A stretch of DNA of 64,000 nucleotides from Betaproteobacteria bacterium. Its GTDB lineage: Bacteria > Pseudomonadota > Gammaproteobacteria > Burkholderiales > Thiobacillaceae. The translations under genes and the position numbers were made by a program. Under the pieces are notes generated by a model. It was not told the origin of the DNA, did no database searches, and worked only from the letters and a program-made list of their open reading frames with translations. Location: the NCBI GenBank assembly GCA_016873935.1, contig VGVT01000002.1:1-64000 (forward strand). Reading direction: 5' to 3'. Below, piece after piece: positions 1 through 64,000 of the stretch (positions within the stretch are counted from its first letter, which is position 1; the number at the start of each line of letters is the position of its first letter).

Positions 1-120
1 TCCAGGCCCCGCAAAATCCATGGCTTCCGCTCTCCCCTGGAGGTCTACGCCGAATTGCTCATCAAGGCTCAACAGCCTGATTCCAATTCGATTTCTTCAA
101 CTGTTGCACTTGGTACTTGA
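1..120 (+). pseudogene. IS30-family transposase, C-terminal end (cut by window edge)
   Basis: Frame 1 is open from the first base to a TGA at 118-120 and encodes 39 residues. The segment NRPRK-like SRPRKIHGFRSPLEVYAELL resembles the end of IS30-family transposases, where an RPRK..GF.(S/T)P.EV motif precedes a short tail ending in VAL-x-T. The rest of the gene lies outside the window, so it cannot be said whether the element is intact. The coding end overlaps, convergently by 24 bases, the end of the hypothetical gene on the other strand, which suggests that the element inserted into or beside that gene. The terminal inverted repeat should lie just downstream of 120 but cannot be confirmed without the other end. 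Family call is by motif only. Confidence 0.65.
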
Positions 121-684
121 AACCGCCGGTTGATTGAAGTCGGCACTCTTCCGATAGGCGTACTGCCAGATCTCAGCCGCTCCCTTCTTGATGAATACGA
201 CAGTATTTGTTGCGGCAGGGGCAATGGACTTCTTGAAACCCGGTCCGGCCGTCCGGACCTTCGAGACCGCACTAGCGAACCGGCTCGAAAACTCCGCTGC
301 GGCAGCGTTCACCTTCTTGACCTGATCGGGGTGGTTCTTGTCGGCGCAAACCAATTCAAGCGTGACGGCGGTGCCGCCCACGAGCAGGCCTACACCTACG
401 ACCAACGGCATAGCCGCCACTGCCGCCGCCGGAGCGCCGATGGTTCCGGCAATGTAGCCTGATGAGCCAGTAAGGATTAGCGCCCCGCTACTATGCGTGA
501 CTGCTGTCAGTCCAGTTGCTGAAGCAACACCACCAGCCGTAGCAGTTGCGCCGCCGGCCGCGCCTGACACGGCAGCGACGGCCTTGCTCTGGCTGGGTGC
601 ATATGTGCAGACCACTTCTCTTGGTGGCGCAGCAGATGAAGACGTGGCGATGAGAAGGGTCAGCGGTAGGATGGTTCGTCGCAT
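97..684 (-). CDS. Hypothetical secreted or membrane-associated protein
   Basis: 195 aa. The N-terminus MRRTILPLTLLIATSSSAA looks like a Sec signal peptide. A long Gly/Ala-rich, weakly hydrophobic stretch (about residues 35-110) contains two possible membrane segments. The C-terminal third is more polar and helical (KKVNAAAAEFSSRFASAV). Only three cysteines occur beyond the signal: C26 in VVCTYAP, one in ELVCADK and one in the last few residues. I do not recognise a family. The last residues overlap the end of the IS30-type transposase, so the present C-terminus may be a junction product. The next gene upstream is more than 500 bases away, so it is probably transcribed alone. Confidence 0.55.
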   Translation of the reverse strand: MRRTILPLTLLIATSSSAAPPREVVCTYAPSQSKAVAAVSGAAGGATATAGGVASATGLTAVTHSSGALILTGSSGYIAGTIGAPAAAVAAMPLVVGVGLLVGGTAVTLELVCADKNHPDQVKKVNAAAAEFSSRFASAVSKVRTAGPGFKKSIAPAATNTVVFIKKGAAEIWQYAYRKSADFNQPAVSSTKCNS

Positions 685-719
685 TCTTACTCCGGCTTAT
701 CAGGGACGATGAATCTCCA

Positions 720-1229
720 AAATCTGTGGGCTGCGGTCTAGCAGTTTATTCAAAAGACCCATGGATCATGAACTACATAGAGACCGAGCCAGAAAGATGC
801 TAACTAATTGAATTATAATATAATTATATAGAATTTATCTCTATATTGATGCATGAAAAGGCGGACGCAGTGCGAGCATAGTTCATGCTGATGGTGTCAG
901 TCACCCCAAGGGTCTTGAACGTCTCCTGCTGACCCAATGCAGCCGACTAGTCCGGCCCTCTCTGGGGCAGGTGTCAGCGCGAAAGCCGCCCATCCCCTCC
1001 GATCAAGCTCTCATATCGACAGGTGCCAGCCTGCCACGATGGACGCACCGCCATCACTACTGCGGCTTGAGCATGCCACCCTGATGCGCGCGGTTTGCCG
1101 CAATGCACTCCCCTCGCCGCAAGCCCCCCGCATCGGGTCGTCCATGCCAGCGGGAATGCCGGTGTCTCGAACCCGCTGACTCGTTTCGCCGGCGGTAGAC
1201 TTTGCGGATTCGATCATCAGGAGCGCGCC
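720..1229. other. Gene-free spacer with AT-rich island
   Basis: About 500 bases separate the secreted hypothetical gene from the 5'-nucleotidase gene. The part at roughly 785-865 is strikingly AT-rich for this GC-rich genome and could hold promoters for the two divergent genes. No convincing promoter hexamer pair, RNA gene or conserved frame was seen in the rest. A short plus-strand frame at 937-1179 has no ribosome-binding site and no recognisable protein. Confidence 0.5.
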
Positions 1230-3080
1230 ATGTCGCGAACAACCAGATTGCTTGCCGCCCTGCTGCTCGGCCTAGCCTTCGCCGCGCCGGGGGCCTGGGC
1301 GCGCGACGAAGGCGCCTACCCGCCGCTCGAACTGAACATCGCCCACATCAACGACCACCATTCCAACCTGGCGCCGTTCGCGGAGTTCGATCTCACCGTC
1401 GGCGGCGTGCCGACGCGCGTCGAGGCCGGCGGCATGGCGCGCACGGCGGCACGTTTGCGTGCCCTCGACGGCACGCCCAACCTGCTCAAGCTGCATGCCG
1501 GCGATGCCATCACCGGCACCCTTTTCCACACCCTGTTCAAGGGCGAGGCCGACGCGGCGCTGATGAAGACCCTCTGCTTCGACGCCATGTCACTCGGCAA
1601 CCACGAGTTCGACGACGGCGATGCCGGCCTGCGCCGCTTCCTCGACTTCATGCGCCAGGGGGGCTGCTACACCCCGGTGCTCGCGGCCAACGTCGAACCC
1701 GAGGTCGGCACCCCCCTGGCGCCCCTGCATCGCGGCGACTATCTGCAACCCTACCTGGTGAAGTGGATCGGCGGCGCACCGGTGGGCATCATCGGCATCG
1801 TCGTGCGCGGCAAGACCCGGGATTCCTCGCGGCCGTTGCCGACCACCCGCTTCCTCGACGAAGCCGAGACGGCGCAGCGCCAGATCGACGCACTCAAGGC
1901 CCAGGGCGTGCGTCACATCGTCCTGCTCACGCATCACGGCTACCAGGCCGACCTGGCGCTGGCGGCCAAGCTGAGCGACGTCGACGTCATCATCGGCGGC
2001 GACTCGCACACCCTGCTCGGTGATTTCGCCGCCTACGGCCTGGCCGCCGCCGGCCCCTATCCGACGCGCGCCACGAACCGGGACGGCGACCCGGTCTGCG
2101 TCGGCCAGGCCTGGGAATACAACAAGGTTGTCGGTCACATGAACGTCCGCTTCGACAGCCGGGGCCGGGTCGCCGACTGCGTCGGCCAGGCCACGCTGCA
2201 GATCGGCGACCGCTTCAGCCGCGCCGATGCCGCCGGCAGTTTCGCGCCGGTCGACGAAGCCACGCGCCAGGACATCCTCGCCGCGCTGGCCGCGCAGCCC
2301 GCTGTCCAAGTGGTGACGCCGGAGCCGATGGCCGAGGCCGAGATCGAGCGCTACGCCGGCCTCATGGAAAAGCTGACCCGGCGGGTCATCGGCAGTGCCG
2401 CCGAGCCGCTCTGCCTGGTGCGCATCCCCGGCGAGGCGGCCGGCCGCGGCGGCGGCGTCGCCGGCTGCGAGGGCGCGTACCGACTGGCGCGCGGCGGCGA
2501 CATCGTGCAGGTGGTCGCCGAGGCTTTCCTGGCCGCCAGCAGGCGCGCCGACTTTGCCCTGCAGAACGCCGGCGGCGTGCGCATCTCGCTGCCTGCCGGG
2601 CCTATCAGCTTCGAGTCCGCCAACAAGGTCCTGCCCTTCGCCAACGTCCTGGTCGAGATGCCGGTCACCGGCGCGCAACTCGTCGCCGCCCTGGAGGATG
2701 CCGTCGCCAATCACCTGGACCAGGGCGGCTCCAGCGGCGGCCATCCCTACATGGCCGGGGCGCGCTGGGACCTCGACCTGTCCAGGCCGCGCGGCCAGCG
2801 CTTCAGCAACGTCCAGGTGCGCGACCGCCAGACCGGAGTCTGGTCGGCGATCGACCCCGCGCGCGCCTATACCCTGGTCACCAACGACTTCCTGGCCAGC
2901 GGCAAGGAAGGCTACGCCACGCTCGGCGCGATCCACGCCACCGGCAACTACGTGAACACCTACCTGCCCTACACCCAGACCTTCGTCGACTACGTCCAGG
3001 GGAAGGGCGCCGTGACGCGACCGGCGACCGCGGACTACAGCCACCAGCGCGTGATCACCCGTGAAGGCAAGGCGCTATGA
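1230..3080 (+). CDS. Periplasmic 5'-nucleotidase / UshA-NadN-type metallophosphoesterase
   Basis: 616 aa. It probably hydrolyses nucleotides (or NAD) in the periplasm for phosphate and nucleoside salvage. The start at 1230 is preferred over frames opening further upstream because CAGGAG lies 7 bases before it and it gives a clean signal peptide ending near AWA-RD. The N-terminal metallophosphatase domain shows the metal-binding series INDHHSN, GDAITGT, GNHEFDDG, LLTHHG and GGDSHT. The C-terminal 5'-nucleotidase domain shows NAGGVRISLPAGPIS and TNDFLASGKEGY, which form the nucleotide pocket. Length fits the UshA/NadN/YfkN group, and substrate cannot be decided from sequence. It stands alone: the next gene is convergent. 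Confidence 0.88.
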   Translation: MSRTTRLLAALLLGLAFAAPGAWARDEGAYPPLELNIAHINDHHSNLAPFAEFDLTVGGVPTRVEAGGMARTAARLRALDGTPNLLKLHAGDAITGTLFHTLFKGEADAALMKTLCFDAMSLGNHEFDDGDAGLRRFLDFMRQGGCYTPVLAANVEPEVGTPLAPLHRGDYLQPYLVKWIGGAPVGIIGIVVRGKTRDSSRPLPTTRFLDEAETAQRQIDALKAQGVRHIVLLTHHGYQADLALAAKLSDVDVIIGGDSHTLLGDFAAYGLAAAGPYPTRATNRDGDPVCVGQAWEYNKVVGHMNVRFDSRGRVADCVGQATLQIGDRFSRADAAGSFAPVDEATRQDILAALAAQPAVQVVTPEPMAEAEIERYAGLMEKLTRRVIGSAAEPLCLVRIPGEAAGRGGGVAGCEGAYRLARGGDIVQVVAEAFLAASRRADFALQNAGGVRISLPAGPISFESANKVLPFANVLVEMPVTGAQLVAALEDAVANHLDQGGSSGGHPYMAGARWDLDLSRPRGQRFSNVQVRDRQTGVWSAIDPARAYTLVTNDFLASGKEGYATLGAIHATGNYVNTYLPYTQTFVDYVQGKGAVTRPATADYSHQRVITREGKAL

Positions 3081-3217
3081 GTCCTCGGCCGGCCGCATCG
3101 TCGAGTCGGCGGCGCGGACGATCGCCACCATCCAGGGCATCAGCGATGCGCTGCATCAATCGTCTGTTGGAAAAGCACGGACTCAAGGGCGAGGGGTGAT
3201 GCCCGAGCGGTAACGCT

Positions 3218-3826
3218 TTAGCGCGGATCGTCCCGCGACTCCTTGTCCGCTTCGTCCGTCTTGCGCTGCCGCGCCAGCTCGCGCTGGTAGGCCTCGGCGT
3301 CGCCGAACTCGGCGAAGCGCTGGTAGTACTCGTGCGCCGCCAGCACCCGGCGCGCGTGCTTGATCGGGCACCAGTACAGCTCCGTGCGGCCGGCCACATC
3401 CTTGATGTAGGCGGCGACGCCGTTGGCGTAGGCGCAATAGGCGCAGTTGAGGCGTTCCAGCAGGTTGAGGTAGGCGAGCTCGCCGCGATCGAAATGCAGG
3501 TAATCGCCGCGCCGCACGCGCGGGATGCCGTAAAGAGGGAAGCAGAGGCGCTGGTAGACAGTCACCGCCAGGTCGGCCAGGGCGATGGGCACGATCAGGC
3601 TGTAGATGATGGGCGCCGAGATCAGGCTCGCCAGGCTGGCGTGGCTGACGTAGCGCAGCAGGCCGACCTTGAGGCGGCGCTGGCGCGCCAGCATGTCCTG
3701 CTCGAAGCGGATGCGGTGGTTCTCGATGCGGAACTGGAATTCCTCGCGGCGCCGGTCCAGCTCCGCCTCCATCTCCTCCTGCAGTTCCCTGATCCGGCCG
3801 ATCAGTTCGTTGATTTTCGGATTCAC
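3218..3826 (-). CDS. Conserved hypothetical protein with coiled coil and membrane segment
   Basis: 202 aa, family not recognised. Residues 1-50 are charged and heptad-like (LIGRIRELQEEMEAELDRR), consistent with a coiled coil. Residues about 65-95 (SLASLISAPIIYSLIVPIALADLAV) form one or two membrane helices. A CAYC pair (LNCAYCAYANGV) and a later C-P-I-K stretch (LYWCPIKHARR) could bind a metal or act in redox chemistry. The C-terminal 30 residues are highly charged. It is the last gene downstream of the FNR-msrB pair, 72 bases after msrB on the same strand, so it may share that transcript. Confidence 0.6.
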   Translation of the reverse strand: MNPKINELIGRIRELQEEMEAELDRRREEFQFRIENHRIRFEQDMLARQRRLKVGLLRYVSHASLASLISAPIIYSLIVPIALADLAVTVYQRLCFPLYGIPRVRRGDYLHFDRGELAYLNLLERLNCAYCAYANGVAAYIKDVAGRTELYWCPIKHARRVLAAHEYYQRFAEFGDAEAYQRELARQRKTDEADKESRDDPR

Positions 3827-3898
3827 GGCGGGGTCCTCGATGAGGTGGACGGAACGGTCCCGGTGGACCGACTGGCGGCGCGGCGGGGTGCCGCCGCC

Positions 3899-4345
3899 CT
3901 ACTCCTCCGGCAGGAACCGGAGAGAGACCGAGTTGAGGCAGTAGCGCAAACCGGTGGGTGGCGGCCCGTCCTCGAAGACGTGACCGAGGTGGCCGTCGCA
4001 GCGGCGGCAGCGGATCTCGGTGCGCAGCATGCCGTGGCTCACATCGCGCAGAGTGCGGATGTGATCGGGGTCGCAGGGCTGGAAGAAGCTGGGCCAGCCA
4101 GTGCCGGACTCGAACTTGCTGTCGGACCTGAACAGCGGCAGGCCGCACAGGCGGCAGGCGAATACCCCGGCGCGCTTTTCCTTGAGCAGGCCGCCGCAGA
4201 ACGGCGGCTCGGTGCCCTGGCGCAGCAGCACGCGGCGTTCCTCGTCGTCGAGCCCCGCCGCCAGCGCCTGTTTATCGGCTTCCGGCAGCGGCGTCAGATC
4301 GTGTCCCGAGGCGGAACGCAGCGGCACCGGCTCATGCTCGCTCAT
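3899..4345 (-). CDS. msrB: Peptide-methionine (R)-S-oxide reductase MsrB
   Basis: 148 aa. It reduces the R-diastereomer of methionine sulfoxide in oxidised proteins. The core shows GTEPPFCG, the zinc ligands CRLC and CRRC, GTGWPSF and the catalytic segment RYCLNSVSL, whose cysteine is the nucleophile. The zinc-binding form is intact. The gene ends with TAG and no conserved sequence follows, showing that TAG works as a true stop in this genome. It lies 28 bases downstream of a ferredoxin-NADP reductase gene, which could supply reducing power through thioredoxin, although that link is inference. Confidence 0.93.
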
Positions 4346-4373
4346 GGCCTACCTCAGCGCCGCGCCCCGGCGC

Positions 4374-5234
4374 TCAGATGTAGGTGAGTTCCGACCAGCG
4401 CCGTTCCTCCACCAGGCGCTGCTTCACCGACTGCCAGCGCTCGGCGGAGCCGGCCGCCTTCTCCATGGCCTGGTCGAGGGCGTCGGCGATCTTCTTCATG
4501 CCAGCCAGATAGACGCAGGTCTTGTCGTCCTGCACCAGCTTCCACACCTCGGCGGCGTTGTCCTCGATGCCCTTGCCCAGCGCGTCGGCCTCGTCGTCGA
4601 GGATGCCCTGGCGCAGCGACTGGATGGCCTTGAAGGTCTTCTCGTCGAGGTAGTTGGTGAGGTCGTCGTTGAGGTCGTTCATGTACAGCATCTCGGTGCC
4701 GGTGCGCGCGCCGAAATACAGGCGGACCTTGCCCTTCCAGCCCTTCTGCTCCTCGTAGATGCGGCGCATGAAGGCGCGGAAGGGGGCGATGCCGGTGCCG
4801 GTGCCGAGCATGAGCAGGTTGCTGCTGGGGTCGGCGGGAATGCGGAACGGGCTGCGATGCGGGCCGGTCAGGGTGATAAGGTCGCCCACCTGCGCGTCGC
4901 ACAGATAGTTGGAAGCGACACCGGCATACTGCTCGCCGGACACTTCGTCGATGTAGAAGCAACGTCTTACCAGCAGTTCAAGTTCGACGCCGCCCTCCTC
5001 CGCCTTGGCGTTGGCGATGGTGTAGTAGCGGTGATGCGTCTTGTTGCCGAAGGCATGTGGCCCCGGAACCAGCACGCCGATGTTCTGCCCTTCGAGGAAG
5101 TAAAAGGCGGGCTCGTCGATGCGCAGATGAATCTGGCGCACCTCGTCGGTGTTCTCGGAAGTGACGCGCCGGGTGGAAACGACCACCGCCTCGGTGGTCT
5201 CGCTGGTGTCTGGCTGGAAATCGCTGTCGGTCAT
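4374..5234 (-). CDS. Ferredoxin--NADP(+) reductase, plant/cyanobacterial (PetH-like) type
   Basis: 286 aa flavoprotein that transfers electrons between NADP(H) and ferredoxin or flavodoxin. The FAD domain contains HRYYTIAN (the RxYS/T-type motif) and the NADP domain contains MLGTGTGIAPFRAFM and YFGARTGTEMLY. The C-terminus ends with a tyrosine two residues from the end (LTYI). It is longer than bacterial Fpr proteins (about 250 aa) and fits the plant-type clade found in some beta- and gammaproteobacteria. It is the first gene of a likely FNR-msrB-hypothetical transcript. In an autotroph or sulfur oxidiser it could link reverse electron flow to ferredoxin; that is inference. Confidence 0.85.
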   Translation of the reverse strand: MTDSDFQPDTSETTEAVVVSTRRVTSENTDEVRQIHLRIDEPAFYFLEGQNIGVLVPGPHAFGNKTHHRYYTIANAKAEEGGVELELLVRRCFYIDEVSGEQYAGVASNYLCDAQVGDLITLTGPHRSPFRIPADPSSNLLMLGTGTGIAPFRAFMRRIYEEQKGWKGKVRLYFGARTGTEMLYMNDLNDDLTNYLDEKTFKAIQSLRQGILDDEADALGKGIEDNAAEVWKLVQDDKTCVYLAGMKKIADALDQAMEKAAGSAERWQSVKQRLVEERRWSELTYI

Positions 5235-5365
5235 GGCTGCACTCGCAAATCAGAACGGGATGCGGAAAAGGGTATGCTGCAATGCAGTAATTCTATCCCG
5301 GAGTCGGCGGAAACCAAATCCCTGTTTTTGACAAGGTGATGCCTTGCGCCGACGCCGGACGCACG

Positions 5366-5560
5366 TCAATCCGGCATGTTGGAACCAGGCCCCTTGTCCC
5401 TGGTGACGAAATACATGCCGGCGGCCGCGAGGATCATCCACAGCACCATGGCGCCGGCGCCCAGGTGTTCCCATAACCTGCCCAGGAACAGCAGCAGGAC
5501 CAGGGAAAGTCCCAGCAGGACATTGCCGATCCAGAAATCGCGGCCGTGTTTCTCTTGCAT
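5366..5560 (-). CDS. Small membrane protein, two transmembrane helices
   Basis: 64 aa from the ATG at 5560, chosen because GGAGA lies 5-9 bases upstream; a longer frame to 5605 lacks a site. The product has two hydrophobic helices (NVLLGLSLVLLLFLGRLW and GAMVLWMILAAAGMYFV) joined by a short EHLGAG turn, and a polar tail. No family is recognised. The gene lies between the FNR gene and a monooxygenase-like gene, all on the minus strand. Confidence 0.6.
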   Translation of the reverse strand: MQEKHGRDFWIGNVLLGLSLVLLLFLGRLWEHLGAGAMVLWMILAAAGMYFVTRDKGPGSNMPD

Positions 5561-5582
5561 CGGTTTCTCCGAAAGTTGACGA

Positions 5583-5876
5583 TCAGCCGGGGTACAAGCC
5601 CGCATAGCTTACGCCCTTGCGCGGCTCCGCCATCATCTCCGCGACGCTGTCGCGCCAGGCGAGGTAATGTGCGGTCTGTTTATGCGCGGCGGCATCCGTG
5701 GGGCTGGCGTAAGCCTCGTACAACAGGAAACGGCAGGGATCGGCCGGGTCTTGCAACACGTCGAAACGCCGGTTGCCGGGCTCGCGGATGGAGGCCTCGT
5801 GGTTCAGGCGGCAGGCCTCGACGAAAGCGGCGATGGTTTCAGCTTTGACGCGCACGTGGACCAGGGTGACATGCAT
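5583..5876 (-). CDS. Antibiotic-biosynthesis-monooxygenase (ABM) fold protein
   Basis: 97 aa from ATG 5876, preceded by AAAGGAG; longer frames upstream are not supported. The ferredoxin-like dimeric alpha/beta barrel family is suggested by HVTLVHVRVKAETIAAFVEA, NHEASIREPGNRRFDVLQ and FLLYEAYASPTDAAAH, with the conserved N-H-E and E-Y positions. Members include LsrG-like and YgiN/YcnE-like quinol monooxygenases. The substrate is not predictable. It sits 22 bases upstream of the small membrane protein gene on the same strand. Confidence 0.8.
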   Translation of the reverse strand: MHVTLVHVRVKAETIAAFVEACRLNHEASIREPGNRRFDVLQDPADPCRFLLYEAYASPTDAAAHKQTAHYLAWRDSVAEMMAEPRKGVSYAGLYPG

Positions 5877-5967
5877 GGCGCTCTCCTTTGCCGGTGGGTC
5901 GATGACATCGGCCCGGTGCTGCCGCCGCCTTTGACCAGACGGCGGGACGACGGACTTGCGGCGACGC

Positions 5968-7125
5968 TCAGGGCTTGATTTCCACCCTGCGGTTGGGAGC
6001 CAGGCAGGCGATGGTGGCCTTGCTGGCACCACCCTTGCATTGTTTCACCGGCTCGCTCTCGCCCTTGGCGATGACCTCGACGTCGGCGGCGGCGACGCCC
6101 TTCTCCACCATGTACTTCTTCACGGTTTCCGCCCGGCGGCCGGACAGCTTGAGGTTGTAGGCAGACGGCCCGAGGCGGTCGGCATGGCCGGTCACCCGCA
6201 GGATCGTACCCTTGGGCAGGGGCTGTTGCAGCCAGGCGTCGAGCTCGGCGCGGCCCTGGGCGCTGAGTTCGGCGCGGTCGAAATCGAAATGGGCAAGGCC
6301 GTCCTCCAGGGTGATCGGCTGCGGCGCGGCGACGGCTGCGGGTGTCGTCGGGGAGGAAGCTTGCTTCACGGCGGCGGGTGCCGGCGCTGCCGGCACGATG
6401 GCTACGCTTGTCGCCGGCGCGGCAGCAGCGGCTGGCGCCAGCGCGATCGGTGGCTTGCTGGCCGGCACCGGGCTCGGGGCGGGGGCGGGCTTGACAGGCG
6501 CTTGCGCGACCTCGGCCGGGCGCGTGGGCAGTGGCGCGGCAGCGGCCTTGGTTTCCGCGGCGGGCGCGGCGGCAACGATTTCGGGCCGGGGTGCGGGGGT
6601 AACCACCACTGTCGGCGCCGGACTCGCGGCGGCCACGGGCAAGCTCGCCGCGACGGCTTTCCTGTCCACCGGGGCAACCGTCGGGGGCGTCACCGCTGGC
6701 TGGGCGGGGGTAGAGACCGCAACCGGCGCGGGGGCGAGCACCGGGGCCGGCGCTGGAGCGGCAACCGGGGCCGGGACGGGAGCCTGCATGACGGGTTTGG
6801 CCGCCACCGTGCTGGGCATCGGGGCGGGCTGGGGCGCGGCGGCGGCCTGGGCCGGGAACGGCGGCAGGAACGGATAGGGTGGCAGCGCCTGCGTCATCGG
6901 CGCATTCAGGGGCAACGCCACCAGGGGCGGCACGCCGGGCGGCACACATTGCGGCGCGGGGCCGACCATGCCGACGGGCTCGCACTGGCTGAAGCCGTTG
7001 GACAGGGTACGGCAGACCTGACTGATCGAATAGATGAACAACTGGGCGCAGTCCTGCGCCCGCACGGAGACGGGCTGAAACATAGCCGTGGCCATGAGCG
7101 CCACTACCAGAGCGCGTGGTTGCAT
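5968..7125 (-). CDS. OmpA-family protein with long Pro/Ala linker
   Basis: 385 aa. A signal peptide ends near VRAQ. A short Cys-containing region follows (DCAQLF, QVCRTL, QCEP, QCVPPG; four cysteines, possibly two disulfides), then about 190 residues of Pro/Ala/Val-rich low-complexity sequence. Residues about 275-385 form an OmpA-like peptidoglycan-binding domain (HFDFDRAELSAQGRAELD, VTGHADRLGPSAYNLKLSGRRA, NRRVEIKP). The D and R that bind diaminopimelate are present. The linker could span the periplasm so that the N-terminus contacts the outer membrane, but no beta-barrel is seen. It appears to be a single-gene unit. Confidence 0.8.
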   Translation of the reverse strand: MQPRALVVALMATAMFQPVSVRAQDCAQLFIYSISQVCRTLSNGFSQCEPVGMVGPAPQCVPPGVPPLVALPLNAPMTQALPPYPFLPPFPAQAAAAPQPAPMPSTVAAKPVMQAPVPAPVAAPAPAPVLAPAPVAVSTPAQPAVTPPTVAPVDRKAVAASLPVAAASPAPTVVVTPAPRPEIVAAAPAAETKAAAAPLPTRPAEVAQAPVKPAPAPSPVPASKPPIALAPAAAAAPATSVAIVPAAPAPAAVKQASSPTTPAAVAAPQPITLEDGLAHFDFDRAELSAQGRAELDAWLQQPLPKGTILRVTGHADRLGPSAYNLKLSGRRAETVKKYMVEKGVAAADVEVIAKGESEPVKQCKGGASKATIACLAPNRRVEIKP

Positions 7126-7357
7126 GGGGAACCCCTATGAATTGTGTGGTTGCGACATTTCCGGATAGGCCTCCTTTATGCGGGTTGAGGCGGCTTCCGG
7201 TCAATCTCCGTGCGGGGTTCCGACACACATGGCCGAGGCGGCGGCGGACCACCATCGCCCCGGTCCGGTCGAAACCCGCGCGGGGAATGGAAGGGCGGCG
7301 GCGCGGGGTTGTGGCGATAACACCACGCCCGCGCCGATCGCTCCCACCCCGCCAGGG
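7126..7357. other. Spacer with no supported gene
   Basis: The 230 bases between the OmpA-like gene and the end of ppdK show no protein with a ribosome-binding site, no RNA gene and no clear terminator. It may contain the promoter of the OmpA-like gene. Confidence 0.4.
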
Positions 7358-10135
7358 TCAGAGCGACTGCTTGCCGCCCTCGTCCACGCTCAGCGCGGCC
7401 TGCGCCGCGGCCAGGCGGGCGATGGGCACGCGCGGGCCGGAGCAGGACACGTAGGTCAGGCCGACCTTGTGGCAGAAGCGGATGGAGGCCGGATGGCCGC
7501 CGTGCTCGCCGCAGATGCCCACCTTCATGTCCGGACGCATGCTGCGCCCCCAGCCCACCGCCAGTTCCATCAGGCGGCCGACGCCCTTCACGTCGAGCAC
7601 CTCGAAGGGGTTGTCCTGCAGGATCTTGTTCTGGTTGTACATGGGCAGGAACTTGTTCTCGGCATCCTCGCGCGAGAAGGAGAAGGTGGCCTGGGTCAGG
7701 TCGTTGGTGCCGAAGGAGAAGAATTCCGCTTCCTCGGCCAGGCTCTCGGCGCGCATGCAGGCGCGCACCACTTCCATCATGGTGCCGAACTTGAAATCCA
7801 GCCTGACGTTGTAGTGCGTCTCCACGGCCTGGCGGATGGCGTCCACGTGCTTGCGCACGGCCTTGAGTTCCTCGGCGGTGCAGACCTGGGGCACCATGAT
7901 CTCCGGGTGCACCTCGACGCCGTCCCGCTGGCATTCGGCGGCGGCCTCAAGGATGGCGCGGATCTGCATGGAATAGATCTCCGGCGAGGTCAGGCCCAGA
8001 CGCACGCCGCGATGGCCCAGCATGGGGTTAACCTCGAACAGTGCCCGCACCTTCTTGAGCATGGATTCCTTCTTCTGGATGACCTGGTCCACCAGCACCG
8101 GGTCGATGCCGCGCTGGACCTGCTGCTGGGGCTGGCCGCCCCGGCCCCGGGCCATGAAGTCCACGGTGTCGGCCAGGACCTGGATGCCCCGGGCGGTATC
8201 GCGCAGATGCTTCAACTCCTCGATCTCGTCCACCAACTGCTCGGCGGTGGGCAGGAACTCGTGGATGGGCGGATCCAGCAGGCGCACGGTGACCGGGCGT
8301 GGCGCCATGACCTTGAAGATCTCCCGGAAGTCGCCGCGCTGGATGGGCAGCAGCTTGTCCAGGGCAGCCTGGCGGTCCTCCAGGTTCTCGGCGACGATCA
8401 TTTCCACCACGATGGGCAGCCGGTCGATAGCGTTGAACATGCGCTCGGTGCGGCACAGGCCGATGCCCATGGCGCCGTACTTCAGCGCCCGCGCGGCGTC
8501 GGTGGGGGTGTCGGCGTTGGCCCGCACCTGCAGGCGGGCGGCCTCGTCGGCCCAGGACAGCAGGGTCACCAGTTCCTGGCTGAATTCGGCCTCGGTGGTG
8601 GGCACCTCGCCGAGATACACCTTGCCGGAGGAGCCGTCGATGGTGATGGTGTCGCCCTCGCGGAAGACGCTGTCGCCGACGATGGCCTGGCGCATGCGCA
8701 CGTCCACGTGGATGCCCTCGGCGCCGGCGACGCAGGGCTTGCCCATGCCGCGAGCGACCACGGCGGCGTGGCTGGTCTTGCCGCCGCGACTGGTGAGAAT
8801 GCCTTGCGAGGCGAAGAAGCCGTGGATGTCCTCGGGCTTGGTCTCCTCGCGCACCAGGATGACCCTTTCGCCACTCCGGCCCATCTTCTCCGCGCGGTCG
8901 GCGTCGAACACGGCGATGCCCGAGGCGGCGCCCGGCGAGGCGGGCAGGCCGGTGGCGACGGAAGTGGCCTTGGCCTTGGGATCCAGGTGCGGGAACAACA
9001 ACTGCTCCAGCATTTCGGGCTGGATGCGCATGAGTGCCTGCTTCTTGTCGACCAGGCCCTCGCGCACCATGTCCACCGAGGTGCGCACCAGGGCGTGCGC
9101 GTTCATCTTGCCGTTGCGCGTCTGCAGGCAGTAGAGCACGCCCTTCTCGATGGTGTACTCGTAGTCCTGCACTTCCTTGTAGTGGGATTCCAGGCGATCG
9201 CGCAGCCCCACCAGCTGCCGGTAGAGGTCGGGCATCTCCTCGGCCAGGGCGGCCACCGGCTTCGGCGTGCGGATGCCGGCGACGACGTCCTCGCCCTGGG
9301 CATTGGTGAGGTATTCGCCGAACATGACGTTCTCGCCGGTGCCCGGATCGCGGGTGAAGCCGACGCCGGTGGCGGAATCGTCACCCATGTTGCCGAACAC
9401 CATGGCCACCACGTTGACCGCGGTGCCGTTTGCCATGGCCGGGGTGATCTTGAACTCGCGCCGGTAATCCACCGCGCGCTTGCCGCCCCAGGAGTTGAAC
9501 ACCGCCTTGATGGCGATCTCCAGTTGCTCGTAGGGGTCGGCCGGGAAGGGCTTGCCGGTGTGGTGGTGCACCACTTCCAGGAAGCGTTCGGCGATCTCGG
9601 CCAGGTTCTGGGCGGTGAGCGCCAGGTCGTGCTTGACCCCGGCCTTGTCCTTGACCAGTTCGAACTCGGCGTCGAAACGCTCCTCGGGCACGCCCAGGGC
9701 CACCTTGCCGAAGAGCTGGATGAAGCGGCGGTAGGCGTCGTAGCCGAAGCGCTCGTTGCCGGTCTGGGCGATGAGCCCATGCAGGGTCTCGGCGTTGAGG
9801 CCGAGGTTGAGGATGGTGTCCATCATGCCCGGCATGGACATGGCGGAACCGGAACGCACCGACACCAGCAGGGGGTTCTCGCCACCGCCGAACTTCTTGC
9901 CGCTGGCCGCCTCCACCTTGGCCAGTTGCTGCCGCACCTCTTTCATCACGCCCTCGGGCAGATGGTGGTGAGGGTGGTCGAGGTAGGCCAGGCAGGCCTC
10001 GGTGGTGATGACAAAACCCGGCGGCACGCGCAGGCCGATCTGGGTCATCTCGCACAGGTTGGCGCCCTTGCCGCCGAGCAGATGCTTGTTCTTGCCGTCG
10101 CCTTCGGAAAAGGCGTATACCCATTTCGTTTGCAT
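7358..10135 (-). CDS. ppdK: Pyruvate, phosphate dikinase
   Basis: 925 aa. It interconverts pyruvate, ATP and phosphate with phosphoenolpyruvate, AMP and pyrophosphate. The ATP-grasp nucleotide domain is N-terminal (LLGGKGANLCEMTQIGL, SVRSGSAMSMPGMMDT). The central phosphohistidine domain has GGKTSHAAVVARGMGKP with the catalytic histidine. The PEP/pyruvate TIM barrel is C-terminal (GLCRTERMF, HRGVRLG, SFGTNDLTQ, CGEHGGHP with the catalytic cysteine). Length matches the family. In an autotroph it could support gluconeogenesis or pyrophosphate-linked glycolysis. It stands alone, with a divergent neighbour 150 bases upstream. Confidence 0.95.
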   Translation of the reverse strand: MQTKWVYAFSEGDGKNKHLLGGKGANLCEMTQIGLRVPPGFVITTEACLAYLDHPHHHLPEGVMKEVRQQLAKVEAASGKKFGGGENPLLVSVRSGSAMSMPGMMDTILNLGLNAETLHGLIAQTGNERFGYDAYRRFIQLFGKVALGVPEERFDAEFELVKDKAGVKHDLALTAQNLAEIAERFLEVVHHHTGKPFPADPYEQLEIAIKAVFNSWGGKRAVDYRREFKITPAMANGTAVNVVAMVFGNMGDDSATGVGFTRDPGTGENVMFGEYLTNAQGEDVVAGIRTPKPVAALAEEMPDLYRQLVGLRDRLESHYKEVQDYEYTIEKGVLYCLQTRNGKMNAHALVRTSVDMVREGLVDKKQALMRIQPEMLEQLLFPHLDPKAKATSVATGLPASPGAASGIAVFDADRAEKMGRSGERVILVREETKPEDIHGFFASQGILTSRGGKTSHAAVVARGMGKPCVAGAEGIHVDVRMRQAIVGDSVFREGDTITIDGSSGKVYLGEVPTTEAEFSQELVTLLSWADEAARLQVRANADTPTDAARALKYGAMGIGLCRTERMFNAIDRLPIVVEMIVAENLEDRQAALDKLLPIQRGDFREIFKVMAPRPVTVRLLDPPIHEFLPTAEQLVDEIEELKHLRDTARGIQVLADTVDFMARGRGGQPQQQVQRGIDPVLVDQVIQKKESMLKKVRALFEVNPMLGHRGVRLGLTSPEIYSMQIRAILEAAAECQRDGVEVHPEIMVPQVCTAEELKAVRKHVDAIRQAVETHYNVRLDFKFGTMMEVVRACMRAESLAEEAEFFSFGTNDLTQATFSFSREDAENKFLPMYNQNKILQDNPFEVLDVKGVGRLMELAVGWGRSMRPDMKVGICGEHGGHPASIRFCHKVGLTYVSCSGPRVPIARLAAAQAALSVDEGGKQSL

Positions 10136-10285
10136 TGCGGCCTCCGTCGTGTCGAATTGGGCATTCTAGTGGATTGCGGCGAGCTTGGCGGAGGCCGGGG
10201 GTGGTCGCGTCAACCGGATCATCCTCCCGCGCATTGCGCTACAAGCCCGAGAGGTAAACACTTGCCACTTTTCAGAGAGGTCGCC

Positions 10286-10882
10286 ATGTCCCATCCCACT
10301 CCGTTCCCCCGCCGCCACTACACGCGCTTCTGGTTGTTCGCCCTGCTGGCGATGTTCTGGCTATTGCAGGCCGCGCCCGCGCGGGCCACCGCCGAAAGCG
10401 ACACCTACGACCAGGACTCCATCGTCAAGGAGGCCGAGCGATTTTTCGGCGAAACCACGGAGGGTCTGGCCAAGGTGATCGAGAAGGCCTTCAAGGAACA
10501 GGGCCGGCCGGTGGGCTACATCAAGGGCGAGGAGCTTTCCGCCGCCATCACCGTCGGCCTCAGCTACGGCAAGGGCGATCTGCAACTGAAGAACGGCCAG
10601 AGCGCCCGCGTGTTCTGGCAGGGGCCCTCGGTGGGCTTCGACCTGGGCATGAACGCCTCCAAGGTGTTCGTCCTGGTCTACAAGCTCAAGGACACCAATG
10701 CCATCTACCAGCGCTTCCCCGGTGTCGATGGCAGCCTCTACTGGCTGGCGGGCGTGGGCATGAACTACCAGCAGCGCGACGCCATCGTGCTCGCCCCCAT
10801 CCGCCTGGGCGTGGGCTGGCGCGCCGGCGCCAGCGTCGGCTACATGCATTACACGCGGGAACGCTCGTACAACCCGTTCTAA
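10286..10882 (+). CDS. DUF1134 / EipA-like envelope protein
   Basis: 198 aa starting at ATG 10286, with AGAGAGG upstream. A signal peptide ends near ARA-TAE. The mature part contains the DUF1134 hallmarks SIVKEAERFFGETTEGLAKV, GLSYGKGDLQL, FWQGPSVGFDLG, VYKLKDTNAIYQRFPGVDGS and a glycine-rich C-terminus. The family includes Brucella EipA, linked to envelope integrity, with a small beta-barrel fold. The gene is divergent from ppdK and ends opposite a convergent membrane-protein gene; a GC hairpin lies between the two ends. Confidence 0.85.
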   Translation: MSHPTPFPRRHYTRFWLFALLAMFWLLQAAPARATAESDTYDQDSIVKEAERFFGETTEGLAKVIEKAFKEQGRPVGYIKGEELSAAITVGLSYGKGDLQLKNGQSARVFWQGPSVGFDLGMNASKVFVLVYKLKDTNAIYQRFPGVDGSLYWLAGVGMNYQQRDAIVLAPIRLGVGWRAGASVGYMHYTRERSYNPF

Positions 10883-10939
10883 CCGCCAGGGTTGACGCCC
10901 GGATCGCCGGCAGGACAGCCTCGACGCCTCCCGCTTCCG

Positions 10940-10970
10940 CCGCGCCGGCAAGCGCTTCGAGCCGGCGCGG
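10940..10970. terminator. GC-rich hairpin between convergent genes
   Basis: A perfect 10-bp stem (CCGCGCCGGC paired with GCCGGCGCGG) with an 11-base loop lies between the ends of the DUF1134 gene and the convergent membrane-protein gene. There is no T-tract, so it would not be a classical intrinsic terminator, but the position suggests a bidirectional transcript end. Confidence 0.4.
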
Positions 10971-10979
10971 ATACGGCGC

Positions 10980-11936
10980 TCAGGCCGCCTTGCCCGGCCG
11001 GGGTCCGGCGCTGCGCAGATTGACCAGCCGTTTCATGGCGTCGAACCAGAACGGCGCGCCCAGACACACGGCGAGGGCGGTGAGCAGCCAGCCCAGCAGC
11101 TTCATGGACATATCCGCGTCTTCGGTCTCGATGGTGGCGCCCAGGCAGTCGCCCAGCCTTCCGAGGCGAGACATCAACCAGTTGGCCTGTTGCGTCGCGG
11201 GCTCGACGGCGGGACAGGCGAAACCGATGGGCAGGCCGGCGTCGGCCAACGTCCGCAGCTCCCCTCGCGTTTCCTGGAGCGACAGCGCGGGCGCCGTGTC
11301 GGTCCCGGTCAGGCGGTCGGCGACCTCGGCCACCTGCGCGCGCTGGGCGGGGGAATGGGCCAGGGAGGTGGCGATGCGCAGCGCATCGACGTTGAACAGC
11401 ACGGCCACCCCCAAGGCGATGAAGAACAGCCTTTTCTGGGCATAGGCCTTGTACCAGCCGCTGACCCGGTCCATGGCGGTGTCGAACCAGGCATCCATGC
11501 CGGCCAGGGCGGCGGCCAGGTCGGGCGCGGTATCCACCACCGGTTGCAGGGCGTGGCCGACGTGCAGGTCCTTCAGCTTCGCCTCGCGCACCGCCCGCCG
11601 CAGGGTGTCCAGGGTGAGGGGGTCGTTGCCCCCGCCGTGCAGGCGCTGGCGCAGCAGCAGGGTATCGGCCAGGGCCAGGCTGAAATTGCGCGCCGGCAGA
11701 TAGGAAGGCGGACTGCCCTTGCCCGGTCGGCCGCGATACAGGCCCGACACCATGGGATGGTTGATCAGGCGCAGGTACAGCCAGCGGTCCGGAACTAGGC
11801 CGCGCAGTCCCTCGCGCATAAGACGGCCGCGCGCGGAGCGGAAGCGGGCGAGGATCTCCAGCATGCCGGAGCACAGCATGGAGGCAAGGAAGAACACCAG
11901 GGCAAGGCCGATGGCCACGTCGATGAGCAGGCTCAT
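10980..11936 (-). CDS. Hypothetical membrane protein next to DUF2235 hydrolase
   Basis: 318 aa. Hydrophobic segments occur at residues about 4-24 (DVAIGLALVFFLASMLCSG), about 170-190 (LFFIALGVAVLFNV) and about 280-300 (LLGWLLTALAVCLGAPFWF). The regions between are polar. AGGAG sits 6 bases before the ATG. The gene starts 22 bases after the DUF2235 gene ends, so the two are probably co-transcribed. The C-terminal GAPFWFDAMKRLVNLRSAG stretch looks conserved in character but I cannot assign a family. Confidence 0.6.
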   Translation of the reverse strand: MSLLIDVAIGLALVFFLASMLCSGMLEILARFRSARGRLMREGLRGLVPDRWLYLRLINHPMVSGLYRGRPGKGSPPSYLPARNFSLALADTLLLRQRLHGGGNDPLTLDTLRRAVREAKLKDLHVGHALQPVVDTAPDLAAALAGMDAWFDTAMDRVSGWYKAYAQKRLFFIALGVAVLFNVDALRIATSLAHSPAQRAQVAEVADRLTGTDTAPALSLQETRGELRTLADAGLPIGFACPAVEPATQQANWLMSRLGRLGDCLGATIETEDADMSMKLLGWLLTALAVCLGAPFWFDAMKRLVNLRSAGPRPGKAA

Positions 11937-11958
11937 GCAAATCTCCTAGTCGCGCCGG

Positions 11959-13035
11959 TCAGGGCCGGGTCAGGGAACCGCGGGCGAGGCCGACGCCCGG
12001 CAGGGCCACGGCGGGGGTGGCGTGGGCCAGATTGACCGGCCGGTAGTCGAACTCCGCCGCCCATTTCTTCAGCGCGGTCTCGTCCACCGTCTCGTTCACC
12101 GTCTCGCCGATGGGGCGTTGGTGGCGCCGCTTCAGTTTCACCCACTGGTAGGCGCCGCCCATGAACTCGGCGAAGGAATCGCGCACCGGCGAACGGTATT
12201 CGTTGCCGTCCAGGCGCAGCAGTTCGTCCGCCAGCACCAGGCCGCAATCCCGCGCCTTGGCGGCGATCCAGGCCAGCGGCGGTTCCGGCAGCAGGTCGTC
12301 GGCGTAGCCGCCGCCGACGTTGGCGTGGGCGCCGGGAAACCAGCGCTGCTCCACCACCTGGCGCTCGGGGTCGGGTATCCGTGTCCACAGGGTGGCCTGG
12401 TAGTCCTTGCGGTGCTCGTCGATGGCCAGCGCGTGGTAGGCGTGATCCACCCTCTCGCCCAACTCGGTGTCGTGGAAATCCTCGGCGTGGCTCAAGTTCA
12501 GCAGCGGCACGCCGAGGGCGCCGACGGTGTCCCAGACGCCGATGAAATGGATGCGCGCGTTGCGGGTGGTTGGACCCAGGGCGGCCATCGGCTCGCCGCC
12601 GTTCTTGTGCGAAAACTTGTAGAGGTCGGTAACGCGCGCCGCCGCGTCGAGGGCATTGCGCCTGCGCGTGCGCTCGTCCTGGGTGGTGTCGGGTTCCTTC
12701 AGGATGCCGCACTGGCCGATCAGCCCGGCCAGGCTGCGCGCGGTGAAGGCGCCGCGGCTGAAGCCGAACAGGAAGATCTGGTCATCCTCGCGCCAGTGCC
12801 GGATCAGCCAGGCATAGCCTTCGCGGACATTGCGCGTGAGGCCCTGTCCCAGCATGCCGCCGCTGAGCTTGCTGCCGACGTGGGTGCCGACGCCCTCGTC
12901 GTAATACTTGAGCTGCGGCACGGCACCGCCCGGCTGTTCCGGAATCGCGGCCGTCGCCGCGTGGATGCGGGAAACGTTGGTCTGGTCGCGGACCTGGTTC
13001 CAGGTACCGTCGAAGCACATCACCAGTCGTCGCAT
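11959..13035 (-). CDS. DUF2235 alpha/beta-hydrolase domain protein
   Basis: 358 aa. DUF2235 proteins include type VI secretion phospholipase effectors of the Tle type and free-standing hydrolases. Visible marks are the N-terminal MCFDGTWN, the nucleophile elbow FGFSRGAFTARSLAG (GxSxG), FIGVWDTVGALG with a likely catalytic Asp, and FPGAHANVGGGY with the catalytic His region. There is no signal peptide. No VgrG, PAAR or immunity-type gene is nearby, only a membrane protein downstream and a 113-aa protein upstream, so a secretion role is not supported by context. Confidence 0.85.
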   Translation of the reverse strand: MRRLVMCFDGTWNQVRDQTNVSRIHAATAAIPEQPGGAVPQLKYYDEGVGTHVGSKLSGGMLGQGLTRNVREGYAWLIRHWREDDQIFLFGFSRGAFTARSLAGLIGQCGILKEPDTTQDERTRRRNALDAAARVTDLYKFSHKNGGEPMAALGPTTRNARIHFIGVWDTVGALGVPLLNLSHAEDFHDTELGERVDHAYHALAIDEHRKDYQATLWTRIPDPERQVVEQRWFPGAHANVGGGYADDLLPEPPLAWIAAKARDCGLVLADELLRLDGNEYRSPVRDSFAEFMGGAYQWVKLKRRHQRPIGETVNETVDETALKKWAAEFDYRPVNLAHATPAVALPGVGLARGSLTRP

Positions 13036-13077
13036 GCGTCACCTCCATGCCGGCGCGAGGCCGGGTCTTGTATGTGG

Positions 13078-13419
13078 TCAATCTTCCACCAGGGCCACTT
13101 CCGTCTCCGCCGTGCGCCGGTCGATGCGCATCCAGACCTCGCAGTACTCGGTCAGGTCGTCCTCGGGGGTGGGGTCGTCGGCGCAGGCGCAGCCGGCGAT
13201 CAGCGTGGTGAAGAACAGGCCCAGCTTGACGCTGAGCCGTTCCGGCGTCGCCTCGGCGCGCAGCACGCGCGCCCCCACCCGCGGCGAACTGACGTGGCTG
13301 CCCCGCGCCAGGGCGGCGTCGAGGGGCAGCAGGGCGGGATCCAGACCTTCCACCTCCTGCTTGAGCACGCCGTCGAAGGCCGGCGTCCCCCAGGCGGCGA
13401 GGGCGCGGGGCAGGCGCAT
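13078..13419 (-). CDS. Small hypothetical protein
   Basis: 113 aa from ATG 13419, with a GTG one codon earlier as an alternative. Neither has a strong ribosome-binding site. The middle contains a short hydrophobic patch with cysteines (LFFTTLIAGCACADD) and the end is acidic. It lies between the broken superoxide dismutase gene and the DUF2235 gene on the same strand, 43 bases before the latter. No family recognised. Confidence 0.45.
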   Translation of the reverse strand: MRLPRALAAWGTPAFDGVLKQEVEGLDPALLPLDAALARGSHVSSPRVGARVLRAEATPERLSVKLGLFFTTLIAGCACADDPTPEDDLTEYCEVWMRIDRRTAETEVALVED

Positions 13420-13442
13420 CACCTTGGGCGGGGTGACGCGGC

Positions 13443-14153
13443 TTATTTCATGGCCGCGTCAAAGCGGCGGTTGACCTCGTTCCAGTTGACCACGTTCCAC
13501 CAGTTGGTGACGTAGTCCGCGCGCTTGTTCTGGTACTTCAGATAGTAGGCGTGCTCCCACACGTCCAGGCCCAGGATGGGGGTGCCGCGCTGGATTTCGG
13601 GCAGGTCCATGAGCGGGTTGTCCTGGTTGGCGGTGGAACTGACGGCGAGCTTCTTGTCCGGGGTGACCATCAGCTAGGCCCAGCCGGAACCGAAGCGGGT
13701 CATGGCAGCCTGGTCGAAACGCTTCTTCATCTCCGCCATGGAACCGAAGGTCTTGTCGATGGCCGCCGCCAGGGCCGCGCTGGGCGCGCCGCGCTGGCTT
13801 TCCGGCGCCATCACCTTCCAGAACAGGTCATGGTTGTAATGGCCGCCGCCGTTGTTGCGCACCGCCGTGTTGAATTTGGACATCTGCCCCTGCATCGCCT
13901 CCAGGGACATGCCCGCCAGTTCCGGATAGGTCTTGATCTGGGCGTTCAGGTTGTTGACGTAGGCGTTGTGGTGCCGGCCATGGTGGATTTCCATGGTGGC
14001 CTTGTCGATATGCGGCTCCAGGGCGTCGGCCGCATAGGGCAGCGGCGCCAGGGTGAACTGGGCGCTGGCCAGCATGGGCACGAAGGCGGCGGCGAGGCCG
14101 AGCAATACGGAATGGGAGCGCGGGGCGCGGCAAGCGCCGGGGGTGTGCATCAT
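13443..14153 (-). pseudogene. Periplasmic Fe/Mn superoxide dismutase, interrupted by an in-frame TAG
   Basis: Would encode 236 residues, starting at ATG 14153 (CAGGAG upstream) with a signal peptide ending in ASAQ. The N-terminal SOD domain shows MEIHHGRHHNAYVNNL and GGHYNHDLFW, holding two metal ligands. After RFGSGWA the frame meets TAG at 13674-13676, exactly where the family has tryptophan in GSGWAWL. The same frame then continues [11 protein letters not shown] and [11 protein letters not shown], which holds the remaining Asp and His metal ligands. The gene is otherwise intact. A single TGG-to-TAG change, readthrough, or a sequence error explains it. Truncation would remove half of the metal site. 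Confidence 0.88.
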
Positions 14154-14241
14154 GGAAGTCTCCTGAGGATGGTTGTCACAGGCGCGGTCCACGGCAACGT
14201 GGCCGCGCTGCTTCATTCTAGTCCCAGGCCACGCGGAATGC

Positions 14242-15015
14242 TCAACGCCCCAGGGAACCGAACACCTTCTTCAACAGATCCGTGCCGCGCGCCAGGGGAT
14301 CCTTGCGGATGCGCTGTTCCTCGGCGGCGATCATCTTGAACAGTCCGTCCACGGCCTTGCCTTCGACGTAGGCGTCCAGGTCGGTGGCTTGCACCCCCAG
14401 CAACTTGGCGGCGGGGCCGGCCTGGCGCATCAGCGACTTGTAGGCGGAGGTGACGCCGGCCTGGTCGGTGGCGGCCTGCACGATGGGCCGGAAGCGCTCC
14501 TTCAGCCTGGCCTCGCTGGTCTTGCGGAAATACTGGGTGGCGGCGTCGTCCGGCCCCTTGAGGATGGACTTGGCGTCGGCCAGGCTCATCTGCGCGATGG
14601 CATCGGAAAACAGGACGGCCGCCTCCGGTACCGCCTTCTCGGCGGCTTGGTTCATGCTGGCGACGAACTGGTCCGCGTACTTGTCCTGGCCCAGGCCGCG
14701 CAGCAGCTTCTCCACCTTCTTCAACTCGTCCGGCAGGGGAATCTTCACGTCCAGGTTGTTGAGGAAGCCGCCGTCCTTGCCCAGGCTGGAAATGGCCTGC
14801 CGGGTGCCCTGCGACAGGGCCTCCTTGAGCCCCTTCACCATATCCTCTTCGCTCAGCACGCTGGCGGCGGCGCCGATGCCGCTGGTGGCGGAGGGCGCGG
14901 ACTGCACCTCCTCCCACTTCTTCTTCAGGCCTTCGAGCCAGTTGGCCTGGGCGTGCGCGGGATGCAGGCTACCCAGAAAGAGAGTGGCGAGCAGGGCGAT
15001 GAGGGGGGTACGCAT
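14242..15015 (-). CDS. DUF4197 family exported protein
   Basis: 257 aa from ATG 15015, with CAGGAG upstream; the frame extends further but without a site. A signal peptide ends near AHAQ. The mature protein is almost all helical with typical DUF4197 segments: EEDMVKGLKEALSQGTRQAI, FLNNLDVKIPLP, SILKGPDDAATQYFRKTSE and KAVDGLFKMIAAEEQRIRKDP. Function is unknown; members are periplasmic or lipoprotein-like. It lies upstream of the broken superoxide dismutase gene on the same strand. Confidence 0.85.
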   Translation of the reverse strand: MRTPLIALLATLFLGSLHPAHAQANWLEGLKKKWEEVQSAPSATSGIGAAASVLSEEDMVKGLKEALSQGTRQAISSLGKDGGFLNNLDVKIPLPDELKKVEKLLRGLGQDKYADQFVASMNQAAEKAVPEAAVLFSDAIAQMSLADAKSILKGPDDAATQYFRKTSEARLKERFRPIVQAATDQAGVTSAYKSLMRQAGPAAKLLGVQATDLDAYVEGKAVDGLFKMIAAEEQRIRKDPLARGTDLLKKVFGSLGR

Positions 15016-15213
15016 GGTGGTTCTCCTGAAATGGGCGAGCGGCGAAAAGGCGCGCCGGGGATGGCGCGGCAGCCGGCTGTAGGCTGCACCGGAATCCGCC
15101 CGTCGGCTGCGATCCACGTCACAGCAACAGTGGCGGCGCCGCCCCCCCGGCGGCCGGGCCGCGCGGACCTCGATTCTACGACCGCGCGGGCCGCCGTCGC
15201 CGCACGGCGGTGT

Positions 15214-15894
15214 TCAGGGCGACGCGGCGTCATCCTCCGCCAGCGCTTCGATCAGGCCCGCGTCGTCCTCCGCCACGCGGCTCACCCGGCGGTCCACGCG
15301 CCAGGCCCGCATGATTTCAGCGGGCGGCGGCGCGAGCAGACCCGTCACCGCCTCCGGCGGCGCGGCCAGCCAGTCCCGCCAGTGCTCGCGGTCGATCAGC
15401 ACCGGCATGCGGTCGTGCACCGGAGCCATGAGCTGGTTGGGTTCGGTGGTGATGACCGCGCAGGTGCGCAGGATGACGCCGTCCGGCGCCCGCCAGGACT
15501 CCCACAGCCCACCCATGGCCAGGGGCTCGCCGGACTTCAGGCTGAAATACCAGGGCTGCTTCACCCGCCCCTCGGTGTGCCACTCGTAGAACCCGCTGGC
15601 CGGAATCAGGCAGCGGCGGCGGCGGAAGGCATCGCGAAAGGAAGGCTTCTCCCTCACCCCCTCGGCGCGGGCGTTGTTCAGTTTGGCGCCGATGGCCGGA
15701 TCCTTCGCCCAGTGCGGCACCAGCCCCCAGCGCAACCGATGCAGCACCCGCTTGCCTTCGGGAGACAGGCGGATCACCGGGATGTCGGTGCCGGGCGGGA
15801 TGTTGAAGCGGGGCAGGTATTCGGCGCACTCCGCCAGGCCGAAGTGGGCGGCCACTTCGGCGGGTGGGGAGAGGAAGGCGTAACGGCCGCACAT
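15214..15894 (-). CDS. SRAP (HMCES/YedK) abasic-site protein
   Basis: 226 aa. SRAP proteins form a thiazolidine cross-link with abasic sites in single-stranded DNA to shield them from error-prone repair. The initiator methionine is followed by the catalytic cysteine (MCGRYAF). NNARAE, the E of ASGFYEW and HDRMPV carry the conserved Asn, Glu and His. Length is normal. The gene appears monocistronic with 60 bases to its next same-strand neighbour upstream. No LexA box was recognised. Confidence 0.93.
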   Translation of the reverse strand: MCGRYAFLSPPAEVAAHFGLAECAEYLPRFNIPPGTDIPVIRLSPEGKRVLHRLRWGLVPHWAKDPAIGAKLNNARAEGVREKPSFRDAFRRRRCLIPASGFYEWHTEGRVKQPWYFSLKSGEPLAMGGLWESWRAPDGVILRTCAVITTEPNQLMAPVHDRMPVLIDREHWRDWLAAPPEAVTGLLAPPPAEIMRAWRVDRRVSRVAEDDAGLIEALAEDDAASP

Positions 15895-15946
15895 GCCTGG
15901 TGCAGGGGGAGAGATGGGTCAGAAAGACAATTCGCGCCTGGCCCCA

Positions 15947-16330
15947 TCAATGGACCGGGCTTTGCAAGGCGGCCCGCATCTGATCCTCGGCAATGGGGTA
16001 CTTCAGCATGGCATGGACGGGGAACAACTCCAGCAGTTTGCCGATGTGGGCCGCCTCGCCGGGCTGCATGACGATGACGATCCGCGCCCCCGGCGCCACC
16101 GCCTGGAGGGTCCGCAGGGTGACGTCCAGGTTGGAGATCGTGTTGCCCGCGTAGTCGTTTCCCCAGGCATAGATGAACTCGCCGACGAAGAAATCGGGCT
16201 TTTGCTTCTTCAAGGCGCGGTGCAGGTTGCGGGCGGAGTCGAAGCGCTCCGCCGTGATGCCCAGTTCCTCGTACAGGTCAGGGAAGTGAGCGGCGAAGGG
16301 GGAAGCGACCAGGGCGTAGAGGGTTTTCAT
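15947..16330 (-). CDS. Conserved hypothetical protein, receiver-like fold possible
   Basis: 127 aa. The pattern of strands and helices (LYALVASPF, KKQKPDFFVGEFIYAW, LQAVAPGARIVIVMQPGE, ELFPVHAMLKYPI) resembles a CheY-like receiver, but the phospho-acceptor Asp region is replaced by DFFVGEF and the Lys position is K-Y-P. No definite family is recognised. It lies upstream of the SRAP gene on the same strand. Confidence 0.55.
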   Translation of the reverse strand: MKTLYALVASPFAAHFPDLYEELGITAERFDSARNLHRALKKQKPDFFVGEFIYAWGNDYAGNTISNLDVTLRTLQAVAPGARIVIVMQPGEAAHIGKLLELFPVHAMLKYPIAEDQMRAALQSPVH

Positions 16331-16423
16331 GGTTACATCGGCAGCACCAAGGCAGCGCCGTGGATGCTGCTTCGCATTTCGGGAACTCCCGGCAACTTGG
16401 CGGACCTTGGGTCGGGTTGGGGC

Positions 16424-16588
16424 TCAGGCCATTACCTGGGATCTCGCTTCGCGGATCGCCTTTGTCATCTGGGTCATGCGTTCAATGCCCCGGTTACGGC
16501 TGATGACCGTCGCTCCCTTGTTGGTTTTGACCTTGGCGAGGAATTCGGTGATTTGGGCTTTGACTTCGTGGGCTTGGGGGCTGCGCAT
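16424..16588 (-). CDS. Small hypothetical protein (54 aa)
   Basis: A 54-residue frame beginning MRSPQAHEVKAQITEFLAKV and ending ARSQVMA, with AGGAG 9 bases before the ATG. It has a helical, charged composition with few hydrophobic clusters. No homologue is recognised, and a shadow frame on the same bases is less convincing. The ribosome-binding site and amphipathic pattern are the only support. Confidence 0.45.
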   Translation of the reverse strand: MRSPQAHEVKAQITEFLAKVKTNKGATVISRNRGIERMTQMTKAIREARSQVMA

Positions 16589-16643
16589 GGGTGGGGTCTC
16601 CTGGGGTGGTGTGGGGTGTTTCTTGTGGGTGGTTTGGGAAGAC

Positions 16644-16690
16644 TTTCCCTCTCCCTCACCCTATCCCGCCTGCGGGAGAGGGGACTGTCT
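16644..16690. repeat. C-rich dispersed intergenic repeat with short hairpin
   Basis: A pyrimidine-rich CCCTCTCCCTCACCC stretch is followed by TCCCGC-CT-GCGGGA and AGAGGGG, giving an imperfect hairpin. Such elements are commonly dispersed between genes in proteobacteria. Only one copy is seen here. Confidence 0.4.
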
Positions 16691-16707
16691 TGTTCTACAG
16701 GGCACGC

Positions 16708-16905
16708 TTACTGGGCCAAGTCCGCCGCCGCCTTTTCCAGATAGAACGGGCAGTTCGCCGTCCCACCGGCGGGGCGTACCAACTCCTAGCTAAAGTCCGC
16801 GTAGGTGCGTTGCAGGCTGTGCCGGGCTGCATCGTTTTCAAAACGTTGGCAACCCGCACTCAGGGGGCAGCGGGAGGGCATGCAGTAGGTGATGCGTTCG
16901 TTCAT
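16708..16905 (-). pseudogene. Small Cys-rich protein downstream of nrdB, interrupted by in-frame TAG
   Basis: Frame of 65 codons starting MNERITYCMPSRCPLSAGC only 17 bases downstream of nrdB. It has cysteines at 8, 13, 19 and one in NCPFYLEK near the end. After TYADFS the frame meets TAG at 16786-16788, then continues ELVRPAGGTANCPFY to a TAA at 16708. The fourth cysteine lies beyond the TAG. The coding character on both sides and the spacing to nrdB suggest one gene. The cysteines could bind a metal or iron-sulfur cluster. Function unknown. I cannot verify the ancestral codon; CAG to TAG is the simplest guess. Confidence 0.55.
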
Positions 16906-16921
16906 GGGCTCGACCCCGGCT

Positions 16922-18187
16922 TCAATCCCAGGCCAGCGCCCCGCCGGTCTGGTACTCGGTGACCCGGGTCTCGAAGAAGTTCTTCTCCTTCTTCAGGTCG
17001 ATCATTTCGGCCATCCACGGGAAGGGGTTGCTGGCGCCGGGGAAGAGTTCGTCCAGGCCGATTTGCGTGGCGCGGCGGTTGGCGATGAAGCGCAGGTATT
17101 CCTTGAACATGGGCGCGTTGAGGCCCAGCACGCCCCGGGGCATGGTGTCCTCGGCGTACTGGTATTCCAGTTCCACGGCCTTCTGGAACATGCCCTTGAG
17201 CTCGGCCTTGAACTCGGAGGTCCACAGGTAGGGCTCTTCCAGCTTGATCTGGTTGATCATGTCGATGCCGAAATTGCAGTGCATGGACTCGTCGCGCAGG
17301 ATGTACTGGTACTGCTCGGCGGCGCCGGTCATCTTGTTCTGCCGGCCCATGGCCAGGATCTGGACGAAGCCGACGTAGAAGAACAGGCCTTCCATGATGC
17401 AGGCGAAGGCGATCAGGCTCTTCAGGAAGGTCTGGTCGTTCTCCGGGGTGCCGGTCTTGAAATTGGGGTCGGAGAGCACGTCGATGAAGGGCAGCAGGAA
17501 TTCATCCTTGGCCTTGATGCTGCTCACCTCGTGGTAGGCGTTGAAGATTTCGCCCTCGTCGAGGCCCAGGCTTTCGACGATGTACTGGTAGGCGTGGGTG
17601 TGGATGGCCTCCTCGAAGGCCTGGCGCAGCAGGTACTGGCGGCATTCGGGGGCGGTGATCTGGCGGTAGGTGCCGAGCACGATGTTGTTGGCGGCCAGGC
17701 TGTCGGCGGTGACGAAGAAGCCCAGGTTGCGCTTGACGATGAGGCGCTCGTCCTCGGACAGGCCGTTGGGGTCCTTCCAGGTGGCGATGTCCCGGTTCAT
17801 GTTCACTTCCTGCGGCATCCAGTGGTTGGCGCAGGCGGCGATGTACTTTTCCCAGGCCCACTTGTACTTGAAGGGGACGAGCTGGTTGACGTCGGCCTTG
17901 GCGTTGATGATGAGCTTGTCCTCGACGCGCACGCGGCGGCGGGAGATGTCTTCGGCGGGGGGGGCTGCATTGGGCGTTTCCGACTCGCGAGGAATCCCCC
18001 CTAGCCCCTTTATCCCCGTATGGGGGCCTTTTGCAAAGGGGGGGATTGGCGAGGCGGGTTCGGGTTGGCGGGGTTGCAGGCGCGGCTGGCCGAGGCCGAA
18101 GGAGAGGTAGGCGGGGTCGAAGCCTCCGGGGGGCGGCGCCGGACGGGCGGCGGGGCTGGCGGGGATGTCGTCTTCGAAGTTCAGCAT
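16922..18187 (-). CDS. nrdB: Ribonucleoside-diphosphate reductase, beta subunit (class Ia)
   Basis: 421 aa. It carries the di-iron tyrosyl radical used by Nrd[13 protein letters not shown] holds a Glu, a His and the radical tyrosine in the E-x-x-H-x-x-x-Y spacing; [11 protein letters not shown] and RDESMHCNF hold the other ligands. The C-terminal tail ([12 protein letters not shown]) would dock to NrdA. GAGGAG precedes the start at 18187. The N-terminus (about residues 1-85) is longer than usual and Pro-rich. Residues about 47-70 are encoded by a palindromic repeat element, so it looks like an in-frame insertion. It is the third gene of nrdA-HDOD-nrdB. Confidence 0.93.
17993..18047. repeat. 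Palindromic repeat element inside the nrdB coding sequence
   Basis: A 55-base element has AATCCCCCC at one end and GGGGGGATT at the other, with inner complementary parts (CCCCGTATGGGG and adjacent). Elements of this C/G-run kind are usually intergenic. Here it is read in frame near the nrdB start and encodes a Pro/Gly-rich peptide ([16 protein letters not shown]). Confidence 0.6.
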
Positions 18188-18215
18188 GTTGTGGTCTCCT
18201 CGGTAATTTCCGGGT

Positions 18216-19088
18216 TCAGTAGATGATGCTGCTGGTGGGATGGATGATTTCGATGACTTCCAGGCTGGCGGCCAGGGCGTCGGCGGTGATCTCCAGCAGC
18301 GCGGCCGGGTTCAACTCCAGCGTCCGCATGCTCGCGGCGGCGCGGGCGTCGGGCACGTAGGTTTCAGCTTCGCGGTTGCTCTTCAGGCAGGGCGCCAGGT
18401 GGGCGGCCATGTCGGCGGCGAGGTGGACGATGGCCACTTCGCGCGGGTGTGAAGCGGCCGTGGCGGGGTCGAGCTGGTGGCGTACGGGGACGGTCAAGGA
18501 CTCCGGTAGTCCCCAGGTTTCCAGCAGGGCGGCGCCGACCTCGGCATGGCTGAAGCCGAACACGGCCTGCTCGGCGTCGGTCAGCAGCCACGAGCCTTCG
18601 CGCGCCAGGCGCAGGGCGGCGCGGTATTCCGCGGGGCGCCGCGCGTAGAACACCAGGCGGCCGACGCCGTGCAGCAGGCCGGCCAGGAACAGGCCCTCGG
18701 CGTCGCGAACGCGCAGGCGGCCGGCTATCAGCCGGGCGATGACGGCGCAGGTGACGCTGTTGTCCCAGAAGGTGTCCATGTCGACGAACTCTTCCGGGAT
18801 GTCGCGGAAGGTGTTCACCGCGGCAGTGGCCAGCACCAGGTCGCGCACCGCGTTCTGGCCGATGAGGGCCACCGCGCGGTTGAGGGTGGCGATGTTGCCG
18901 CGGCCGGCATAGAGCACCGAGTTGGACAACCGCAGCACGGTGGCGACCAGGTTGGCGTCGAGCTCGATGACCTCGATGAGGTCATCGGCGGTGGAGGATG
19001 GCGAATCCATCACCGCGCAGGCCCGCACCACCAAGTCGGGCAGGCTGAAGAGGCTGGAAACCTCCTCCGCCAGTTCGCGAGGCGTCAT
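18216..19088 (-). CDS. HDOD domain protein
   Basis: 290 aa starting at ATG 19088 with AAGGAG upstream. HDOD domains are metal-dependent-hydrolase-like output modules linked to regulation and stress. Hallmarks: [52 protein letters not shown] and the [14 protein letters not shown] segment, where the catalytic HD pair of true HD hydrolases is HG, so hydrolase activity is unlikely. It has no receiver or GGDEF domain. The gene lies between nrdA and nrdB, 10 bases after nrdA and 28 bases before nrdB, so it is co-transcribed with both. Confidence 0.85.
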
Positions 19089-19098
19089 GGCCGGCTCC

Positions 19099-22050
19099 TT
19101 ACTGGCAAGCCTCGCATTCCTCAAAGCCGGGATCGCCGGGACGCAGGGTGCAGGCACGGCCTGCGATCTCCGGCTCCGGCAGGTTGGGGGCGGCCACGTA
19201 GCCGCCCTGCCCGGCGCCGCCCGCCGCGCCCAGTCCGGAGGCCGACATGCCGCCGCCCATGCCGCCGCCACCACTCGAGACGGCGTTCAGTTCGCCGCCC
19301 CGGCCGGTGGATTTCTCGGCGGCGGTGGCGCCCATGGAGCGCAGGTAGTAGGTGGTCTTGAGGCCGCGAATCCAGGCCAGCTTGTAGGTCTCGTCCAGCT
19401 TCTTGCCGCTGGCGCCGTGGAAGTAGAGGTTGAGGCTCTGGGCCTGATCGATCCACTTCTGGCGGCGGGCGCCGGCCTCGATGAGCCAGACCGGATCGAC
19501 TTCGAAGGCGGTGGCGTAGAGGGCGCGCAGCTCGGCCGGGATGCGGTCGATCTTGGCCAGGCTGCCATCGAAGTACTTGATGTCGCCCACCATGACCTCG
19601 TCCCACAGGTTCAGGGCCTTGAGGTCGCGCACCAGGTACTGGTTGACCACGGTGAACTCGCCGGACAGGTTCGATTTGACGAACAGGTTCTGGTAGGTGG
19701 GCTCGATGCTGGCGGAGACGCCGACGATGTTGGCGATGGTGGCGGTGGGGGCGATGGCCAGGCAGTTGGAGTTGCGCATGCCCACGCTGAGGATGCGCTG
19801 GCGCAGGGCGTCCCAATCCAGGGTCTCGGAGAAGTCGGCCTCGAGATAACCGCCGCGCTCCTCGGCCAGCTTCTTCAGGGAGTCCTGGGGCAGGATGCCC
19901 TGGCTCCACAGGGAGCCATTGAATGTGCTGTAGCGGCCCCGCTCCTCGGCCAGCTCGGTGGAGGCCCAGTAGGCGTAGTAGGCGACGGCTTCCATGGCCC
20001 GGTCGGCGAACTCCACGGCCTCGGCGGAGGCGTAGGGGATGCGCAGCAGGTGCAGGGCGTCCTGGAAGGCCATGGTGCCCATGCCCACGGGACGGTGCTT
20101 GAGGTTGGAGTTGCGGGCCTTGCCGACGTTGTAGAAATTGATGTCGATGACGTTGTCCAGCATGCGCATGGCGGTGCGGATGGTCTTACGCAGCTTGTCG
20201 TGATCCAGGCCGCCGTCCTTCAGGTGGTTGGCCAGGTTCACGGAACCCAGGTTGCACACGGCGATCTCGTTGTCGTTGGTGTGCAGGGTGATCTCGGTGC
20301 AAAGGTTGGAGCTGTGCACCACGCCCACGTGCTGGTTGGTGTAGCGCACGTTGCAGGCGTCCTTGAAGGTGATCCAGGGATGGCCGGTCTCGAACAGCAT
20401 GGACAGCATCTTGCGCCACAGGCCCACGGCGGCAATCTTCTTGAAAACCTTGATCTCGCCGCGCGCGGCCTTGTCCTCGTAGCGCAGATAGGCGGCTTCG
20501 AAGGCGCGGCCGGTGAGGTCGTGCAGGTCCGGGCAGTCGGAGGGGGAGAACAGGGTCCACTCGGCGTTTTCCGTTGCGGGGTTGGCCATAACCCGCTTCA
20601 TGAACAGGTCCGGCACCCAGTTGGCGGTGTTCATGTCGTGGGTGCGGCGGCGGTCGTCGCCGGTGTTCTTGCGCAGCTCCAGGAATTCCTCGATGTCCAT
20701 GTGCCAGGTTTCCAGGAAGGCGCACACCGCGCCCTTGCGCTTGCCGCCCTGGTTCACCGCCACGGCGGTGTCGTTGGCCACCTTGAGGAAGGGCACCACG
20801 CCCTGGCTCTTGCCGTTGGTGCCCTTGATGTAGGCGCCCAGGGCGCGCACCCGGGTCCAGTCGTTACCCAGGCCGCCGGCGTATTTCTGCAACAGGGCGT
20901 TTTCCTTGATGCCCTGGTAGATGCCGTCGAGGTCGTCGGGGATGGTGGTGAGGTAGCAGGAGGAGAGCTGGCTGTGGCGGGTGCCGGCGTTGAACAGGGT
21001 GGGCGTGCTGCTCATGTAGTCGAACCTGGACAACACCTCGTAGAACTCGATGGCGCGGACTTCCCGGTCGATCTCGTTCAAGGCCAGGCCCATGGCGACG
21101 CGCATGAAGAAGGCCTGCGGCAGTTCGATGCGGCGCTCGTCGATGTGCAGGAAGTAGCGGTCGTACAGGGTTTGCAGGCCCAGGTACTGGAATTGCAGGT
21201 CGCGCCTGGCGTCCAGCACGGCGGCCAGGCGGTCCAGGTCGAAATGCAGCAGACGCTCGTCCAGCAACTCGGCCTCGATGCCCCGCTTCACGTAGGCGGG
21301 GAAGTAGTCGGCGTAACGGGCGGCCATGTCGGCCTGGTCCACTTCCTCGCCCAGCACCTCGCGGCGGATGGAATGCATGAGCAGGCGGGAGGTGACGTAG
21401 GTGTAGTCCGGGTCCTTCTCGATGAGGGAGCGGGCGGAGAGGATGAGGGATTTGCGCACCTCGTCCATCGGCACGCCGTCGTAGATGTCGCGCAGGGTGG
21501 CTTGCAGGATGGCTTGCGGATTGGTTTCCGGAAGGCCTTCGCAGGCGGCGGCGACGATGGTGGCGAGGTGGTCCAGGTTCAGGGGCTGGCGTTCGCCGTT
21601 TTCCAGGCAAAAGAGGGCGTGGTCCTTGGCCTGCTGGCGCTTCTGCTTGGCCCGCTCCTCGTTGCGCTTTTCGCGGTAGAGCACGTAGGCGCGCGCCACT
21701 TCGTGCTCACCGGAGCGCATGAGGGCCAGTTCCACCTGGTCCTGGATGTCCTCGATGTGGAAGGTGCCGCCCTCGGGCTGGCGCCGGATCAGGGCGTTCA
21801 CCACGTTGCCGGTCAGGTTCTCCACCAGGTCGCGGATGCGGGCGCTGGCGGCGGCCTGGCCGCCGTTGACGGCGATGAAGGCCTTGGTCAGGGCGATGGA
21901 GATCTTGGACGGCTCGAAGGCCACCACGGCGCCGTTGCGGCGGATGATCTTGTGGCCGGCGTAAGGCGAGGCGGCAGGGGCTTCGTCGATGGACAGGGGG
22001 GGAACGGGGGCGAGACCGGAAGCGGGCTGGAATTCGGTGGCGGATTGCAT
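19099..22050 (-). CDS. nrdA: Ribonucleoside-diphosphate reductase, alpha subunit (class Ia)
   Basis: 983 aa. It reduces ribonucleotides to deoxyribonucleotides. An ATP-cone allosteric domain occupies about residues 30-125 (KIIRRNGAVVAFEPSKISIA). The catalytic barrel shows TPTLFNAGTRHSQLSSCYL, NLCTEITLHTN, and the finger-loop region NSNCLAIAPTATIANI. The C-terminal redox pair is CEACQ, reached by a Gly-rich tail (SSGGGGMGGGMSASGLG) that should be flexible. It heads an operon with an HDOD gene and nrdB. Two NrdR boxes lie about 60-110 bases upstream, so it is expected to be repressed when dNTP/ATP levels are high. Confidence 0.95.
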   Translation of the reverse strand: MQSATEFQPASGLAPVPPLSIDEAPAASPYAGHKIIRRNGAVVAFEPSKISIALTKAFIAVNGGQAAASARIRDLVENLTGNVVNALIRRQPEGGTFHIEDIQDQVELALMRSGEHEVARAYVLYREKRNEERAKQKRQQAKDHALFCLENGERQPLNLDHLATIVAAACEGLPETNPQAILQATLRDIYDGVPMDEVRKSLILSARSLIEKDPDYTYVTSRLLMHSIRREVLGEEVDQADMAARYADYFPAYVKRGIEAELLDERLLHFDLDRLAAVLDARRDLQFQYLGLQTLYDRYFLHIDERRIELPQAFFMRVAMGLALNEIDREVRAIEFYEVLSRFDYMSSTPTLFNAGTRHSQLSSCYLTTIPDDLDGIYQGIKENALLQKYAGGLGNDWTRVRALGAYIKGTNGKSQGVVPFLKVANDTAVAVNQGGKRKGAVCAFLETWHMDIEEFLELRKNTGDDRRRTHDMNTANWVPDLFMKRVMANPATENAEWTLFSPSDCPDLHDLTGRAFEAAYLRYEDKAARGEIKVFKKIAAVGLWRKMLSMLFETGHPWITFKDACNVRYTNQHVGVVHSSNLCTEITLHTNDNEIAVCNLGSVNLANHLKDGGLDHDKLRKTIRTAMRMLDNVIDINFYNVGKARNSNLKHRPVGMGTMAFQDALHLLRIPYASAEAVEFADRAMEAVAYYAYWASTELAEERGRYSTFNGSLWSQGILPQDSLKKLAEERGGYLEADFSETLDWDALRQRILSVGMRNSNCLAIAPTATIANIVGVSASIEPTYQNLFVKSNLSGEFTVVNQYLVRDLKALNLWDEVMVGDIKYFDGSLAKIDRIPAELRALYATAFEVDPVWLIEAGARRQKWIDQAQSLNLYFHGASGKKLDETYKLAWIRGLKTTYYLRSMGATAAEKSTGRGGELNAVSSGGGGMGGGMSASGLGAAGGAGQGGYVAAPNLPEPEIAGRACTLRPGDPGFEECEACQ

Positions 22051-22111
22051 CGGAGCGTCTCCTTCGGTATGGCGCCGGTGACGTGCCCGGCATCCGTTGG
22101 TGTATTAGAAA

Positions 22112-22127
22112 ACACTAAATATAGTGT
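22112..22127 (-). promoter_or_regulatory. NrdR box 1 (nrdA promoter)
   Basis: ACACTAAATATAGTGT differs little from the NrdR consensus ACACTATATATAGTGT and is a near-perfect dyad. It lies 62 bases upstream of the nrdA start and pairs with box 2 at a 31-base start-to-start distance, about three helical turns, as is usual for NrdR tandem sites. Confidence 0.9.
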
Positions 22128-22142
22128 CTTGCTGTGTTGTTG

Positions 22143-22158
22143 GCACTAATTCTAGTGT
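22143..22158 (-). promoter_or_regulatory. NrdR box 2 (nrdA promoter)
   Basis: GCACTAATTCTAGTGT keeps the CACTA...TAGTG dyad of the NrdR box. It lies 31 bases from the first box. Together they mark the nrdA promoter as an NrdR target. Confidence 0.85.
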
Positions 22159-22261
22159 CCGACTCCACCTCGTCAACACTTTTTTTATGCACAATTTGTC
22201 CACCGCCTTATCGACAGCAAGTGTCTTCGGAAACCCACAGATTCCATTACTGTTTTCAGAC

Positions 22262-22270
22262 TTATCCACA
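22262..22270 (+). promoter_or_regulatory. DnaA box between nrdA and purU
   Basis: TTATCCACA is a perfect DnaA 9-mer. A one-mismatch copy, TTATCGACA, lies at 22208-22216. The sites are upstream of nrdA, where DnaA control is known in E. coli, and upstream of the divergent purU. Confidence 0.5.
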
Positions 22271-22335
22271 GAGTCCACAGACACGGTCGGGTATCATGGC
22301 GGCTCGTTTTATTGCACTGCACAGCCCATAACACC

Positions 22336-23190
22336 ATGCGCAATACCGCCGTCCTGCTCATCGCCTGCCCCGATAAAAAGGGTCTGGTCGCCGCCATCGC
22401 CAACTTCCTGCTCAGGCACAACGCCAACATCCTGCACGCCGACCAGCACCAGGACAGCGAGGCCGGCCTGTTCCTGATGCGCGTTGAATGGGCGCTGGAA
22501 GGCTTCGACCTGGGCCTGCACAAGTTCGACGAGACCTTCGGCCCCATCGCCGCCGAGCACTGCATGGAGTGGCGCCTGTCGCTGTCCAGCGTGAAGCCGC
22601 GCATGGCCATCTTCGTCAGCAAGTTCGACCACTGCCTGGCCGACCTGCTCTACCGCCACCACGCCGGCGAGTTGTATTGCGACATCCCGCTGATCCTCAG
22701 CAACCATCCGGACACCCACTGGCTGGCGGAGGCCTACAAGATTCCCTTCCAGCACATCCAGGTGAGCAAGGACAACAAACCGGAGGCGGAAGCCCAGCAG
22801 CGCGCCCTGCTCGAAGCCCACCACGTCGATTTCTTTGTATTGGCCCGCTACATGCAGGTGCTGTCGCAGGACTTTATCCGCCACTACCCCAACCGCATCA
22901 TCAACATCCACCACTCCTTCCTGCCCGCCTTCCACGGCGCCAAGCCTTACCAGCGCGCCTTCGAGCGGGGCGTGAAGCTGATCGGCGCGACCAGCCACTA
23001 TGTGACTGAAGTGCTGGACGACGGCCCTATCATCGAGCAGGACGTGACCCGCATCAGCCACCGCGACGACCTCGACAACCTGGTGCAGAAGGGTGCCGAC
23101 CTGGAAAAAGTGGTGCTGTCGCGGGCGGTGAAGTGGCACATCGACAACCGCATCCTGGTCTACGGCAACAAGACGGTGGTATTTGACTGA
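22336..23190 (+). CDS. purU: Formyltetrahydrofolate deformylase PurU
   Basis: 284 aa starting at ATG 22336 (MRNTAVLLIACPD); an upstream in-frame ATG at 22312 is less likely. It hydrolyses 10-formyl-tetrahydrofolate to formate and THF, supplying formate for PurT and balancing one-carbon pools. An N-terminal ACT domain (about 1-85) precedes the formyl-transferase-like domain with ILSNHPDTHWLA, NIHHSFLPAFHGAKPY and the Asp in DDGPIIEQDV. The catalytic Asn-His-Asp set is present (I-N-I-H-H-S). It is divergent from nrdA and followed by a repeat-rich spacer. Confidence 0.95.
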   Translation: MRNTAVLLIACPDKKGLVAAIANFLLRHNANILHADQHQDSEAGLFLMRVEWALEGFDLGLHKFDETFGPIAAEHCMEWRLSLSSVKPRMAIFVSKFDHCLADLLYRHHAGELYCDIPLILSNHPDTHWLAEAYKIPFQHIQVSKDNKPEAEAQQRALLEAHHVDFFVLARYMQVLSQDFIRHYPNRIINIHHSFLPAFHGAKPYQRAFERGVKLIGATSHYVTEVLDDGPIIEQDVTRISHRDDLDNLVQKGADLEKVVLSRAVKWHIDNRILVYGNKTVVFD

Positions 23191-23197
23191 AGGCAGC

Positions 23198-23225
23198 GGG
23201 TAGCTTGTAGTCGGTAGCTGGTAGC
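23198..23225 (+). repeat. Heptamer array, left arm (locus A)
   Basis: Four tandem 7-mers of the form (N)NGTAG(C/T) follow purU. A right arm with the complementary form GCTACNN lies at 23411-23438, so the two arms could pair across the whole spacer. Confidence 0.7.
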
Positions 23226-23303
23226 TTCAGATTTCCGCGCCCACGGCGCGCTGTATTAGCGAAGTAATCGGGCCGCAGCCGCAAATCGTCCCGAAGAAAC
23301 ACG

Positions 23304-23376
23304 GTAGGGTGGATAAGCGCAGCGCATCCACCAATGGCGGCGGTGATGGTGGATGCGCTGCGCTTATCCACCCTAC
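23304..23376. repeat. Perfect 30-bp palindrome with 13-base loop
   Basis: The arm at 23304-23333 begins GTAGGGTGGATAAGCGCAGC and its exact reverse complement occupies 23347-23376. The loop is 13 bases. There is no T-tract. It lies between purU and galE inside the heptamer arms of locus A. The core sequence type is a dispersed repeat in many proteobacteria. Confidence 0.85.
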
Positions 23377-23410
23377 GGAATCAATGGTTTACGATGTGTT
23401 TCTTGAGAGA

Positions 23411-23438
23411 GCTACCCGCTACAAGCTACGAGCTACCC
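23411..23438 (+). repeat. Heptamer array, right arm (locus A)
   Basis: Tandem 7-mers GCTACCC, GCTACAA, GCTACGA, GCTACCC end 16 bases before galE. They are reverse complements of the left-arm units at 23198-23225. Confidence 0.7.
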
Positions 23439-23454
23439 GCTAAGAAAGGTTTCC

Positions 23455-24474
23455 ATGAAAACCATCCTCATCACCGGTGGCGCCGGCTACATCGGCTCCC
23501 ACGCCTGCGTCGAATTCCTCAACGCAGGCTACGACATCGTCGTGCTGGACAACCTCTGCAACAGCAGCCCCAAGTCCCTGGAGCGGGTGCGGGAACTGAC
23601 CGGCTTGGACTTCCCCTTCATCCAGGACGACATCCGCGACCGGGCCGCGCTGGACGCCCTGTTCCGCGACCACGACATCGACGCGGTGATCCATTTCGCC
23701 GGTCTGAAGGCGGTGGGCGAGTCGGTGGAGAAGCCCCTGCTCTACTACGACAACAACATCGCCGGCAGCGTCACCCTGTTCGAGGCCATGCAGGCGGCGG
23801 GGGTCAGAACCATCGTTTTCAGCTCCTCCGCCACGGTCTACGGCGATCCGGCTTCGGTGCCCATCCGCGAGGATTTCCCGGTGGGCGGCACCACCAACCC
23901 CTACGGCACCAGCAAGCTGTTCATCGAAAAGATACTTCAGGACGTGGCCATCGCCGATCCGGCCTGGTCCATCGCCCTGCTGCGCTACTTCAACCCGGTG
24001 GGCGCCCACAAGAGCGGCCGCATCGGCGAGGACCCGCGCGGTATCCCCAACAACCTGATGCCCTACATCTCGCAGGTGGCGGTGGGCCGGCGCGAATACC
24101 TCAGCGTGTTCGGCAACGACTATCCCACCCCGGACGGCACCGGCGTGCGCGACTACATCCACGTCGTGGACCTCGCGCAGGGCCACGTCAAGGCGGTGGA
24201 AAAGCTGGCGGAAGGTCCCGGCGTGCGCGTCTGGAACCTGGGCACCGGACGCGGCTACAGCGTGGTGGAGATGGCCAAGGCTTTCGAGCAGGCCAGCGGC
24301 CGGCCGGTGCCCTACCGCTTCGCGCCGCGCCGCGCCGGCGACATCGCCCAGTGCTGGGCCGACCCGGCCAAGGCGGAACGGGAACTGGGCTGGAAGGCCC
24401 GACGCGGCCTGGAGGAAATGTGCGAGGACACCTGGCGCTGGCAATCCTTGAACCCAAATGGCTATGAACCTTGA
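23455..24474 (+). CDS. galE: UDP-glucose 4-epimerase
   Basis: 339 aa SDR enzyme that interconverts UDP-glucose and UDP-galactose for surface polysaccharide. The N-terminal NAD site is [15 protein letters not shown]. The catalytic serine and Tyr-x-x-x-Lys are in [11 protein letters not shown] and [22 protein letters not shown] and the [26 protein letters not shown] segment are typical GalE marks. It precedes the rfb genes and is separated from them by an inverted repeat. Confidence 0.95.
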
Positions 24475-24476
24475 AT

Positions 24477-24544
24477 CGTCATTCCGGCGTAAGCCGGAAT
24501 CCAGTTCACAAACCACCTGGATCCCGGCTTACGCCGGGATGACG
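24477..24544. repeat. Imperfect inverted repeat between galE and rfbB
   Basis: Two 28-base arms (24477-24504 and 24517-24544) of the CGTCATTCCGGCGTAAGCCG type match in 26 of 28 positions as reverse complements, with a 12-base loop. Each arm is itself palindromic (CCGGCNTAAGCCGG). This is a dispersed intergenic repeat family in proteobacteria. It could act as a transcription attenuator. Confidence 0.75.
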
Positions 24545-24570
24545 TGGCTACGTTTGAAAGGGAGTAATAC

Positions 24571-25627
<1,057 letters not shown>

Positions 25628-25647
<20 letters not shown>

Positions 25648-26026
25648 CGAGTGGCAAGTGGAGTACAGCAAGCCTCACCAGCGTTTGGAAGTCTGGAAAC
25701 AAGCCATGCTGTTGGTGAAGGAAGTCTATAGGGCGACAGCCACTTTCCCGAAGGAAGAGTCATTCGGTCTGGTGAGCCAGATGTGGAGGGCTGCCGTCTC
25801 CATACCGAGCAACATTGCCGAAGGTGCGGCACGCCATGGTAATCGTGAATACCTGCATTTTTTAGGCATCGCCCGGGGCTCGTTGAGTGAACTGGATACA
25901 CAGATTCACATTGCGATCATGCTGGGGTATATCCCTGCCGATCATCCCATCATCGAGATAGCTGACCGTGTTGGCAAACTCCTGACCGGTTTCAGCCGAA
26001 AACTAACGAAAGCCGAGGACAAATGA
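25628..26026 (+). CDS. Four-helix bundle protein (23S rRNA intervening-sequence type)
   Basis: 132 aa. The family (S23 / TIGR02436) is recognised by the [21 protein letters not shown] opening, [21 protein letters not shown] and [19 protein letters not shown]. Function is unknown; members occur inside rRNA intervening sequences and as stray genes in polysaccharide loci. The first 15 residues are translated from a heptamer repeat, so a later start may be the real one. The gene interrupts the usual rfbB-rfbA order and is less GC-rich than its neighbours. It is flanked by inverted heptamer arms and overlaps both neighbours, which looks like a cassette insertion. Confidence 0.85.
25635..25662 (+). 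repeat. Heptamer array, left arm (locus B)
   Basis: Units GAGTGGT, GAGTAGC, GAGTGGC, AAGTGGA overlap the end of rfbB and the start of the four-helix-bundle gene. The opposing arm is at 26035-26062. Confidence 0.75.
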
Positions 26027-26943
26027 CCAACCAATCCACTGGCTACTCACCACTCGCCACTCGCCAAAGAAAGGGAATCATATTGGCCGGCGGTTCCGGT
26101 ACCCGCCTCTACCCCGCCACCCTGGCGGTGTCGAAGCAACTGCTGCCGATCTACGACAAGCCCATGATCTACCACCCGCTGACCACGCTCATGCTGGCGG
26201 GTATCCGCGACATCCTGATCATCTCGACGCCGCAGGACACGCCGCGCTTCGAACAGTTGCTGGGCGACGGCGGACAATGGGGCATTCATCTCGAGTACGC
26301 CGTGCAGCCGAGTCCCGACGGCCTGGCACAGGCCTTCATCATCGGCGCCGAGTTCGTCGGCGATCAGCCCAGCGCCCTGGTGCTGGGCGACAACATCTTC
26401 TACGGCCACGAGATGGCCCAGGATTTGCGCGCCGCCAGCGCCCAGCCGTCGGGCGCCACGGTGTTCGCCTACCGGGTGCACGATCCGGAACGCTATGGCG
26501 TTGTCGAATTCGATGCCCAGGGCCGCGCCATCAGCCTGGAGGAAAAGCCGCAGCAGCCCAAATCCAACTACGCCGTCACCGGTCTGTACTTCTACGACCA
26601 GCGGGTGTCGGAGGTGGCGCGCAACCTGAAGCCCTCGCCGCGCGGCGAACTGGAAATCACCGACGTCAACCGGCAATACCTGGACTGGGGCGATCTCAAC
26701 GTCTCCATCATGGGCCGCGGCCATGCCTGGCTCGACACCGGTACCCACGAATCGCTGCTGGAGGCGGGCCTGTTCATCGAGACCATCGAGAAACGCCAGG
26801 GCCTGAAGATCGCCTGTCCGGAGGAAATCGCCTATCGCCAGGGCTACATCGACGCCGAACAGGTGGCGCGGCTGGCCGAGCCGCTGAAGAAGAACGCCTA
26901 CGGCCAGTACCTGCTGGCCATGCTCACCGAACGGGTGTTCTGA
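26023..26943 (+). CDS. rfbA: Glucose-1-phosphate thymidylyltransferase
   Basis: 306 aa. It makes dTDP-glucose, the first step to dTDP-rhamnose. The family start is [19 protein letters not shown]; the preceding 14 residues ([14 protein letters not shown]) are encoded by the right arm of a heptamer repeat and are absent from typical Rml[30 protein letters not shown] and [20 protein letters not shown] are signature segments. ATGA overlap with the four-helix-bundle gene upstream and with rfbC downstream shows tight coupling. Confidence 0.95.
26035..26062 (+). repeat. Heptamer array, right arm (locus B)
   Basis: Units TCCACTG, GCTACTC, ACCACTC, GCCACTC are reverse complements of the left-arm units at 25635-25662. 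They lie inside the rfbA reading frame as an N-terminal extension. Confidence 0.75.
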
Positions 26944-27485
26944 TGAACGTGATGGAAACCGCCCTGCCCGGCGTCCTGCTCATCGAACCCAAGGTGTTCG
27001 GCGATGCCCGCGGCTTCTTCCTGGAAAGCTGGAACAAACAGACCTTCGCCGGCCTTGGCCTGGACCTGGACTTCGTGCAGGACAACCACTCCCGCTCCGC
27101 GAAGGGCGTGCTGCGCGGCCTGCATTACCAGTTGCACGAGCCCCAGGGCAAACTGGTGAGGGTGGTGAGCGGCGCGGTGTTCGACGTGGCCGTGGACCTG
27201 CGCAAATCCTCGCCCCACTTCGGTAAATGGGTGGGCTTCGAGCTCACCGCCGACAACCGGCGCATGCTGTGGATCCCACCGGGCTTCGGCCACGGTTTTC
27301 TGGTGCTGTCGGAAGCCGCGGACTTCCTCTACAAGACCACCGCCCAGTACGCGCCGCAGTGGGACCGGGGGGTGCGCTGGAACGACCCGGAAATCGGCGT
27401 GCAATGGCCGCTCGAAGGCGAGCCGCAACTGTCCGCCAAGGACCAGATCGCCCCACTGCTGAAGGACGCCGAGGTGTACCCGTGA
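26943..27485 (+). CDS. rfbC: dTDP-4-dehydrorhamnose 3,5-epimerase
   Basis: 180 aa cupin enzyme. PKVFGDARGFFLESWN, FVQDNHSRSAKGVLRGLHYQ and VVSGAVFDVAVDLRKSSP carry the conserved His and Asp, with IPPGFGHGFLVLSE completing the signature. It overlaps rfbA and rfbD by one and four bases, so the three are translationally coupled. Length is standard. Confidence 0.95.
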   Translation: MNVMETALPGVLLIEPKVFGDARGFFLESWNKQTFAGLGLDLDFVQDNHSRSAKGVLRGLHYQLHEPQGKLVRVVSGAVFDVAVDLRKSSPHFGKWVGFELTADNRRMLWIPPGFGHGFLVLSEAADFLYKTTAQYAPQWDRGVRWNDPEIGVQWPLEGEPQLSAKDQIAPLLKDAEVYP

Positions 27486-28366
27486 GCACCCCGCCCCGCA
27501 TCCTCCTCACCGGCTGCAACGGCCAGGTGGGCTGGGAGTTGGCGCGCACCCTGTCCACCCTGGGCGAGGTGGTGGCCACGGACAGCAAGACGCTGGACCT
27601 GGCCGACGCGGACGCCATCCGCCGCGTCATGGCCGAGGCGCGGCCCCGCATCGTCGTCAACCCGGCCGCGCATACCGCCGTGGACAAGGCGGAAAGCGAG
27701 GCGGAGCGGGCGCACGCCATCAACGCCGTCGCTCCGGGCCTCCTGGCGGAGGAAGCGGAGAAATTGGGCGCGCTGCTGGTGCACTACTCCACCGACTACG
27801 TCTTCGACGGCTCCGGCGACACTCCCTGGCGCGAGGACGACGCCACCGGCCCGCTCAACGTCTACGGCGCCAGCAAGCTCGCTGGCGAACAGGCCATCCG
27901 CGCGCGCTGCCGGCGTCACCTGATCTTCCGTACCTCCTGGGTGTATGGCGCGCGCGGCGCCAACTTCCTGTTGACCATGCGTCGGCTGATGCGGGAACGG
28001 CCGGAACTGAAGATCGTCGCCGACCAGATCGGCGCCCCCACCTGGTGCCGCCATCTGGCGGAAGCCACCGCCCAGGTCCTGGCCCAGGTCCAGTCCCCCT
28101 CGCGTGGGGCGGACAAGCCCGAGCCCTGGGGCGTTTACCACATGACCAACGCCGGCGAGACTTCCTGGCACGGCTTCGCCGCCGCCATCGAGGAACTCGA
28201 CCCGCCGGCCACGCCCGCCCGGCTGCTGCCCATCCCCAGCGGCGACTACCCGACGCCGGCCAGGCGGCCCCTCAATTCCCGCCTCGACAACGGCAAGCTG
28301 GAGCGTGTGTTCGGCCTGCGCCTGCCCGAGTGGCGTGAAGCGCTGCGGTTGTGCCTGGACAAATGA
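27482..28366 (+). CDS. rfbD: dTDP-4-dehydrorhamnose reductase
   Basis: 294 aa SDR enzyme, last step to dTDP-L-rhamnose. It starts at GTG 27482, overlapping the rfbC stop by four bases. Marks: LLTGCNGQVGWELAR, NPAAHTAVDKAESE, YSTDYVFDG, NVYGASKLAGEQ and FRTSWVYG. It has the order rfbA-C-D typical of a rhamnose operon, with rfbB upstream. A 58-aa gene overlaps its end by ATGA. Confidence 0.95.
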   Translation: MSTPPRILLTGCNGQVGWELARTLSTLGEVVATDSKTLDLADADAIRRVMAEARPRIVVNPAAHTAVDKAESEAERAHAINAVAPGLLAEEAEKLGALLVHYSTDYVFDGSGDTPWREDDATGPLNVYGASKLAGEQAIRARCRRHLIFRTSWVYGARGANFLLTMRRLMRERPELKIVADQIGAPTWCRHLAEATAQVLAQVQSPSRGADKPEPWGVYHMTNAGETSWHGFAAAIEELDPPATPARLLPIPSGDYPTPARRPLNSRLDNGKLERVFGLRLPEWREALRLCLDK

Positions 28367-28539
28367 ACAAGCGCGCCTCCGGACCGCCCCGCCGCCCCCG
28401 CAACCCGGTGGCCAAGGCGGTGCGCACGCCGGCCTTCAGGCAGCGGGTGGTGCCGGACAAGCGCTGGAAAACCAAGCTGGAGGAGGTGGAGAAGACGGCG
28501 CGGGAAACGCCGCCCGAGGACGAAAAGCCGGAAGTCTGA
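28363..28539 (+). CDS. Small basic protein with ArfA-like FRQRV motif
   Basis: 58 aa, starting at the ATG that overlaps the rfbD stop (ATGA). The segment NPVAKAVRTPAFRQRVVPDK resembles the P-x-FRQRV-x-x-(N/D)K core of the ribosome-rescue factor ArfA and of small basic proteins annotated as unknown. The C-terminal KLEEVEKTARETPPEDEK is acidic, unlike the basic tail of ArfA, so rescue activity is doubtful. It is translationally coupled to rfbD. No hairpin typical of ArfA mRNA control is seen. Confidence 0.6.
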   Translation: MNKRASGPPRRPRNPVAKAVRTPAFRQRVVPDKRWKTKLEEVEKTARETPPEDEKPEV

Positions 28540-28552
28540 GCCGCCGCCGGGG

Positions 28553-29356
28553 TCAGCGCCCCAGCACCACTTCCAGCACGAACTTCACCCCGACGTAGGC
28601 CAGCAGCAGGCTCATGAAGCCGGCCAGGGTCCAGGAAATGGCGGTGCGCCCGCGCCAGCCGTAGATGCGCCGGCCCAGCAGCAGGGCGGCGAAGATCAGC
28701 CAGGCGGCCATGCCGAACACGGTCTTGTGGTTGAAGGGCAGGGCCTTGCCGAAGATCTCCTCGGCGAAGAACACGCCGGAGAGCAGGGTCAGGGTGAGCA
28801 GGGCGAAACCGGCCTGGATCATGCGGAACAGGAGCTTCTCCAGGGTGAGCAGGGGCGGCAGGCCGGCGACGATGGTGGGTGGCACGGCCTTGTGCAGATG
28901 TTTTTCCGCGAGGGCGATGAGCATCGCGTGCAGGGCGGCGATGGTGAACAGGCTGTAGGCTGCGAAGGCCATGGCCAGGTGCAACTTGAACAGCGTCGAG
29001 GCGCTGTGCTGGACAGCCTGGGGCACGGGCGAGATCGCCTCGATGGCCACCGCGGTGCCGGCGAAGATCATGACGAAGGCCTGCAGCCCGCCCAGGTGAT
29101 AGCGCCAGGCCGCCACCGCGTAGACCATCACGGTGAGGGCGGCGACCGCCGACAGGGAGGTGGAAAAGCCGATGTGAATGCCGCCGCCGCCATGCACGCC
29201 GCCGTACAACAGGTAGAGATGCAGGGCCAGCGGCAGCACGGGCAGCAGGCGCGGCACCCAGTCCGTGCGGCAACAGCCCGGCCGGCCCGGCCAATACCAG
29301 GCCGCCAGTGCGAAATAGCCGAGAATGCTAAGCAGGAAAAGCAAGGTGTCCGGCAT
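28553..29356 (-). CDS. YpjD/CcsA-like cytochrome c assembly membrane protein
   Basis: 267 aa with about eight membrane helices. Conserved histidines lie in LALHLYLLYGG, FKLHLAMAFAAY, AALHAMLI and NHKTVFGM. This matches YpjD/HemX-type proteins of the CcsA family, which handle haem during cytochrome c maturation. It lacks a WWD-domain motif, as YpjD does. The divergent neighbour is ffh, the usual partner in beta- and gammaproteobacteria. The window encodes several c-type cytochromes (DsrJ, a monohaem cytochrome) that would need maturation. Confidence 0.85.
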   Translation of the reverse strand: MPDTLLFLLSILGYFALAAWYWPGRPGCCRTDWVPRLLPVLPLALHLYLLYGGVHGGGGIHIGFSTSLSAVAALTVMVYAVAAWRYHLGGLQAFVMIFAGTAVAIEAISPVPQAVQHSASTLFKLHLAMAFAAYSLFTIAALHAMLIALAEKHLHKAVPPTIVAGLPPLLTLEKLLFRMIQAGFALLTLTLLSGVFFAEEIFGKALPFNHKTVFGMAAWLIFAALLLGRRIYGWRGRTAISWTLAGFMSLLLAYVGVKFVLEVVLGR

Positions 29357-29420
29357 GACGGGTCAGGACTGTTAGACTTGTGGCCGAAGTCTAGCGCATC
29401 CCGATTGATCCCCATAAATC

Positions 29421-30767
29421 ATGTTCGATAATCTCACCGATCGTCTTTCCAAAGTCGTCAAGAACCTGCGCGGCCAGGGCCGCCTGACCGAAGCCAACAT
29501 CCAGGACGCCCTGCGCGAGGTGCGCGTGGCCCTGCTGGAGGCCGACGTGGCCCTGCCCGTGGTGCGGGACTTCATCGCCCGGGTGAAGGAAAAGGCCATG
29601 GGCCAGGAGGTGCTGCAAAGCCTCACCCCCGGCCAGCAACTCATCGGCGTGGTGCACAAGGAACTCACCGCCCTCATGGGCGAGCAGGCCGCGCCGCTCG
29701 ATTTCTCCACGCAGCCGCCGGCGGTGTTCCTCATGTCCGGCCTGCAGGGCGCCGGCAAGACCACTTCGACGGGCAAGCTCTGCCGCGTCATCCGCGAGGC
29801 CGGCAAGAAGAAGATCCTGGTGGTGAGCTGCGACGTCTACCGCCCCGCCGCCATCGAGCAGTTGAAGACCGTGGCCGGCCAGGCCGGCGTCGATTTCTTC
29901 CCCTCCTCCGGCGACCAGAAGCCGGCCGCCATCGCCGCCGCCGCCCTGGACCACGCACGGAAGCATCTCTACGACGTGCTCATCGTCGACACCGCCGGCC
30001 GCCTGCACGTCGACGCGGCGATGATGGACGAGATCAAGGACCTGCACGCCCTGTTGCAGCCCATCGAGACCCTGTTCGTGGTGGACGCCATGCAGGGCCA
30101 GGACGCGGTCAACACGGCCAAGGCCTTCAACGACGTCCTGCCGCTCACCGGCGTCATCCTCACCAAGCTGGACGGCGACGCGCGCGGCGGCGCCGCCCTG
30201 TCGGTACGGCACATCACCGGCAAGCCGATCAAGCTGGTCGGCGTCGGCGAAAAACTTTCGGGCATCGAGGTGTTCCACCCGGAACGCATGGCCAGCCGCG
30301 TGCTGGGCATGGGCGACGTGCTTTCCCTGATCGAGGAGGCGCAGCGCTCGGTGGATCACGCCGAGGCCATGAAGACGGTGCAGAAGCTGAAAAGCGGCAA
30401 GGGCTTCGACCTGGAGGACTTCAAGGCGCAGATGCAGCAGATGAAGAAGCTGGGCGGTCTCTCCTCGCTGGTGGACAAGCTGCCCGGCGCCGGCAAGCTC
30501 GGCGCCGGCGAACTGGCCCAGGGCGAGAAACAGATGCAGCGCATCGAGGGCATCATCAATTCCATGACCCCGGAGGAGCGGCGCAAGCCGGAAATCCTCA
30601 AGGCCAGCCGCAAGCGCCGCATCGCCGCCGGCGCCGGGGTGCAGGTGCAGGACGTCAATCGCCTGCTCAACCAGTTCGAGCAGGCCCAGAAGATGATGAA
30701 GTCGATGGGCAAGGGCGGCCTGGCGAAAATGATGCGCGGCATGAAGGGGATGATGCCGGGGATGTGA
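29421..30767 (+). CDS. ffh: Signal recognition particle protein Ffh
   Basis: 448 aa GTPase that binds 4.5S RNA and targets membrane proteins co-translationally. The NG domain contains GLQGAGKTTSTGKL, DVYRPAAIEQL, VDTAGRLHVD and LTKLDGDARGG. The C-terminal M domain is Met-rich (FKAQMQQMKKLGG, MMKSMGKGGLAKMMRGMK). Length is standard. Divergent from the ypjD-like gene. Confidence 0.97.
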   Translation: MFDNLTDRLSKVVKNLRGQGRLTEANIQDALREVRVALLEADVALPVVRDFIARVKEKAMGQEVLQSLTPGQQLIGVVHKELTALMGEQAAPLDFSTQPPAVFLMSGLQGAGKTTSTGKLCRVIREAGKKKILVVSCDVYRPAAIEQLKTVAGQAGVDFFPSSGDQKPAAIAAAALDHARKHLYDVLIVDTAGRLHVDAAMMDEIKDLHALLQPIETLFVVDAMQGQDAVNTAKAFNDVLPLTGVILTKLDGDARGGAALSVRHITGKPIKLVGVGEKLSGIEVFHPERMASRVLGMGDVLSLIEEAQRSVDHAEAMKTVQKLKSGKGFDLEDFKAQMQQMKKLGGLSSLVDKLPGAGKLGAGELAQGEKQMQRIEGIINSMTPEERRKPEILKASRKRRIAAGAGVQVQDVNRLLNQFEQAQKMMKSMGKGGLAKMMRGMKGMMPGM

Positions 30768-30951
30768 TTCGCCCCCCCGGAGTCGCCGCATCATCGCTTC
30801 GGCCACGCGACGGACCTGTCCGGGTCTGAACCCGCGCGGAATCCGGAGGCGTTCCACCGAATCGTGGGGATGGTTGCCGGAATGTCCGGGTCCCGATACA
30901 TTCCGCGCAGCCCGCTGGCAGCCCCCGTGATAACCCGAACTTGGAGAGACC

Positions 30952-31974
30952 ATGCACAAGACCTTGTCCGCTCTGCTCACCGGCCTGTTCCTCACCCAGG
31001 CTCCCCTCACCGCCCACGCTTTCCTCGGCATCAAGCTTGGAGGCGGCGACGACAAGAACACGGTGTCGGGTTCCGCCGGCCCCGATGGCGCCAAGAATGC
31101 CCCGGCCGCCCTGGAAAAGTGCGACAAGCCCTACGGTACCCTGGCCGTTTCGGAGCCGCAGGATTATGTGGGTCAGGCCCTCATGTAGTACGGCCTGCCC
31201 TCCCCCGTCGGCCTCATCCGCATGATGATCCAGCAGTCCAATTGTTTCGTGGTGGTGGAGCGCGGCCGCGCCATGCGGAATCTGATGCAGGAGCGGGATC
31301 TGGCCAAGAGCGGCGAATTGCGCAGCGGCTCCAACATGGGCGGTGGCCAGATGGTCACCGCCGACTACGTGCTGACCCCGGACGTGGCCTTCTCCAACAA
31401 GGACGCGGGCGGCGTGGGGGCGGCGCTGGGTGGCCTGTTCGGCGTGGGCGGCGCCCTGTTGGCCGCGGGTTTGAAGTTCAAGGAAGCGCAGACCAGCATG
31501 CTGCTCGCCGATTCCCGCACCAGCCTGCAGGTCGCTTCCGCCACGGGCATGGCGAAATCGAGTGACTTCAGCCTCGGCGGCATCGGCTTCGGCGGCGGCG
31601 CCGTGGGCGCCCTCGGCGCCTACGAGAACACCGCCGAGGGCAAGGTGGTGGCCTCCGGCTTCATGGACAACTGGAACAACATCGTGCGCGCCGTCCGCGA
31701 CAACCCGGACATGCAGCGCCAGCAAATCAGCCTCAAGGGCCCCTCGGGCAAGCCCACCCAGGCCGGCGGCGGCTTCCAGAGCGGCGACGTGATCACTGGC
31801 AAGATCGGCGGCCTCAAGGTCTATGCCGAACCCAACAAGAACAGCAAGGTGCTGTCGAACTTGAAGCGCGGGGATGAACTGGTGTTCACCGGTGACATCA
31901 AGAATGGCTTCCTGGCTGTGGAGGGTAATGACGGGGCGGGCTGGGTGGACCAGAATCTGGTGCGCAAGAACTGA
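30952..31974 (+). pseudogene. CsgG/curli-assembly-like exported protein with in-frame TAG
   Basis: The 340-codon frame begins at ATG 30952 (GGAGAG upstream) with a signal peptide ending in AHA. KCDKPYGTLAVSEPQDYV is followed by TAG at 31186-31188 and then, in the same frame, YGLPSPVGLIRMMIQQSNCFVVVERGRAM, MVTADYVLTPDV and glycine-rich segments typical of CsgG-like proteins. About residues 285-340 form an SH3-like domain (GLKVYAEPNKNSKVLSNLKRGD). The TAG falls inside the conserved segment before YGLPSP, so a sense codon was lost. No clear re-start with a ribosome-binding site follows. Sequence error or readthrough cannot be excluded. Confidence 0.75.
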
Positions 31975-31992
31975 CCTCGCCGATTCCCGATG

Positions 31993-32019
31993 CATAGGCC
32001 CCGCGGGGCCTATGTTTTT
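31993..32019. terminator. Rho-independent terminator
   Basis: A perfect 22-base palindrome (CATAGGCCCCG and its complement) followed by TTTTT, 18 bases after the CsgG-like gene. It lies between that gene and the convergent GGDEF/EAL gene. Confidence 0.85.
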
Positions 32020-32033
32020 GCCGCCGCGGCCGC

Positions 32034-34946
32034 CTACATATTCCGCTCACGCAACAAAACCTCGAATTCCGCCGCCGGTACCGGGCGGCTGTAGAGATAG
32101 CCTTGGTAAGCGTCGCAGCCCTGTTCCACCAGATAGGAGAACTGTTCGCGAGTCTCCACGCCTTCCGCCAGCACCTTCAGTCGGAGTTTCCGCGCCATGG
32201 CGATGATGGTGGAGACGAGCTCCCGATCGCCGGTATCGTGCGTGAGATCGCGCACGAAACTCTGGTCGATCTTGAGTTGGTCGAGTGGGAAACGCTTGAG
32301 ATAGGCCAGCGAGGAATAGCCGGTGCCGAAATCGTCAATGGCTAGACCAACTCCCAGTTCCTTGAGGCCGCGCAGCGCGTCTTCCGCGTCTTCGCCCTGG
32401 TGCATCAGGGCGCCCTCGGTGAGTTCCAGTTCCAGCGCCGAGGCGGGCACACCGGTTTCCTCAAGCACCCGTCGCACCACTTGGGCGAAATCCTGCTGGC
32501 GGAACTGTCGCGGCGAGATGTTGACCGCAAGGGGAACCGGCGTCAGTCCGATGTCGCGCCAGCATAGCCACTGCTCGCAAGCCTTGCGCAAGACCCACTC
32601 GCCTAGGGGGACGATGAGCCCGGTCTCCTCCGCCAGGGGGATGAACTGGTTGGGCGGAATCAAGCCCTCGACTGGATGTAGCCAGCGCACCAGGACCTCG
32701 GCGCCGATCAGGCCGCCGTCCGCCAGGCCCACCTGGGGCTGGAAGTGCAGAACGAACTCGCCGCGCTCCAGAGCCCGGCGCAGCTTGGTCTCCATCTCCA
32801 GGCGCTGGTTGGCGTTGTCGGTGAGGGCCTGCGTGTAAAAGCCATAGGCGTTGCGGCCCTGATCCTTGGCCTGGTACATGGCCACATCGGCATGCATGAT
32901 GAGCTCGCTGTCGCTGTCGCCATCCTCGGGATAGAGGCTGATGCCGATGCTGGCGCCAATGTATACCTCGTGTCCTTGCGACAGGGTGAAGGGCTCTGCC
33001 AGAGCCTCCAGCAGGCTGCGCGCCACCATGGCGGCGTCGCGCGGCTCATGGATGCGTTCGAGCAGGGCGATGAATTCGTCTCCGCCCAGCCGGGCCAGGG
33101 TATCTTCCGCCCGCAGGCGCTGGCCCATGCGATCGGTGACCGCCCGCAGCAGTTCGTCGCCCACCTGGTGCCCCAGGCTGTCGTTGACGTTCTTGAAACG
33201 GTCCAGATCCAGGAACAGCACGGCCAAGCGTGTCTGCTGACGCTGCGCATGCTCGATGGCGTGCCTGAGGCGTGAACTCAGCAGCAAGCGGTTGGGCAGA
33301 TCGGTCAGGGGATCGTAGTGGGCCAGGTGCGCGAGCCGGGCTTCCGATTCCTTGATCTTGCTTATATCGGTGAACATGCCGACATAGTGGCTGACGCTGC
33401 CCTGGGAATCGTGCACGGCGCTGATGGACAGCAGTTCCGGATACACCTCGCCGGACTTGCGACGGTTCCAGATCTCGCCCTGCCAATGGCCGGCCTCGCG
33501 CAAGGCACGCCAGATCACCGCGTAGAAGTCGGGATCGTGCCGACCCGAGCGCAGCATCACCGGCGTCTGTCCGACAACCTCATCCTCCTCATAACCGGTC
33601 ACCCGCGTGAAGGCCTGATTCACCGCCAGGATCCGGCTGTGCGGATCGGTGATCATGATGCCTTCGTGGGTGCTTTCGAATACCGTCGTCGCCAGACGCG
33701 ACTTGGCCTCGTCGCGCAAGCGTTCGCTGATGTCGAAAAAGGTCACCACCGTGCCCACCACTTTGCCGGAACGGCGCATGGGATAGGCCCAGTATTCCAC
33801 CGGGATGCTTACGCCGTCGGCCCGCCAGAACACTTCGTGGTCGATGTGGATGGGTCGTTCCTCGCGCAAGGAGTGGCCGATGGGACAGGCATCGTGGGGG
33901 TACGCATCACCGTTGTCGTGGTGATGATGGATCAGGGCGTGGATGTCCCTGCCCATCAGCTCTTCGCTGTCGGTGTATCCGAGGAGACGGGCGCAAGCGC
34001 GATTGGCGAAGGTGCAGCGGCCGTCGTGATCAATGCCGTAGATCGCCTGGGCGGTGGACTCCAGCAGCAAGCGTACCAGTTCCTCGCGTTCGCGCAGTTC
34101 CAGCGCGCGCGCGGCGATGGCTTCCGCCATGCCGTCGAACGCCCCGCCGAGACGAGCGAGTTCGTCACCGCCGGGGAGTTCGGCACGCGCGCGCAGGTCA
34201 CCCGCCGCCAAGCGATCCGCCGCGTGGCGAATTCGCTTGAGCTTGCGGATCACGAACAACTGGGTCAGCAGCGCGACCGAGACGAAGGCGGCGAGCATGA
34301 GCAGCAATTGTTGGAATAATTGCTGGCGCCATACGCTCATGATCCGTTCCTCGACCGCGGAAACCGGTACCTTGATGCTCATCAGCCCGCGCAGGTCGCC
34401 TACCCGGTAGCCGAAGGCGGCGGGATAGCGATCGCGCACCACCTCCGGGGCGTCGGCAGGATCGCCATGGCATTTCAGGCAGTACTGCTCCACCCAGATC
34501 GGAGCGGAATAATGGTAATAGGCGCTGCCGTCGGCGGCGGTGAAAGGCACGAAACGCTCCTTGCTTTTCGGCGAGGAGCGGAAATAAGCCATGGCCTCCA
34601 GCTCAATGGCATCGGCCTGATTTGCGGGATTGCGCGGACGATCGGACACGTTGTTGAAGGTCATGCCATTGCGCATCCACAAATTGAAATTCTGCGAGAT
34701 ACGGCTCATGGTGTGGGCCGGCAGAAAATTCAGGGTGCGCTCGTCGATGCTCAGGCCACTTTCCAGGAAGGCATGCTGATAGGTGCGCCGCGTCGCCATC
34801 AAGGTTGCGTGCAGGATCAGCGCCTGCTCGCGCAGTTCGCTGAGGATGTTGGCGCGACTCTCGCTGTAGTTGTTCCATTCGAACAGCGCGAACAGCGCCA
34901 GAAACGCGGCGCCCATGCCGAGCCAGAGTTTGCTGCGTAGCTTCAT
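32034..34946 (-). CDS. Haem-motif sensor diguanylate cyclase/phosphodiesterase
   Basis: 970 aa from ATG 34946. A membrane helix (about 7-25) is followed by a periplasmic DUF3365/Tll0287-like domain with CLKCH at residues 156-160, a c-type haem-binding motif. A second helix (about 210-235) and HAMP lead to two PAS domains, then GGDEF (RLGGDEFIALLE, intact) and EAL. The EAL signature is EVLVRWLHP, a conservative EVL variant, with EGVETREQ and DDFGTGYSSLAYL intact. It probably senses redox state or gas ligands and adjusts c-di-GMP. Single gene, convergent to the CsgG-like gene. Confidence 0.9.
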   Translation of the reverse strand: MKLRSKLWLGMGAAFLALFALFEWNNYSESRANILSELREQALILHATLMATRRTYQHAFLESGLSIDERTLNFLPAHTMSRISQNFNLWMRNGMTFNNVSDRPRNPANQADAIELEAMAYFRSSPKSKERFVPFTAADGSAYYHYSAPIWVEQYCLKCHGDPADAPEVVRDRYPAAFGYRVGDLRGLMSIKVPVSAVEERIMSVWRQQLFQQLLLMLAAFVSVALLTQLFVIRKLKRIRHAADRLAAGDLRARAELPGGDELARLGGAFDGMAEAIAARALELREREELVRLLLESTAQAIYGIDHDGRCTFANRACARLLGYTDSEELMGRDIHALIHHHHDNGDAYPHDACPIGHSLREERPIHIDHEVFWRADGVSIPVEYWAYPMRRSGKVVGTVVTFFDISERLRDEAKSRLATTVFESTHEGIMITDPHSRILAVNQAFTRVTGYEEDEVVGQTPVMLRSGRHDPDFYAVIWRALREAGHWQGEIWNRRKSGEVYPELLSISAVHDSQGSVSHYVGMFTDISKIKESEARLAHLAHYDPLTDLPNRLLLSSRLRHAIEHAQRQQTRLAVLFLDLDRFKNVNDSLGHQVGDELLRAVTDRMGQRLRAEDTLARLGGDEFIALLERIHEPRDAAMVARSLLEALAEPFTLSQGHEVYIGASIGISLYPEDGDSDSELIMHADVAMYQAKDQGRNAYGFYTQALTDNANQRLEMETKLRRALERGEFVLHFQPQVGLADGGLIGAEVLVRWLHPVEGLIPPNQFIPLAEETGLIVPLGEWVLRKACEQWLCWRDIGLTPVPLAVNISPRQFRQQDFAQVVRRVLEETGVPASALELELTEGALMHQGEDAEDALRGLKELGVGLAIDDFGTGYSSLAYLKRFPLDQLKIDQSFVRDLTHDTGDRELVSTIIAMARKLRLKVLAEGVETREQFSYLVEQGCDAYQGYLYSRPVPAAEFEVLLRERNM

Positions 34947-35075
34947 CGTCCCGCCCATGCCGGTGGTGGTCGGATAACGGCAGGATGACGGCAAGCTTTA
35001 GTATTAATGAACCATCCGACCGGGATGGTCTTTGCATTTCAACGAGTCCCCCCCGCCGCGATCAGGGGGCCGCAG
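34947..35075. other. Short spacer between sensor and deacetylase genes
   Basis: No protein or RNA gene is seen. It probably contains the promoter of the GGDEF/EAL gene. Confidence 0.4.
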
Positions 35076-35999
35076 TCACAGCTCGGCCAGCACCTTGATG
35101 TGCGCGGCGACGCTGCGTCCGAGGGAACTCAGGTCGTAGCCGCCTTCCAGGACGGAGACGATGCGGTTGGCTGCATGGCGGCCGGCGACTTCCATGATCC
35201 GCTCGGTGACCCAGATGTAATCGGATTCCATGAGGCCGAACTGGCCCATGTCGTCTTCCCGATGGGCGTCGAAGCCGGCGGAGATGAACAGCATCTCCGG
35301 CCGGAAGACTTCCAGGCGGGGCAGCACTTCCGCCTCGAATACCTCGCGGTAGCGCTTACCAGTGGTACCGGCCGGCATAGGCACGTTGACGATGTGCTCG
35401 TTGGCGGTATCGGCGCCACAGAAAGGATAGAAGGGATGCTGGAACGTGGAACAGAACATGACCCGGGAGTCGTCCTTGAAGATGTCCTCGGTGCCGTTGC
35501 CGTGATGCACGTCGAAATCCACGACGGCGACCCGCGCCAGGCCATGCTTTTCCAGGGCATCGGCGGCAGCCACCGCGACGTTGTTGAAGATGCAGAAACC
35601 CATGGCCTGGTCGCGCGTGGCATGGTGACCGGGCGGCCGGCAGGCGACGAAGGCGTTCCGGCAATCGCCCCCGATCACTCGATCCACGGCCATGACGGCG
35701 CCGCCGGCAGCGTGGTAGGCCGCATCCAGGGTGTGAGGGTTCATGATGGTGTCGTGGTCCAGTTCCTTCATGCCCTCGTAGGGCGCGGCCGCCTCGATGG
35801 CATCGATGTAGGCTGGATCGTGGACCCGCTTGAGTTGGCTGCGGTGCACCAGGGGGGCTTCATGGTGCTCCAGATAGTCGAAAAGGTGGGCGGCATGCAG
35901 GCGATCCTCGATGGCGCGCAGTCGGGCGGGACTTTCGGGATGCCAGTGGCCCATCTCGTGCTTGCGACATTCGGGGTGGGTGATGTAGGCGGTATGCAT
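35076..35999 (-). CDS. Class II-type histone deacetylase family protein
   Basis: 307 aa zinc amidohydrolase (AcuC/HDAC/acetylpolyamine family). Active-site segments: HPESPARLRAIEDRL, CRPPGHHATRDQAMGFC with the His pair, VDFDVHHGNGTEDIF with the zinc Asp-His, FISAGFDAH with the second Asp, and LEGGYDLSSL with the catalytic Tyr. It starts at ATG 35999 and is divergent from a GNAT acyl-CoA synthetase-like acetyltransferase gene. This opposite-activity pairing suggests lysine deacetylation of metabolic enzymes, but acetylpolyamines are an alternative substrate. Confidence 0.9.
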   Translation of the reverse strand: MHTAYITHPECRKHEMGHWHPESPARLRAIEDRLHAAHLFDYLEHHEAPLVHRSQLKRVHDPAYIDAIEAAAPYEGMKELDHDTIMNPHTLDAAYHAAGGAVMAVDRVIGGDCRNAFVACRPPGHHATRDQAMGFCIFNNVAVAAADALEKHGLARVAVVDFDVHHGNGTEDIFKDDSRVMFCSTFQHPFYPFCGADTANEHIVNVPMPAGTTGKRYREVFEAEVLPRLEVFRPEMLFISAGFDAHREDDMGQFGLMESDYIWVTERIMEVAGRHAANRIVSVLEGGYDLSSLGRSVAAHIKVLAEL

Positions 36000-36120
36000 G
36001 GCAGGCAGAGCGTGATCGCATCAAAACCAATGCTCACTATACGCCCGTGCAATGGCGCCGTAACAAGTCCCGGTCTATGCTGCACAGCAACAACAGACCC
36101 CTGCTCAGCTTCGCACAATC
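36000..36120. promoter_or_regulatory. Divergent promoter region of the deacetylase/acetyltransferase pair
   Basis: The 121 bases contain no gene. Both genes start at its edges, so it must hold both promoters. No operator dyad was recognised. Confidence 0.5.
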
Positions 36121-38799
36121 ATGTCACGCCATTATCTGCACCCCCTGTTCACGCCACGTTCCGTCGCCGTCTTCGGCGTCAGCGAAAAGGAACATTCGGT
36201 CGCCGGCACGCTGTTCCAGAACCTGCGCAAGTCCGGCTACGCCGGCCCGGTCTACCCGGTCAACCCGAAGCACGAGAACATTTTCGGAGAGCGCTGCTAC
36301 GGCTACGCCAGCGAACTGCCGGAGACCCCGGAACTGGCGCTGATCGCCACGCCGGCGCCAACGGTGGCGCAGGTGCTGGAGGAATGCGGCGCGCGCGGCA
36401 TCCGCCACGCCGTGGTGCTGTCCGCCGGCTTCCGCGAGGTGGGCGCCAAGGGCGCCGCGCTGGAGGAAAGCGTGCAGGCGGTGGCGCGCAAACACGACAT
36501 CCGCTTCATCGGCCCCAACTGCCTGGGCATCCAGCGGCCGTCCATCGGCCTCAACGCCACCTTCAGCCAGGGCGCCACCCTGTCCGGCGACCTCGCCCTG
36601 GTGTCGCAGTCCGGCGCCTTGTGCACTTCCATGCTGGATTGGGCGGAGGCCAACGGCATCGGCTTCTCCAGCGTCATTTCCACGGGCGCCTCGGCCGACC
36701 TGGATTTCGGCGAGATCCTCGACTTCCTCGCCTACGACAGCGCCACCAAGGGCATCCTGCTGTACATCGAGGGCATTCGCGACGCCCGCCGCTTCATGAG
36801 CGCCCTGCGCGCCACCGCCCGCTTCAAGCCGGTGGTGCTGGTCAAGGTGGGCCGCCACGAGGCCGGTTCCAAGGCGGTGCAATCGCACACCGGCGCCCTG
36901 GTCGGCTCCGACGCGGTATTCGACGCCCTAGTGCGGCGCGCCGGCGTGGTGCGGGTGAACACCATCCTGCAGCTGTTCTCCTGCGCCCAGGCCCTGTCCA
37001 CCCACGTCAAGCCCACCGGCAACAGGCTGGCCATCGTCACCAACGGCGGCGGCCCCGGCGTCATGGCCACCGACCGCGCGGTGGACCTGGGGGTACGCAT
37101 CGCCGAACTGGCGCCGGTGACCGTCAGCCGTCTCAACGAGGTCCTGCCGGCCGCCTGGTCGCACGGTAATCCGGTCGACATCATCGGCGACGCGCCCGCC
37201 GAGCGTTACCAACACGCGGTGGATGCCTGCCTGCGCGACGAGGGGGTGGATGGCGTGCTGGTCATGCTGACGCCGCAGGCCATGTCCCGCCCCACCGAGG
37301 CTGCCGACGCGGTCATCGAGGTGTCGAAGTCATCGAGCAAGCCGGTCATCACCTGCTGGATGGGCCAGGCCCAGGTGGTGGAGGGACGCGCCCACTTCAA
37401 GGAGGCGCGCATCCCCTACTTCACCACGCCGGAACCGGCGGTGGAGGTGTTCTCCTTTCTCTCCACCTTCTACGACAACCAACGCCAGCTCACACAGACG
37501 CCCGGCCCGCTGTCACAGCAAGCCGAGCCGGACGTGGAGGGTGCCCGCCTGATCATCGAGGGCGCCCTGGCGCAGGGCCGCCACCTGCTCAACGAGGTGG
37601 AGTCGAAGGCCCTGCTGTCCGCCTTCCGCATTCCCGTGGCGCAGACCCTGATCGCCCGCAACCCCACCGAGGCCATGCTCATGGCCCAGCAGATGGGCTT
37701 CCCGGTGGCGATGAAGATCAACTCGCCGGACATCACCCACAAGTCCGACGTGCACGGCGTCCGCCTCGGCCTTTCGAGCGGACAGGCGGTGCGCTCGGCC
37801 TTCGGCGAGATGCTCACCGAGGTGAAGCGAAAGCGTCCCGACGCCACACTCGATGGCGTGGTCATCGAACCCATGGTGAGCCGCCCGCATGCCCGCGAAG
37901 TGTTGTTGGGCATGACCTCCGATCCCGTGCTGGGCCCGGTCATCGTCTTCGGTGCCGGTGGCGTGGACGTGGAAGCCTTCCAGGACCGCGCCGTCACCCT
38001 GCCGCCGCTGAATCGCTACCTGGCACGGGACCTGGTCCAGCGTACCCGGGTAGCTACCCTGCTGGGCCACTTCCGCAACCGGCCTCCCGCCGACATGGAC
38101 GCGCTGGAGGCCATCCTGCTGCGCCTGTCGGAAATGGTCTGCGAGTTGCCCTGGCTGGCGGAACTCGACATCAATCCCCTGTTGGTCGACGAGAAGGGTG
38201 GCCTGGCCCTGGACGCGCGCATCGTCATCGCGCCGCGCGTCCCTACCGCGGATCGCTACGGCCACATGGCGATCCATCCCTATCCCTCGCATCTGGTCAC
38301 CCACTGGCAACTGCCCAGCGGCGCCAACGTGGTGATCCGCCCCATCCGCCCGGAGGACGCCGACCTCACCCAGGAATTCGTGCGTAACCTGTCGGAGGAA
38401 ACCAAGTATTTCCGCTACATGGACGCCGTGCGCGAGTTGTCTCCCGCCATGCTGGTACGCCTTACGCAGATCGACTACAGCCGGGAGATGGCCTTGCTGG
38501 CGGTCACCGAAGTGGAGGGCAAGGATGTGGAACTGGGCGTGGCGCGCTACGCCATCAACCCGGACGGGGAGTCCTGCGAGTTCGCCCTGGTGGTCAACGA
38601 CCTGTGGCAGAAACAGGGCATCGGCCACAAGCTCATGGACGTGCTCATGGATGTGGCCCGCGCCAAGGGCCTGCGCTTCATGGAAGGCGAGGTGCTGAAG
38701 GCCAACCGGCGCATGCTCAAGCTATCGGAAAGCCTGGGCTTCCGCGTCGAGGCCCATCCCGAGGACGACAGCATCCGCAGGATTTCCCGCGAGTTGTAA
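36121..38799 (+). CDS. Pat/Pka-type protein lysine acetyltransferase (NDP-forming acyl-CoA synthetase fusion)
   Basis: 892 aa. The N-terminal CoA-binding and ligase-like domains (about 1-460; AVFGVSEKEHSVAGTLFQNL, SQSGALCTSMLDWAE) and the ATP-grasp domain (about 480-700; GFPVAMKINSPDITHKSDV) resemble acetyl-CoA synthetase (ADP-forming). A GNAT domain occupies about 720-892 (IRPIRPEDADLTQEFV, VNDLWQKQGIGHKLMDVLM). This architecture is Pat/YfiQ, which acetylates acetyl-CoA synthetase and other enzymes. The ligase-domain histidine (VQSHTGALVGSD) looks retained, so ligase activity cannot be excluded. Adjacent to the divergent deacetylase. Confidence 0.9.
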   Translation: MSRHYLHPLFTPRSVAVFGVSEKEHSVAGTLFQNLRKSGYAGPVYPVNPKHENIFGERCYGYASELPETPELALIATPAPTVAQVLEECGARGIRHAVVLSAGFREVGAKGAALEESVQAVARKHDIRFIGPNCLGIQRPSIGLNATFSQGATLSGDLALVSQSGALCTSMLDWAEANGIGFSSVISTGASADLDFGEILDFLAYDSATKGILLYIEGIRDARRFMSALRATARFKPVVLVKVGRHEAGSKAVQSHTGALVGSDAVFDALVRRAGVVRVNTILQLFSCAQALSTHVKPTGNRLAIVTNGGGPGVMATDRAVDLGVRIAELAPVTVSRLNEVLPAAWSHGNPVDIIGDAPAERYQHAVDACLRDEGVDGVLVMLTPQAMSRPTEAADAVIEVSKSSSKPVITCWMGQAQVVEGRAHFKEARIPYFTTPEPAVEVFSFLSTFYDNQRQLTQTPGPLSQQAEPDVEGARLIIEGALAQGRHLLNEVESKALLSAFRIPVAQTLIARNPTEAMLMAQQMGFPVAMKINSPDITHKSDVHGVRLGLSSGQAVRSAFGEMLTEVKRKRPDATLDGVVIEPMVSRPHAREVLLGMTSDPVLGPVIVFGAGGVDVEAFQDRAVTLPPLNRYLARDLVQRTRVATLLGHFRNRPPADMDALEAILLRLSEMVCELPWLAELDINPLLVDEKGGLALDARIVIAPRVPTADRYGHMAIHPYPSHLVTHWQLPSGANVVIRPIRPEDADLTQEFVRNLSEETKYFRYMDAVRELSPAMLVRLTQIDYSREMALLAVTEVEGKDVELGVARYAINPDGESCEFALVVNDLWQKQGIGHKLMDVLMDVARAKGLRFMEGEVLKANRRMLKLSESLGFRVEAHPEDDSIRRISREL

Positions 38800-38816
38800 G
38801 GGGCTCTGGCAAAGCA

Positions 38817-38850
38817 AACGGGCAACGGGCCACCCCGTTGCCCGTTTTGT
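38817..38850. terminator. Bidirectional terminator between acetyltransferase and cysG
   Basis: AACGGGCAACGGG pairs exactly with CCCGTTGCCCGTT across a 4-base loop, followed by TTT on the plus strand and preceded by A-rich sequence for the minus strand. It ends the convergent acetyltransferase and dsr/cysG transcripts. Confidence 0.85.
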
Positions 38851-38863
38851 ATTGCCCGAGCGT

Positions 38864-40309
38864 TCAGCTGTTGAGCGCCGCCGGCTTGTCCAGCGGCGTG
38901 TGCCAGTGGTCGTCGGCGGCGGGGTCCGGATGGAACCAGTTCAGCTTTTCGTGCAAGCTGACCACGCTGCCGACGATGATGAGCGTCGGCGGCTTCAGTT
39001 CCGCCTGCGCGGCGAGGGCCGGCAGGCTATCCAGGGTACCGGTCACGGTCTTCTGGTTGAGCGTCGTGCCCTGCTGCACGATGGCCGCCGGCGTATTCCC
39101 CGGCATGCCGTGCTGCTTCATCTCGTCGCACAGGGTGACCAGGCCCTTCAGGCCCATGTAGATGACGATGGTCTGGCGCGGCCGGCAGAGCATGTCCCAG
39201 TCGAGATCCATGCTGCCATCCTTGAGGTGGCCGGTGACCAGGATGAGGGACTGGGCATGGTCGCGGTGAGTGAGCGGTATGCCGGCGTAGGAAGCCACGC
39301 CCGCCGCCGCCGTGACCGCCGGCACCACCTGGAAGGGCACACCGTGCTCGCGCAGGGTCTCGATCTCCTCGCCACCGCGGCCGAAGATGAAGGGATCGCC
39401 GCCCTTCAGGCGCAGCACGCGCTTGCCCTCCTTGGCCAGGCGCACCAGCACCATGTTGATCTCGTCCTGCGGCACGGCGTGGTGGTCGCGCTCCTTGCCC
39501 ACGTAGAGACGGTCGGCGTCGCGCCTGCACATGTCGAGGATGGGCGGGCTGACCAGGCGGTCGTACACCACCACGTCGGCCTGCTGCATGAGGCGCAGGG
39601 CGCGGAAGGTGAGCAGGTCGGGGTTGCCGGGGCCGGCGCCGACCAGATAGACCTCGCCGCTGCCCGGCGCCTTGTCTGCGGCGTCCAGCATGGCCCGCAG
39701 GCTGGCCTCGGCCTCCTGTTCGCGACCGGAGAACACCATTTCCGCGATGGGCGAGAGGAACGCCTTTTCCCAGAATTTGCGGCGTGTCTCGGTGCTCGAG
39801 AAGCGGCGCCGCACGTCCTGCTTGAAGCGGCCGGCGAGGGCGGCGAGGCGGCCATAGGCGGCGGGGATGAGGGTTTCCAGGCGGGCGCGCAGCAGCCGCG
39901 ACAGCACCGGCGCCTCACCGCCGCTGGATACCGCCACCATGACCGGCGAGCGGTCGATGATGGAGGGCATGATGAAGGAACACTGGCCGGGCCGGTCCAC
40001 CACGTTGACCGGCACATGGCGGGCGCGCGCCGCGTCGTGCACGGCCTGGTCCAGGTCCGCGTCCTCGCTGGCGGCGAACACCACGTCCATGCCTTCGAGG
40101 TGTTCGGGGCGAAAATGGGCGCGCAGGTGGATGAGGCGATCGGTACCGGCGTGCGCCGCGAAGGCCTCCGACAGGTCTTCGGCGGCGACCGCCGTGACCC
40201 AGGCGCCGGCATTGAGCATCAGCGCGGCCTTGCGCGCGGCGGTGTCGCCGCCGCCGACCACCAGGCCCTTGCGGCCGCGAAGGTCGAGGAAGATGGGTAA
40301 GTAGTCCAT
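38864..40309 (-). CDS. cysG: Siroheme synthase CysG (trifunctional)
   Basis: 481 aa. The N-terminal dehydrogenase/ferrochelatase domain (about 1-200) has VVGGGDTAARKAALML and ASEDADLDQAV. The C-terminal uroporphyrinogen-III methyltransferase has VYLVGAGPGNPDLLTFRALR, VYDRLVSPPIL, RLKGGDPFIFGRGGEE and PTLIIVGSVV. It makes siroheme, the cofactor of DsrAB. It is the last gene of the dsr cluster, about 90 bases after dsrR. In Allochromatium the same position holds dsrS, so here the cofactor gene takes its place. A terminator follows. Confidence 0.95.
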   Translation of the reverse strand: MDYLPIFLDLRGRKGLVVGGGDTAARKAALMLNAGAWVTAVAAEDLSEAFAAHAGTDRLIHLRAHFRPEHLEGMDVVFAASEDADLDQAVHDAARARHVPVNVVDRPGQCSFIMPSIIDRSPVMVAVSSGGEAPVLSRLLRARLETLIPAAYGRLAALAGRFKQDVRRRFSSTETRRKFWEKAFLSPIAEMVFSGREQEAEASLRAMLDAADKAPGSGEVYLVGAGPGNPDLLTFRALRLMQQADVVVYDRLVSPPILDMCRRDADRLYVGKERDHHAVPQDEINMVLVRLAKEGKRVLRLKGGDPFIFGRGGEEIETLREHGVPFQVVPAVTAAAGVASYAGIPLTHRDHAQSLILVTGHLKDGSMDLDWDMLCRPRQTIVIYMGLKGLVTLCDEMKQHGMPGNTPAAIVQQGTTLNQKTVTGTLDSLPALAAQAELKPPTLIIVGSVVSLHEKLNWFHPDPAADDHWHTPLDKPAALNS

Positions 40310-40398
40310 AAGCGTGAAGCGAGAGGCGTTAGGAGTCAGGTGAACTGCAATACGGGCGTGGGGCTGAAGTTTACGCCTCAGGCCTCACGCCTTGCACC

Positions 40399-40761
40399 TC
40401 ACGAACCACTGCCGCATCCACCCGAGCCGCAACCGCCGGAACCGCAGCCGCCACCACCTCCCGAACCGCAACCGCCGGCGCTGGCCTTCATGAAGACGAA
40501 GCGGGATTGGCCCGGCGTCACCTCGCTGAAATCGATGGTGACGTCGTCCAGATACGGCGCAGACTGGGCGTTGACGAGCAGGGTCACGCCCCAGACATCG
40601 ACGGCGGCGTCGTTACTGCGCTCCTCGTCGAAGCCCATGCCGAACTCCAGCATGCCGGCGTCGTTGACGCGGGCGGCGACGCGCAGACCCATGTTGCCGG
40701 CGCCGGACTGTTCCGCGGCGACGCGAATCTGCTCGGCGGCTTCCTTGGTCAAACTGATCAT
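40399..40761 (-). CDS. dsrR: DsrR, IscA-like A-type scaffold protein with Cys/Gly tail
   Basis: 120 aa from ATG 40761 (AAGGAG upstream). Residues 1-95 are an A-type (IscA) fold: ISLTKEAAEQIRVAAEQ, GLRVAARVNDAGMLEFGMGF, NAQSAPYLDDVTIDF. The Cys of the first IscA position is absent, as in characterised DsrR, which acts post-transcriptionally on dsr expression rather than as a cluster carrier. Here a Gly/Ser tail adds cysteines at 98, 106, 111 and 116. This tail is longer than the CGCG ending of IscA. It could bind a metal or cluster. Located between dsrN and cysG. Confidence 0.85.
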   Translation of the reverse strand: MISLTKEAAEQIRVAAEQSGAGNMGLRVAARVNDAGMLEFGMGFDEERSNDAAVDVWGVTLLVNAQSAPYLDDVTIDFSEVTPGQSRFVFMKASAGGCGSGGGGGCGSGGCGSGGCGSGS

Positions 40762-40784
40762 GTCTTGCTCCTTGTGAAAAAAAG

Positions 40785-42173
40785 TCAGGCGGCGAGGCGG
40801 GCCGCGTTCGGGGGTTCGGCGCGGGCCGCCATCTTGCGCAGAAACGGCAGGATCCAGCCGCGCTCGCCGCTGCCGCGGCGGTGGCAATAGGCAGCCAGCA
40901 GGTTGTCGCGTACATAACCGTCCCGACTGCCGTCGATGCCATGCCCGCGCAACACGCGATAGGCGCAGGCGAGGTCTTCGGGCAGTTGTTCCAGGCGCGA
41001 GTAGTGGAATTCGTGGGCGGGCATCTCGCCCGCTGGCGACGGCCACGGCGTTTCCTGCGTCGCTTCCAGCAGGGCATAGCCGCGACCGACCGGACGCTCG
41101 CCCATGACGGTATCGCCGGGCACCAGGCCGACCATTTCGCCGCGTCGCCCGTTCCACTGGATGGAACGCGACAGGTACATGAGGCCACCGCATTCGGCGT
41201 AGGTTGGCAGGCCCGCCTGCACCGCCCGGCGGATGTCGGCGCGCAGGCTTGCATTGGCTTGCAGGGCCTCGATGAACATCTCCGGAAAGCCGCCGCCCAG
41301 CAGCAGGCCGTCGCACTCGGGCAGGCGCGCATCACGCAGGGTGTCGACGGGAAGTAGGCGCACCCCGAGGTCGCGCAGAGTGTCCAGGTCTTCCTGGTAA
41401 TAGAAACCGAAGGCGCGGTCCTGCGCATAGGCCAGCCGCAGTCCCGCAAAGGCGTTGGCGGACTGCCGGGGAGCGGCAGCGCGCGGAACGGCGGCGCGGC
41501 CGGCGACAGCCAGCACGGCGTCGAGGTCGACCTGCTCGGCGACGCGCGCGGCGATCGCCTCGATGCGCACTTCGGCGGCCTCCGCCTCGTTGCCCGGGAC
41601 CAGGCCGAGATGGCGTTCGACAATGGCCAGGCCCGCGTCCAGACGGACCGCGCCCAGCACCTTGACATCGGTGTAGCGCTCGATCACCGCACGCAACTTG
41701 TCCTCGTGGCGCGGGCCGCCCACCTTGTTGAGGATGACCCCGGCGATGTCCACCCGCGCATCGAAGGCCTGGTAGCCGAGGATCAGGGGTGCCACGCCGC
41801 GGGTGACGCCGACGCTGTCCAGCACCAGCACGACCGGCGATCCCAGGAGCTTGGCGAGGGCTGCATTGCTGTTGCTGCCATCCAGGTCGAGGCCGTCGTA
41901 GAGCCCCTTGTTGCCCTCGATCAGGCTGATGTCCGCGGACGCCGCATGGCGTGCGAACAAGGCCTCGATCTCCGGCGTCGCCATCATGTGGAAATCCAGG
42001 TTGTAGCTGGGCCGGCCCGAGGCCAGGCCATGCCAGATCGGATCGATGTAGTCCGGCCCCTTCTTGAAGGCCTGCACGCGCAGGCCCCGCGCGCGCAAGG
42101 CGCGGCACAGGCCCAGTGTCAGCGTGGTCTTGCCGGACGACTTGTGGGCGGCGGAAATGAAGAGATGCGGCAT
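40785..42173 (-). CDS. dsrN: DsrN, glutamine-dependent siroheme/cobyrinate amidase
   Basis: 462 aa of the CobB/CbiA family. DsrN forms siroheme amide for DsrAB. The ATPase part shows SAAHKSSGKTTLTLGLCRAL (P-loop), KKGPDYIDPIWHG and LIEGNKGLYDGLD; the C-terminal glutaminase part shows GLLLGGGFPEMF, YAECGGLMYLSR with the catalytic Cys, and EFHYSR with the His. No other cobalamin synthesis genes are nearby, so the siroheme role fits the context. It starts just after a terminator-like hairpin that follows dsrP. Confidence 0.92.
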   Translation of the reverse strand: MPHLFISAAHKSSGKTTLTLGLCRALRARGLRVQAFKKGPDYIDPIWHGLASGRPSYNLDFHMMATPEIEALFARHAASADISLIEGNKGLYDGLDLDGSNSNAALAKLLGSPVVLVLDSVGVTRGVAPLILGYQAFDARVDIAGVILNKVGGPRHEDKLRAVIERYTDVKVLGAVRLDAGLAIVERHLGLVPGNEAEAAEVRIEAIAARVAEQVDLDAVLAVAGRAAVPRAAAPRQSANAFAGLRLAYAQDRAFGFYYQEDLDTLRDLGVRLLPVDTLRDARLPECDGLLLGGGFPEMFIEALQANASLRADIRRAVQAGLPTYAECGGLMYLSRSIQWNGRRGEMVGLVPGDTVMGERPVGRGYALLEATQETPWPSPAGEMPAHEFHYSRLEQLPEDLACAYRVLRGHGIDGSRDGYVRDNLLAAYCHRRGSGERGWILPFLRKMAARAEPPNAARLAA

Positions 42174-42196
42174 GGCGGCATTTTACCCGTGCAAAA

Positions 42197-42228
42197 ACAA
42201 AAAGCCGACAGATTTAGTCGGCTTTTGT
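42197..42228 (-). terminator. Terminator-like hairpin between dsrP and dsrN
   Basis: On the minus strand GCCGAC-TAAATCT-GTCGGC is followed by TTTTTGTTTTT, a classical intrinsic terminator. It lies 17 bases after dsrP and 24 bases before dsrN. It could lower transcription of dsrN, dsrR and cysG relative to the structural dsr genes. Confidence 0.8.
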
Positions 42229-42244
42229 TGGATTGCGGCCGGCT

Positions 42245-43450
42245 TCAGTCTTTCCCGCTCTCCAGGGCGGGGAAATCGTCCTGGGGCATGAACTTGAAGG
42301 TGCGCACGGCAATGGTGGTCGCCAGGAAGGCGATGCCGATGCCGCCCATGCCCAGCATGAATTCCCAGATACTGGGACTGTACTGGGCTACTACGCCGTC
42401 ATAGAAGGCGCTGCTCTCGGCATAGCCGGGGAACATGTCGAGCGGGAAGGCCTGCCCTCCGACGATGGTCACGTACATCTGCGCATGGCCGCCGATGATC
42501 ACCAGCAAGGCCGCCAGCGCCACCAGGGCCATGGACTTGCGCGCGGCGGAACTGAACAGCAGAACCAGGGGGATGATGCCGCCGACGAGGATCTGGCCGA
42601 CCCAGAAGAGCACGGTGTAGATGCCGCCGTCGAGCAGGATGAAGCGCTCGAATTCCCACTGCTTGGCGAAATACAGGTTGGTGATGTGGAACACCACGGT
42701 GAAGTAGAGCGAGGCCGCGACGAACACCGCCAGCAGTTTCTCCATGCGAGCCTGGACACGCTCGTCCAGGTTCAGGCCGTTCCACCAGTACATGGCGGTC
42801 TGCACCAGCAGGAACACCGCTAGGCCGTAGGCGAACGACATGATGACGAACATCGGCGCCATGAGGGCGGAGTTGTAACCGGCGCGGGCGACGAGGAAGC
42901 CGAAGATGGATCCGGTCGCCGTGGTCAGCGCCAGGCGCCAGAGGAAGGCGACGAAACCGACCGGGGTGGAAAATCCCTTCAGCTTGCGGTCCATCAGGGT
43001 GATCAGGTACAGGCCCACAATGGCGAAGAAGCCGTTGTAGAAGATCATGTTCCAGGCAAAGATGGACTTGAAGTTGTAGTGCGTCATCGCCACGATGAGC
43101 CGATCGGGCCGGCCCAGATCGAGCACCAGCACGGCCAGGCCGCCGGCCATCATGGCCAGCGCCAGCATGCCGGACAGCGGCGCGCGCGCCTTGTAGAGCT
43201 TCTTGCCGAACACGGAGCCGATGGAGGCGACGTTGAGGACGCCCGAGGCGGCGACGATGAGGAACACCGCGAAGACGTGCGGCAGGCCCCAGACGATCTG
43301 GTTGTTCATGCCGGTCAGCACGTGACCGTGATGCTCCAGGGTGAAGAAGGCGAACAGCGTGCCCAGCATCACCAGCCCGCCGAGGACGAGCAGCATGAGG
43401 AACTGGGGGGTGCGGCAGGCGGCTTGGTTGAGGCAGGTTTCGTTGGCCAT
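42245..43450 (-). CDS. dsrP: DsrP, NrfD/PsrC-family membrane subunit
   Basis: 401 aa with about ten membrane helices. It is the quinone-interacting integral subunit of the DsrMKJOP complex. Features: FLMLLVLGGLVMLGTLFAFF, NQIVWGLPHVFAVFLIVAASG, FAWNMIFYNGFFAIVGLYL and GGIIPLVLLFSS. It has no cofactor motif of its own, like other NrfD proteins. It starts 3 bases after dsrO and is followed by a terminator-like hairpin. Confidence 0.95.
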   Translation of the reverse strand: MANETCLNQAACRTPQFLMLLVLGGLVMLGTLFAFFTLEHHGHVLTGMNNQIVWGLPHVFAVFLIVAASGVLNVASIGSVFGKKLYKARAPLSGMLALAMMAGGLAVLVLDLGRPDRLIVAMTHYNFKSIFAWNMIFYNGFFAIVGLYLITLMDRKLKGFSTPVGFVAFLWRLALTTATGSIFGFLVARAGYNSALMAPMFVIMSFAYGLAVFLLVQTAMYWWNGLNLDERVQARMEKLLAVFVAASLYFTVVFHITNLYFAKQWEFERFILLDGGIYTVLFWVGQILVGGIIPLVLLFSSAARKSMALVALAALLVIIGGHAQMYVTIVGGQAFPLDMFPGYAESSAFYDGVVAQYSPSIWEFMLGMGGIGIAFLATTIAVRTFKFMPQDDFPALESGKD

Positions 43451-43453
43451 GAT

Positions 43454-44200
43454 TCAGATTCCCTGGTAACGCACGCCGGTGTTGAGACCCAGATCGGCGC
43501 GCACCTCGGTGCTGGCCTGGCTCTTCAGCGCTTTCGACAAGGCGCTCTCGGGATCCAAAAGATCGCCGAACAGCATGGCCTGGTGGCCCTTGGCGTTGCA
43601 GGCTTCGACGCAGGCGGGCTGCTCGTCACGATCCACGCGCTGCACGCAGAAGGTGCAGGATTCCACGCAACCCTTGCCGCGCGGCACCTCGGGGTTCTGC
43701 TCGGTGAGCGGCTCGTGCACGAAGGAACGCGCTTTGTAGGGACAGGCCATCATGCAGTAGCGGCAGCCGATGCAGATGTGGCGGTCGACCAGGACGATAC
43801 CGTCGGCGCGCTTCATCGAGGCGCCGGTGGGACAGACGTCGACGCAGGGCGCGTGCTCGCAGTGCTGGCAGAGCATGGGCAACTCGTGCACGCGGCCGTT
43901 GCGCAGATCCTTGATGTTCAGCTTGCGGATCCACTGGCTGTCCTGCGGGCCGGTCTTGCCGTCCAGGCCGTTCTCGGTGTTGCAGGCGTTGACGCAATCG
44001 TTGCAGCCGTCGCCGCACTGGTTGGTGTCGATCAGCATGCCCCAGCGGCGCTCGGCACTGGCCGCCTGTTCCGGCGGACGGCTATGCGCCGCGCCGAAGA
44101 CCAATACGCCGGAGGCGAGGCCGGCACCGGCGACGACCGCACCGGCTTTCAGGAATTCACGACGTTCCTGCAGGGTTTCCTGCTTCTCGGGTGCGCTCAT
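43454..44200 (-). CDS. dsrO: DsrO, periplasmic iron-sulfur subunit
   Basis: 248 aa. A Tat signal peptide is present (RREFLKAGAVVAGAGLASGV). Four Cys clusters follow: CGDGCNDCVNAC, CQHCEHAPCVDVC, CIGCRYCMMAC and CVESCTFC...C, enough for four [4Fe-4S] clusters as in NrfC/HybA. It passes electrons between DsrJ and DsrP at the periplasmic face. The start overlaps the dsrJ stop (ATGA). Confidence 0.95.
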   Translation of the reverse strand: MSAPEKQETLQERREFLKAGAVVAGAGLASGVLVFGAAHSRPPEQAASAERRWGMLIDTNQCGDGCNDCVNACNTENGLDGKTGPQDSQWIRKLNIKDLRNGRVHELPMLCQHCEHAPCVDVCPTGASMKRADGIVLVDRHICIGCRYCMMACPYKARSFVHEPLTEQNPEVPRGKGCVESCTFCVQRVDRDEQPACVEACNAKGHQAMLFGDLLDPESALSKALKSQASTEVRADLGLNTGVRYQGI

Positions 44201-44649
44201 TGACCGCCTCCATTCTTTGGGGAAGGCATCTGGGGCGAAGCGGCGGCCTGGCCCGGGTCGGCGACGCGCGCAGGCTTACGGCCGGGTTTGGTGGCATGGC
44301 AGTCCCAGCAATCCAGCCGGGTGCCGGTATACACATGGCAGGCCATGCAGAAGTCATCCTTGCCGGCCGCGACGCTGCCGCTCTGGCTGCCGGCGTGGCA
44401 CTCCACGCAGCCCTTGAGGCTGTGCTTGGTGGTGCGGATGCCCTTGCGCATGGTGTCATCGCGCTGATGCTTGAGCAGTTCCATGTGGTTGCGGCGCATG
44501 AACTGCGTGTCTTCCACGCATTTCTCGCCCTTGCCCCGCTCCAGCTTGGGCAGCCCCACGCCCGCCGCCGCCTGGAAGGAGGGAACGGCCAAAACCGCCG
44601 CCACCCCCGCCAGGACGACCAGACGCAACCAATCGGCCAGTTTTGCCAT
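44197..44649 (-). CDS. dsrJ: DsrJ, periplasmic trihaem cytochrome c
   Basis: 150 aa from the ATG at 44649, chosen because AGAAGG lies 9 bases upstream; an ATG three codons earlier would touch that site. A signal anchor (LRLVVLAGVAAVLAVPSF) precedes three haem motifs: CVECH, CMACH and CWDCH. The conserved cysteine in GEKCVEDTQFM, known in DsrJ as an unusual haem ligand, is present. It is part of DsrMKJOP and probably takes part in periplasmic sulfur oxidation or electron exchange. It sits between dsrL and dsrO. Confidence 0.93.
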   Translation of the reverse strand: MAKLADWLRLVVLAGVAAVLAVPSFQAAAGVGLPKLERGKGEKCVEDTQFMRRNHMELLKHQRDDTMRKGIRTTKHSLKGCVECHAGSQSGSVAAGKDDFCMACHVYTGTRLDCWDCHATKPGRKPARVADPGQAAASPQMPSPKNGGGQ

Positions 44650-44666
44650 GCCGTTCATCCTTCTGA

Positions 44667-46625
44667 TTACTCGCCCATACCCATGATGATGTAGCCGGTC
44701 GGGCACACGTCGGCGCAGATGTGGCAACCGATGCACTTGGCATAGTCGGTGTCGACGTAGCGGCCGGTGGTGGGGTTGTCCTTCTTCTTGACCTTGAACA
44801 CGGCGGTCTGCGGGCAGTACACCACGCAGTTGTCGCATTCGAAGCAGAGGCCGCAGGACATGCAGCGTTTGGCTTCCGCCACGGTCTGCTTCTCGTCCAG
44901 GGCGTGCAGGCGGTCCTCGAAGTTGCCCAGGGCGGAATCCTTGTCCAGCACCGTCACGCCACGCTGATTGCGGGGCACGTTGACGAAGTGGCCAAGGAAC
45001 ATCTCGGTGGAGGGGATCACGTAACGGCCGGAACGATCCTCGTAGTTGTGCAGGGTGTCCTTCCATTCCGAGGTGCCCCACTCCGGGCCATGGTGCTCCT
45101 TGTAGTCGTGCCCGGTCTCCACCCAGCGCCGCACCATGTCCCAGTGCGCCACGTCCACCTTGGGCCGGCGATCCTGTTCCTCGCCCTTGAGGAAGGCATC
45201 GATGCCCTCGGCGCAGATGCGGGCGTGGCCGATGGCGGTGGTCAGCAGGTGCGGACGGATGACGTCGCCGGCGATGAACACGTTCTCCTTGCCGGGGAAG
45301 CGGTAGTTCTTGTCGGCGCGGATCAGGCCCTTGTTGTTGTTGAACGTCTCCAGACCGGTGAAGTCCACGGCCTGGCCGATGGCGGAGACGATGAGGTCGC
45401 CGGCGATGTCATGCTCGGTGCCTTCCTTGATCTTGGTCTCGTTGCCGACCATCTCGAATTCGGCCACGCGCAGGGCGGTGGCGCGGCCGTCCGGGCCCCT
45501 GACCACGGCGACCGGGGTGACACCGCCGACGATCTCGATACCCTCGGCCTTGGCCTGTTCCACTTCGTGCTTGTTGGCGGCCATCTTGTCGATGGTGGCG
45601 CGGGAAACCAGCACCACCTCGACGCCCATGCGCGCGGCGATGGAGCTGACGTCATGGGCGGCATGGCCGGCCAGCACCATTTCCGGCAGGTCGGTGGTGG
45701 AGGCGTTGGTGATCTTGCCCAGGCGGCGGGCGACGGTGGCCACGTCGATGGAGGTGTCGCCACCACCGATGACCACTACCTTGTTGCCGACGTGCTGCAG
45801 GCGGCCCTCGTTGAAGGCACGCAGGAAGGCCATGGCGGTGACACAGTTGGGGGCGTCGGCGCCGTCCACCGGCAGGCTGCGACCACCCTGGGCGCCCAGG
45901 GCGATGAGGACCGCGTCGAAGTCCTTCTCGATCTGCTCCATCGGGAGGTCGGTACCGACGCGGCAGTTCATGCGGGTTTCCACGCCCATGTCGAGGATGC
46001 GCTTGATCTCGCCGTCCAGCACTTCACGGGGGGTGCGGAAGCCGGGGATGCCGTAGCGCATCATGCCGCCGAGTTCGGCGTGGTCGTCGAAAATGGTGCA
46101 GCCATGGCCCATGCGGCGCAGCTGGTAGGCGGCGGCCAGACCGGCGGGGCCGCCACCGATGATGGCGATCTTCTTGCCGGACTCGGTCTCGGGCTTGGCG
46201 AAAGCCATGTTGTTGTCCAGCGCCCAGTTACCCAGGAAGTGCTCGACGGAGTTGATGCCGACGTTTTCCTCGACCATGTTCCGGTTGCAACCGGATTCGC
46301 AGGGAGCGGGGCAGACGCGGCCCATGACGGCGGGGAAGGGGTTGGCGCTGGTCAGCCGGCGCCAGGCGTATTCCTGCCAGCTCTGGCCACCGGTGGGCTT
46401 CTCGATGCCGCGCACGATGTTGAGATAGCCGCGGATGTCCTCGCCGGCCGGGCAGGAACCCTGGCAGGGCGGGGTGGAGTGCACGTACTCGGGGCACTTG
46501 TGCGTCCAGCTGGCCTGGAAAATCTTTTCCTGGGAACGGCGATAGTTCTCTTCCGTTTCGCCATCCTTGTAACGGCGCCAGGTCTGACCTTCGGTTTTTT
46601 TGACATCCTTGGATGTGACAGCCAT
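44667..46625 (-). CDS. dsrL: DsrL, NAD(P)H:acceptor iron-sulfur flavoprotein
   Basis: 652 aa, start at ATG 46625 (AGGAG upstream). DsrL works with DsrAB and passes electrons to NAD(P)+. An N-terminal Cys-rich GltD-like domain (CPEYVHSTPPCQGSCPAGED, CPAPCESGCNR) binds clusters. The FAD site is AIIGGGPAGLAAAYQL and the nucleotide site is VVIGGGDTSIDVATVA. The C-terminus (about 565-650) adds ferredoxin clusters CMSCGLCFECDNCVVYC and CIGCHICADVC. This long C-terminal form is typical of sulfur oxidisers and supports an oxidative direction for the pathway. Confidence 0.95.
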   Translation of the reverse strand: MAVTSKDVKKTEGQTWRRYKDGETEENYRRSQEKIFQASWTHKCPEYVHSTPPCQGSCPAGEDIRGYLNIVRGIEKPTGGQSWQEYAWRRLTSANPFPAVMGRVCPAPCESGCNRNMVEENVGINSVEHFLGNWALDNNMAFAKPETESGKKIAIIGGGPAGLAAAYQLRRMGHGCTIFDDHAELGGMMRYGIPGFRTPREVLDGEIKRILDMGVETRMNCRVGTDLPMEQIEKDFDAVLIALGAQGGRSLPVDGADAPNCVTAMAFLRAFNEGRLQHVGNKVVVIGGGDTSIDVATVARRLGKITNASTTDLPEMVLAGHAAHDVSSIAARMGVEVVLVSRATIDKMAANKHEVEQAKAEGIEIVGGVTPVAVVRGPDGRATALRVAEFEMVGNETKIKEGTEHDIAGDLIVSAIGQAVDFTGLETFNNNKGLIRADKNYRFPGKENVFIAGDVIRPHLLTTAIGHARICAEGIDAFLKGEEQDRRPKVDVAHWDMVRRWVETGHDYKEHHGPEWGTSEWKDTLHNYEDRSGRYVIPSTEMFLGHFVNVPRNQRGVTVLDKDSALGNFEDRLHALDEKQTVAEAKRCMSCGLCFECDNCVVYCPQTAVFKVKKKDNPTTGRYVDTDYAKCIGCHICADVCPTGYIIMGMGE

Positions 46626-46687
46626 CTTCGCTCTCCTATCGTCAATTTCGTGCGGCGCGTGCGCCAAACCACTTTGCTACTCGGGTT

Positions 46688-46705
46688 GGCACGGAAGCCC
46701 GTGCC
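46688..46705 (-). other. Hairpin in the dsrK-dsrL spacer
   Basis: GGCACGG and CCGTGCC form a 7-bp stem with a 4-base loop in the 107-base dsrK-dsrL spacer. There is no T-tract. It is one of several spacer hairpins in the dsr operon. Confidence 0.45.
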
Positions 46706-46732
46706 GCCATGTGTTGCGTCAATATCGATACA

Positions 46733-48256
46733 TCAATCCAGCTTGATGGCCGTGCCGACGAGCTGGTGCACGCCACCGACCATGTTGCGGTCGAATCCGT
46801 AGTAAGGCAGAACCTTGGTGAACTGCGCCTTGCAGATGGCGCAGATGAGCGCCAGGAAGTTGACGCCCTGGCCCTGCACTACGTTGTTGTAGGCATTCAT
46901 GCGCGGCAACGCGCCCTTCACCCGCACCTCGATCAGGTCGTCGGTGAGGAGGCCGCCGCCGCCACCACAGCAGAAAGTGGATTCACCGATGGTTTCCGCC
47001 GCCATGTCCTGGAAATTGTTGGCCACCGCGCGGATGATGTTGCGCGGAATGGTGAACTGGCCGCCCGGTTCCGTGCCCATGCGCGAGGCGCGCGCGACGT
47101 TGCAGGAATCGTGGAAAGTAATGACGCGGTCGTCGTTGAGGGACTTGTCGAACTTGAGCACGCCCTTCTCGATGAGATCCCAGGTGTATTCGCAGATGTG
47201 CATGGGCTGCGGGTAACGCGGGTCGAGCTGATTCTGCAGTTCGACGGAGAAGGGATCGTCGCCACCGTAGCCGATGCCGGTCAGGGTATTCCAGAACGCG
47301 TAGGCGACGCGCCAGGCATGGCCGCACTCGCCGACGATGATGCGCTTGACGCCGAGTTCGAGGGCGGCATCGCGGATGCGCATGGCAATGTTCCGCATGG
47401 TTTCGTAATTGCCGTTGAACAGGCCGAAATTACCGGCCTCCGAGGCCTTGCTGGACAGGGTCCAGGACGCTCCGGCGGCATGGAACACCTTGGCATAGCC
47501 GATCAGGGACTCGACGTGCGGCTCGGAGAAGAAGTCGGCGGAGGGCGTCACCAGCAGGATTTCGGCGCCTTCGACGTCCAGCGGCATTTTCACCGGCACA
47601 CCGGTGTCGGCCTCGATATCCTCCTCCAGGCCCAGCAGGGTGTCTTCCAGCGCGGGACCGGGCAGGCCGAGGTTGTTGCCGATCTTCTGCACCTTGACCA
47701 GGATTTCACTGGAGTACTTCTGGCCGACACCGACGTAGTTCAGGATCTCTCGGCCAGCCATGGTGATCTCGGCGGTATCGATGCCGTAGGGGCAGTACAC
47801 CGAGCAACGCCGGCACTCGGAGCACTGGTGGTAGTAGTTGTACCACTTGTTCAGCGTGTCCTCGGTGAGGTCCTCGGCGCCTACCAGCCAGGGGGCGATC
47901 TTGCCCGGCAGGGTGAAGTAGCGGCGGTAGACCTTGCGCATCAGTTCCTGGCGCGCCACTGGCATGTTGTTGGGGTCGGCGGTACCGAGGAAGTAGTGGC
48001 ACTTGTCGGTACAGGCGCCACAGTGCACGCAGGCGTCCATGAAGACGCGCACCGAGCGGTATTTCTCCAGGACCTGGCCCATGCGATCTAGGGCGCGTTC
48101 CTTCCAGTCCGCCGGCAACTGGTGCGGATAGCCGAGGTAGGACTGCGAAGTCTCGGCGGCGAGGAAGGATTTCAGGTGCGCGGTCGCCCCTTCCTTGATC
48201 TTGGGGACTTCCGTGTATTCGCTCAGCGCGGGGACTTCGAACTCGGGACCAGCCAC
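46733..48256 (-). CDS. dsrK: DsrK, heterodisulfide-reductase-like catalytic subunit
   Basis: 507 aa, an HdrD-like protein on the cytoplasmic face that probably handles the DsrC trisulfide/disulfide. Two [4Fe-4S] sets occur: CVHCGACTDKCHYF and CSECRRCSVYCPYG. The CCG domain is GESTFCCGGGGGLLTDDL, with another Cys-rich part at HDSCNVARASRMG. The gene lies 53 bases after dsrM, and the DsrM-K pair forms the core of the complex. Confidence 0.95.
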   Translation of the reverse strand: MAGPEFEVPALSEYTEVPKIKEGATAHLKSFLAAETSQSYLGYPHQLPADWKERALDRMGQVLEKYRSVRVFMDACVHCGACTDKCHYFLGTADPNNMPVARQELMRKVYRRYFTLPGKIAPWLVGAEDLTEDTLNKWYNYYHQCSECRRCSVYCPYGIDTAEITMAGREILNYVGVGQKYSSEILVKVQKIGNNLGLPGPALEDTLLGLEEDIEADTGVPVKMPLDVEGAEILLVTPSADFFSEPHVESLIGYAKVFHAAGASWTLSSKASEAGNFGLFNGNYETMRNIAMRIRDAALELGVKRIIVGECGHAWRVAYAFWNTLTGIGYGGDDPFSVELQNQLDPRYPQPMHICEYTWDLIEKGVLKFDKSLNDDRVITFHDSCNVARASRMGTEPGGQFTIPRNIIRAVANNFQDMAAETIGESTFCCGGGGGLLTDDLIEVRVKGALPRMNAYNNVVQGQGVNFLALICAICKAQFTKVLPYYGFDRNMVGGVHQLVGTAIKLD

Positions 48257-48309
48257 GTTAGCTCCTTATCTCTCTCAGCTCGGTTCGCATTGTGCGTCAG
48301 CGGGCGGAC

Positions 48310-49047
48310 TCAGGCCTTGTCGCGTTCCAGGGCGGCGGCCCAGGGCGCGATATGGCGGGTTTCACGCGGATCGTCGGCCTGATTACGGGTCGGGCTGAAG
48401 AAAATTCCCGGGGCATGCAGGAGCTTGCTCACCGGGAAGATGATCATCAGCACCGCCACCAGGAACAGGTGGGCCATGAGCACCGGGTCCGCGGGCATGG
48501 GGCGGAAATCGAAGGTCATGAGGCCCAGCATGAAGGCTTTCACGGCGACGATGTCGGTATGCGCGACGAAGGTCATCAGCATGCCGGACAGACCGATGGC
48601 GATGAGCAGGGCCAGCATCAGGTGATCGGAGGGTGTAGAGATGTAGCGCACGCGGTCGACCAGGAAACGGCGTGCCCACAGGCCGGCGAGGCCGACGACC
48701 ATGGCGAAACTGGCGTACTTGCCGAAAGGCTGGATGAACTCGACCAGGAACCATACGGGTTCCTGGAAATAGCGCACATGACGCAGCAGGACCAGGGCCA
48801 GGCCGACATGGAACAGCCAGCCGAACAGCCAGATCCATTTGTTGGACTTGAACAGCGATTCGAACAACACGACCTCGCGGGCCATGCGCACGGCCACACC
48901 GCCCTTGCCGGTCGGCGCGGGCGTGGTGGGGATATTCAGGGGAGCCGGCGTACGGCCGTACTCGTAGATGCGATAGGCGACTCCGCCGAGCAACACCAGG
49001 GTGGCGAAGTAAAACAGCACCGTGTAGAAAATCGTCAACGAAGTCAT
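48310..49047 (-). CDS. dsrM: DsrM, NarI-like b-type cytochrome
   Basis: 245 aa starting at ATG 49047 (GAGGTGGGG upstream). Five to six membrane helices carry histidines for two haem b groups: LFGWLFHVGLALVLLRHVRYF and LMAHLFLVAVLMIIFPVSKLLH. It is the membrane partner of DsrK in quinone chemistry. A GC hairpin lies between dsrC and dsrM. Confidence 0.93.
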   Translation of the reverse strand: MTSLTIFYTVLFYFATLVLLGGVAYRIYEYGRTPAPLNIPTTPAPTGKGGVAVRMAREVVLFESLFKSNKWIWLFGWLFHVGLALVLLRHVRYFQEPVWFLVEFIQPFGKYASFAMVVGLAGLWARRFLVDRVRYISTPSDHLMLALLIAIGLSGMLMTFVAHTDIVAVKAFMLGLMTFDFRPMPADPVLMAHLFLVAVLMIIFPVSKLLHAPGIFFSPTRNQADDPRETRHIAPWAAALERDKA

Positions 49048-49141
49048 CCCCACCTCTGCATGTCGGGCAGAACACCTCACCGGAACCTGAAACGGCATCC
49101 GGGCGGTTGCATTCACACTTGCACAAACACTTTCAACAGCG

Positions 49142-49163
49142 CCCGGCGGGCGCACCCGCCGGG
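49142..49163 (-). other. GC hairpin between dsrC and dsrM
   Basis: CCCGGCGGG and CCCGCCGGG form a perfect 9-bp stem with a 4-base loop, 23 bases after dsrC. Such a structure could protect the 3' end of the abundant dsrC-containing mRNA or be a processing site. Confidence 0.65.
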
Positions 49164-49185
49164 TTGATGCGGCTCCGTAGAGCGA

Positions 49186-49521
49186 TCAGATGCAGCCTGT
49201 CGGCTTCGGCAGGCCGGCGATCTTGCATGCCTGCTTGGCGGGACCGTAGGGAAACAGCTCGTACAGGTACTTGTTGTTGCCCTTGTCCGGACCCAGCTTC
49301 TTGGCGACAGCCTTGGTCAGCACGCGCACGGCGGGAGCGATTTGATACTCCTCGTAGTACTCGCGCAGGAAGTTGATCACTTCCCAGTGGCTATCGGTCA
49401 ACTCGACCTTTTCATCCTTGGCCAGGTATTCCCCGATTTCCCTAGTCCAGTCGGCCAGATTGGTCAGGTAACCCTCTTCATCGACTTCGAACGACTTGCC
49501 AGCAACTTCGACCATAGGCAT
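49186..49521 (-). CDS. dsrC: DsrC, sulfur carrier protein
   Basis: 111 aa. It carries sulfur as persulfide/trisulfide between DsrEFH, DsrAB and DsrMK. Both functional cysteines are present: C99 in PAKQACKIAG and the penultimate C110 in TGCI. FEVDEEGYLTNLADW and LTDSHWEVINFLREYY are typical. This is the true two-cysteine form; a cysteine-less paralogue lies in the divergent cassette at 54.4 kb. AAGGAG-like site upstream. Confidence 0.97.
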   Translation of the reverse strand: MPMVEVAGKSFEVDEEGYLTNLADWTREIGEYLAKDEKVELTDSHWEVINFLREYYEEYQIAPAVRVLTKAVAKKLGPDKGNNKYLYELFPYGPAKQACKIAGLPKPTGCI

Positions 49522-49546
49522 AGCATTTCTCCTTAAAGAACAAAAA

Positions 49547-49846
49547 TTACAGCCAGGACTGACAGGTGCTGTGTTCCGTCACCAGATCCACAAAACCGCC
49601 GTAATCCACCAGTTTCACCCCATCCAGAACACGCCCGGCCATGCCGCGCGCTTCCATGTCGGGCCCCAGGGCATAAATCTGAAGGTCGGCCATGGCCGAC
49701 TGGATTTTCGCCGCCGCCTCGCTGCCCTGGGTCGCCGCGTACACGGCATCCTCGATCAGCAACACGGCGGAACCTTTGGTGGCCATGCGCAGACAGCTCT
49801 CCAGGGAGTTCCGCTCGGTGGCCGACTTATTGACGATATGCAGCAT
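49547..49846 (-). CDS. dsrH: DsrH, sulfurtransferase complex subunit
   Basis: 99 aa, TusB/DsrH family. It is part of the DsrE2F2H2 hexamer that relays sulfane sulfur to DsrC. MLHIVNKS and AVLLIEDAVYAA match the family, and the conserved Cys occurs in SLESCLRMA. It lies 11 bases after dsrF and 25 bases before dsrC. Confidence 0.93.
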   Translation of the reverse strand: MLHIVNKSATERNSLESCLRMATKGSAVLLIEDAVYAATQGSEAAAKIQSAMADLQIYALGPDMEARGMAGRVLDGVKLVDYGGFVDLVTEHSTCQSWL

Positions 49847-49857
49847 GTTCGTTTTCC

Positions 49858-50256
49858 TCAGAAGCTGATGACGACGTCCTGCTCAGCCATGAGGCTGGCC
49901 ATTTCGGCGCTGTCGAGCACGGTCACATCCACGATCAGGTCGTCCTCGGAAAGGCCGCGGGCGTCCATGGACGCTTTTTCGACATACAGTTTCTCGATGT
50001 CGTAGCCTTCCAGGGCGCGGTAGGTCTTGGAGAAATCCTTGACCTCGATACCCTTGGTGTTCATGCCCTTGATCAGTTCGTACACGCCATCGTCGGTGAA
50101 CACCATGCTCACGTCCTGATCGAAGGCGGCGGAAATCAACACCACTTCCAGGCCTTCCAGGGCGTAAACGGTGCCGTGCGGCGCCTTGCGGTTGACGAAC
50201 ATGAATTTCTTGACGACGCCTTCGCCGCCTTCCATGTCATCCATCATGTCGCTCAT
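49858..50256 (-). CDS. dsrF: DsrF, sulfurtransferase complex subunit
   Basis: 132 aa, TusC/DsrF family. KKFMFVNRKAPHGTVYALEGLEVVLISAAFDQDVSMVF shows the family fold. No cysteine is found in the part that aligns to DsrF active positions, as is common for this subunit, which is structural. It is between dsrE and dsrH with short spacers. Confidence 0.93.
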   Translation of the reverse strand: MSDMMDDMEGGEGVVKKFMFVNRKAPHGTVYALEGLEVVLISAAFDQDVSMVFTDDGVYELIKGMNTKGIEVKDFSKTYRALEGYDIEKLYVEKASMDARGLSEDDLIVDVTVLDSAEMASLMAEQDVVISF

Positions 50257-50266
50257 TGCGTTCCCC

Positions 50267-50626
50267 TTAATCGCCGAAGGTCACCAGGCGATCACACTGG
50301 ATGCCGGCTTCCACCAACTGGCCCAGGCCGGAAATACGGAATCCGGGAGCCAGAATCTCGTCCTTGATGCCGCGGCGCATGCCGGCGGCGACGCACACCA
50401 CCAGATCGACGCCGTGGTCTTCCGCCAGCTTGGACCAGCGGTTGACCACGTGACGGTCATCCTGGGGGGGCTCGGTGAGCTTGGTCGAGTTGTTGACGCC
50501 GTCGTGATAAAAGAACACGCGAGGCACTTTATGGCCCTTCTCGATAGCCGTACGGGCGAAGAGATACGCGGTATCGCTCGCCTGATGGTTATACGGGCCT
50601 TCGCTAACCATAATGCCGATCTTCAT
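50267..50626 (-). CDS. dsrE: DsrE, active-site subunit of DsrEFH
   Basis: 119 aa, TusD/DsrE family. The persulfide-carrying cysteine is C78 in LVVCVAAGMRRGI, the same number as the active Cys of Allochromatium DsrE. MKIGIMVSEGPYNHQASDTAY opens the fold. It is co-transcribed with dsrF and dsrH. Confidence 0.95.
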   Translation of the reverse strand: MKIGIMVSEGPYNHQASDTAYLFARTAIEKGHKVPRVFFYHDGVNNSTKLTEPPQDDRHVVNRWSKLAEDHGVDLVVCVAAGMRRGIKDEILAPGFRISGLGQLVEAGIQCDRLVTFGD

Positions 50627-50664
50627 TTAAATATCCCTATCTCCGAATAACAAAACCGCCTCCG

Positions 50665-50684
50665 GGCCCCGGCATGCCGGGGCC
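50665..50684 (-). other. GC palindrome in the dsrB-dsrE spacer
   Basis: A perfect 20-base palindrome GGCCCCGGCATGCCGGGGCC follows dsrB by 8 bases. It could form a stable mRNA hairpin and separate the reductase message from the sulfurtransferase message. Confidence 0.65.
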
Positions 50685-50692
50685 GTGAAGGA

Positions 50693-51766
50693 TCAGAAGC
50701 GGATGTGCGCGGAAGCGTTCAGGCTGCTGCGACCACCACGCCAGTTGTCGATGTGGTACTTGGTGAAGGGCAGACCGGTCTTCTCGAAGAACGCGGGCCA
50801 ACCGATGCGATCGATCCAGTCGGTCATGCGCTCCCAGGGACGACCATCGGCCTTGTAGACGGCCAGGATCTTCTTGACCGCCTCGGCAACTTCGGGCCAA
50901 CGCGGGGCGTTGTTGGGCAGGCCGGCGGCCACCAGCTTGTGGAAGGTGGGGCGCGAACGGGCGTTGGAGTTCTTGCCGCCGACCCAGATGGCGATCTTCG
51001 AATGCTCGGGGTCGTTGATCTGCATGGGCGGGCAGGGGGGGAAGCAGGCGCCGCAGCAGATGCACTTCTTCTCGTCCACTTCCAGAGAGGGCTTGCCGTT
51101 CACCAGGGCGGGACGGATGGCGGCCACCGGACAACGGGCGACGACCGAAGGACGCTCGCAGATGTTGGCGACGAGATCGTGGTTGATCTTCGGCGGCTTG
51201 GTGTGCTGCACGATGATGGCGATGTCGGCCTGGCCGCCGCAGTTGATCTCGCAGCAGGAGGTGGACAGCTTGACCCGGTTGGGCATCTCGCACTTGACGA
51301 ATTCGTCGTACAGCTCGTCCATCAGCGCCTTCACCACGCCGGAGGCGTCGGTGCCGGGGATGTCGCAGTGCAGCCAGCCCTGGGTGTGGGCGATCATGGA
51401 CACCGAGTTGGCGGTGCCGCCGACCGGGAAGCCATTGTCGGACAGGGCCTTGATCAGGGGCTCGACCTTGGACTGGTCGGTGACCATGTACTCGATGTTG
51501 GAACGGGTGGTGAAGCGCACGAAGCCGTCGGCGAACTGATCGGCGATGTCGGCCAGCTTGCGCACGGTGTAGTGGTCCATCTGGCGCTGGGTGCCAGCCT
51601 TGACGGTCCAGACTTCGGCGCCGCCCTCGGCGCGGTGGTAGAGCACACCCGGCTTGGGATGGGAGTGGTAAATCCACTTCCCATAATTGTTCTTCATGAC
51701 AGGGTGCATGTAGGGCATCGGGTCCGGCGCGCCGGATTCGATGGTCTCGTGAGTTCTTTCAGCCAT
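50693..51766 (-). CDS. dsrB: DsrB, reverse dissimilatory sulfite reductase beta subunit
   Basis: 357 aa from ATG 51766 (GGAG 7 bases upstream). Siroheme/[4Fe-4S]-binding region LSTSCCEINCGGQADIAII and a ferredoxin insertion CICCGACFPPCPPMQI are present, with QGWLHCDIPGTDASGVVKAL. It forms an alpha2beta2 enzyme with DsrA that oxidises sulfide released from DsrC to sulfite. The neighbours identify it as the oxidative type. Confidence 0.97.
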   Translation of the reverse strand: MAERTHETIESGAPDPMPYMHPVMKNNYGKWIYHSHPKPGVLYHRAEGGAEVWTVKAGTQRQMDHYTVRKLADIADQFADGFVRFTTRSNIEYMVTDQSKVEPLIKALSDNGFPVGGTANSVSMIAHTQGWLHCDIPGTDASGVVKALMDELYDEFVKCEMPNRVKLSTSCCEINCGGQADIAIIVQHTKPPKINHDLVANICERPSVVARCPVAAIRPALVNGKPSLEVDEKKCICCGACFPPCPPMQINDPEHSKIAIWVGGKNSNARSRPTFHKLVAAGLPNNAPRWPEVAEAVKKILAVYKADGRPWERMTDWIDRIGWPAFFEKTGLPFTKYHIDNWRGGRSSLNASAHIRF

Positions 51767-51807
51767 GCTTATCTCCAACCTATTGAGATCGAAAACCTTG
51801 CTTTACC

Positions 51808-51831
51808 CCGGCCCGCGCAAGGGCGGGCCGG
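51808..51831 (-). other. GC hairpin between dsrA and dsrB
   Basis: CCGGCCCGC and GCGGGCCGG form a 9-bp stem with a 6-base loop, 10 bases after dsrA. It lies in a 75-base spacer before dsrB. Confidence 0.6.
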
Positions 51832-51841
51832 AACACCGGAA

Positions 51842-53143
51842 TCAGGCCGCGGCCTGCTTGCGCTCGAACCACTTCTCGGCTTCCTCGTCCCAGCCATCCA
51901 TGCGGACGTAGGGGTTGCTGCGGGGATGCACGATCATGTTGGCATCCACCTCGAGGCCGATGCCCTCCAGGAAGTTGACCAGGCCGATGCGATCGATCAT
52001 CTCGCCGGTACGCTCGTGCTCCAGAGCGTTCTCGGCGAAGAAGTCGAGGATGTTGCGGGACAGTTCGTTCAGCTTCTCGAAGTCCTCGTCGGACTCCATC
52101 TTCATGAACGGGATCACCACGGTACCCATGGTGGCACCGATCTTCAGCACGCCCTTGCCGCCCACCAGGATGGTGACGCCCTTGTCCTTGCCGGGCAGCA
52201 GCGCGCCGGGCATGACGTTCAGGCAGTGCATGCAGCGCACGCAGTTGTGGTTGTCGATCTCCAGGCAGTTGGCGTCGGACACGGCCACCTTGGTGATGCC
52301 CTCGCCGGCGGCGGCGCCGTCGTTCTTGACCAGGCGGATGGCGCGGGTGGGACACATGGAAACGACCATGTTGGTCAGGTCTTCCATGCTGTGCGCAGCC
52401 ATCCATTCACGGGCGATCTTCTCGTCCGCGCGCATGCTGTCGCGCCAGGTGCCGATGGTAGCCATGTCGGAACGCTGGATGGCGTTGACGCAGTCGTTGG
52501 GGCAGCCGGAGAACTTGAACTTGAACTTGTACGGCAGGGACGGACGGTGCATGTCGTCCAGGTTGTTGTTGATGACGGTGCGCAGGGCACGGGCCTCGTC
52601 ATAACAGGACATTTCGCAGCGGGCGGCGCCAACGCAGGACATGGAGGTACGCAGGGCGGGACCGGCGCCACCGAGGTCGAAGCCCATCTCGTTGAACTTG
52701 TCGAAGGAACGCTGCACATCCTCGGTCTTGATGCCCTGGAACATGATGTCGCCGGACTGGCCGTGGAAGGCGATCAGGCCGGAACCGCCGGTCTCAAGCC
52801 AGGCGTCGCACATCTGGCGCAGCAGGTCGGAGGTGTAGTGCATGCCGGCCGGGGGCTGGATGCGCAGGGTGTGGAACTCGGCGGCCTCGGGAAACTTGGG
52901 CTTGCCGTCGGCATCCTTGAGTTCGGTGAAACGGGGGATGACGCCGCCGCCATAGCCGACCACGCCGACGGTGCCACCCTTCCAGTAGCCAAACTTGGTC
53001 TCATAGGAGGTTTCGAGCTGGCCCATGAGGTCGACCATCATGTCGTTCTCGTTGGCCAGGCGCTTCAGGCCGGTGACGAAAGAGGGCCAGGGACCCTTCT
53101 CCAGATCGTCCAGGTTGGGCGTTTTATACGGTTGCTTAGCCAT
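51842..53143 (-). CDS. dsrA: DsrA, reverse dissimilatory sulfite reductase alpha subunit
   Basis: 433 aa, start at ATG 53143 with AAGGAG upstream. The siroheme-cluster ligands are in SCVGAARCEMSC and FSGCPNDCVNAIQRSD. The inserted ferredoxin domain is NCLEIDNHNCVRCMHCLNVMP. It is the first gene of the operon dsrABEFHCMKLJOP-NR-cysG. A 263-base region separates it from the divergent cassette. Presence of DsrL, DsrEFH and DsrN shows a sulfur-oxidising rather than sulfate-reducing role. Confidence 0.97.
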   Translation of the reverse strand: MAKQPYKTPNLDDLEKGPWPSFVTGLKRLANENDMMVDLMGQLETSYETKFGYWKGGTVGVVGYGGGVIPRFTELKDADGKPKFPEAAEFHTLRIQPPAGMHYTSDLLRQMCDAWLETGGSGLIAFHGQSGDIMFQGIKTEDVQRSFDKFNEMGFDLGGAGPALRTSMSCVGAARCEMSCYDEARALRTVINNNLDDMHRPSLPYKFKFKFSGCPNDCVNAIQRSDMATIGTWRDSMRADEKIAREWMAAHSMEDLTNMVVSMCPTRAIRLVKNDGAAAGEGITKVAVSDANCLEIDNHNCVRCMHCLNVMPGALLPGKDKGVTILVGGKGVLKIGATMGTVVIPFMKMESDEDFEKLNELSRNILDFFAENALEHERTGEMIDRIGLVNFLEGIGLEVDANMIVHPRSNPYVRMDGWDEEAEKWFERKQAAA

Positions 53144-53406
53144 CTGTCTTTCTCCTTGAAGTCTTGAACTACGGGTGTCGTCACAACTAACAGCACCTTG
53201 CCGCCGGCTTCAGACCGCACGGTCCAGTCATCGCATATTAGTGAGCCCTAATCGAGCCTTCCATCATTCCGATGGGGTAACTGGGTCCTTCACTCGGGTA
53301 TCCAGAACCTACCCGAAGGGGTAGGTTCTGGATAATCCATCTCGGAACTGTAAATACCCGACTTAAAATGTCAGATAATTAGCAAATCAACGAAAGCTTA
53401 TAGATT
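53144..53406. promoter_or_regulatory. Divergent promoter region, dsrA and Cmx6 cassette
   Basis: The 263 bases between the starts of dsrA and the 79-aa gene hold no gene. They must contain the promoters of both units. A perfect hairpin lies at 53300-53333. No sigma hexamer pair or known operator was confidently recognised. Confidence 0.6.
53300..53333. other. Perfect 15-bp hairpin with GAAG loop
   Basis: ATCCAGAACCTACCC pairs fully with GGGTAGGTTCTGGAT across a GAAG loop. It is 157 bases upstream of dsrA and 74 bases upstream of the 79-aa gene. No T-tract follows in either direction. It may be an operator dyad, or an RNA hairpin if transcribed. Confidence 0.8.
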
Positions 53407-53646
53407 ATGGACCAGATCACCTCGCTTGCGAAGTTCAGAAATCCTTATGGCAACCAAGAAATCGAATTTCAGGACGTGCGCTTCGAGGCTGGGGGCACGC
53501 CCATGCTACGGCTGCGCATCCGCGAACGAGGCGCGCGCTTCACCATTTTCGACATCGATCCGGTCACCGCACGCTACTGGGCCGAGGAAATGCTCAAGTG
53601 GGCGGGCCCGCTAGACACCGCGTCGCCGACCGCCGGGGAGACCTGA
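53407..53646 (+). CDS. Conserved small protein, first gene of the Cmx6 cassette
   Basis: 79 aa beginning MDQITSLAKFRNPYGNQEIE. It looks like a small mixed alpha/beta protein with strands LRLRIRERGARFTIFDID and a helix TARYWAEEMLKWAG. No cysteine or membrane segment. I do not recognise a function. It ends 3 bases before the Cas6/Cmx6-like gene, so the two are translationally coupled. It is divergent from dsrA. Confidence 0.65.
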   Translation: MDQITSLAKFRNPYGNQEIEFQDVRFEAGGTPMLRLRIRERGARFTIFDIDPVTARYWAEEMLKWAGPLDTASPTAGET

Positions 53647-53649
53647 TCC

Positions 53650-54303
53650 ATGCGCATGTACAGCCCGGAATGGGAAGCCATCAAGGACTTCGAGCACATC
53701 GCCAAATACCGCGAGATTCAGTTCGACCTGAGCGGTTTCGAGCTTCCCCAGGACCACGGCTATGCCCTGTTCGAGGCCCTGGCCCGACACCTGCCCTGGC
53801 TGCGGGAACTGCCCGAAGCGGGCGTGCATCCGGTGCACGCCGCCCCCAGCGGCCGCAACGCCAACCTGGTCATCAATCGGCGCGTGAAGCTGGTGTTGCG
53901 CCTGCCCATCGAGCGCATTGCCGAGGCCCACGCCCTGGAGGGCCGCGTCATCGACCCGGGCGCCGGCGACATCCGGATCGGCGCCGTCAAGGAAAAGCCC
54001 CTGACCCCCTATGCCACGCTGTACGCCCACTTCGTCGATCTGGGCACGCTCGATGAAGCGGCCTTCCTGGAGGCGGCGCGGCGGGAACTGGAGGCTATGG
54101 ACATCCGCGCCGGCCTGATCCCGGGCAAGCGGCGCGACATGCACACACCCAATGGGGTTATTGGCGGCTTCAGCCTGATGTTGCACGATATCAGTCTGCT
54201 GCAATCGCTGACCGTGCAGGAACGCGGCCTGGGCCTGCATCGTGGTTACGGCTGCGGCATCTTTGTGCCGCACAAATCCATCAAGGAAGTGGGCGGCGGC
54301 TGA
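53650..54303 (+). CDS. Cas6/Cmx6-family CRISPR endoribonuclease, orphan
   Basis: 217 aa. It resembles the Cas6 variant Cmx6 of the type I Myxan group: FDLSGFELPQDHGYALFEAL, HLPWLRELPEAGVHPV, LVLRLPIERIAEAHALEG, PYATLYAHFVDLGTLDEAAF and a C-terminal glycine-rich loop GLGLHRGYGCGIFVPHK (about 193-209). Cas6 enzymes are RAMP-fold, metal-independent RNases that cut beside hairpins. H36 in DHGY is a conserved candidate for catalysis. No CRISPR array, cas1, cas2 or effector gene is in the window. GGGGAG lies 9 bases before ATG. It sits between a coupled small gene and a DsrC paralogue, next to dsrA. Confidence 0.82.
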   Translation: MRMYSPEWEAIKDFEHIAKYREIQFDLSGFELPQDHGYALFEALARHLPWLRELPEAGVHPVHAAPSGRNANLVINRRVKLVLRLPIERIAEAHALEGRVIDPGAGDIRIGAVKEKPLTPYATLYAHFVDLGTLDEAAFLEAARRELEAMDIRAGLIPGKRRDMHTPNGVIGGFSLMLHDISLLQSLTVQERGLGLHRGYGCGIFVPHKSIKEVGGG

Positions 54304-54355
54304 GCGATCCGGCCGCCGCACACCTTATTTTCAACTTGTCTGATAGGAGAGAACC

Positions 54356-54688
54356 GTGGGATACGTTTTGAACGGCGAAGAACTGGAAGTGGATGACGAT
54401 GGTTTCCTGCTGGAAGCCAATTTCAGCGACGAGATCGTCCCCGTCATCGCCGAGGCCGAAGGCATCACGCTGACCGACGAGCACTGGCAGATCATCAACT
54501 ACATGCGCCGCAAGTACCAGGAAGACGGCCACACGCCGAACTTCCGCAACATGGTGGCGGAACTGGACGAGGAAATCGAAGGCATGGACTGGAAGAAGAA
54601 GCTCTATGAACTCTTCCCCCTGCAGCCCAACCGCCAGGCCGCCAAGGTGGCCGGCCTGACCAAGCCTTTCGGCAAGGGCGGCTACTGA
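54356..54688 (+). CDS. DsrC/TusE-superfamily protein without cysteines (RspA type)
   Basis: 110 aa from GTG 54356, with AGGAGA upstream. The fold matches DsrC: LNGEELEVDDDGFLLEANF, LTDEHWQIINYMRRKY, KKLYELFPLQPNRQAAKVAGL. Both catalytic cysteines are lost: the first is Ala (RQAAKVAG) and the end is KPFGKGGY. There is no cysteine in the whole protein, so it cannot carry sulfur. Cysteine-less family members have been called RspA and proposed to be regulatory. It is a paralogue of dsrC 5 kb away. Confidence 0.88.
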   Translation: MGYVLNGEELEVDDDGFLLEANFSDEIVPVIAEAEGITLTDEHWQIINYMRRKYQEDGHTPNFRNMVAELDEEIEGMDWKKKLYELFPLQPNRQAAKVAGLTKPFGKGGY

Positions 54689-54693
54689 GAAGC

Positions 54694-54728
54694 GAGTAGC
54701 AGGTAGCAGGTAGCGGGTAGCCGGTAGC
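54694..54728 (+). repeat. Heptamer array, left arm (locus C)
   Basis: Five exact 7-base steps (GAGTAGC, AGGTAGC, AGGTAGC, GGGTAGC, CGGTAGC) start 5 bases after the DsrC-like gene. The opposing arm is at 54762-54803. Confidence 0.8.
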
Positions 54729-54761
54729 GAATGCATGCGCGCCTCCGGCGCGGAAATTCAA

Positions 54762-54803
54762 GCTACGAGCTACCCGCCACCCGCTACCAGCTACGAGCTA
54801 GCA
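54762..54803 (+). repeat. Heptamer array, right arm (locus C)
   Basis: Six 7-base steps beginning GCTACGA, GCTACCC end 3 bases before the sulfurtransferase start. They are reverse complements of the left arm, so a long stem can form. Confidence 0.8.
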
Positions 54804-54806
54804 GCC

Positions 54807-55655
54807 ATGTTTTCCAATACCCTCGTCACCACCGAAGATCTCGCGGCCCATCTCGACGATCCCAACTGGGTCGTGTTCGACTGCCGCTTCACGCTGACCG
54901 ACCCCAACGCGGGCCGGGAAGCCTACGGGAAACACCACATCCCCGGCGCCCGCTACGTCCATCTGGACGACGACCTGTCGGCACCCATCACCGAGATCAC
55001 CGGCCGCCATCCCCTGCCCGAGCCGATGGCCTTCGCCGAGAAGGTCTGCCGCTGGGGCGTCGGCGTCAACAAGCAGGTGGTGGTCTACGACGACAGCTAT
55101 GGCGCCATGGCCGTGCGTATGTGGTGGATGCTGCGCTGGTTGGGCCATCCCGGCGTCGCCCTGCTGGACGGTGGCTACCCCAAGTGGCAGCGCGAAAAAC
55201 GCCCGGTCACCGCCGAAGTGCCGGAAAGCCGGCGCGGCAGTTGCGCCTGCCTGCCCGAGCCCAGCCAGATCGTCGACGCCGGCACCGTGCTGCGCGCCTC
55301 GCAAACCGCCGACGCCCTCATCATCGACGCCCGCCCGGAACGCCGCTTCAGCGGCGAGTTCGAACCCCTGGACACGGTTGCCGGGCACATCCCCGGCTCC
55401 ATCAACTGGTCCTTCGAGGAGAACCTGGACATCGACGGCACCTACCTGCCGCCGGAAGCCCTGCGCGAGAATTTCCAGGCCCTGCTGAAGGGCCGCGCGC
55501 CCTGGCAGGTCATTCACACCTGCGGCTCCGGCGTCACCGCCTGCCATAACCTGCTGGCCATGGAAATCGCCGGCCTGCCCGGTTCCCGCCTCTACCCCGG
55601 CTCCTGGAGCGAGTGGATTCGCGATCCCTCGCGGCCCGTCGCCACCGGAGAATAA
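54807..55655 (+). CDS. 3-mercaptopyruvate/thiosulfate sulfurtransferase (tandem rhodanese)
   Basis: 282 aa from ATG 54807; frames opening upstream are read from the heptamer repeat and are rejected. Two rhodanese domains: the N-terminal is structural (VVFDCRFTLTDPNAGREAY, HIPGARYVHLDDDLS) and the C-terminal holds the active loop HTCGSGVTACHN. The CGSGVT loop is the mercaptopyruvate sulfurtransferase (SseA) form rather than CRKGVT of thiosulfate sulfurtransferase. It could supply persulfide to the cytoplasmic sulfur relay. No clear Shine-Dalgarno is left beside the repeat. Confidence 0.9.
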   Translation: MFSNTLVTTEDLAAHLDDPNWVVFDCRFTLTDPNAGREAYGKHHIPGARYVHLDDDLSAPITEITGRHPLPEPMAFAEKVCRWGVGVNKQVVVYDDSYGAMAVRMWWMLRWLGHPGVALLDGGYPKWQREKRPVTAEVPESRRGSCACLPEPSQIVDAGTVLRASQTADALIIDARPERRFSGEFEPLDTVAGHIPGSINWSFEENLDIDGTYLPPEALRENFQALLKGRAPWQVIHTCGSGVTACHNLLAMEIAGLPGSRLYPGSWSEWIRDPSRPVATGE

Positions 55656-55657
55656 AC

Positions 55658-56236
55658 GTGCTGCGCGCGAAAACCGTCTGGTTCAAGAAAGAAGGCGAGC
55701 GCCCCGCCGAGGAAGTCGCCACGGTCCTGGCCTCGACCATCTGGCGCCTCGCCGACAAGGCCGTGGACAACCTGTCCAAGGCCAATTTCGACATCGTCAC
55801 CCCCGAACGCGGCTTCAAGATCATCGGCGAGCTCAGTTGCTTCCTGACTCATTACGTCGATCGCCTGGCCTTCGAACGCATGGACGACAGCAAGCGCCTG
55901 AATCTGGTCAGCGCCGTCGGCGTGCGCCTGGCGGAAATCATGGAGCAGAACATCCTCGACATGACCGGCGGCAAGACGGATCCGGACTACGACTACCAGG
56001 ACGGCTACATCGACCTGCTCAACCGCCGCATGACGGATTATTCCGAGTTCGAATTTCCCGAGGACAAGGCCAGCTTCCAGGCCCTGCGCTTCCTCTCCCT
56101 GATGATCCGGGAGGGCATGGAGAAAACCGACCAGACCTGGATCCAGGACCAGCTCATGGACATCGAGGTGCCGGAGATGATGGGCATGGTCAAGAAGAAC
56201 ATGGACGGGTTTTATCCTGAAGGTCGTGCGTCGTGA
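55658..56236 (+). CDS. Conserved hypothetical protein of the Cmx6 cassette
   Basis: 192 aa, start GTG 55658 with GGAG upstream, 2 bases after the sulfurtransferase gene. It is mainly helical and soluble (ASTIWRLADKAVDNLSKANF, LVSAVGVRLAEIMEQNILDM). A single cysteine occurs in ELSCFLTHYVDRL. PDYDYQDGYIDLLNRRM is acidic and aromatic-rich. I recognise no domain. Its position couples it to the sulfurtransferase. Confidence 0.65.
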   Translation: MLRAKTVWFKKEGERPAEEVATVLASTIWRLADKAVDNLSKANFDIVTPERGFKIIGELSCFLTHYVDRLAFERMDDSKRLNLVSAVGVRLAEIMEQNILDMTGGKTDPDYDYQDGYIDLLNRRMTDYSEFEFPEDKASFQALRFLSLMIREGMEKTDQTWIQDQLMDIEVPEMMGMVKKNMDGFYPEGRAS

Positions 56237-56269
56237 GTGGCAAGTGGCAAGTGGCAAGTCGCAAGTAGA
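56235..56269 (+). repeat. Heptamer array, left arm (locus D)
   Basis: Five 7-base steps (GAGTGGC, AAGTGGC, AAGTGGC, AAGTCGC, AAGTAGA) begin at the stop of the 192-aa gene. The opposing arm is at 56288-56336. Confidence 0.75.
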
Positions 56270-56287
56270 ACAAGCGGACACGGTACC

Positions 56288-56336
56288 GACTCACGACTCA
56301 CGACTCACAACTCACGACTTGCCACCCGCCACTGAC
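56288..56336 (+). repeat. Heptamer array, right arm (locus D)
   Basis: Seven 7-base steps (GACTCAC three times, AACTCAC, GACTTGC, CACCCGC, CACTGAC) end 11 bases before the TauD-like gene. Part is complementary to the left arm at 56235-56269. Confidence 0.7.
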
Positions 56337-56347
56337 CACTCCCCGCC

Positions 56348-57277
56348 ATGATCCCGCCAGACTCCCCCTTCCATCCCGACAACGAAGCCGGCTACCAGAC
56401 CTGGCGCGCGGCCAAGCTGGCCGGCTATCCCACCCGCGGCGAAGACCTCATCGTCGCGGTGAAGGACCCGAGCAACCTCTCCAACGAGGAATATCTGGCC
56501 CTCTGGCGGCTGATCGCCAAGACCAACATGGCCATCTACGCCACCGACCTGGGAGAAACCGAGGACAAGGACGGCCCCCGCCTGCTCTCCGCCCAGTTCG
56601 GACTCAACCATCTGGACGCCAACTGGCTCGCCGACGAGGATGGCATCTCCAGCCTTACCCCCCGGGACGAGGACACCAGCGCCCCGGACGGGCGCACGCC
56701 GGGCATCGATCCGGGCAAGCGCGGGGACTACATCCCCTACACACACCACCGCATCCGCTGGCACACCGACGGCTACTACAACCCGCCCGAGCGCCGCATC
56801 TGGGCGATGACCCTACACTGCGTGCGGCAGGCGGACGCGGGCGGCGAGAACGACCTGATGGACCACGAACTGGCCTACATGGCCCTGCGCGACGCCAATC
56901 CGGACCACATCCGCGCGCTCATGGCGGAAGACGCCATGACCATCCCGGCGCGGGTGGACGAGATGGGGGTGGCCCGTGGCGACGAGACCGGCCCGGCCTT
57001 CTGCGTGGATCAGGGCCTGCTCCATCTGCGCTATACGGCGCGCACCAAGAGCATCGCCTGGAAACAGGACGCCGCCACCCAGGCGGCCCTGCATGCGCTG
57101 GAGGCACTGCTCGCCAGCCAGCCCTTCGGCGCCTTCACCCTGAAGCTGCAACCGGGCATGGGCCTGATCTGCAACAACGTGCTGCACACCCGTTCAGGCT
57201 TCACCGACCGGCCGGAACACCGCCGCCTGCTCTACCGGGCCCGCTACCACGACCATCTGAGGAATCTCCGGGCCTAG
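56348..57277 (+). CDS. TauD/TfdA-family Fe(II)/2-oxoglutarate dioxygenase
   Basis: 309 aa. The iron-binding HxD is in RIRWHTDGYYNP and the distal His in NNVLHTRSGFTD, with the 2-oxoglutarate Arg in DRPEHRRLLYR. The family oxidises taurine and other substrates, releasing sulfite in the case of TauD. The substrate here is unknown, but the sulfur-gene context permits an organosulfur compound. The stop TAG lies in the CTAG target duplication of a MITE-like element, so this end touches the insertion. Confidence 0.88.
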   Translation: MIPPDSPFHPDNEAGYQTWRAAKLAGYPTRGEDLIVAVKDPSNLSNEEYLALWRLIAKTNMAIYATDLGETEDKDGPRLLSAQFGLNHLDANWLADEDGISSLTPRDEDTSAPDGRTPGIDPGKRGDYIPYTHHRIRWHTDGYYNPPERRIWAMTLHCVRQADAGGENDLMDHELAYMALRDANPDHIRALMAEDAMTIPARVDEMGVARGDETGPAFCVDQGLLHLRYTARTKSIAWKQDAATQAALHALEALLASQPFGAFTLKLQPGMGLICNNVLHTRSGFTDRPEHRRLLYRARYHDHLRNLRA

Positions 57278-57442
57278 GAGCCTGTCGGACTTTGGTCGTC
57301 GATAGCGAAAAACGTCCCCGTCGAGGACAGTTTTTGACGATTTTGCAGGGCAATAGTCGAACTATTGCCCAAAAAAGCGGCAAAAAATGGACCGACGGGG
57401 GCGTTTTGCAGCCGACGATTCCAAAGTCCGACAGGCTCCTAG
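57274..57442. mobile_element. MITE-like element with CTAG duplication
   Basis: An about 161-base element (57278-57438) has perfect 18-bp terminal inverted repeats starting GAGCCTGTCGGACTTTGG and is bounded on both sides by CTAG, the likely target duplication. It encodes no protein. An inner hairpin has GGGCAATAGT and its complement (57348-57370). The left CTAG supplies the stop codon of the TauD-like gene. The parent transposon is not in the window. Confidence 0.8.
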
Positions 57443-58108
57443 CTAGCCCCTGCCGGCGCCGCCGCCCGGCCCCAGCTTGTGTTCCACCGCGAACACCGCC
57501 GCCTCCACGCGCGAGGAGAGGTTCAGCTTGGCGAGGATGTGGCGCACGTGCAGCTTCACGGTGTCGTAGCTGATGTCCAGTTGCCGGGCGATGGCCTTGT
57601 TGCTTTCGCCCTTGGCCAGGTGAGAGAGGATTTCCCGCTCCCGCTGCGTCAGCGACTCCAGCAGCGAGGTGGCGCTGTTGCCCTTGTTGTCGAGCATGCG
57701 CACCAGCTTCGCGGTCATGCCCGGCGCCACCACGGTCTCGCCGCGGGCGGCGCGGATGATGGCGTCCACCACCTCGTCCGGCTCCATGCTCTTCAGCAGG
57801 TAACCCTTGGCGCCGTTGCGCAGGGCGCGCGCCATGTCCTCCTCCGCCTCGCTGACGGTAAGGATGAGCACCGGCAGATCATGGCCCTCGGCGCGCAGGG
57901 CCTGCATCACCTGGATGCCGTCGGTGCCGCCGATGTTGAGATCGAGGATCAGCACGTCCGGCCTCTTCTCCCGCAGCAGATCGGAGACCTCGGCGGGGTT
58001 GCCGGTGATGGCGGAAACGTTGACCGCCCCCTGACTTTCCAGGAGTTCGGCCAGACCCTTGCGGAACAGGGTGTGGTCGTCCACCAGGACGATGCTCAAT
58101 CGGCTCAA
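57443..58108 (-). CDS. NarL/FixJ-type response regulator
   Basis: 221 aa. It starts at TTG 58108 (GGAG upstream), overlapping the kinase stop as TTGA. The receiver domain has VLVDDHTLFRKGLAELL, the phospho-Asp in VLILDLNIGGTDG, T in ILTVSEAEED and K in GYLLKSM. The LuxR-type HTH is LTQREREILSHLAKGESNKAIARQL and KLHVRHILAKLNLSSRVEAAV. It forms a two-component pair with the upstream kinase. The gene ends at TAG in a CTAG next to the MITE-like element. Confidence 0.93.
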   Translation of the reverse strand: MSRLSIVLVDDHTLFRKGLAELLESQGAVNVSAITGNPAEVSDLLREKRPDVLILDLNIGGTDGIQVMQALRAEGHDLPVLILTVSEAEEDMARALRNGAKGYLLKSMEPDEVVDAIIRAARGETVVAPGMTAKLVRMLDNKGNSATSLLESLTQREREILSHLAKGESNKAIARQLDISYDTVKLHVRHILAKLNLSSRVEAAVFAVEHKLGPGGGAGRG

Positions 58109-59343
58109 GATTTCTCCTCGATGCCCTGGCGGGCCGGGAAGCTGAGCCGGACGATGGTGCCGCCTGCCGGCCGGCTTTCGATGGTGAGGCGCCCGCCCAG
58201 CTTGGCGGCGCGTTCGCGCATGATGGTGAGACCGAAGCTCTTGCCCATGTCGGTGGTGGCGTGCGACACCAAACCCACACCGTCGTCGGCCACGTTCACC
58301 ACGTACTGTTTTTCGTGCAGATCCAGGGTCACCACCACGTGGCGGGCACGGGAGTGTTTGCAGATGTTGTAGAGGGCTTCCTGGATGATGTGGAAGACCT
58401 GGATTTCCTCTTCCGGCGTCAGCACCACGTCCTGCGCGACGTTGAGGAAGTCGACGTCGGCGTTGGCCTTCTTGCTGAAGCTTTCCGCCATCTCCTGCAG
58501 GGCCGGCACCAGGCCGCGCGGATCGATGCGGTCGCGGAACTGGGTGATGAGGTTGCGCAGTTCCGAGTAAGCCATGTCCACCGCCTCCTCGACGTCGCCC
58601 AGGTAGCGGTTGGCGCGGTCCTGGTCGCCGTCGGCGAAGGCCTCGTTGAGCACCGACAGGCGCATCTTCGCGTAGGCCAGAGTCTGCGCCAGGGAATCGT
58701 GGATCTGGTTGGCCAGCATGGTGCGCTCGTTCATCAGCGAGATGCGCATGTTCTCGCGCGTCAGGCGGGTGTTCTCCAGGGCCATGCCCAGGTGTTCGCT
58801 GATCGAGTTGAAGAGGGTGCGGATGTCCCGCGGCAGGGGCTCGGGGTTGTCCAGGAAGATGTTGTACACCCCCATCACCTTGCCCTTGTAGCGCAGGGGC
58901 ACGGCATACACCGTGCTGCAATGCTGGGCGAAGTAGATGTGGCGCACCTGCTTCTGGCACACCTCCATGACGCTTTCGCTTTGCGAGGACTGGGTGAGCG
59001 TGGCCTTGCCGCAGATGCCGCATTCCAGCGGCACGTAGCGCTCCTTTTCCACCAGCGCGGGGGAAAGCCCGATAGAGCCCACCATGCGCAGGTGGGCGCC
59101 GTCGGCGGTGAGGACGCGCACCGCGCCGGCCTTGGCCCTGGAAATGCGCACCATGATTTCCAGGAAGCGCATGAGCATCTGTTCGGTGTCGGCTTCCGCG
59201 CTCATGCTGCTGGCGATTTCCGCCAGCACCTCGATGACCGGCAGGCGATCGCCACCCTCCGCGCCGGCTCCGGGCGGTTCACCGGGCTCCGGGGTAGTGC
59301 TGGCCATGCCTATGGCGTCGAGGGGAATGCGGTAGGTTTCCAC
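58105..59343 (-). CDS. NarX-type histidine kinase with Cys-rich GAF domain
   Basis: 412 aa, soluble, no membrane helix. A GAF domain (about 35-205) holds four cysteines at 108, 111, 129 and 142 (CGIC, EVCQKQ, QHCSTV), a pattern that could bind an iron-sulfur cluster or sense redox. The HisKA_3 dimerisation segment has QIHDSLAQTLAYAKMRL with the phospho-His. The HATPase shows FHIIQEALYNICKHSRA and VADDGVGL, GLTIMRERAAKLGG. It lacks the periplasmic sensor of NarX. Co-transcribed with the response regulator. Confidence 0.9.
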   Translation of the reverse strand: METYRIPLDAIGMASTTPEPGEPPGAGAEGGDRLPVIEVLAEIASSMSAEADTEQMLMRFLEIMVRISRAKAGAVRVLTADGAHLRMVGSIGLSPALVEKERYVPLECGICGKATLTQSSQSESVMEVCQKQVRHIYFAQHCSTVYAVPLRYKGKVMGVYNIFLDNPEPLPRDIRTLFNSISEHLGMALENTRLTRENMRISLMNERTMLANQIHDSLAQTLAYAKMRLSVLNEAFADGDQDRANRYLGDVEEAVDMAYSELRNLITQFRDRIDPRGLVPALQEMAESFSKKANADVDFLNVAQDVVLTPEEEIQVFHIIQEALYNICKHSRARHVVVTLDLHEKQYVVNVADDGVGLVSHATTDMGKSFGLTIMRERAAKLGGRLTIESRPAGGTIVRLSFPARQGIEEKS

Positions 59344-59417
59344 GCTTGCGGATCGTCAGGCGGAACCCGCATGTTAACGGAGCCGCGCGCGGACACGCAC
59401 CCCCGGCTGCATGCGCT

Positions 59418-60704
59418 TCACAAGTTCTGCGCGAGCTTGTTGCGGGCGAGGGGCGGATTCTTCTCGAAGTAACGCTTGATGCCGTCGACGATGGCGCGCG
59501 CCATTTGGTCCTGGTAGGCCTCGTCGTTGAGGCGCTTCTCCTCCTCCGGGTTGGAGATGAAGGCGGTCTCCACCAGGATGGAGGGAATGTCCGGCGCCTT
59601 CAGCACGGCAAATCCGGCCTGCTCCACGTGCGGCTTGTGCAGCCGGTTGATGCCGCCGAGTTCCTCCAGCACCGCCTTGCCCACGCGCAGGCTGTCGGCG
59701 ATCTGCGCGGTCTGCGAGAGGTCGATGAGGGTCTGCTTCAGGTATACGTCTTTCACCGCGATGTTGACGCCGCCGATCAGGTCGGCATCGTTCTCCCGCT
59801 TCGCCAGCCATCGCGCCGCGGCGGAAGTGGCGCCCTTCTCCGACAGCGCGAACACCGAGGAGCCGCGGGCGTGTGGCTTGATGAAGGCGTCGGCGTGCAC
59901 CGACACGAACAGGTCGGCCTGCACCTTGCGCGCCCGGTTGACGCGCTCGTGCAGGGGCAGGAAGTAGTCGCCGTCGCGGGTCAGGTAGGCGCGCATGTTT
60001 TCGGTCTTGTCGATCATCCCCTTCAGACGGCGGGCGATGGACAGGGTGATGTCCTTCTCGCGCGAACCGTTCGCGCCGATGGCGCCCGGATCCTCGCCGC
60101 CGTGACCGGGATCGATGGCGATGGTGATGAGCCGCACGTAGTCCGGCTGGGCGGCCCTGGCGGCGGTGTTGCCGCGCGCATCCCTGGCGGCGCCCGCGGC
60201 CTGCGCCGCCTTGTCGCCGGCAGTCGCCGCGTCGGCCTTGCGTTCGGCCCGGCCGATGGCGTTCTCCACCAGGCTTTCCAGGGTTTCGGCGGAGGCGGGA
60301 TACAGGTCGATCACCAGCCTGTGGCCGTAATCACCCATGGGCTTGAGGGTGAACACCTGCGGCCGCGCCTCGGTTTTCAGTTCCACCACCAGGCGCGTCA
60401 CGCCGGGCCGGTTGAGGGCCACGCGGATGCCGGCGATATAGGCGTCCTGCGGCACCACCTTCGAGCTGATCTCGGTAAGGGCGGCCTCGGGATTGACCCC
60501 CTCCAGGTCGATGACCAGCCTGTTGGGGTTGGCCAGGCTGAAATGCTTGAAAGTGATGGCCGCGTCCACCTCCACGGTGATGCGGCTGTACTCCGGCGAC
60601 GGCCACAGACGCGTGGCCTTGACGCTGGCGGCCTGGACCACCCCGGCGCAGAGCAGGAGCAGGCCGAGAATCAGACCGGCGAAGCGTTCAGCCGAGCAAT
60701 GCAT
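59418..60704 (-). CDS. amiC: N-acetylmuramoyl-L-alanine amidase AmiC type
   Basis: 428 aa from ATG 60704, overlapping tsaE by 34 bases. Signal peptide ends near VVQA. An AMIN domain (about 27-140; KATRLWPSPEYSRITVEVDA, LVIDLEGVNPE) localises it to the division site. The amidase_3 domain holds zinc ligands in IDPGHGGEDPGAIG, the Glu in ANGSREKDITL, FVSVHADAF and VLVETAFISN. It splits daughter-cell peptidoglycan. The tsaE-amiC order is usual in proteobacteria. Confidence 0.93.
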   Translation of the reverse strand: MHCSAERFAGLILGLLLLCAGVVQAASVKATRLWPSPEYSRITVEVDAAITFKHFSLANPNRLVIDLEGVNPEAALTEISSKVVPQDAYIAGIRVALNRPGVTRLVVELKTEARPQVFTLKPMGDYGHRLVIDLYPASAETLESLVENAIGRAERKADAATAGDKAAQAAGAARDARGNTAARAAQPDYVRLITIAIDPGHGGEDPGAIGANGSREKDITLSIARRLKGMIDKTENMRAYLTRDGDYFLPLHERVNRARKVQADLFVSVHADAFIKPHARGSSVFALSEKGATSAAARWLAKRENDADLIGGVNIAVKDVYLKQTLIDLSQTAQIADSLRVGKAVLEELGGINRLHKPHVEQAGFAVLKAPDIPSILVETAFISNPEEEKRLNDEAYQDQMARAIVDGIKRYFEKNPPLARNKLAQNL

Positions 60705-61150
60705 GCCGTGCCGGCCTCCGTGTACCCCTCGATGCGCACCGAGCGACCATCCGTTCCCTCGCAAAAGTCCAGGCCAACCACCACATCCGGCGCGGGCAAC
60801 AAACCACCGCCTTTGTCCGGCCATTCCACCAGGCAGACACTGCCGGGATTGAAGTATTCGCGGAAGCCCGCGTCTTCCCATTCATCCGGGTCTGCAAAGC
60901 GATACAAATCAAAGTGATAGAGATTAAACCTCGGAAAACTATAAAGTTCAACCAGAGTATAGGTCGGACTCTTGACGCGCCCAGTAAAACCCAGTTCCCG
61001 CAACAGCCCGCGCGTCAGGGTGGTCTTGCCCGCCCCCAGGTCGCCGCGCAGCCAGATCGCCAGGCCGGGCGCCAGCGCACCAGCCAGGCGAGCGCCCAGT
61101 TCCAGGGTGGCGGCTTCGTCGGGCAGGCCCAGGCGGAAGACGGCGCTCAC
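60671..61150 (-). CDS. tsaE: tRNA threonylcarbamoyladenosine synthesis ATPase TsaE
   Basis: 159 aa. It helps TsaB/TsaD/TsaC in t6A37 formation. The P-loop is LRGDLGAGKTTLTRGLLREL and the switch region SPTYTLVELYS. HFDLYRFADPDEWEDAGFREY and VCLVEWPDKGG are typical. It is divergent from queG, 14 bases apart, and overlaps amiC. A short AT-rich patch occurs in the middle of the gene. Confidence 0.93.
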   Translation of the reverse strand: MSAVFRLGLPDEAATLELGARLAGALAPGLAIWLRGDLGAGKTTLTRGLLRELGFTGRVKSPTYTLVELYSFPRFNLYHFDLYRFADPDEWEDAGFREYFNPGSVCLVEWPDKGGGLLPAPDVVVGLDFCEGTDGRSVRIEGYTEAGTACIARLNASPV

Positions 61151-61164
61151 GCTATCATCCGCCG

Positions 61165-62232
61165 ATGTCGCAGAAGCCCGGCCCCGCCGAACTGGAAGCC
61201 CTGAAACCCGCCATCCGCGCCTGGGGACGCGAACTCGGCCTGTCGTCGGTGGGCTTCGCCGCCGTCGAACTGGCGGAAGCGGAACAGGAGCTCATGCACT
61301 GGCTGGCCTCGGGTTATCACGGCGACATGCATTATATGGCGCGCCACGGCGCGACCCGCGCCCGCCCCGCCGAACTGGTGCCGGGCACGCTCAGCATCCT
61401 CAGCGCCCGCCTCGACTACCTGCCCGAGGCCGCCGAGGCGTGGGCCAATCTCGCCGACGGCGAACGCGCCTACGTCTCCCGCTACGCGCTGGGCCGCGAC
61501 TACCACAAGCCGATGCGCGAGCGTCTGCGCAAACTGGCGGAGCGCATCGCCGACGCCATCGGCCCCTTCGCCTACCGTCCCTTCGCCGACAGCGCGCCGG
61601 TGATGGAAGTGGCGCTGGCCGCGAAGGCGGGCCTGGGCTGGAAGGGCAAGCACACCCTGCTGCTGACCCGGCAAGGCTCCTGGTTCTTCCTGGGCGAGCT
61701 CTACACCGACCTGCCCTTCCCGCCCGATCCTCCCGAGAGCGGCCACTGCGGCAGTTGCCAGGCCTGCATCGACATCTGCCCGACCCGCGCCATCCTGGCC
61801 CCTTATCTGCTGGATGCCCGCCGCTGCATCTCCTATCTCACCATCGAACACCAGGGTGCGATTCCACTGGAGTTGCGCCCCCTCCTGGGCAACCGCGTCT
61901 ACGGCTGCGACGACTGCCAACTGGCCTGCCCCTGGAACCGCTTCGCCCGTCCCGGCGGACTGCCCGATTTCCAGCCCCGCAACGGCCTCGACACCGTCAG
62001 CCTGATGGAACTGTTCGCCTGGAGCGAGGCGGAATTCCTGGCCCGATTCGCAGGCTCGGCCATCCGCCGCATCGGTCATGAGCGCTGGCTGCGCAACCTC
62101 GCCGTGGCGCTGGGCAACGCTCCGCCCTCCGCCGCCGTGGTCCGCGCCCTGGAAGCCCGCGCCGACCATCCCTCGGTCCTGGTGCGGGAGCATTTACAAT
62201 GGGCGCTTTCCCAACAACGTTGCCTGGCATGA
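61165..62232 (+). CDS. queG: Epoxyqueuosine reductase QueG
   Basis: 355 aa. It reduces epoxyqueuosine to queuosine in tRNA using cobalamin and two [4Fe-4S] clusters. The catalytic region is YALGRDYHKPMRERLRKLAE and the cluster sites are CGSCQACIDICPTRAI and YGCDDCQLACPWNRFA. The C-terminus has HEAT-like repeats. It overlaps murI by ATGA. It is the only cobalamin-dependent enzyme recognised here, while DsrN belongs to the siroheme pathway. Confidence 0.95.
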   Translation: MSQKPGPAELEALKPAIRAWGRELGLSSVGFAAVELAEAEQELMHWLASGYHGDMHYMARHGATRARPAELVPGTLSILSARLDYLPEAAEAWANLADGERAYVSRYALGRDYHKPMRERLRKLAERIADAIGPFAYRPFADSAPVMEVALAAKAGLGWKGKHTLLLTRQGSWFFLGELYTDLPFPPDPPESGHCGSCQACIDICPTRAILAPYLLDARRCISYLTIEHQGAIPLELRPLLGNRVYGCDDCQLACPWNRFARPGGLPDFQPRNGLDTVSLMELFAWSEAEFLARFAGSAIRRIGHERWLRNLAVALGNAPPSAAVVRALEARADHPSVLVREHLQWALSQQRCLA

Positions 62233-63041
62233 GCGAACATCTCGACCCCCGCGGCGCCATCGGCGTGTTCGACTCCGGCGTCGGCGGCCTCACCGTGGTG
62301 CGCGCCCTCATGGAGCGGCTGCCCTTCGAATCCATCCATTATTTCGGCGATACCGCGCGCGTGCCCTACGGCGTCAAGTCGGTGCAGACCATCGCCCACT
62401 ACACCACGCAGATCGCCGAATTCCTGCTGGAGAAGCGGGTCAAGCTGCTTATCATCGCCTGCAACACCATGGCCGCCGTCGCCGCGCAACTGGTGCGCGA
62501 CCTCTCGCCGACGCCGGTACTGGACGTCATCGATGCCGGCGCGGTATCGGCCCTGGCCGCCAGCCGGAGCAAGCGCATCGGCGTCATCGGCACTCCCACC
62601 ACCATCAACAGCAACGCCTACGCCCGCGCCATCCACAGCATCGACCCGGAAGCGCGCCTCACCTCTCAGGCCTGCGCCCTGTTCGTGCCCCTGGTCGAGG
62701 AAGGCTGGCTGGATCACCCGGTCACCCGCCTCACCGCCCAGGAATACCTGAAGCCGGTGCTGGCCGAGAACGTCGACAGCCTGGTGCTGGGCTGCACCCA
62801 CTACCCCCTGCTCAAGCCGCTGCTGCGGGATGTGGTCGGCCCCGAAGTGGCCCTGGTCGACTCCGCCGAGGCCATGGCGGAACAGACCGCCGCCCTGCTT
62901 GCCCAGCGCGACCTGAGCAACCCGGAGCGGACCCCGCCGACCTACCACTTCTGGGTCACCGACGTGCCCCTGCGCTTCCAGACCATCGGCGAGCGCTTTC
63001 TCGGCCGGGGGCTGAACAACGTCCACGTGGTGCAGTGGTAA
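62229..63041 (+). CDS. murI: Glutamate racemase
   Basis: 270 aa, start at ATG 62229 overlapping the queG stop. It makes D-glutamate for peptidoglycan. Catalytic acid/base cysteines are in IIACNTMAAVAA and LGCTHYPLL. GVFDSGVGGLTVVRAL and YFGDTARVPYG are signature segments. A longer upstream frame is not preferred. Confidence 0.95.
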   Translation: MSEHLDPRGAIGVFDSGVGGLTVVRALMERLPFESIHYFGDTARVPYGVKSVQTIAHYTTQIAEFLLEKRVKLLIIACNTMAAVAAQLVRDLSPTPVLDVIDAGAVSALAASRSKRIGVIGTPTTINSNAYARAIHSIDPEARLTSQACALFVPLVEEGWLDHPVTRLTAQEYLKPVLAENVDSLVLGCTHYPLLKPLLRDVVGPEVALVDSAEAMAEQTAALLAQRDLSNPERTPPTYHFWVTDVPLRFQTIGERFLGRGLNNVHVVQW

Positions 63042-63070
63042 GAGCCGCCGGGACTGGCGCCAAGCCCGTC

Positions 63071-63109
63071 TTGACCTTGGTCATTACCCCATCAGCGCAT
63101 TCTTATATA
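63071..63109 (+). promoter_or_regulatory. Possible FNR/CRP-type site and -10 box of the cytochrome gene
   Basis: TTGAC-CTTG-GTCAT (63071-63084) is an imperfect dyad like FNR/CRP sites. TATATA at 63104-63109 could be a -10 box. With a start near 63116 the site would be centred about 39 bases upstream, near the class II position. No good -35 is seen, which fits an activator-dependent promoter. Confidence 0.4.
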
Positions 63110-63151
63110 CCCTAGGCCACCGATTCACTCACCCACAATGGAAGGAAACCC

Positions 63152-63454
63152 ATGAAAACCCTGACCGCCCTCGCCCTTGCCGCCACCCTCGGTGTTTCCG
63201 GCACTGCCCTCGCCAGCGCCGATCTCGCCGCGCAACACAAGTGCAACACCTGCCACGCCATGGACAAGAAGATGATGGGCCCGACCTGGAAGGACATTGC
63301 CGCCAAGAACAAGGGCCAGAAGGATGCCGAGAAAGCGGTGGCCGAGGCCATCGTCAAGGGCAGCAAGAACAAGTACGGCAAGGTGCCGATGCCGCCGCAG
63401 CCGAAGGCCCAGGCCGACGCCGCCGCCCTGGCCAAGTGGATTCTGAGCCTCTGA
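63152..63454 (+). CDS. Periplasmic monohaem cytochrome c (c551/c552 type)
   Basis: 100 aa, strong GGAAGGA site upstream. A signal peptide ends near ALA-SA. The mature protein has CNTCH for haem attachment and a Met ligand in KVPMPPQPKA, the PMPP motif of c551/c552 class I cytochromes. It carries electrons to terminal oxidases or reductases. A terminator follows directly, so it is monocistronic. Confidence 0.93.
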   Translation: MKTLTALALAATLGVSGTALASADLAAQHKCNTCHAMDKKMMGPTWKDIAAKNKGQKDAEKAVAEAIVKGSKNKYGKVPMPPQPKAQADAAALAKWILSL

Positions 63455-63473
63455 CCGGAGTCCCGGCCGAAGA

Positions 63474-63497
63474 CGCGGGCGCTGCCCGCGTTTTTTT
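63474..63497 (+). terminator. Rho-independent terminator of the cytochrome gene
   Basis: CGCGGGC-GCT-GCCCGCG is followed by seven T. It is 20 bases after the cytochrome stop. Confidence 0.95.
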
Positions 63498-63549
63498 CGT
63501 CCGCGCTTGCGGGGCGGCGTCGAGACGTTAGACTGACGCGGCGAAGCCG

Positions 63550-63637
63550 TGGCGGAAGCGGTGAGATTCGAACTCACGGATGGTCTCCCATCGCCGGTTT
63601 TCAAGACCGGTGCCTTAAACCGCTCGGCCACGCTTCC
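63550..63637 (-). tRNA. tRNA-Ser (anticodon UGA)
   Basis: 88 bases with encoded CCA. The acceptor stem pairs GGAAGCG with CGCTTCC. The anticodon loop is CTTGAAA with TGA, at 63601-63603 on the plus strand (read as TCA). A long variable arm (GCGATGGGAGACCATC region) and the T-loop GTTCGAATC are present, as expected for a class II serine tRNA. Confidence 0.96.
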
Positions 63638-63724
63638 ACTGGGTCGCGCATTGTAAACCGCGGACGTATCGATTCAACGCGGCGGCGGCGCGGCGTGGCA
63701 TACCCCGCAACGAACGGAGCCAGC

Positions 63725-64000
63725 GTGCACAAGACCATCATCTCCACCGCCGACGCGCCCCAGGCCATCGGCACCTATTCCCAGGCCGTCAAGATCGGCG
63801 ACACGGTGTACCTTTCCGGCCAGATCGGCCTCGACCCCGCCAGCATGGAACTGGTGCAAGGCGTCGAGACGCAAATCCACCAGGTGTTCAGGAACCTGCG
63901 CGCGGTGGCAACGGCGGCCGGCGGCAGCCTTGCCGACGTGGTGAAGCTGAACATCTATCTCACCGACCTGTCGCATTTCTGCAAGGTCAACGAAATCATG
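63725..64000 (+). CDS. ridA: RidA-family 2-iminobutanoate/2-iminopropanoate deaminase, 5' part
   Basis: 92 residues before the window ends; the family is about 127 aa, so roughly 35 residues are missing. It starts at GTG 63725 with GGAG 6-9 bases upstream. [30 protein letters not shown] and [19 protein letters not shown] are typical. The substrate-binding Arg region lies beyond the window. It removes reactive enamines produced by PLP enzymes. Confidence 0.93.

Follow-up and report, generated by a model that had tools for sequence, protein, structure and literature searches.

An in-frame TAG codon breaks the gene for a CsgG-like exported protein in the betaproteobacterial genome G000, and we consider it probable, at roughly 80%, that this codon arose by a recent nonsense mutation in a dispensable accessory gene, or represents a nonsense allele of that gene which entered the consensus of a fragmented assembly. 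The window, by which we mean the whole stretch of 64,000 nucleotides that was analysed (G000:C2:1-64000), belongs to an assembly of 2.70 Mb. The TAG at 31186-31188 is codon 79 of the forward-strand frame 30952-31974, which extends from ATG 30952 to a terminal TGA and counts 340 codons, or 341 with the TGA included. Translation would begin at 30952 and end after 78 residues, and the product would be an exported stub from which the SH3-like domain is missing entirely and the CsgG-like domain for the most part. The gene would be off, with no full-length protein made, and the remaining frame would still be intact since the mutation is young. As in a young pseudogene, we found intact orthologues, one interruption, and a gene that is dispensable in near relatives, and the case looks like ordinary gene loss, not like a new way of reading the genetic code. 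The amber codon looks striking in one window, but an examination of the sister species, the release factor, the tRNA set, and further genes of this genome gives it an ordinary reading.

The interrupted gene and its predicted product

The initial annotation, which described an amber codon inside a CsgG-like exported protein, agrees with the Pfam CsgG match above cut-off (residues 92-242, 31.2 bits vs 20.8) that we obtained for the broken frame (Table 1). Its statement that the downstream part carries most of the CsgG-like domain and an SH3-like end is likewise borne out by the two Pfam matches contained in residues 80-340, of which the one to SH3_3 is slightly under its cut-off (26.3 vs 27). 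Membership in the CsgG family (PF03783) is indicated by fold as well as by sequence, 6l7a_A being the best fold match. The structure model behind the fold matches was built from 58 sequences and has a mean pLDDT of 59.3, an earlier one having been set aside as too poor (pLDDT 40.6), and in it codon 79 closes a predicted helix in the first part of the CsgG-like domain.

CsgG has a lipid anchor and membrane beta-hairpins. Unlike this lipoprotein, the protein described here has, as judged by eye, no lipobox cysteine; its first cysteine (residue 57) is far from the signal peptide, and we therefore regard it as a CsgG-like protein and not as curli CsgG. It further differs from the family in the added SH3-like domain, and the model confidence is low (pLDDT <50) in the segments 149-177 and 202-221, the expected places of the CsgG membrane hairpins. 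The NCBIfam search gave a single match far under the cut-off, and PDB sequences searched with a profile yielded four weak matches, none of them to CsgG.

Table 1. Positions of the features discussed, in window coordinates unless another locus is named.
Feature	Position	Strand	Basis
CsgG-like exported protein gene, broken at codon 79	30952..31974	+	frame, translation, Pfam CsgG, intact orthologues
In-frame TAG (codon 79), closing the predicted helix 71-79	31186..31188	+	sequence, structure model
Shine-Dalgarno-like GGAGAG ahead of start codon ATG 30952	30943..30948	+	read in sequence
Next in-frame ATG codons, without Shine-Dalgarno-like sequence	31222..31227	+	read in sequence
Likely signal peptide, residues 1-23, no lipobox Cys	30952..31020	+	translation judged by eye
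CsgG-like domain, residues 46-259	31087..31728	+	fold match 6l7a_A, Z 12.7, rmsd 5.1, 154 aligned
SH3-like domain, residues 278-340	31783..31971	+	fold match 4krt_B, Z 11.2, rmsd 1.3, 63 aligned; Pfam SH3_3 under cut-off
Upstream neighbour SRP54/Ffh, retained in sister G015	29421..30767	+	Pfam, synteny
Downstream neighbour PAS-GGDEF-EAL protein, retained in sister G015	32034..34994	-	Pfam, synteny
Stretch of 1293 bp, vs 63 bp in sister G015 (C27:37716-37778)	30768..32060	.	synteny comparison
Fe/Mn superoxide dismutase gene, likely signal peptide	window 13446-14150, TAG 13674-13676	-	homology
LemA-family gene	L140:6442-7026, TAG at 6574	+	homology
Repeat protein with peptidoglycan-binding domain	L145:13724-15151, TAG at 15020	-	homology

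The reading frame is kept on both sides of the stop, as had been claimed: the identity with ten intact orthologues, all of them open through the position of the TAG, is 59-76% along the length, and a chance frame is therefore no issue. The codon-usage score is also high on both sides (0.39 and 0.52 per codon). The two in-frame ATG codons that follow, 11 and 12 codons past the TAG, could be taken for the start of a second product of a split gene. In agreement with the earlier statement that no convincing re-start exists, the bases ahead of ATG 31222 and 31225 (GCCTCATCCGC) contain no Shine-Dalgarno-like run, and a product started there would have no signal peptide and would miss the first part of the CsgG-like fold. 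The comparison with relatives revealed no homologue beginning past the TAG, and all of the tested genome_contigs loci whose match spans residue 79 (80/80) are open upstream, each with a start codon 40 or more codons ahead of the corresponding position. A split gene is thus extremely improbable.

Relatives, age of the stop and loss in the sister species

The CsgG-like gene was matched in 13 of the 61 genomes searched, the window's own included, and within the genus it was found in 5 of 23, one of the five being a weaker partial match. The nearest named loci are metagenome assemblies labelled Thiobacillus, Hydrogenophilus, and Burkholderiales. The alignment comprises 93 rows spanning the site, one of which is the window itself; among the other 92, which include six contigs that, judged by their lengths, are present in both collections and distant rows that are less surely aligned, the residue at the TAG site is Arg in 41, Ser in 20, Gln in 11, and Gly in 8, with others in the remaining rows, and TAG at the equivalent site occurs in none (0/92). 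The site varies widely, and the three close orthologues of the genus have AGC. Between AGC and TAG lie three changes, so the lineage must have passed through another, unseen codon, a point that counts against a simple nonsense mutation. A distant relative (L050:962-1999, plus strand) was seen to carry an in-frame TAA at the equivalent of residue 282, before the SH3-like end. When viral contigs were scanned with a pattern of the amber context, no match was obtained.

The sister species G015 has a mean nucleotide identity of 94.7% with the window genome over 158 matched genes, and a search of its genome with the CsgG-like protein gave no match. In G003, the CsgG-like gene sits between both of the same neighbours, in G016 it comes after Ffh, and in G010 before the GGDEF-EAL gene, the other neighbour in the latter two not being found in the stretches read. 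The simplest reading of this gene order is that the common ancestor already carried the CsgG-like gene here and that G015 lost it by deletion. The gene can be lost, because it was deleted in the sister between retained neighbours, and the complete deletion in G015 shows a more advanced stage of the same fate.

The dN/dS values between the window and four orthologues are 0.27-0.33, compared with 0.22-0.40 among those four, and past the TAG they amount to 0.30-0.33 for the window vs 0.21-0.43 for intact genes. Otherwise invariant columns are changed at three places in the window and at 0 to 6 in the ten intact rows. Since the values are similar to those among intact orthologues, the stop must be young unless it has been read through, and from these values and the invariant columns it follows that the gene has undergone no long neutral decay. 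The same resemblance counts against the reading as a recent nonsense mutation, as the lost function has no independent sign when dN/dS after the stop is like that of intact genes. The distances of 0.18-0.20 for the window branch vs 0.09-0.10 for G016 hint at a longer window branch, as faster decay of this gene might produce, which is not present in three neighbour genes compared with G016, but Tajima tests of this branch gave conflicting results, with chi-square values from 0.00 to 8.96 in six pairings.

The TAG could also be a base error or the product of a mixed-strain consensus, the gene in the cell having a sense codon. The assembly is in 121 contigs, and C97 (L192) duplicates part of C74 (L193), 4021 bp at 97% identity with a tRNA-Gln gene included, so a strain mixture with two variants of one stretch is likely in the assembly of G000. 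However, the AGC of the relatives differs from TAG at three of three bases, and a single miscall needs another true codon. Moreover, the differences from the sister contain no excess of C to T (1483 vs 1600 T to C), and G to A is matched by A to G (1081 vs 1067); with the counts balanced in this way, a C to T mutator or damage was rejected. We regard a base error or strain mix as unlikely, even though a fixed mutation, a consensus polymorphism, and a base error are not separable from the assembly sequence alone.

Decoding of UAG and other interrupted genes

RF1 is intact in the window genome (prfA on C6, 541.4 bits, no internal stop), and TAG serves as an ordinary terminator that ends 54 of the 380 predicted genes in 461 kb. 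A CUA anticodon was sought among the 44 tRNAs above cut-off and found in none (0/44), the assembly being given as 98.26% complete, and the search with the tRNA-Sec model gave no match above its cut-off. A tRNA-Sec-like suppressor candidate at G000:C43:2658-2733 was discarded as a GGGAAAA-type repeat with a weak model match, in which ARAGORN finds no tRNA, and a relaxed ARAGORN run over 40 stretches produced noise only. No stimulatory structure was detected in the 101 bases after the TAG (z 0.28).

The scan for in-frame stops covered 1.26 Mb (47% of the genome), i.e., the window and 60 stretches, and three further genes with an in-frame TAG were confirmed by homology, encoding a superoxide dismutase, a LemA protein, and a peptidoglycan-binding protein. 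At the site of the superoxide dismutase TAG, TGG is present in 19 of 19 relatives, the sister included. At the LemA site, 14 of 19 relatives have Gln and five distant ones Arg, and the sister has CAG. The TAG of the peptidoglycan-binding protein falls shortly after the likely signal peptide, at a site that is CAG in the sister and a gap in the five other long relatives. The three sister codons, TGG, CAG, and CAG, are each a single transition away from TAG. Because the sites call for Trp, Gln, and Gln, no single suppressor fits, and orthologues of the CsgG-like gene likewise vary between Arg, Ser, Gln, Gly, and others. These differing residues, together with the intact RF1, the normal use of TAG as a terminator, and the lack of a UAG-reading tRNA among the 44 above cut-off, led us to reject genome-wide recoding or UAG reassignment. 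The gene anatomy proposed initially (CsgG-like protein, SH3-like end, frame, lack of a re-start) holds, whereas recoding, amber read-through, or any other step past the interruption itself finds no backing in our data.

Read-through of UAG by a near-cognate tRNA or an unassembled suppressor, by which some full-length protein would be made, is suggested by the intact frame and dN/dS past the TAG and by the three more in-gene TAGs in the sampled part of the genome. According to the passages of Belinky et al. (2021, PMC7918605) that concern such stops, in-frame stops are widespread in bacterial genes and mostly short-lived, and read-through is argued to be common. Against it stand the tRNA set, the tRNA-Sec search, RF1, and the regular use of TAG as a terminator, the sequence after the stop that showed no structure, the residues called for at the three other sites, and the loss of the gene in G015, so that read-through is quite improbable here. 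A variant, in which low-level UAG read-through by an ordinary tRNA throttles the CsgG-like, superoxide dismutase, LemA, and peptidoglycan-binding proteins so that small amounts are made, seems more doubtful still. If read-through were true, it would represent a naturally occurring leak at amber codons that affects envelope proteins of an uncultured betaproteobacterium.

The interruption of the CsgG-like gene resembles the cases in those passages of Belinky et al. (2021, PMC7918605) in that a lone in-frame stop breaks a frame that is conserved elsewhere and has dN/dS <1, and one of their examples is a TAG where relatives have CAG. The passages focus on stops common to at least two species, whereas the TAG here occurs in one genome only. 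In a passage of Shulgina and Eddy (2021, PMC8629427), pseudogene stops are described that can mimic stop reassignment, and the likeness to our case lies in in-frame stops reached by single transitions, e.g., from Trp codons, without a suppressor tRNA. That passage concerns yeasts, whereas the case presented here is bacterial.

A further point against a nonsense mutation in a dispensable gene is that 4/4 interruptions are TAG and all apparently lie in exported or membrane-bound proteins, which could hint at something systematic. Going by codon usage, about 60% of the possible nonsense outcomes in this genome would be TAG, and the chance that all four homology-confirmed interruptions are TAG is thus about 0.13. 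The apparent export or membrane location shared by the four proteins is a post hoc observation. The last filter of the scan passed 57 stops with a coding signal on both sides (41 + 16); most of the other passing stops were taken by eye as gene ends followed by a new start, and the absence of TGA or TAA cases is not proven by this sorting. One of the in-frame stop candidates of the scan is a TAA at L149:5624.

In the comparison with the sister species, 192 of 327 G015 genes were matched in G000 stretches and displayed three apparent stops and two net frame changes. Two of the stops are the superoxide dismutase and LemA TAGs, and the third (CAA to TAA) was taken as an alignment effect, since the gene has compensating gaps nearby. 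In the reverse direction, 188 of 1197 G000 genes were matched; on the G015 side, four genes had six apparent stops between them, and there were seven net frame changes. Greater damage in G000 than in its sister is thus not shown by these gene comparisons. The G015 counterpart of a 730-codon G000 gene (L254 vs L280:14923-17112, plus strand) is 90.5% identical and contains three apparent stops as well as gaps that change the frame; either the sister's copy has decayed or the two sequences are misaligned.

Follow-up and report, generated by a model that had tools for sequence, protein, structure and literature searches.

The classic NarL site of Escherichia coli has a 7-2-7 arrangement and reads TAC-N10-GTA. 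The consensus of the NarL heptamer is TACYYMT (PMC4886647). BvgA, a relative of NarL, occupies DNA as head-to-head dimers spaced 22 bp apart; the outermost upstream site is a strong inverted heptad, and the proximal dimer abuts the −35 (PMC7250471). Among regulators of sulfur-oxidation genes, sHdrR and SoxR of Hyphomicrobium are one-component, sulfane-sulfur-responsive ArsR repressors of sHdr/Sox genes (PMC12423496). A search of the literature, partial in its coverage, turned up no published report of a regulator for the reverse-Dsr operon in Betaproteobacteria. Searches on Cmx6 with dsr, on RspA and on a dsr two-component system gave nothing usable.

Here we describe a long hairpin upstream of dsrA in a betaproteobacterial window (the whole stretch of DNA analysed, 64 000 nt). 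Conservation among relatives indicates that the hairpin most likely belongs to a series of regularly spaced operator sites in the DNA, of which it is the most symmetrical, and is not an RNA element.

Genomic context

The hairpin lies between dsrA, on the minus strand, and a divergent gene cluster, where a preliminary description of the sequence had placed it: the 79 aa DUF6967 gene comes first and is followed by a Cas6/Cmx6-like gene, whose product scores 147.5 bits against TIGR02807 (NCBIfam cut-off 98.85). The order on the plus strand to the right of the hairpin is DUF6967, Cas6/Cmx6-like, DsrC-like, rhodanese-like, an unnamed protein and TauD-like. This divergent arrangement of dsrA and the DUF6967, Cas6-like and DsrC-like genes is conserved in approximately 75 of the retrieved loci, from Betaproteobacteria and a few Gammaproteobacteria. 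Coordinates are collected in Table 1.

Table 1. Genes, predicted promoter elements and candidate operator sites around the hairpin (positions in the window)
Feature	Position	Strand	Remarks
dsrA	51842..53143	-	First gene of the reverse-Dsr operon
Predicted dsrA −10 box, TAATAT on the minus strand	53235..53240	-	Distance to site i 26–27 bp in all cases where both were detected
Candidate operator site i, CCATCATTCCGATGGGGTA	53261..53279	.	Adjoins dsrA promoter; conserved across Thiobacillaceae, with a homologue in other families
Additional candidate operator site	53286..53300	.	Right half GGGTA at 53296–53300, 23 bp before that of site ii; degenerate left half
Hairpin/dyad	53299..53334	.	16 bp perfect arms, 4 nt centre GAAG
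Candidate operator site ii (hairpin core), ACCTACCC-N4-GGGTAGGT	53307..53326	.	CTACCC/GGGTAG near-invariant in 33 Thiobacillaceae sequences
Candidate operator site iii, approximate	53333..53358	.	Adjoins DUF6967 promoter; position inferred for this genome
Predicted −10 box GATAAT of the DUF6967–cas6-like operon	53374..53379	+	Conserved TGTCAGATAAT
DUF6967 protein (PF22295), 79 aa	53407..53646	+	
Cas6/Cmx6-like protein (PF09559, TIGR02807), 217 aa	53650..54303	+	
DsrC-like protein	54356..54688	+	Without C-terminal cysteines
NarL-type response regulator (Response_reg + GerE)	57443..58117	-	Proposed array binder; start codon approximate
Partner sensor kinase (GAF + HisKA_3 + HATPase_c)	58105..59343	-	GAF with four Cys, mostly conserved in relatives

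In reverse-Dsr Betaproteobacteria (loci L032–L111), dsrA is regularly accompanied by the Cas6/Cmx6-like gene, often in genomes that lack cas1, and the annotation of its product as a CRISPR protein is probably misleading. As cas1 was undetectable in the genome studied here and in 18 others of the 49 examined, the function of the Cas6-like protein probably lies outside CRISPR. The DsrC-like protein of the divergent operon is retained without the C-terminal cysteines of DsrC, and is possibly a regulator rather than a sulfur carrier. In two intergenic stretches of the operon (54691–54799 and 56223–56340), short tandem-like repeats of the GTAGC and GACTCAC types form imperfect inverted repeats. The longest perfect inverted repeat in the window (30 bp with a 13 nt spacer, 23304–23376) is likely a mobile or repeat element.

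Hairpin and conservation in Thiobacillaceae

The perfect stem, first described as 15 bp with a GAAG loop at 53300–53333, is one base pair longer, with arms of 16 bp at 53299–53314 and 53319–53334 that are 100 % complementary. Folded as RNA, the hairpin region reaches −44.1 kcal/mol (z = −4.57), a stability equalled in none of 200 shuffles. Rfam at a permissive threshold gave chance-level matches only on the hairpin.

An intergenic alignment of 30 genomes shows conserved blocks, not a conserved hairpin as such. Across 33 distinct Thiobacillaceae sequences the core CTACCC-N4-GGGTAG is 94–100 % conserved; the tetranucleotide between the half-sites and the outer arms are variable, the uninterrupted stem ranges from 6 to 18 bp, and the outer arms pair at 6 or more of 8 positions in only six sequences. 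The same dyad was thus to be found upstream of dsrA in relatives with regard to its near-invariant core, but the long perfect stem is present only in some Thiobacillaceae. Outer arms that pair perfectly or almost perfectly, with sequences unrelated to one another, occur in separate lineages, namely the genome studied here, locus L009 and the group of L017, L023 and L024, and pairing in most other lineages is near chance. Changes on both sides of the outer arms numbered 66 cells versus 45.7 in shuffled or slid controls. Outer-arm covariation was 0.203 versus 0.140 in controls, an excess driven by the few lineages with unrelated arm sequences, in a test where related sequences can exceed shuffles even without structure.

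Tandem array of dyads

The intergenic dyads between dsrA and DUF6967 are tandem, imperfect and 14–15 bp long, with the consensus YACCC-N4/5-RGGTA and a period of 23 bp (21 and 23 bp in Thiobacillaceae). The array runs from the side of the dsrA −10 box towards the DUF6967 promoter. Most Thiobacillaceae have TAC-N8-GTA as the spacing within the dyad; elsewhere it is N9. In nearly all Thiobacillaceae sequences, right halves are located at −44/−45, −23/−24 and 0 relative to the right half of the hairpin. Outside this family the site homologous to the hairpin is an imperfect dyad, e.g. CCTACCCGAAAGGAGTAT or CTACCCATTAGGGCTAT, with similar dyads 23 or 46 bp off (starts 69/92/115 in L055 and 126/149/172 in L085), and site iii, degenerate in Thiobacillaceae, is clear (CACTCCCATCCGGTGATGG). 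In 34 dereplicated sequences outside Thiobacillaceae, [CT]A[CT]-N9-[GTC]T[AG] pairs numbered 18 at a lag of 23 bp and 16 at 46 bp, compared with an average of 0.7 over the remaining lags and no more than 5 in any of 200 mononucleotide shuffles. The hairpin can be regarded as one copy of this array, made palindromic in Thiobacillaceae.

At least five of the seven positions of TACYYMT are matched by 38 of 48 left and 36 of 48 right half-sites, positions 1–3 being partly imposed by the search pattern. Further motif copies within one mismatch showed no clear excess over a reversed-pattern control outside the dsr locus in 22 genomes; in the part examined around the single additional exact copy (G001:C27), neither a dsr gene nor an array was seen. 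A second copy of dsrA is present in several genomes (L128–L131), and there the upstream region has neither array nor divergent DUF6967 gene, except for a single dyad-like site in G027.

The proposal of an operator for a dimeric regulator is strengthened by these data, since the core half-sites are invariant in sequence and not in pairing alone, and since the dyads stand in a tandem array at a fixed distance from a promoter box. On these patterns of conservation, a putative operator at the hairpin is well supported.

Predicted promoters

That the hairpin occupies a shared promoter region also finds support, in the form of a −10 box that is conserved towards dsrA and a less firm one towards DUF6967. 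The dsrA-side box has the form TANNAT in the minus-strand reading (AT..TA on the plus strand) and keeps its 26–27 bp from site i across families; a simple pattern found no such box in some sequences. On the DUF6967 side, many Thiobacillaceae share a conserved TGTCAGATAAT, and other families show a box of the TGCGATAGT type. A generic sigma-70 scan listed neither −10 box. Transcription is predicted to start near 53228 (minus strand) and 53386 (plus strand), and the hairpin would therefore lie upstream of both starts and outside both transcripts. A leaderless DUF6967 transcript from the gene's own ATG was considered as an alternative to the GATAAT box; with either start the hairpin would stay outside the transcript.

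Two-component system linked to dsr

The best PDB match of the response regulator is NarL. Among 200 genomes of the order, dsrA was found in 40 and the Cas6-like gene in 37. An orthologue of the response regulator is present in 38 of the 40 genomes with dsrA versus 1 of the 160 without (Fisher 2e-37, indicative only, as genomes are not independent and phylogeny is uncorrected). The orthologue cut-off, approximately 198 bits, was picked after the list was seen and is tight in family f25, at 198–201 bits versus 190–201 for the best non-dsr matches. A clear orthologue occurs in 30 of 31 genomes with the Cas6-like gene, at 51–100 % identity, set apart from a paralogue group at approximately 40–45 %. 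The array is present and no orthologue was detected in G018 and G215, both assemblies of 170 contigs.

The regulator/kinase pair adjoins the dsr operon at its dsrN/cysG end in seven loci (L112–L117 and L120). In L121 it is close to the operon, in L123 its neighbours are a dsrC-like gene and dsrN, and in L118 it is found beyond the DUF6967 operon. A location on the Cas6 side was rejected as a general rule: it applies only to some Thiobacillus, and elsewhere the regulator is usually at the far end of the dsr operon. The recognition-helix region of the regulator, TVKLHVRHIL.KL.L.SRVEAAVFAVE, is almost unchanged across families, and a near-identical DNA-recognition region is to be expected if the operator is conserved.

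The sensor kinase appears from its sequence to be soluble. Its GAF domain contains CGxCG...C...C in nearly all relatives read (L112–L124; L120 lacks the last Cys), and may possibly be a redox, Fe-S or sulfur sensor.

Discussion

The locus shows inverted half-sites, near-two-turn spacing and a response regulator tied to it by linkage and co-occurrence, as do operator arrays of the NarL/FixJ type. Like the NarX-NarL system of E. coli, it combines a response regulator closest to NarL in the PDB with half-sites that fit TACYYMT; unlike that system, the kinase has a GAF domain with no membrane sensor evident, the dyad is N8/N9, and the pair is dsr-linked in the loci examined. The array may thus work like a NarL-family array, yet it is no textbook NarL site, the 7-2-7 spacing having been looked for and not found. 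The BvgA promoter arrays of Bordetella are comparable in their tandem dimer sites approximately two helical turns apart, in one strong inverted-repeat site upstream, and in weaker sites that reach the −35 region. They differ in the half-site (TTTCCTA-type versus TACCC here), in the period (22 bp versus 23, or 21/23, here) and in the genes controlled, and the array described here lies between two divergent promoters. The resemblance to sHdrR and SoxR is that all would regulate sulfur-oxidation genes; a two-component system acting on a tandem array is proposed here instead. A lux box was also considered and rejected: the 20 bp CT-N12-AG dyad is found in many Thiobacillaceae only and is lost at the homologous site elsewhere.

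We consider it probable that the hairpin acts as an operator in double-stranded DNA and represents the strongest binding site for a NarL-family activator specific to dsr. Dimer sites with the half-site TACCC, approximately every 23 bp, would occupy the interval from the dsrA promoter to the divergent DUF6967–Cas6-like promoter, and the protein likely to bind them is the NarL-family response regulator belonging to the dsr-linked two-component system (57443–59343). The GAF kinase would phosphorylate the regulator, dimers would occupy the strong palindromic site first, weaker sites would then be filled cooperatively down to the −35 regions, and both divergent operons would be switched together. 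The case for assigning the array to this regulator is strong but circumstantial. The array with its spacing and conservation, its constant distance from a −10 box, and the linkage and co-occurrence of regulator and dsrA are observed; the promoters, binding by this regulator, an activating and not a repressing effect, and the signal are inferred. Against this explanation stand the N8 (most Thiobacillaceae) or N9 spacing versus the N10 of the classic NarL site and the two genomes with an array and no detected orthologue. A sequence-specific operator also leaves unexplained the outer arms that are variable yet complementary in some lineages. The evidence for an operator names no protein, and another dimeric binder, be it a different GerE-type protein or the Cys-less DsrC-like protein of the divergent operon, would fit the same sites. 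DsrC of Allochromatium vinosum reportedly binds the region upstream of dsrA, the Thiobacillaceae site ACCTACCCGATCGGGTAGGT also has the lux-box-like spacing CT-N12-AG, and the two genomes without a detected orthologue point in the same direction. However, the ACCT/AGGT ends are lost outside Thiobacillaceae, the response regulator is dsr-linked in many families with half-sites that fit the NarL family, and no other regulator was found to track dsrA, the dsr-linked one being the only one profiled. We regard a different binder as unlikely.

For the outer arms, the simplest account is template switching at a pre-existing quasi-palindromic operator, with exact palindromy a by-product that has no function itself. 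This account is compatible with the operator, and we give it an even chance: arms of unrelated sequence that are perfect or nearly so in separate lineages, with near-chance pairing in most others, favour it, whereas the excess of complementary double changes over controls could also come from selection. Selection of the extended Thiobacillaceae arms as a structure on top of the response-regulator operator, whether as a cruciform or transient hairpin at the divergent promoters or as an unannotated small-RNA hairpin, perhaps read by the dsr-linked Cas6-like protein, seems quite improbable. The preliminary description had also suggested an RNA substrate for the Cas6-family protein. An element in the 5′ leader that this protein binds or cuts, for autoregulation or processing, would suit the stability of the hairpin, the Cas6-family gene 316 bp away, and paired outer arms changed on both sides in some Thiobacillaceae. 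Yet the predicted starts would leave 53299–53334 out of both transcripts. Nor do hairpin and gene co-occur: the strong stem, found in some Thiobacillaceae only, is missing in most genomes with the Cas6-like gene, which is conserved in dozens of others, and the dyads seen in other families that carry this gene are all short and imperfect. Conversely, G117 and G160 retain dsrA, DUF6967, the regulator and the array with no Cas6-like gene detected, DUF6967 being followed directly by the DsrC-like gene in G160 and by a TusA-like frame in G117. The central core is moreover conserved in sequence, without the turnover that selection on structure alone permits. The RNA-substrate claim is not supported, and we hold such an element to be very improbable. 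An ordinary intrinsic terminator or a mobile repeat (REP/MITE) has next to no probability, although long perfect stems are typical of both. The hairpin has no T-tract after it and is absent from the terminator-scan list, as the earlier view that it is no usual terminator would have it, and the combination of GC-rich stem and T-tract was not found. The dyad is present once in the 2.7-Mb assembly (search with up to three mismatches), where dispersed repeats (REP/MITE) or CRISPR repeats would be multi-copy. In addition, the hairpin sits between divergent genes, and its core and orthologous position are kept across Thiobacillaceae.

Taken with a dsr-linked two-component system found in 38 of 40 dsrA genomes, the array leads to a concrete hypothesis of one regulator, one operator region and two divergent operons. 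Under this hypothesis the divergent operons include the Cas6-like protein, which suggests that expression of its gene is coupled to sulfur oxidation and not to CRISPR. The little-studied control of the reverse-Dsr genes would thereby become directly testable.

Follow-up and report, generated by a model that had tools for sequence, protein, structure and literature searches.

A DsrC-family branch lacking the penultimate cysteine, tied to reverse-Dsr loci and usually encoded after a Cas6 gene in gammaproteobacteria

Introduction

DsrC is a central carrier of dissimilatory sulfur metabolism. Its relative TusE relays sulfur to MnmA for 2-thiouridine, using the same penultimate cysteine as DsrC. 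A cysteine-less class of the family has already been named: Venceslau et al. reportedly introduced the name RspA in 2014 for cysteine-independent proteins of the DsrC superfamily in sulfur oxidizers, and proposed them as regulators.

The penultimate cysteine is also the residue through which DsrC binds DsrEFH (PMC3397948). The role of the extra DsrC-family genes of sulfur oxidizers, four in A. vinosum, has been called open (PMC3368242); one of these four DsrC/TusE-family genes, Alvin_1508, falls together with the dsr genes on pyrite (PMC11267869). According to a secondary source, DNA upstream of the dsr cluster is bound by DsrC in A. vinosum (PMC5944118). Sulfur phages have yielded five DsrC sequences with neither cysteine motif, their function being left open, and the published phage groups lacking cysteines have been read as TusE-like, as non-functional or as having a modified function (PMC8190135, PMC4164917). 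A literature search, covering a minority of the subscription journals, returned no paper on Cas6 in dsr loci, on RspA or on the KGGY signature described here.

The gene analysed lies in a stretch of 64,000 nucleotides (the window). We compare its product, called the KGGY protein after its C-terminus, and its surroundings with these systems.

Results

The KGGY protein has the DsrC fold and no cysteine

The gene, its main sites and the canonical dsrC of the same genome are as follows.

54345 to 54349, plus strand: ribosome-binding site AGGAG, seen in the sequence; the GGAG before the start is kept in relatives
54356 to 54688, plus strand: KGGY protein gene, encoding a cysteine-free DsrC-family protein of 110 amino acids, GTG start
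54641 to 54643, plus strand: codon of Ala96, aligned with the first C-terminal cysteine of DsrC
54674 to 54685, plus strand: codons of K107, G108, G109 and Y110, which form the invariant tail found in place of the penultimate cysteine
49186 to 49521, minus strand: canonical dsrC with both cysteines, 5 kb from the KGGY gene

The reading frame opens with GTG at 54356 and closes with a stop codon at 54686-54688, and none of its 110 codons specifies cysteine. When the protein is aligned with the DsrC of its own genome (49186-49521, minus strand), whose arm reads ...YGPAKQACKIAGLPKPTGCI, the corresponding arm, ...LQPNRQAAKVAGLTKPFGKGGY, has alanine at the first cysteine position and Lys-Gly-Gly-Tyr instead of the penultimate cysteine. 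The docking arm KQ..(K/R)(I/V)AGLP, common to DsrC, is kept in the KGGY proteins.

Profile searches match the protein to the Pfam DsrC family PF04358 (E 2.3e-31) and to TIGR03342 (84 bits, above the curated cut-off of 53.5), and a sequence search of the PDB returned DsrC matches, the best being A. vinosum DsrC (1yx3). An AlphaFold model, for which 43 family members were aligned, reaches a pLDDT of 91.7. Its top Foldseek match is again 1yx3, with a TM score of 0.83, and the eight significant matches are all DsrC or TusE-type structures. The reading frame, the lack of cysteine, the alanine and the KGGY end given in the preliminary description are all borne out by sequence and alignment; its view that the DsrC fold is kept agrees with the model, and the placement inside the DsrC superfamily is upheld by the two profiles and the fold.

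The source genome contains six DsrC-family genes. Two other paralogues also end without a C-terminal cysteine (locus L165, 7314-7730, ending FGSVH; locus L166, 6337-7140, ending KTKGEH).

The invariant tail marks a separate branch of the family

Eighty orthologues were gathered with peptide patterns that left out the tail, and all 80 end in GKGGY; the motif HTPNFR is almost as constant. The codons of GKGGY occur in 22 synonymous spellings in the 80 loci, which indicates that the constraint acts on the protein. Together, this synonymous variation and the invariance of a tail absent from the search patterns exclude a chance origin of the tail. The first cysteine position is variable: it holds Ala, Ser, Gly or Val, and many Thiobacillus have Cys there, in the sequence RQGCR. 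One or two cysteines are present in 23 of the 80 orthologues, whereas the penultimate cysteine is replaced in every member of the clade. The earlier statement that both cysteines are missing is thus correct for this protein, but of the two losses only that of the last cysteine is invariant in the clade. Alanine at the first position was rejected as a clade-defining trait, since it varies among the 80 orthologues.

A second KGGY group, from other gammaproteobacteria and from other classes, has the tail xRKGGY, most often as ESRRKGGY; its first cysteine position is in most cases taken by Gly or Ala. A further 56 distinct members of both groups are all KGGY-tailed, which is weaker evidence of invariance because this set was found partly with a profile that contained the tail. 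The other DsrC-family reading frames of the same loci comprise plain DsrC, plain TusE and five divergent proteins, with one more that ends at the locus edge before the arm; none of them has a tail intermediate between KGGY and DsrC or TusE.

In a phylogenetic tree, a branch with support of 99/92 separates 73 KGGY proteins from DsrC and TusE; the alignment behind it is short, and resolution among the inner branches is poor. The split persisted after each row had been shortened by its last 13-15 residues (SH-aLRT 96, quick search), so that the separation of KGGY from DsrC and TusE is not produced by the tail itself. As judged from these sequences, the KGGY protein is the Burkholderiales form of a monophyletic DsrC-family branch without the penultimate cysteine. 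A pseudogene or recent dsrC copy was rejected on the tree and the invariant tail. The notion of a functionless, degenerate dsrC duplicate has nothing in its favour beyond the loss of cysteine; it is refuted by the monophyly, the invariant tail and a gene order kept across classes of Proteobacteria, and its probability is practically nil.

KGGY genes accompany reverse-type DsrA

The distribution of the gene was examined in an even sample of 398 genomes of the phylum, with DsrA scored against that of the window. The KGGY carriers are exactly the 10 genomes with a reverse-type DsrA (at least 560 bits). The gene is absent from the 43 genomes of this sample with a weaker DsrA (at most 480 bits), probably of the reductive type, and from the 345 without a DsrA match. 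In a sample of the class, DsrA is present in 119 of 369 genomes, and at least 69 of 80 near-complete gammaproteobacteria with dsrA have a match through the KGGY tail; one gammaproteobacterium with dsrA (G507) has no KGGY gene. Fisher values on these co-occurrences describe the samples, as the genomes are related and do not form independent tests. The assignment of the protein to the dsr system in the preliminary description is strongly supported by the co-occurrence and by the gene order given below, and the link of the KGGY clade to dsr is well supported. We take the clade to be a regular part of the reverse-Dsr (sulfur-oxidation) locus in Proteobacteria.

The gene order around the KGGY gene

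The KGGY gene belongs to a block that is divergent from dsrA.

51842 to 53143, minus strand: dsrA, divergent from the KGGY block
53407 to 53646, plus strand: DUF6967 protein (PF22295), 79 amino acids, first gene of the block, found in 73 of 80 loci
53650 to 54303, plus strand: Cas6/Cmx6-type protein, 217 amino acids, directly upstream of the KGGY gene (PF09559, TIGR02807, model)
54735 to 55655, plus strand: two-domain rhodanese, mercaptopyruvate sulfurtransferase-like; the start is probably at 54807 (MFSNT..., as in relatives)
55613 to 56236, plus strand: conserved protein, here H207, without a Pfam or NCBIfam match in profile searches, recognised in relatives; start uncertain
56348 to 57277, plus strand: TauD/TfdA-family dioxygenase, which adjoins dsrA in gammaproteobacterial loci

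In Burkholderiales the order DUF6967 - Cas6 - KGGY - rhodanese - H207 - TauD hardly varies and runs divergent from dsrABEFHC, and the same block is seen in about 70 of the 80 loci (Cas6 in 74, DUF6967 in 73 and DsrA in 70, several loci being cut by contig ends). The usual block of other gammaproteobacteria is TauD - (orf) - Cas6 - KGGY - (rhodanese or H207), likewise divergent from dsrA. Of 58 genomes in which both genes were located, 49 have Cas6 immediately upstream of KGGY by coordinates, and KGGY is divergent from and upstream of dsrA, within 5 kb (median 2.5 kb), in 52 of 55 cases where the two share a contig. In two genomes the gene sits in the dsr operon itself: between dsrK and a dsrL-like gene in the order dsrC-M-K-KGGY-L-J-O-P (locus L224, 7312-7650, genome G616), and before dsrL-dsrJ (locus L222, 6047-6400, genome G479). 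Three gammaproteobacteria (L168-L170) have DUF6967-Cas6 beside dsrA with no KGGY gene between, and two of them carry KGGY elsewhere (L174, L176). DUF6967 was also observed in two gammaproteobacteria without a DsrC-family gene or dsrA (L171 and L173; genomes G550 and G662), so its role is not confined to dsr.

The adjoining rhodanese gene and the invariant Gly-Gly near the C-terminus raise the question of a sulfur carrier with another chemistry, in which the glycines of the tail would be exposed and thiocarboxylated as in carriers of the ThiS/MoaD type. Such a carrier is very improbable: the invariant final tyrosine would need to be removed, the fold is that of DsrC and not a beta-grasp, and the block showed neither an E1-like gene nor one for a protease.

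The neighbour is a Cas6 by profile and predicted structure

The upstream neighbour matches PF09559 with 189 bits and TIGR02807 with 147 bits. Its model (pLDDT 92.4) has as its best PDB match 8fcu_B, the Cas6 of a type I-B CAST Cascade, with a TM score of 0.83; by profile and predicted structure it is a complete Cas6. No array-like repeats were found in positions 52000-58000 of the window, and no cas genes among the Pfam-scanned neighbours of Cas6. In an alignment of 30 members the Gly-rich loop and H208 show little or no variation. H36, which we take from its position to be the expected place of the catalytic histidine, gives way to Asn or Tyr in several of the relatives. RNA cleavage may consequently not be the function of this Cas6.

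PF09559 occurs once per genome in 72 of 75 gammaproteobacteria with dsrA and is absent from all five KGGY-bearing reverse-Dsr genomes of other classes examined. Among 198 genomes of the class, 64 of the 68 Cas6 carriers have dsrA. The remaining four, on contigs too short to include dsrA, have Cas6 with the TauD gene in all cases and KGGY in three. A few gammaproteobacteria have Cas6 without KGGY (G507, L232, L233). Since each gene occurs alone in some genomes, neither strictly needs the other. The earlier proposal that the protein acts with the Cmx6-like neighbour is thus sustained by an adjacency kept in unrelated families, but not as an obligate pairing; it is gene order that speaks for the Cas6 partnership.

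The same observations bear on a different arrangement, in which the KGGY protein is a direct accessory subunit of the Dsr enzymes: its arm would enter the DsrA/DsrB channel, or a site on DsrEFH or on DsrK, as the DsrC arm does, and would gate, protect or inhibit the enzyme, with Cas6 a mere neighbour that has a separate job. The arm residues shared with DsrC are compatible with this, as are the KGGY genes without Cas6 in other classes that keep reverse DsrA and the two genomes with KGGY inside the dsr operon beside dsrL. We nevertheless regard it as unlikely, though a serious contender, because the adjacency of Cas6 and KGGY in unrelated families is hard to put down to chance, and because TusE has the same arm but other partners, so that the arm is no pointer to DsrAB.

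Inverted repeats at the locus

Two inverted repeats lie next to the genes of the block.

53309 to 53324, no strand: inverted repeat CTACCC-GAAG-GGGTAG, in a 16-bp perfect stem, between dsrA and the DUF6967 gene
54691 to 54799, no strand: large imperfect inverted repeat between the KGGY and rhodanese genes

The gammaproteobacterial form of the repeat upstream of dsrA is CTATCCC-N4-GGGATAG, and its general form CTA(C/T)CC(C)-N4-GG(G)(A/G)TAG. A pattern search placed it no more than 600 bp upstream of dsrA in 40 of the 94 loci, a count that is biased because the patterns were drawn from these loci; the informative figure is the zero copies in their remaining 1.36 Mb. The outer arms pair at 0.51, compared with 0.41 for shuffled partners. 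Its centre varies and some relatives have it in reversed arrangement, which suits a protein operator as well as a hairpin that is a substrate of Cas6. The repeat may thus be either a protein operator or an RNA hairpin of the divergent dsr promoters, and neither is favoured. A search of positions 48000-60000 against Rfam gave no match.

A dsr-specific inverted repeat in a divergent intergenic region could suggest that the KGGY protein is itself a DNA-binding regulator, which binds the repeat and controls both divergent operons. RspA has reportedly been proposed as a regulator, and the secondary source mentioned above reports DNA binding by A. vinosum DsrC (PMC5944118). Against this, the pattern used finds the repeat in only 40 of 94 loci, the likeness of the KGGY model to LexA winged helices is not significant in Foldseek, and the response-regulator and sensor-kinase genes close by (57443-59343) are ordinary candidates for such a function. 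We consider a DNA-binding role of the KGGY protein quite improbable.

At the gap between the KGGY and rhodanese genes, where the window has the 54691-54799 repeat, relatives have quite different REP-like repeat families, which suggests that insertions have recurred at this spot or that it forms a strong mRNA end. Between the H207 and TauD genes, at 56230-56341, lies another inverted structure rich in repeats (GAGTGGCAAGT... / ACTCACGACTTGCCAC...). Just downstream of the TauD gene, at 57274-57442, a 22-bp perfect inverted repeat, CTAGGAGCCTGTCGGACTTTGG, encloses 125 bp and resembles the termini of a small mobile element.

Discussion

One branch of the DsrC family can now be set apart by a simple C-terminal KGGY signature, and in the samples taken it is tied almost one to one to reverse-type DsrAB. 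The branch also gains a probable partner in Cas6, whose gene follows the pattern of a sulfur-oxidation gene in gammaproteobacteria. On balance we lean, with some reserve, towards a DsrC-like protein of the reverse-Dsr system that has no catalytic role, serves in regulation or docking and usually works with a domesticated Cas6.

From the chemistry of DsrC and TusE, a protein without the penultimate cysteine would be expected neither to accept a persulfide from DsrEFH nor to form the DsrC trisulfide, and could not take part in a sulfur relay. As lysine at this position bars these reactions, it is economical to assume that the protein acts by binding. Its arm, being kept, points to docking where DsrC docks, and the Cas6 neighbour to an output at the level of RNA; both steps are conjectural. 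Less certainly, a regulatory or adaptor protein of this kind may dock through its arm on a partner of DsrC (DsrAB, DsrEFH or DsrMK); in most gammaproteobacteria its output might pass through the adjoining Cas6, recruited from CRISPR, which would bind or cut RNA concerned with dsr expression. Competition with DsrC for DsrAB, DsrEFH or DsrK, as the preliminary description envisaged, is possible in view of the retained docking arm; no feature of the protein singles out one partner.

A more far-reaching proposal, which we put forward tentatively and with some doubt, is that the former CRISPR Cas6 and the thiol-free DsrC make up a dedicated module of two proteins, present in nearly all gammaproteobacteria with reverse Dsr, which would sense the state of the sulfur relay through the KGGY arm and regulate dsr at the RNA level; some phages would carry the DsrC half in order to manipulate the module. 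The DsrC look-alike, conserved across sulfur-oxidizing Proteobacteria and mostly encoded behind Cas6, may be a regulator of sulfur oxidation that has so far escaped notice. The signature, the tie to dsr and the Cas6 partner make its function directly testable.

Comparison with known systems

The KGGY protein resembles DsrC of the reverse-Dsr and sulfate-reducer type in fold (1yx3, 2v4j_C), in length, in the arm up to AGLPKP and in its locus. DsrC has two C-terminal cysteines and ends in GC(V/I), whereas the KGGY clade never has the penultimate cysteine and forms its own branch; with Ala and Lys at the cysteine positions, and not grouped with DsrC in the tree, the protein is not DsrC proper. 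TusE shares its fold, its arm and the absence of the first C-terminal cysteine of DsrC, but needs the C-terminal cysteine that the KGGY protein lacks. No KGGY protein was found in those sampled genomes that have TusE without reverse DsrA. Thiolation of tRNA in the manner of TusE was rejected as a function, the required penultimate cysteine being absent. RspA, as reportedly defined, belongs to the DsrC superfamily and has no conserved C-terminal cysteine, and the KGGY protein agrees with it in both; as far as sequence and this definition go, the KGGY protein would be an RspA-like member of the superfamily.

The neighbour is like the CRISPR endoribonuclease Cas6/Cmx6 in its PF09559/TIGR02807 matches, its complete Cas6 fold and its Gly-rich loop. 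It is unlike CRISPR Cas6 in being a single copy tied to dsr loci and in that the candidate catalytic histidine is not always kept, and matches to these two profiles in sulfur oxidizers should not be taken as CRISPR. Finally, the sulfur-phage DsrC genes lacking cysteines (PMC4164917, PMC8190135) have a counterpart in one IMG/VR marine viral contig (L234, IMGVR_UViG_3300032087_002997), where a cysteine-free, KGGY-tailed DsrC-like gene at 2971-3312 stands among phage-like reading frames; phage 'dsrC/tusE' genes without cysteine may be the KGGY protein.
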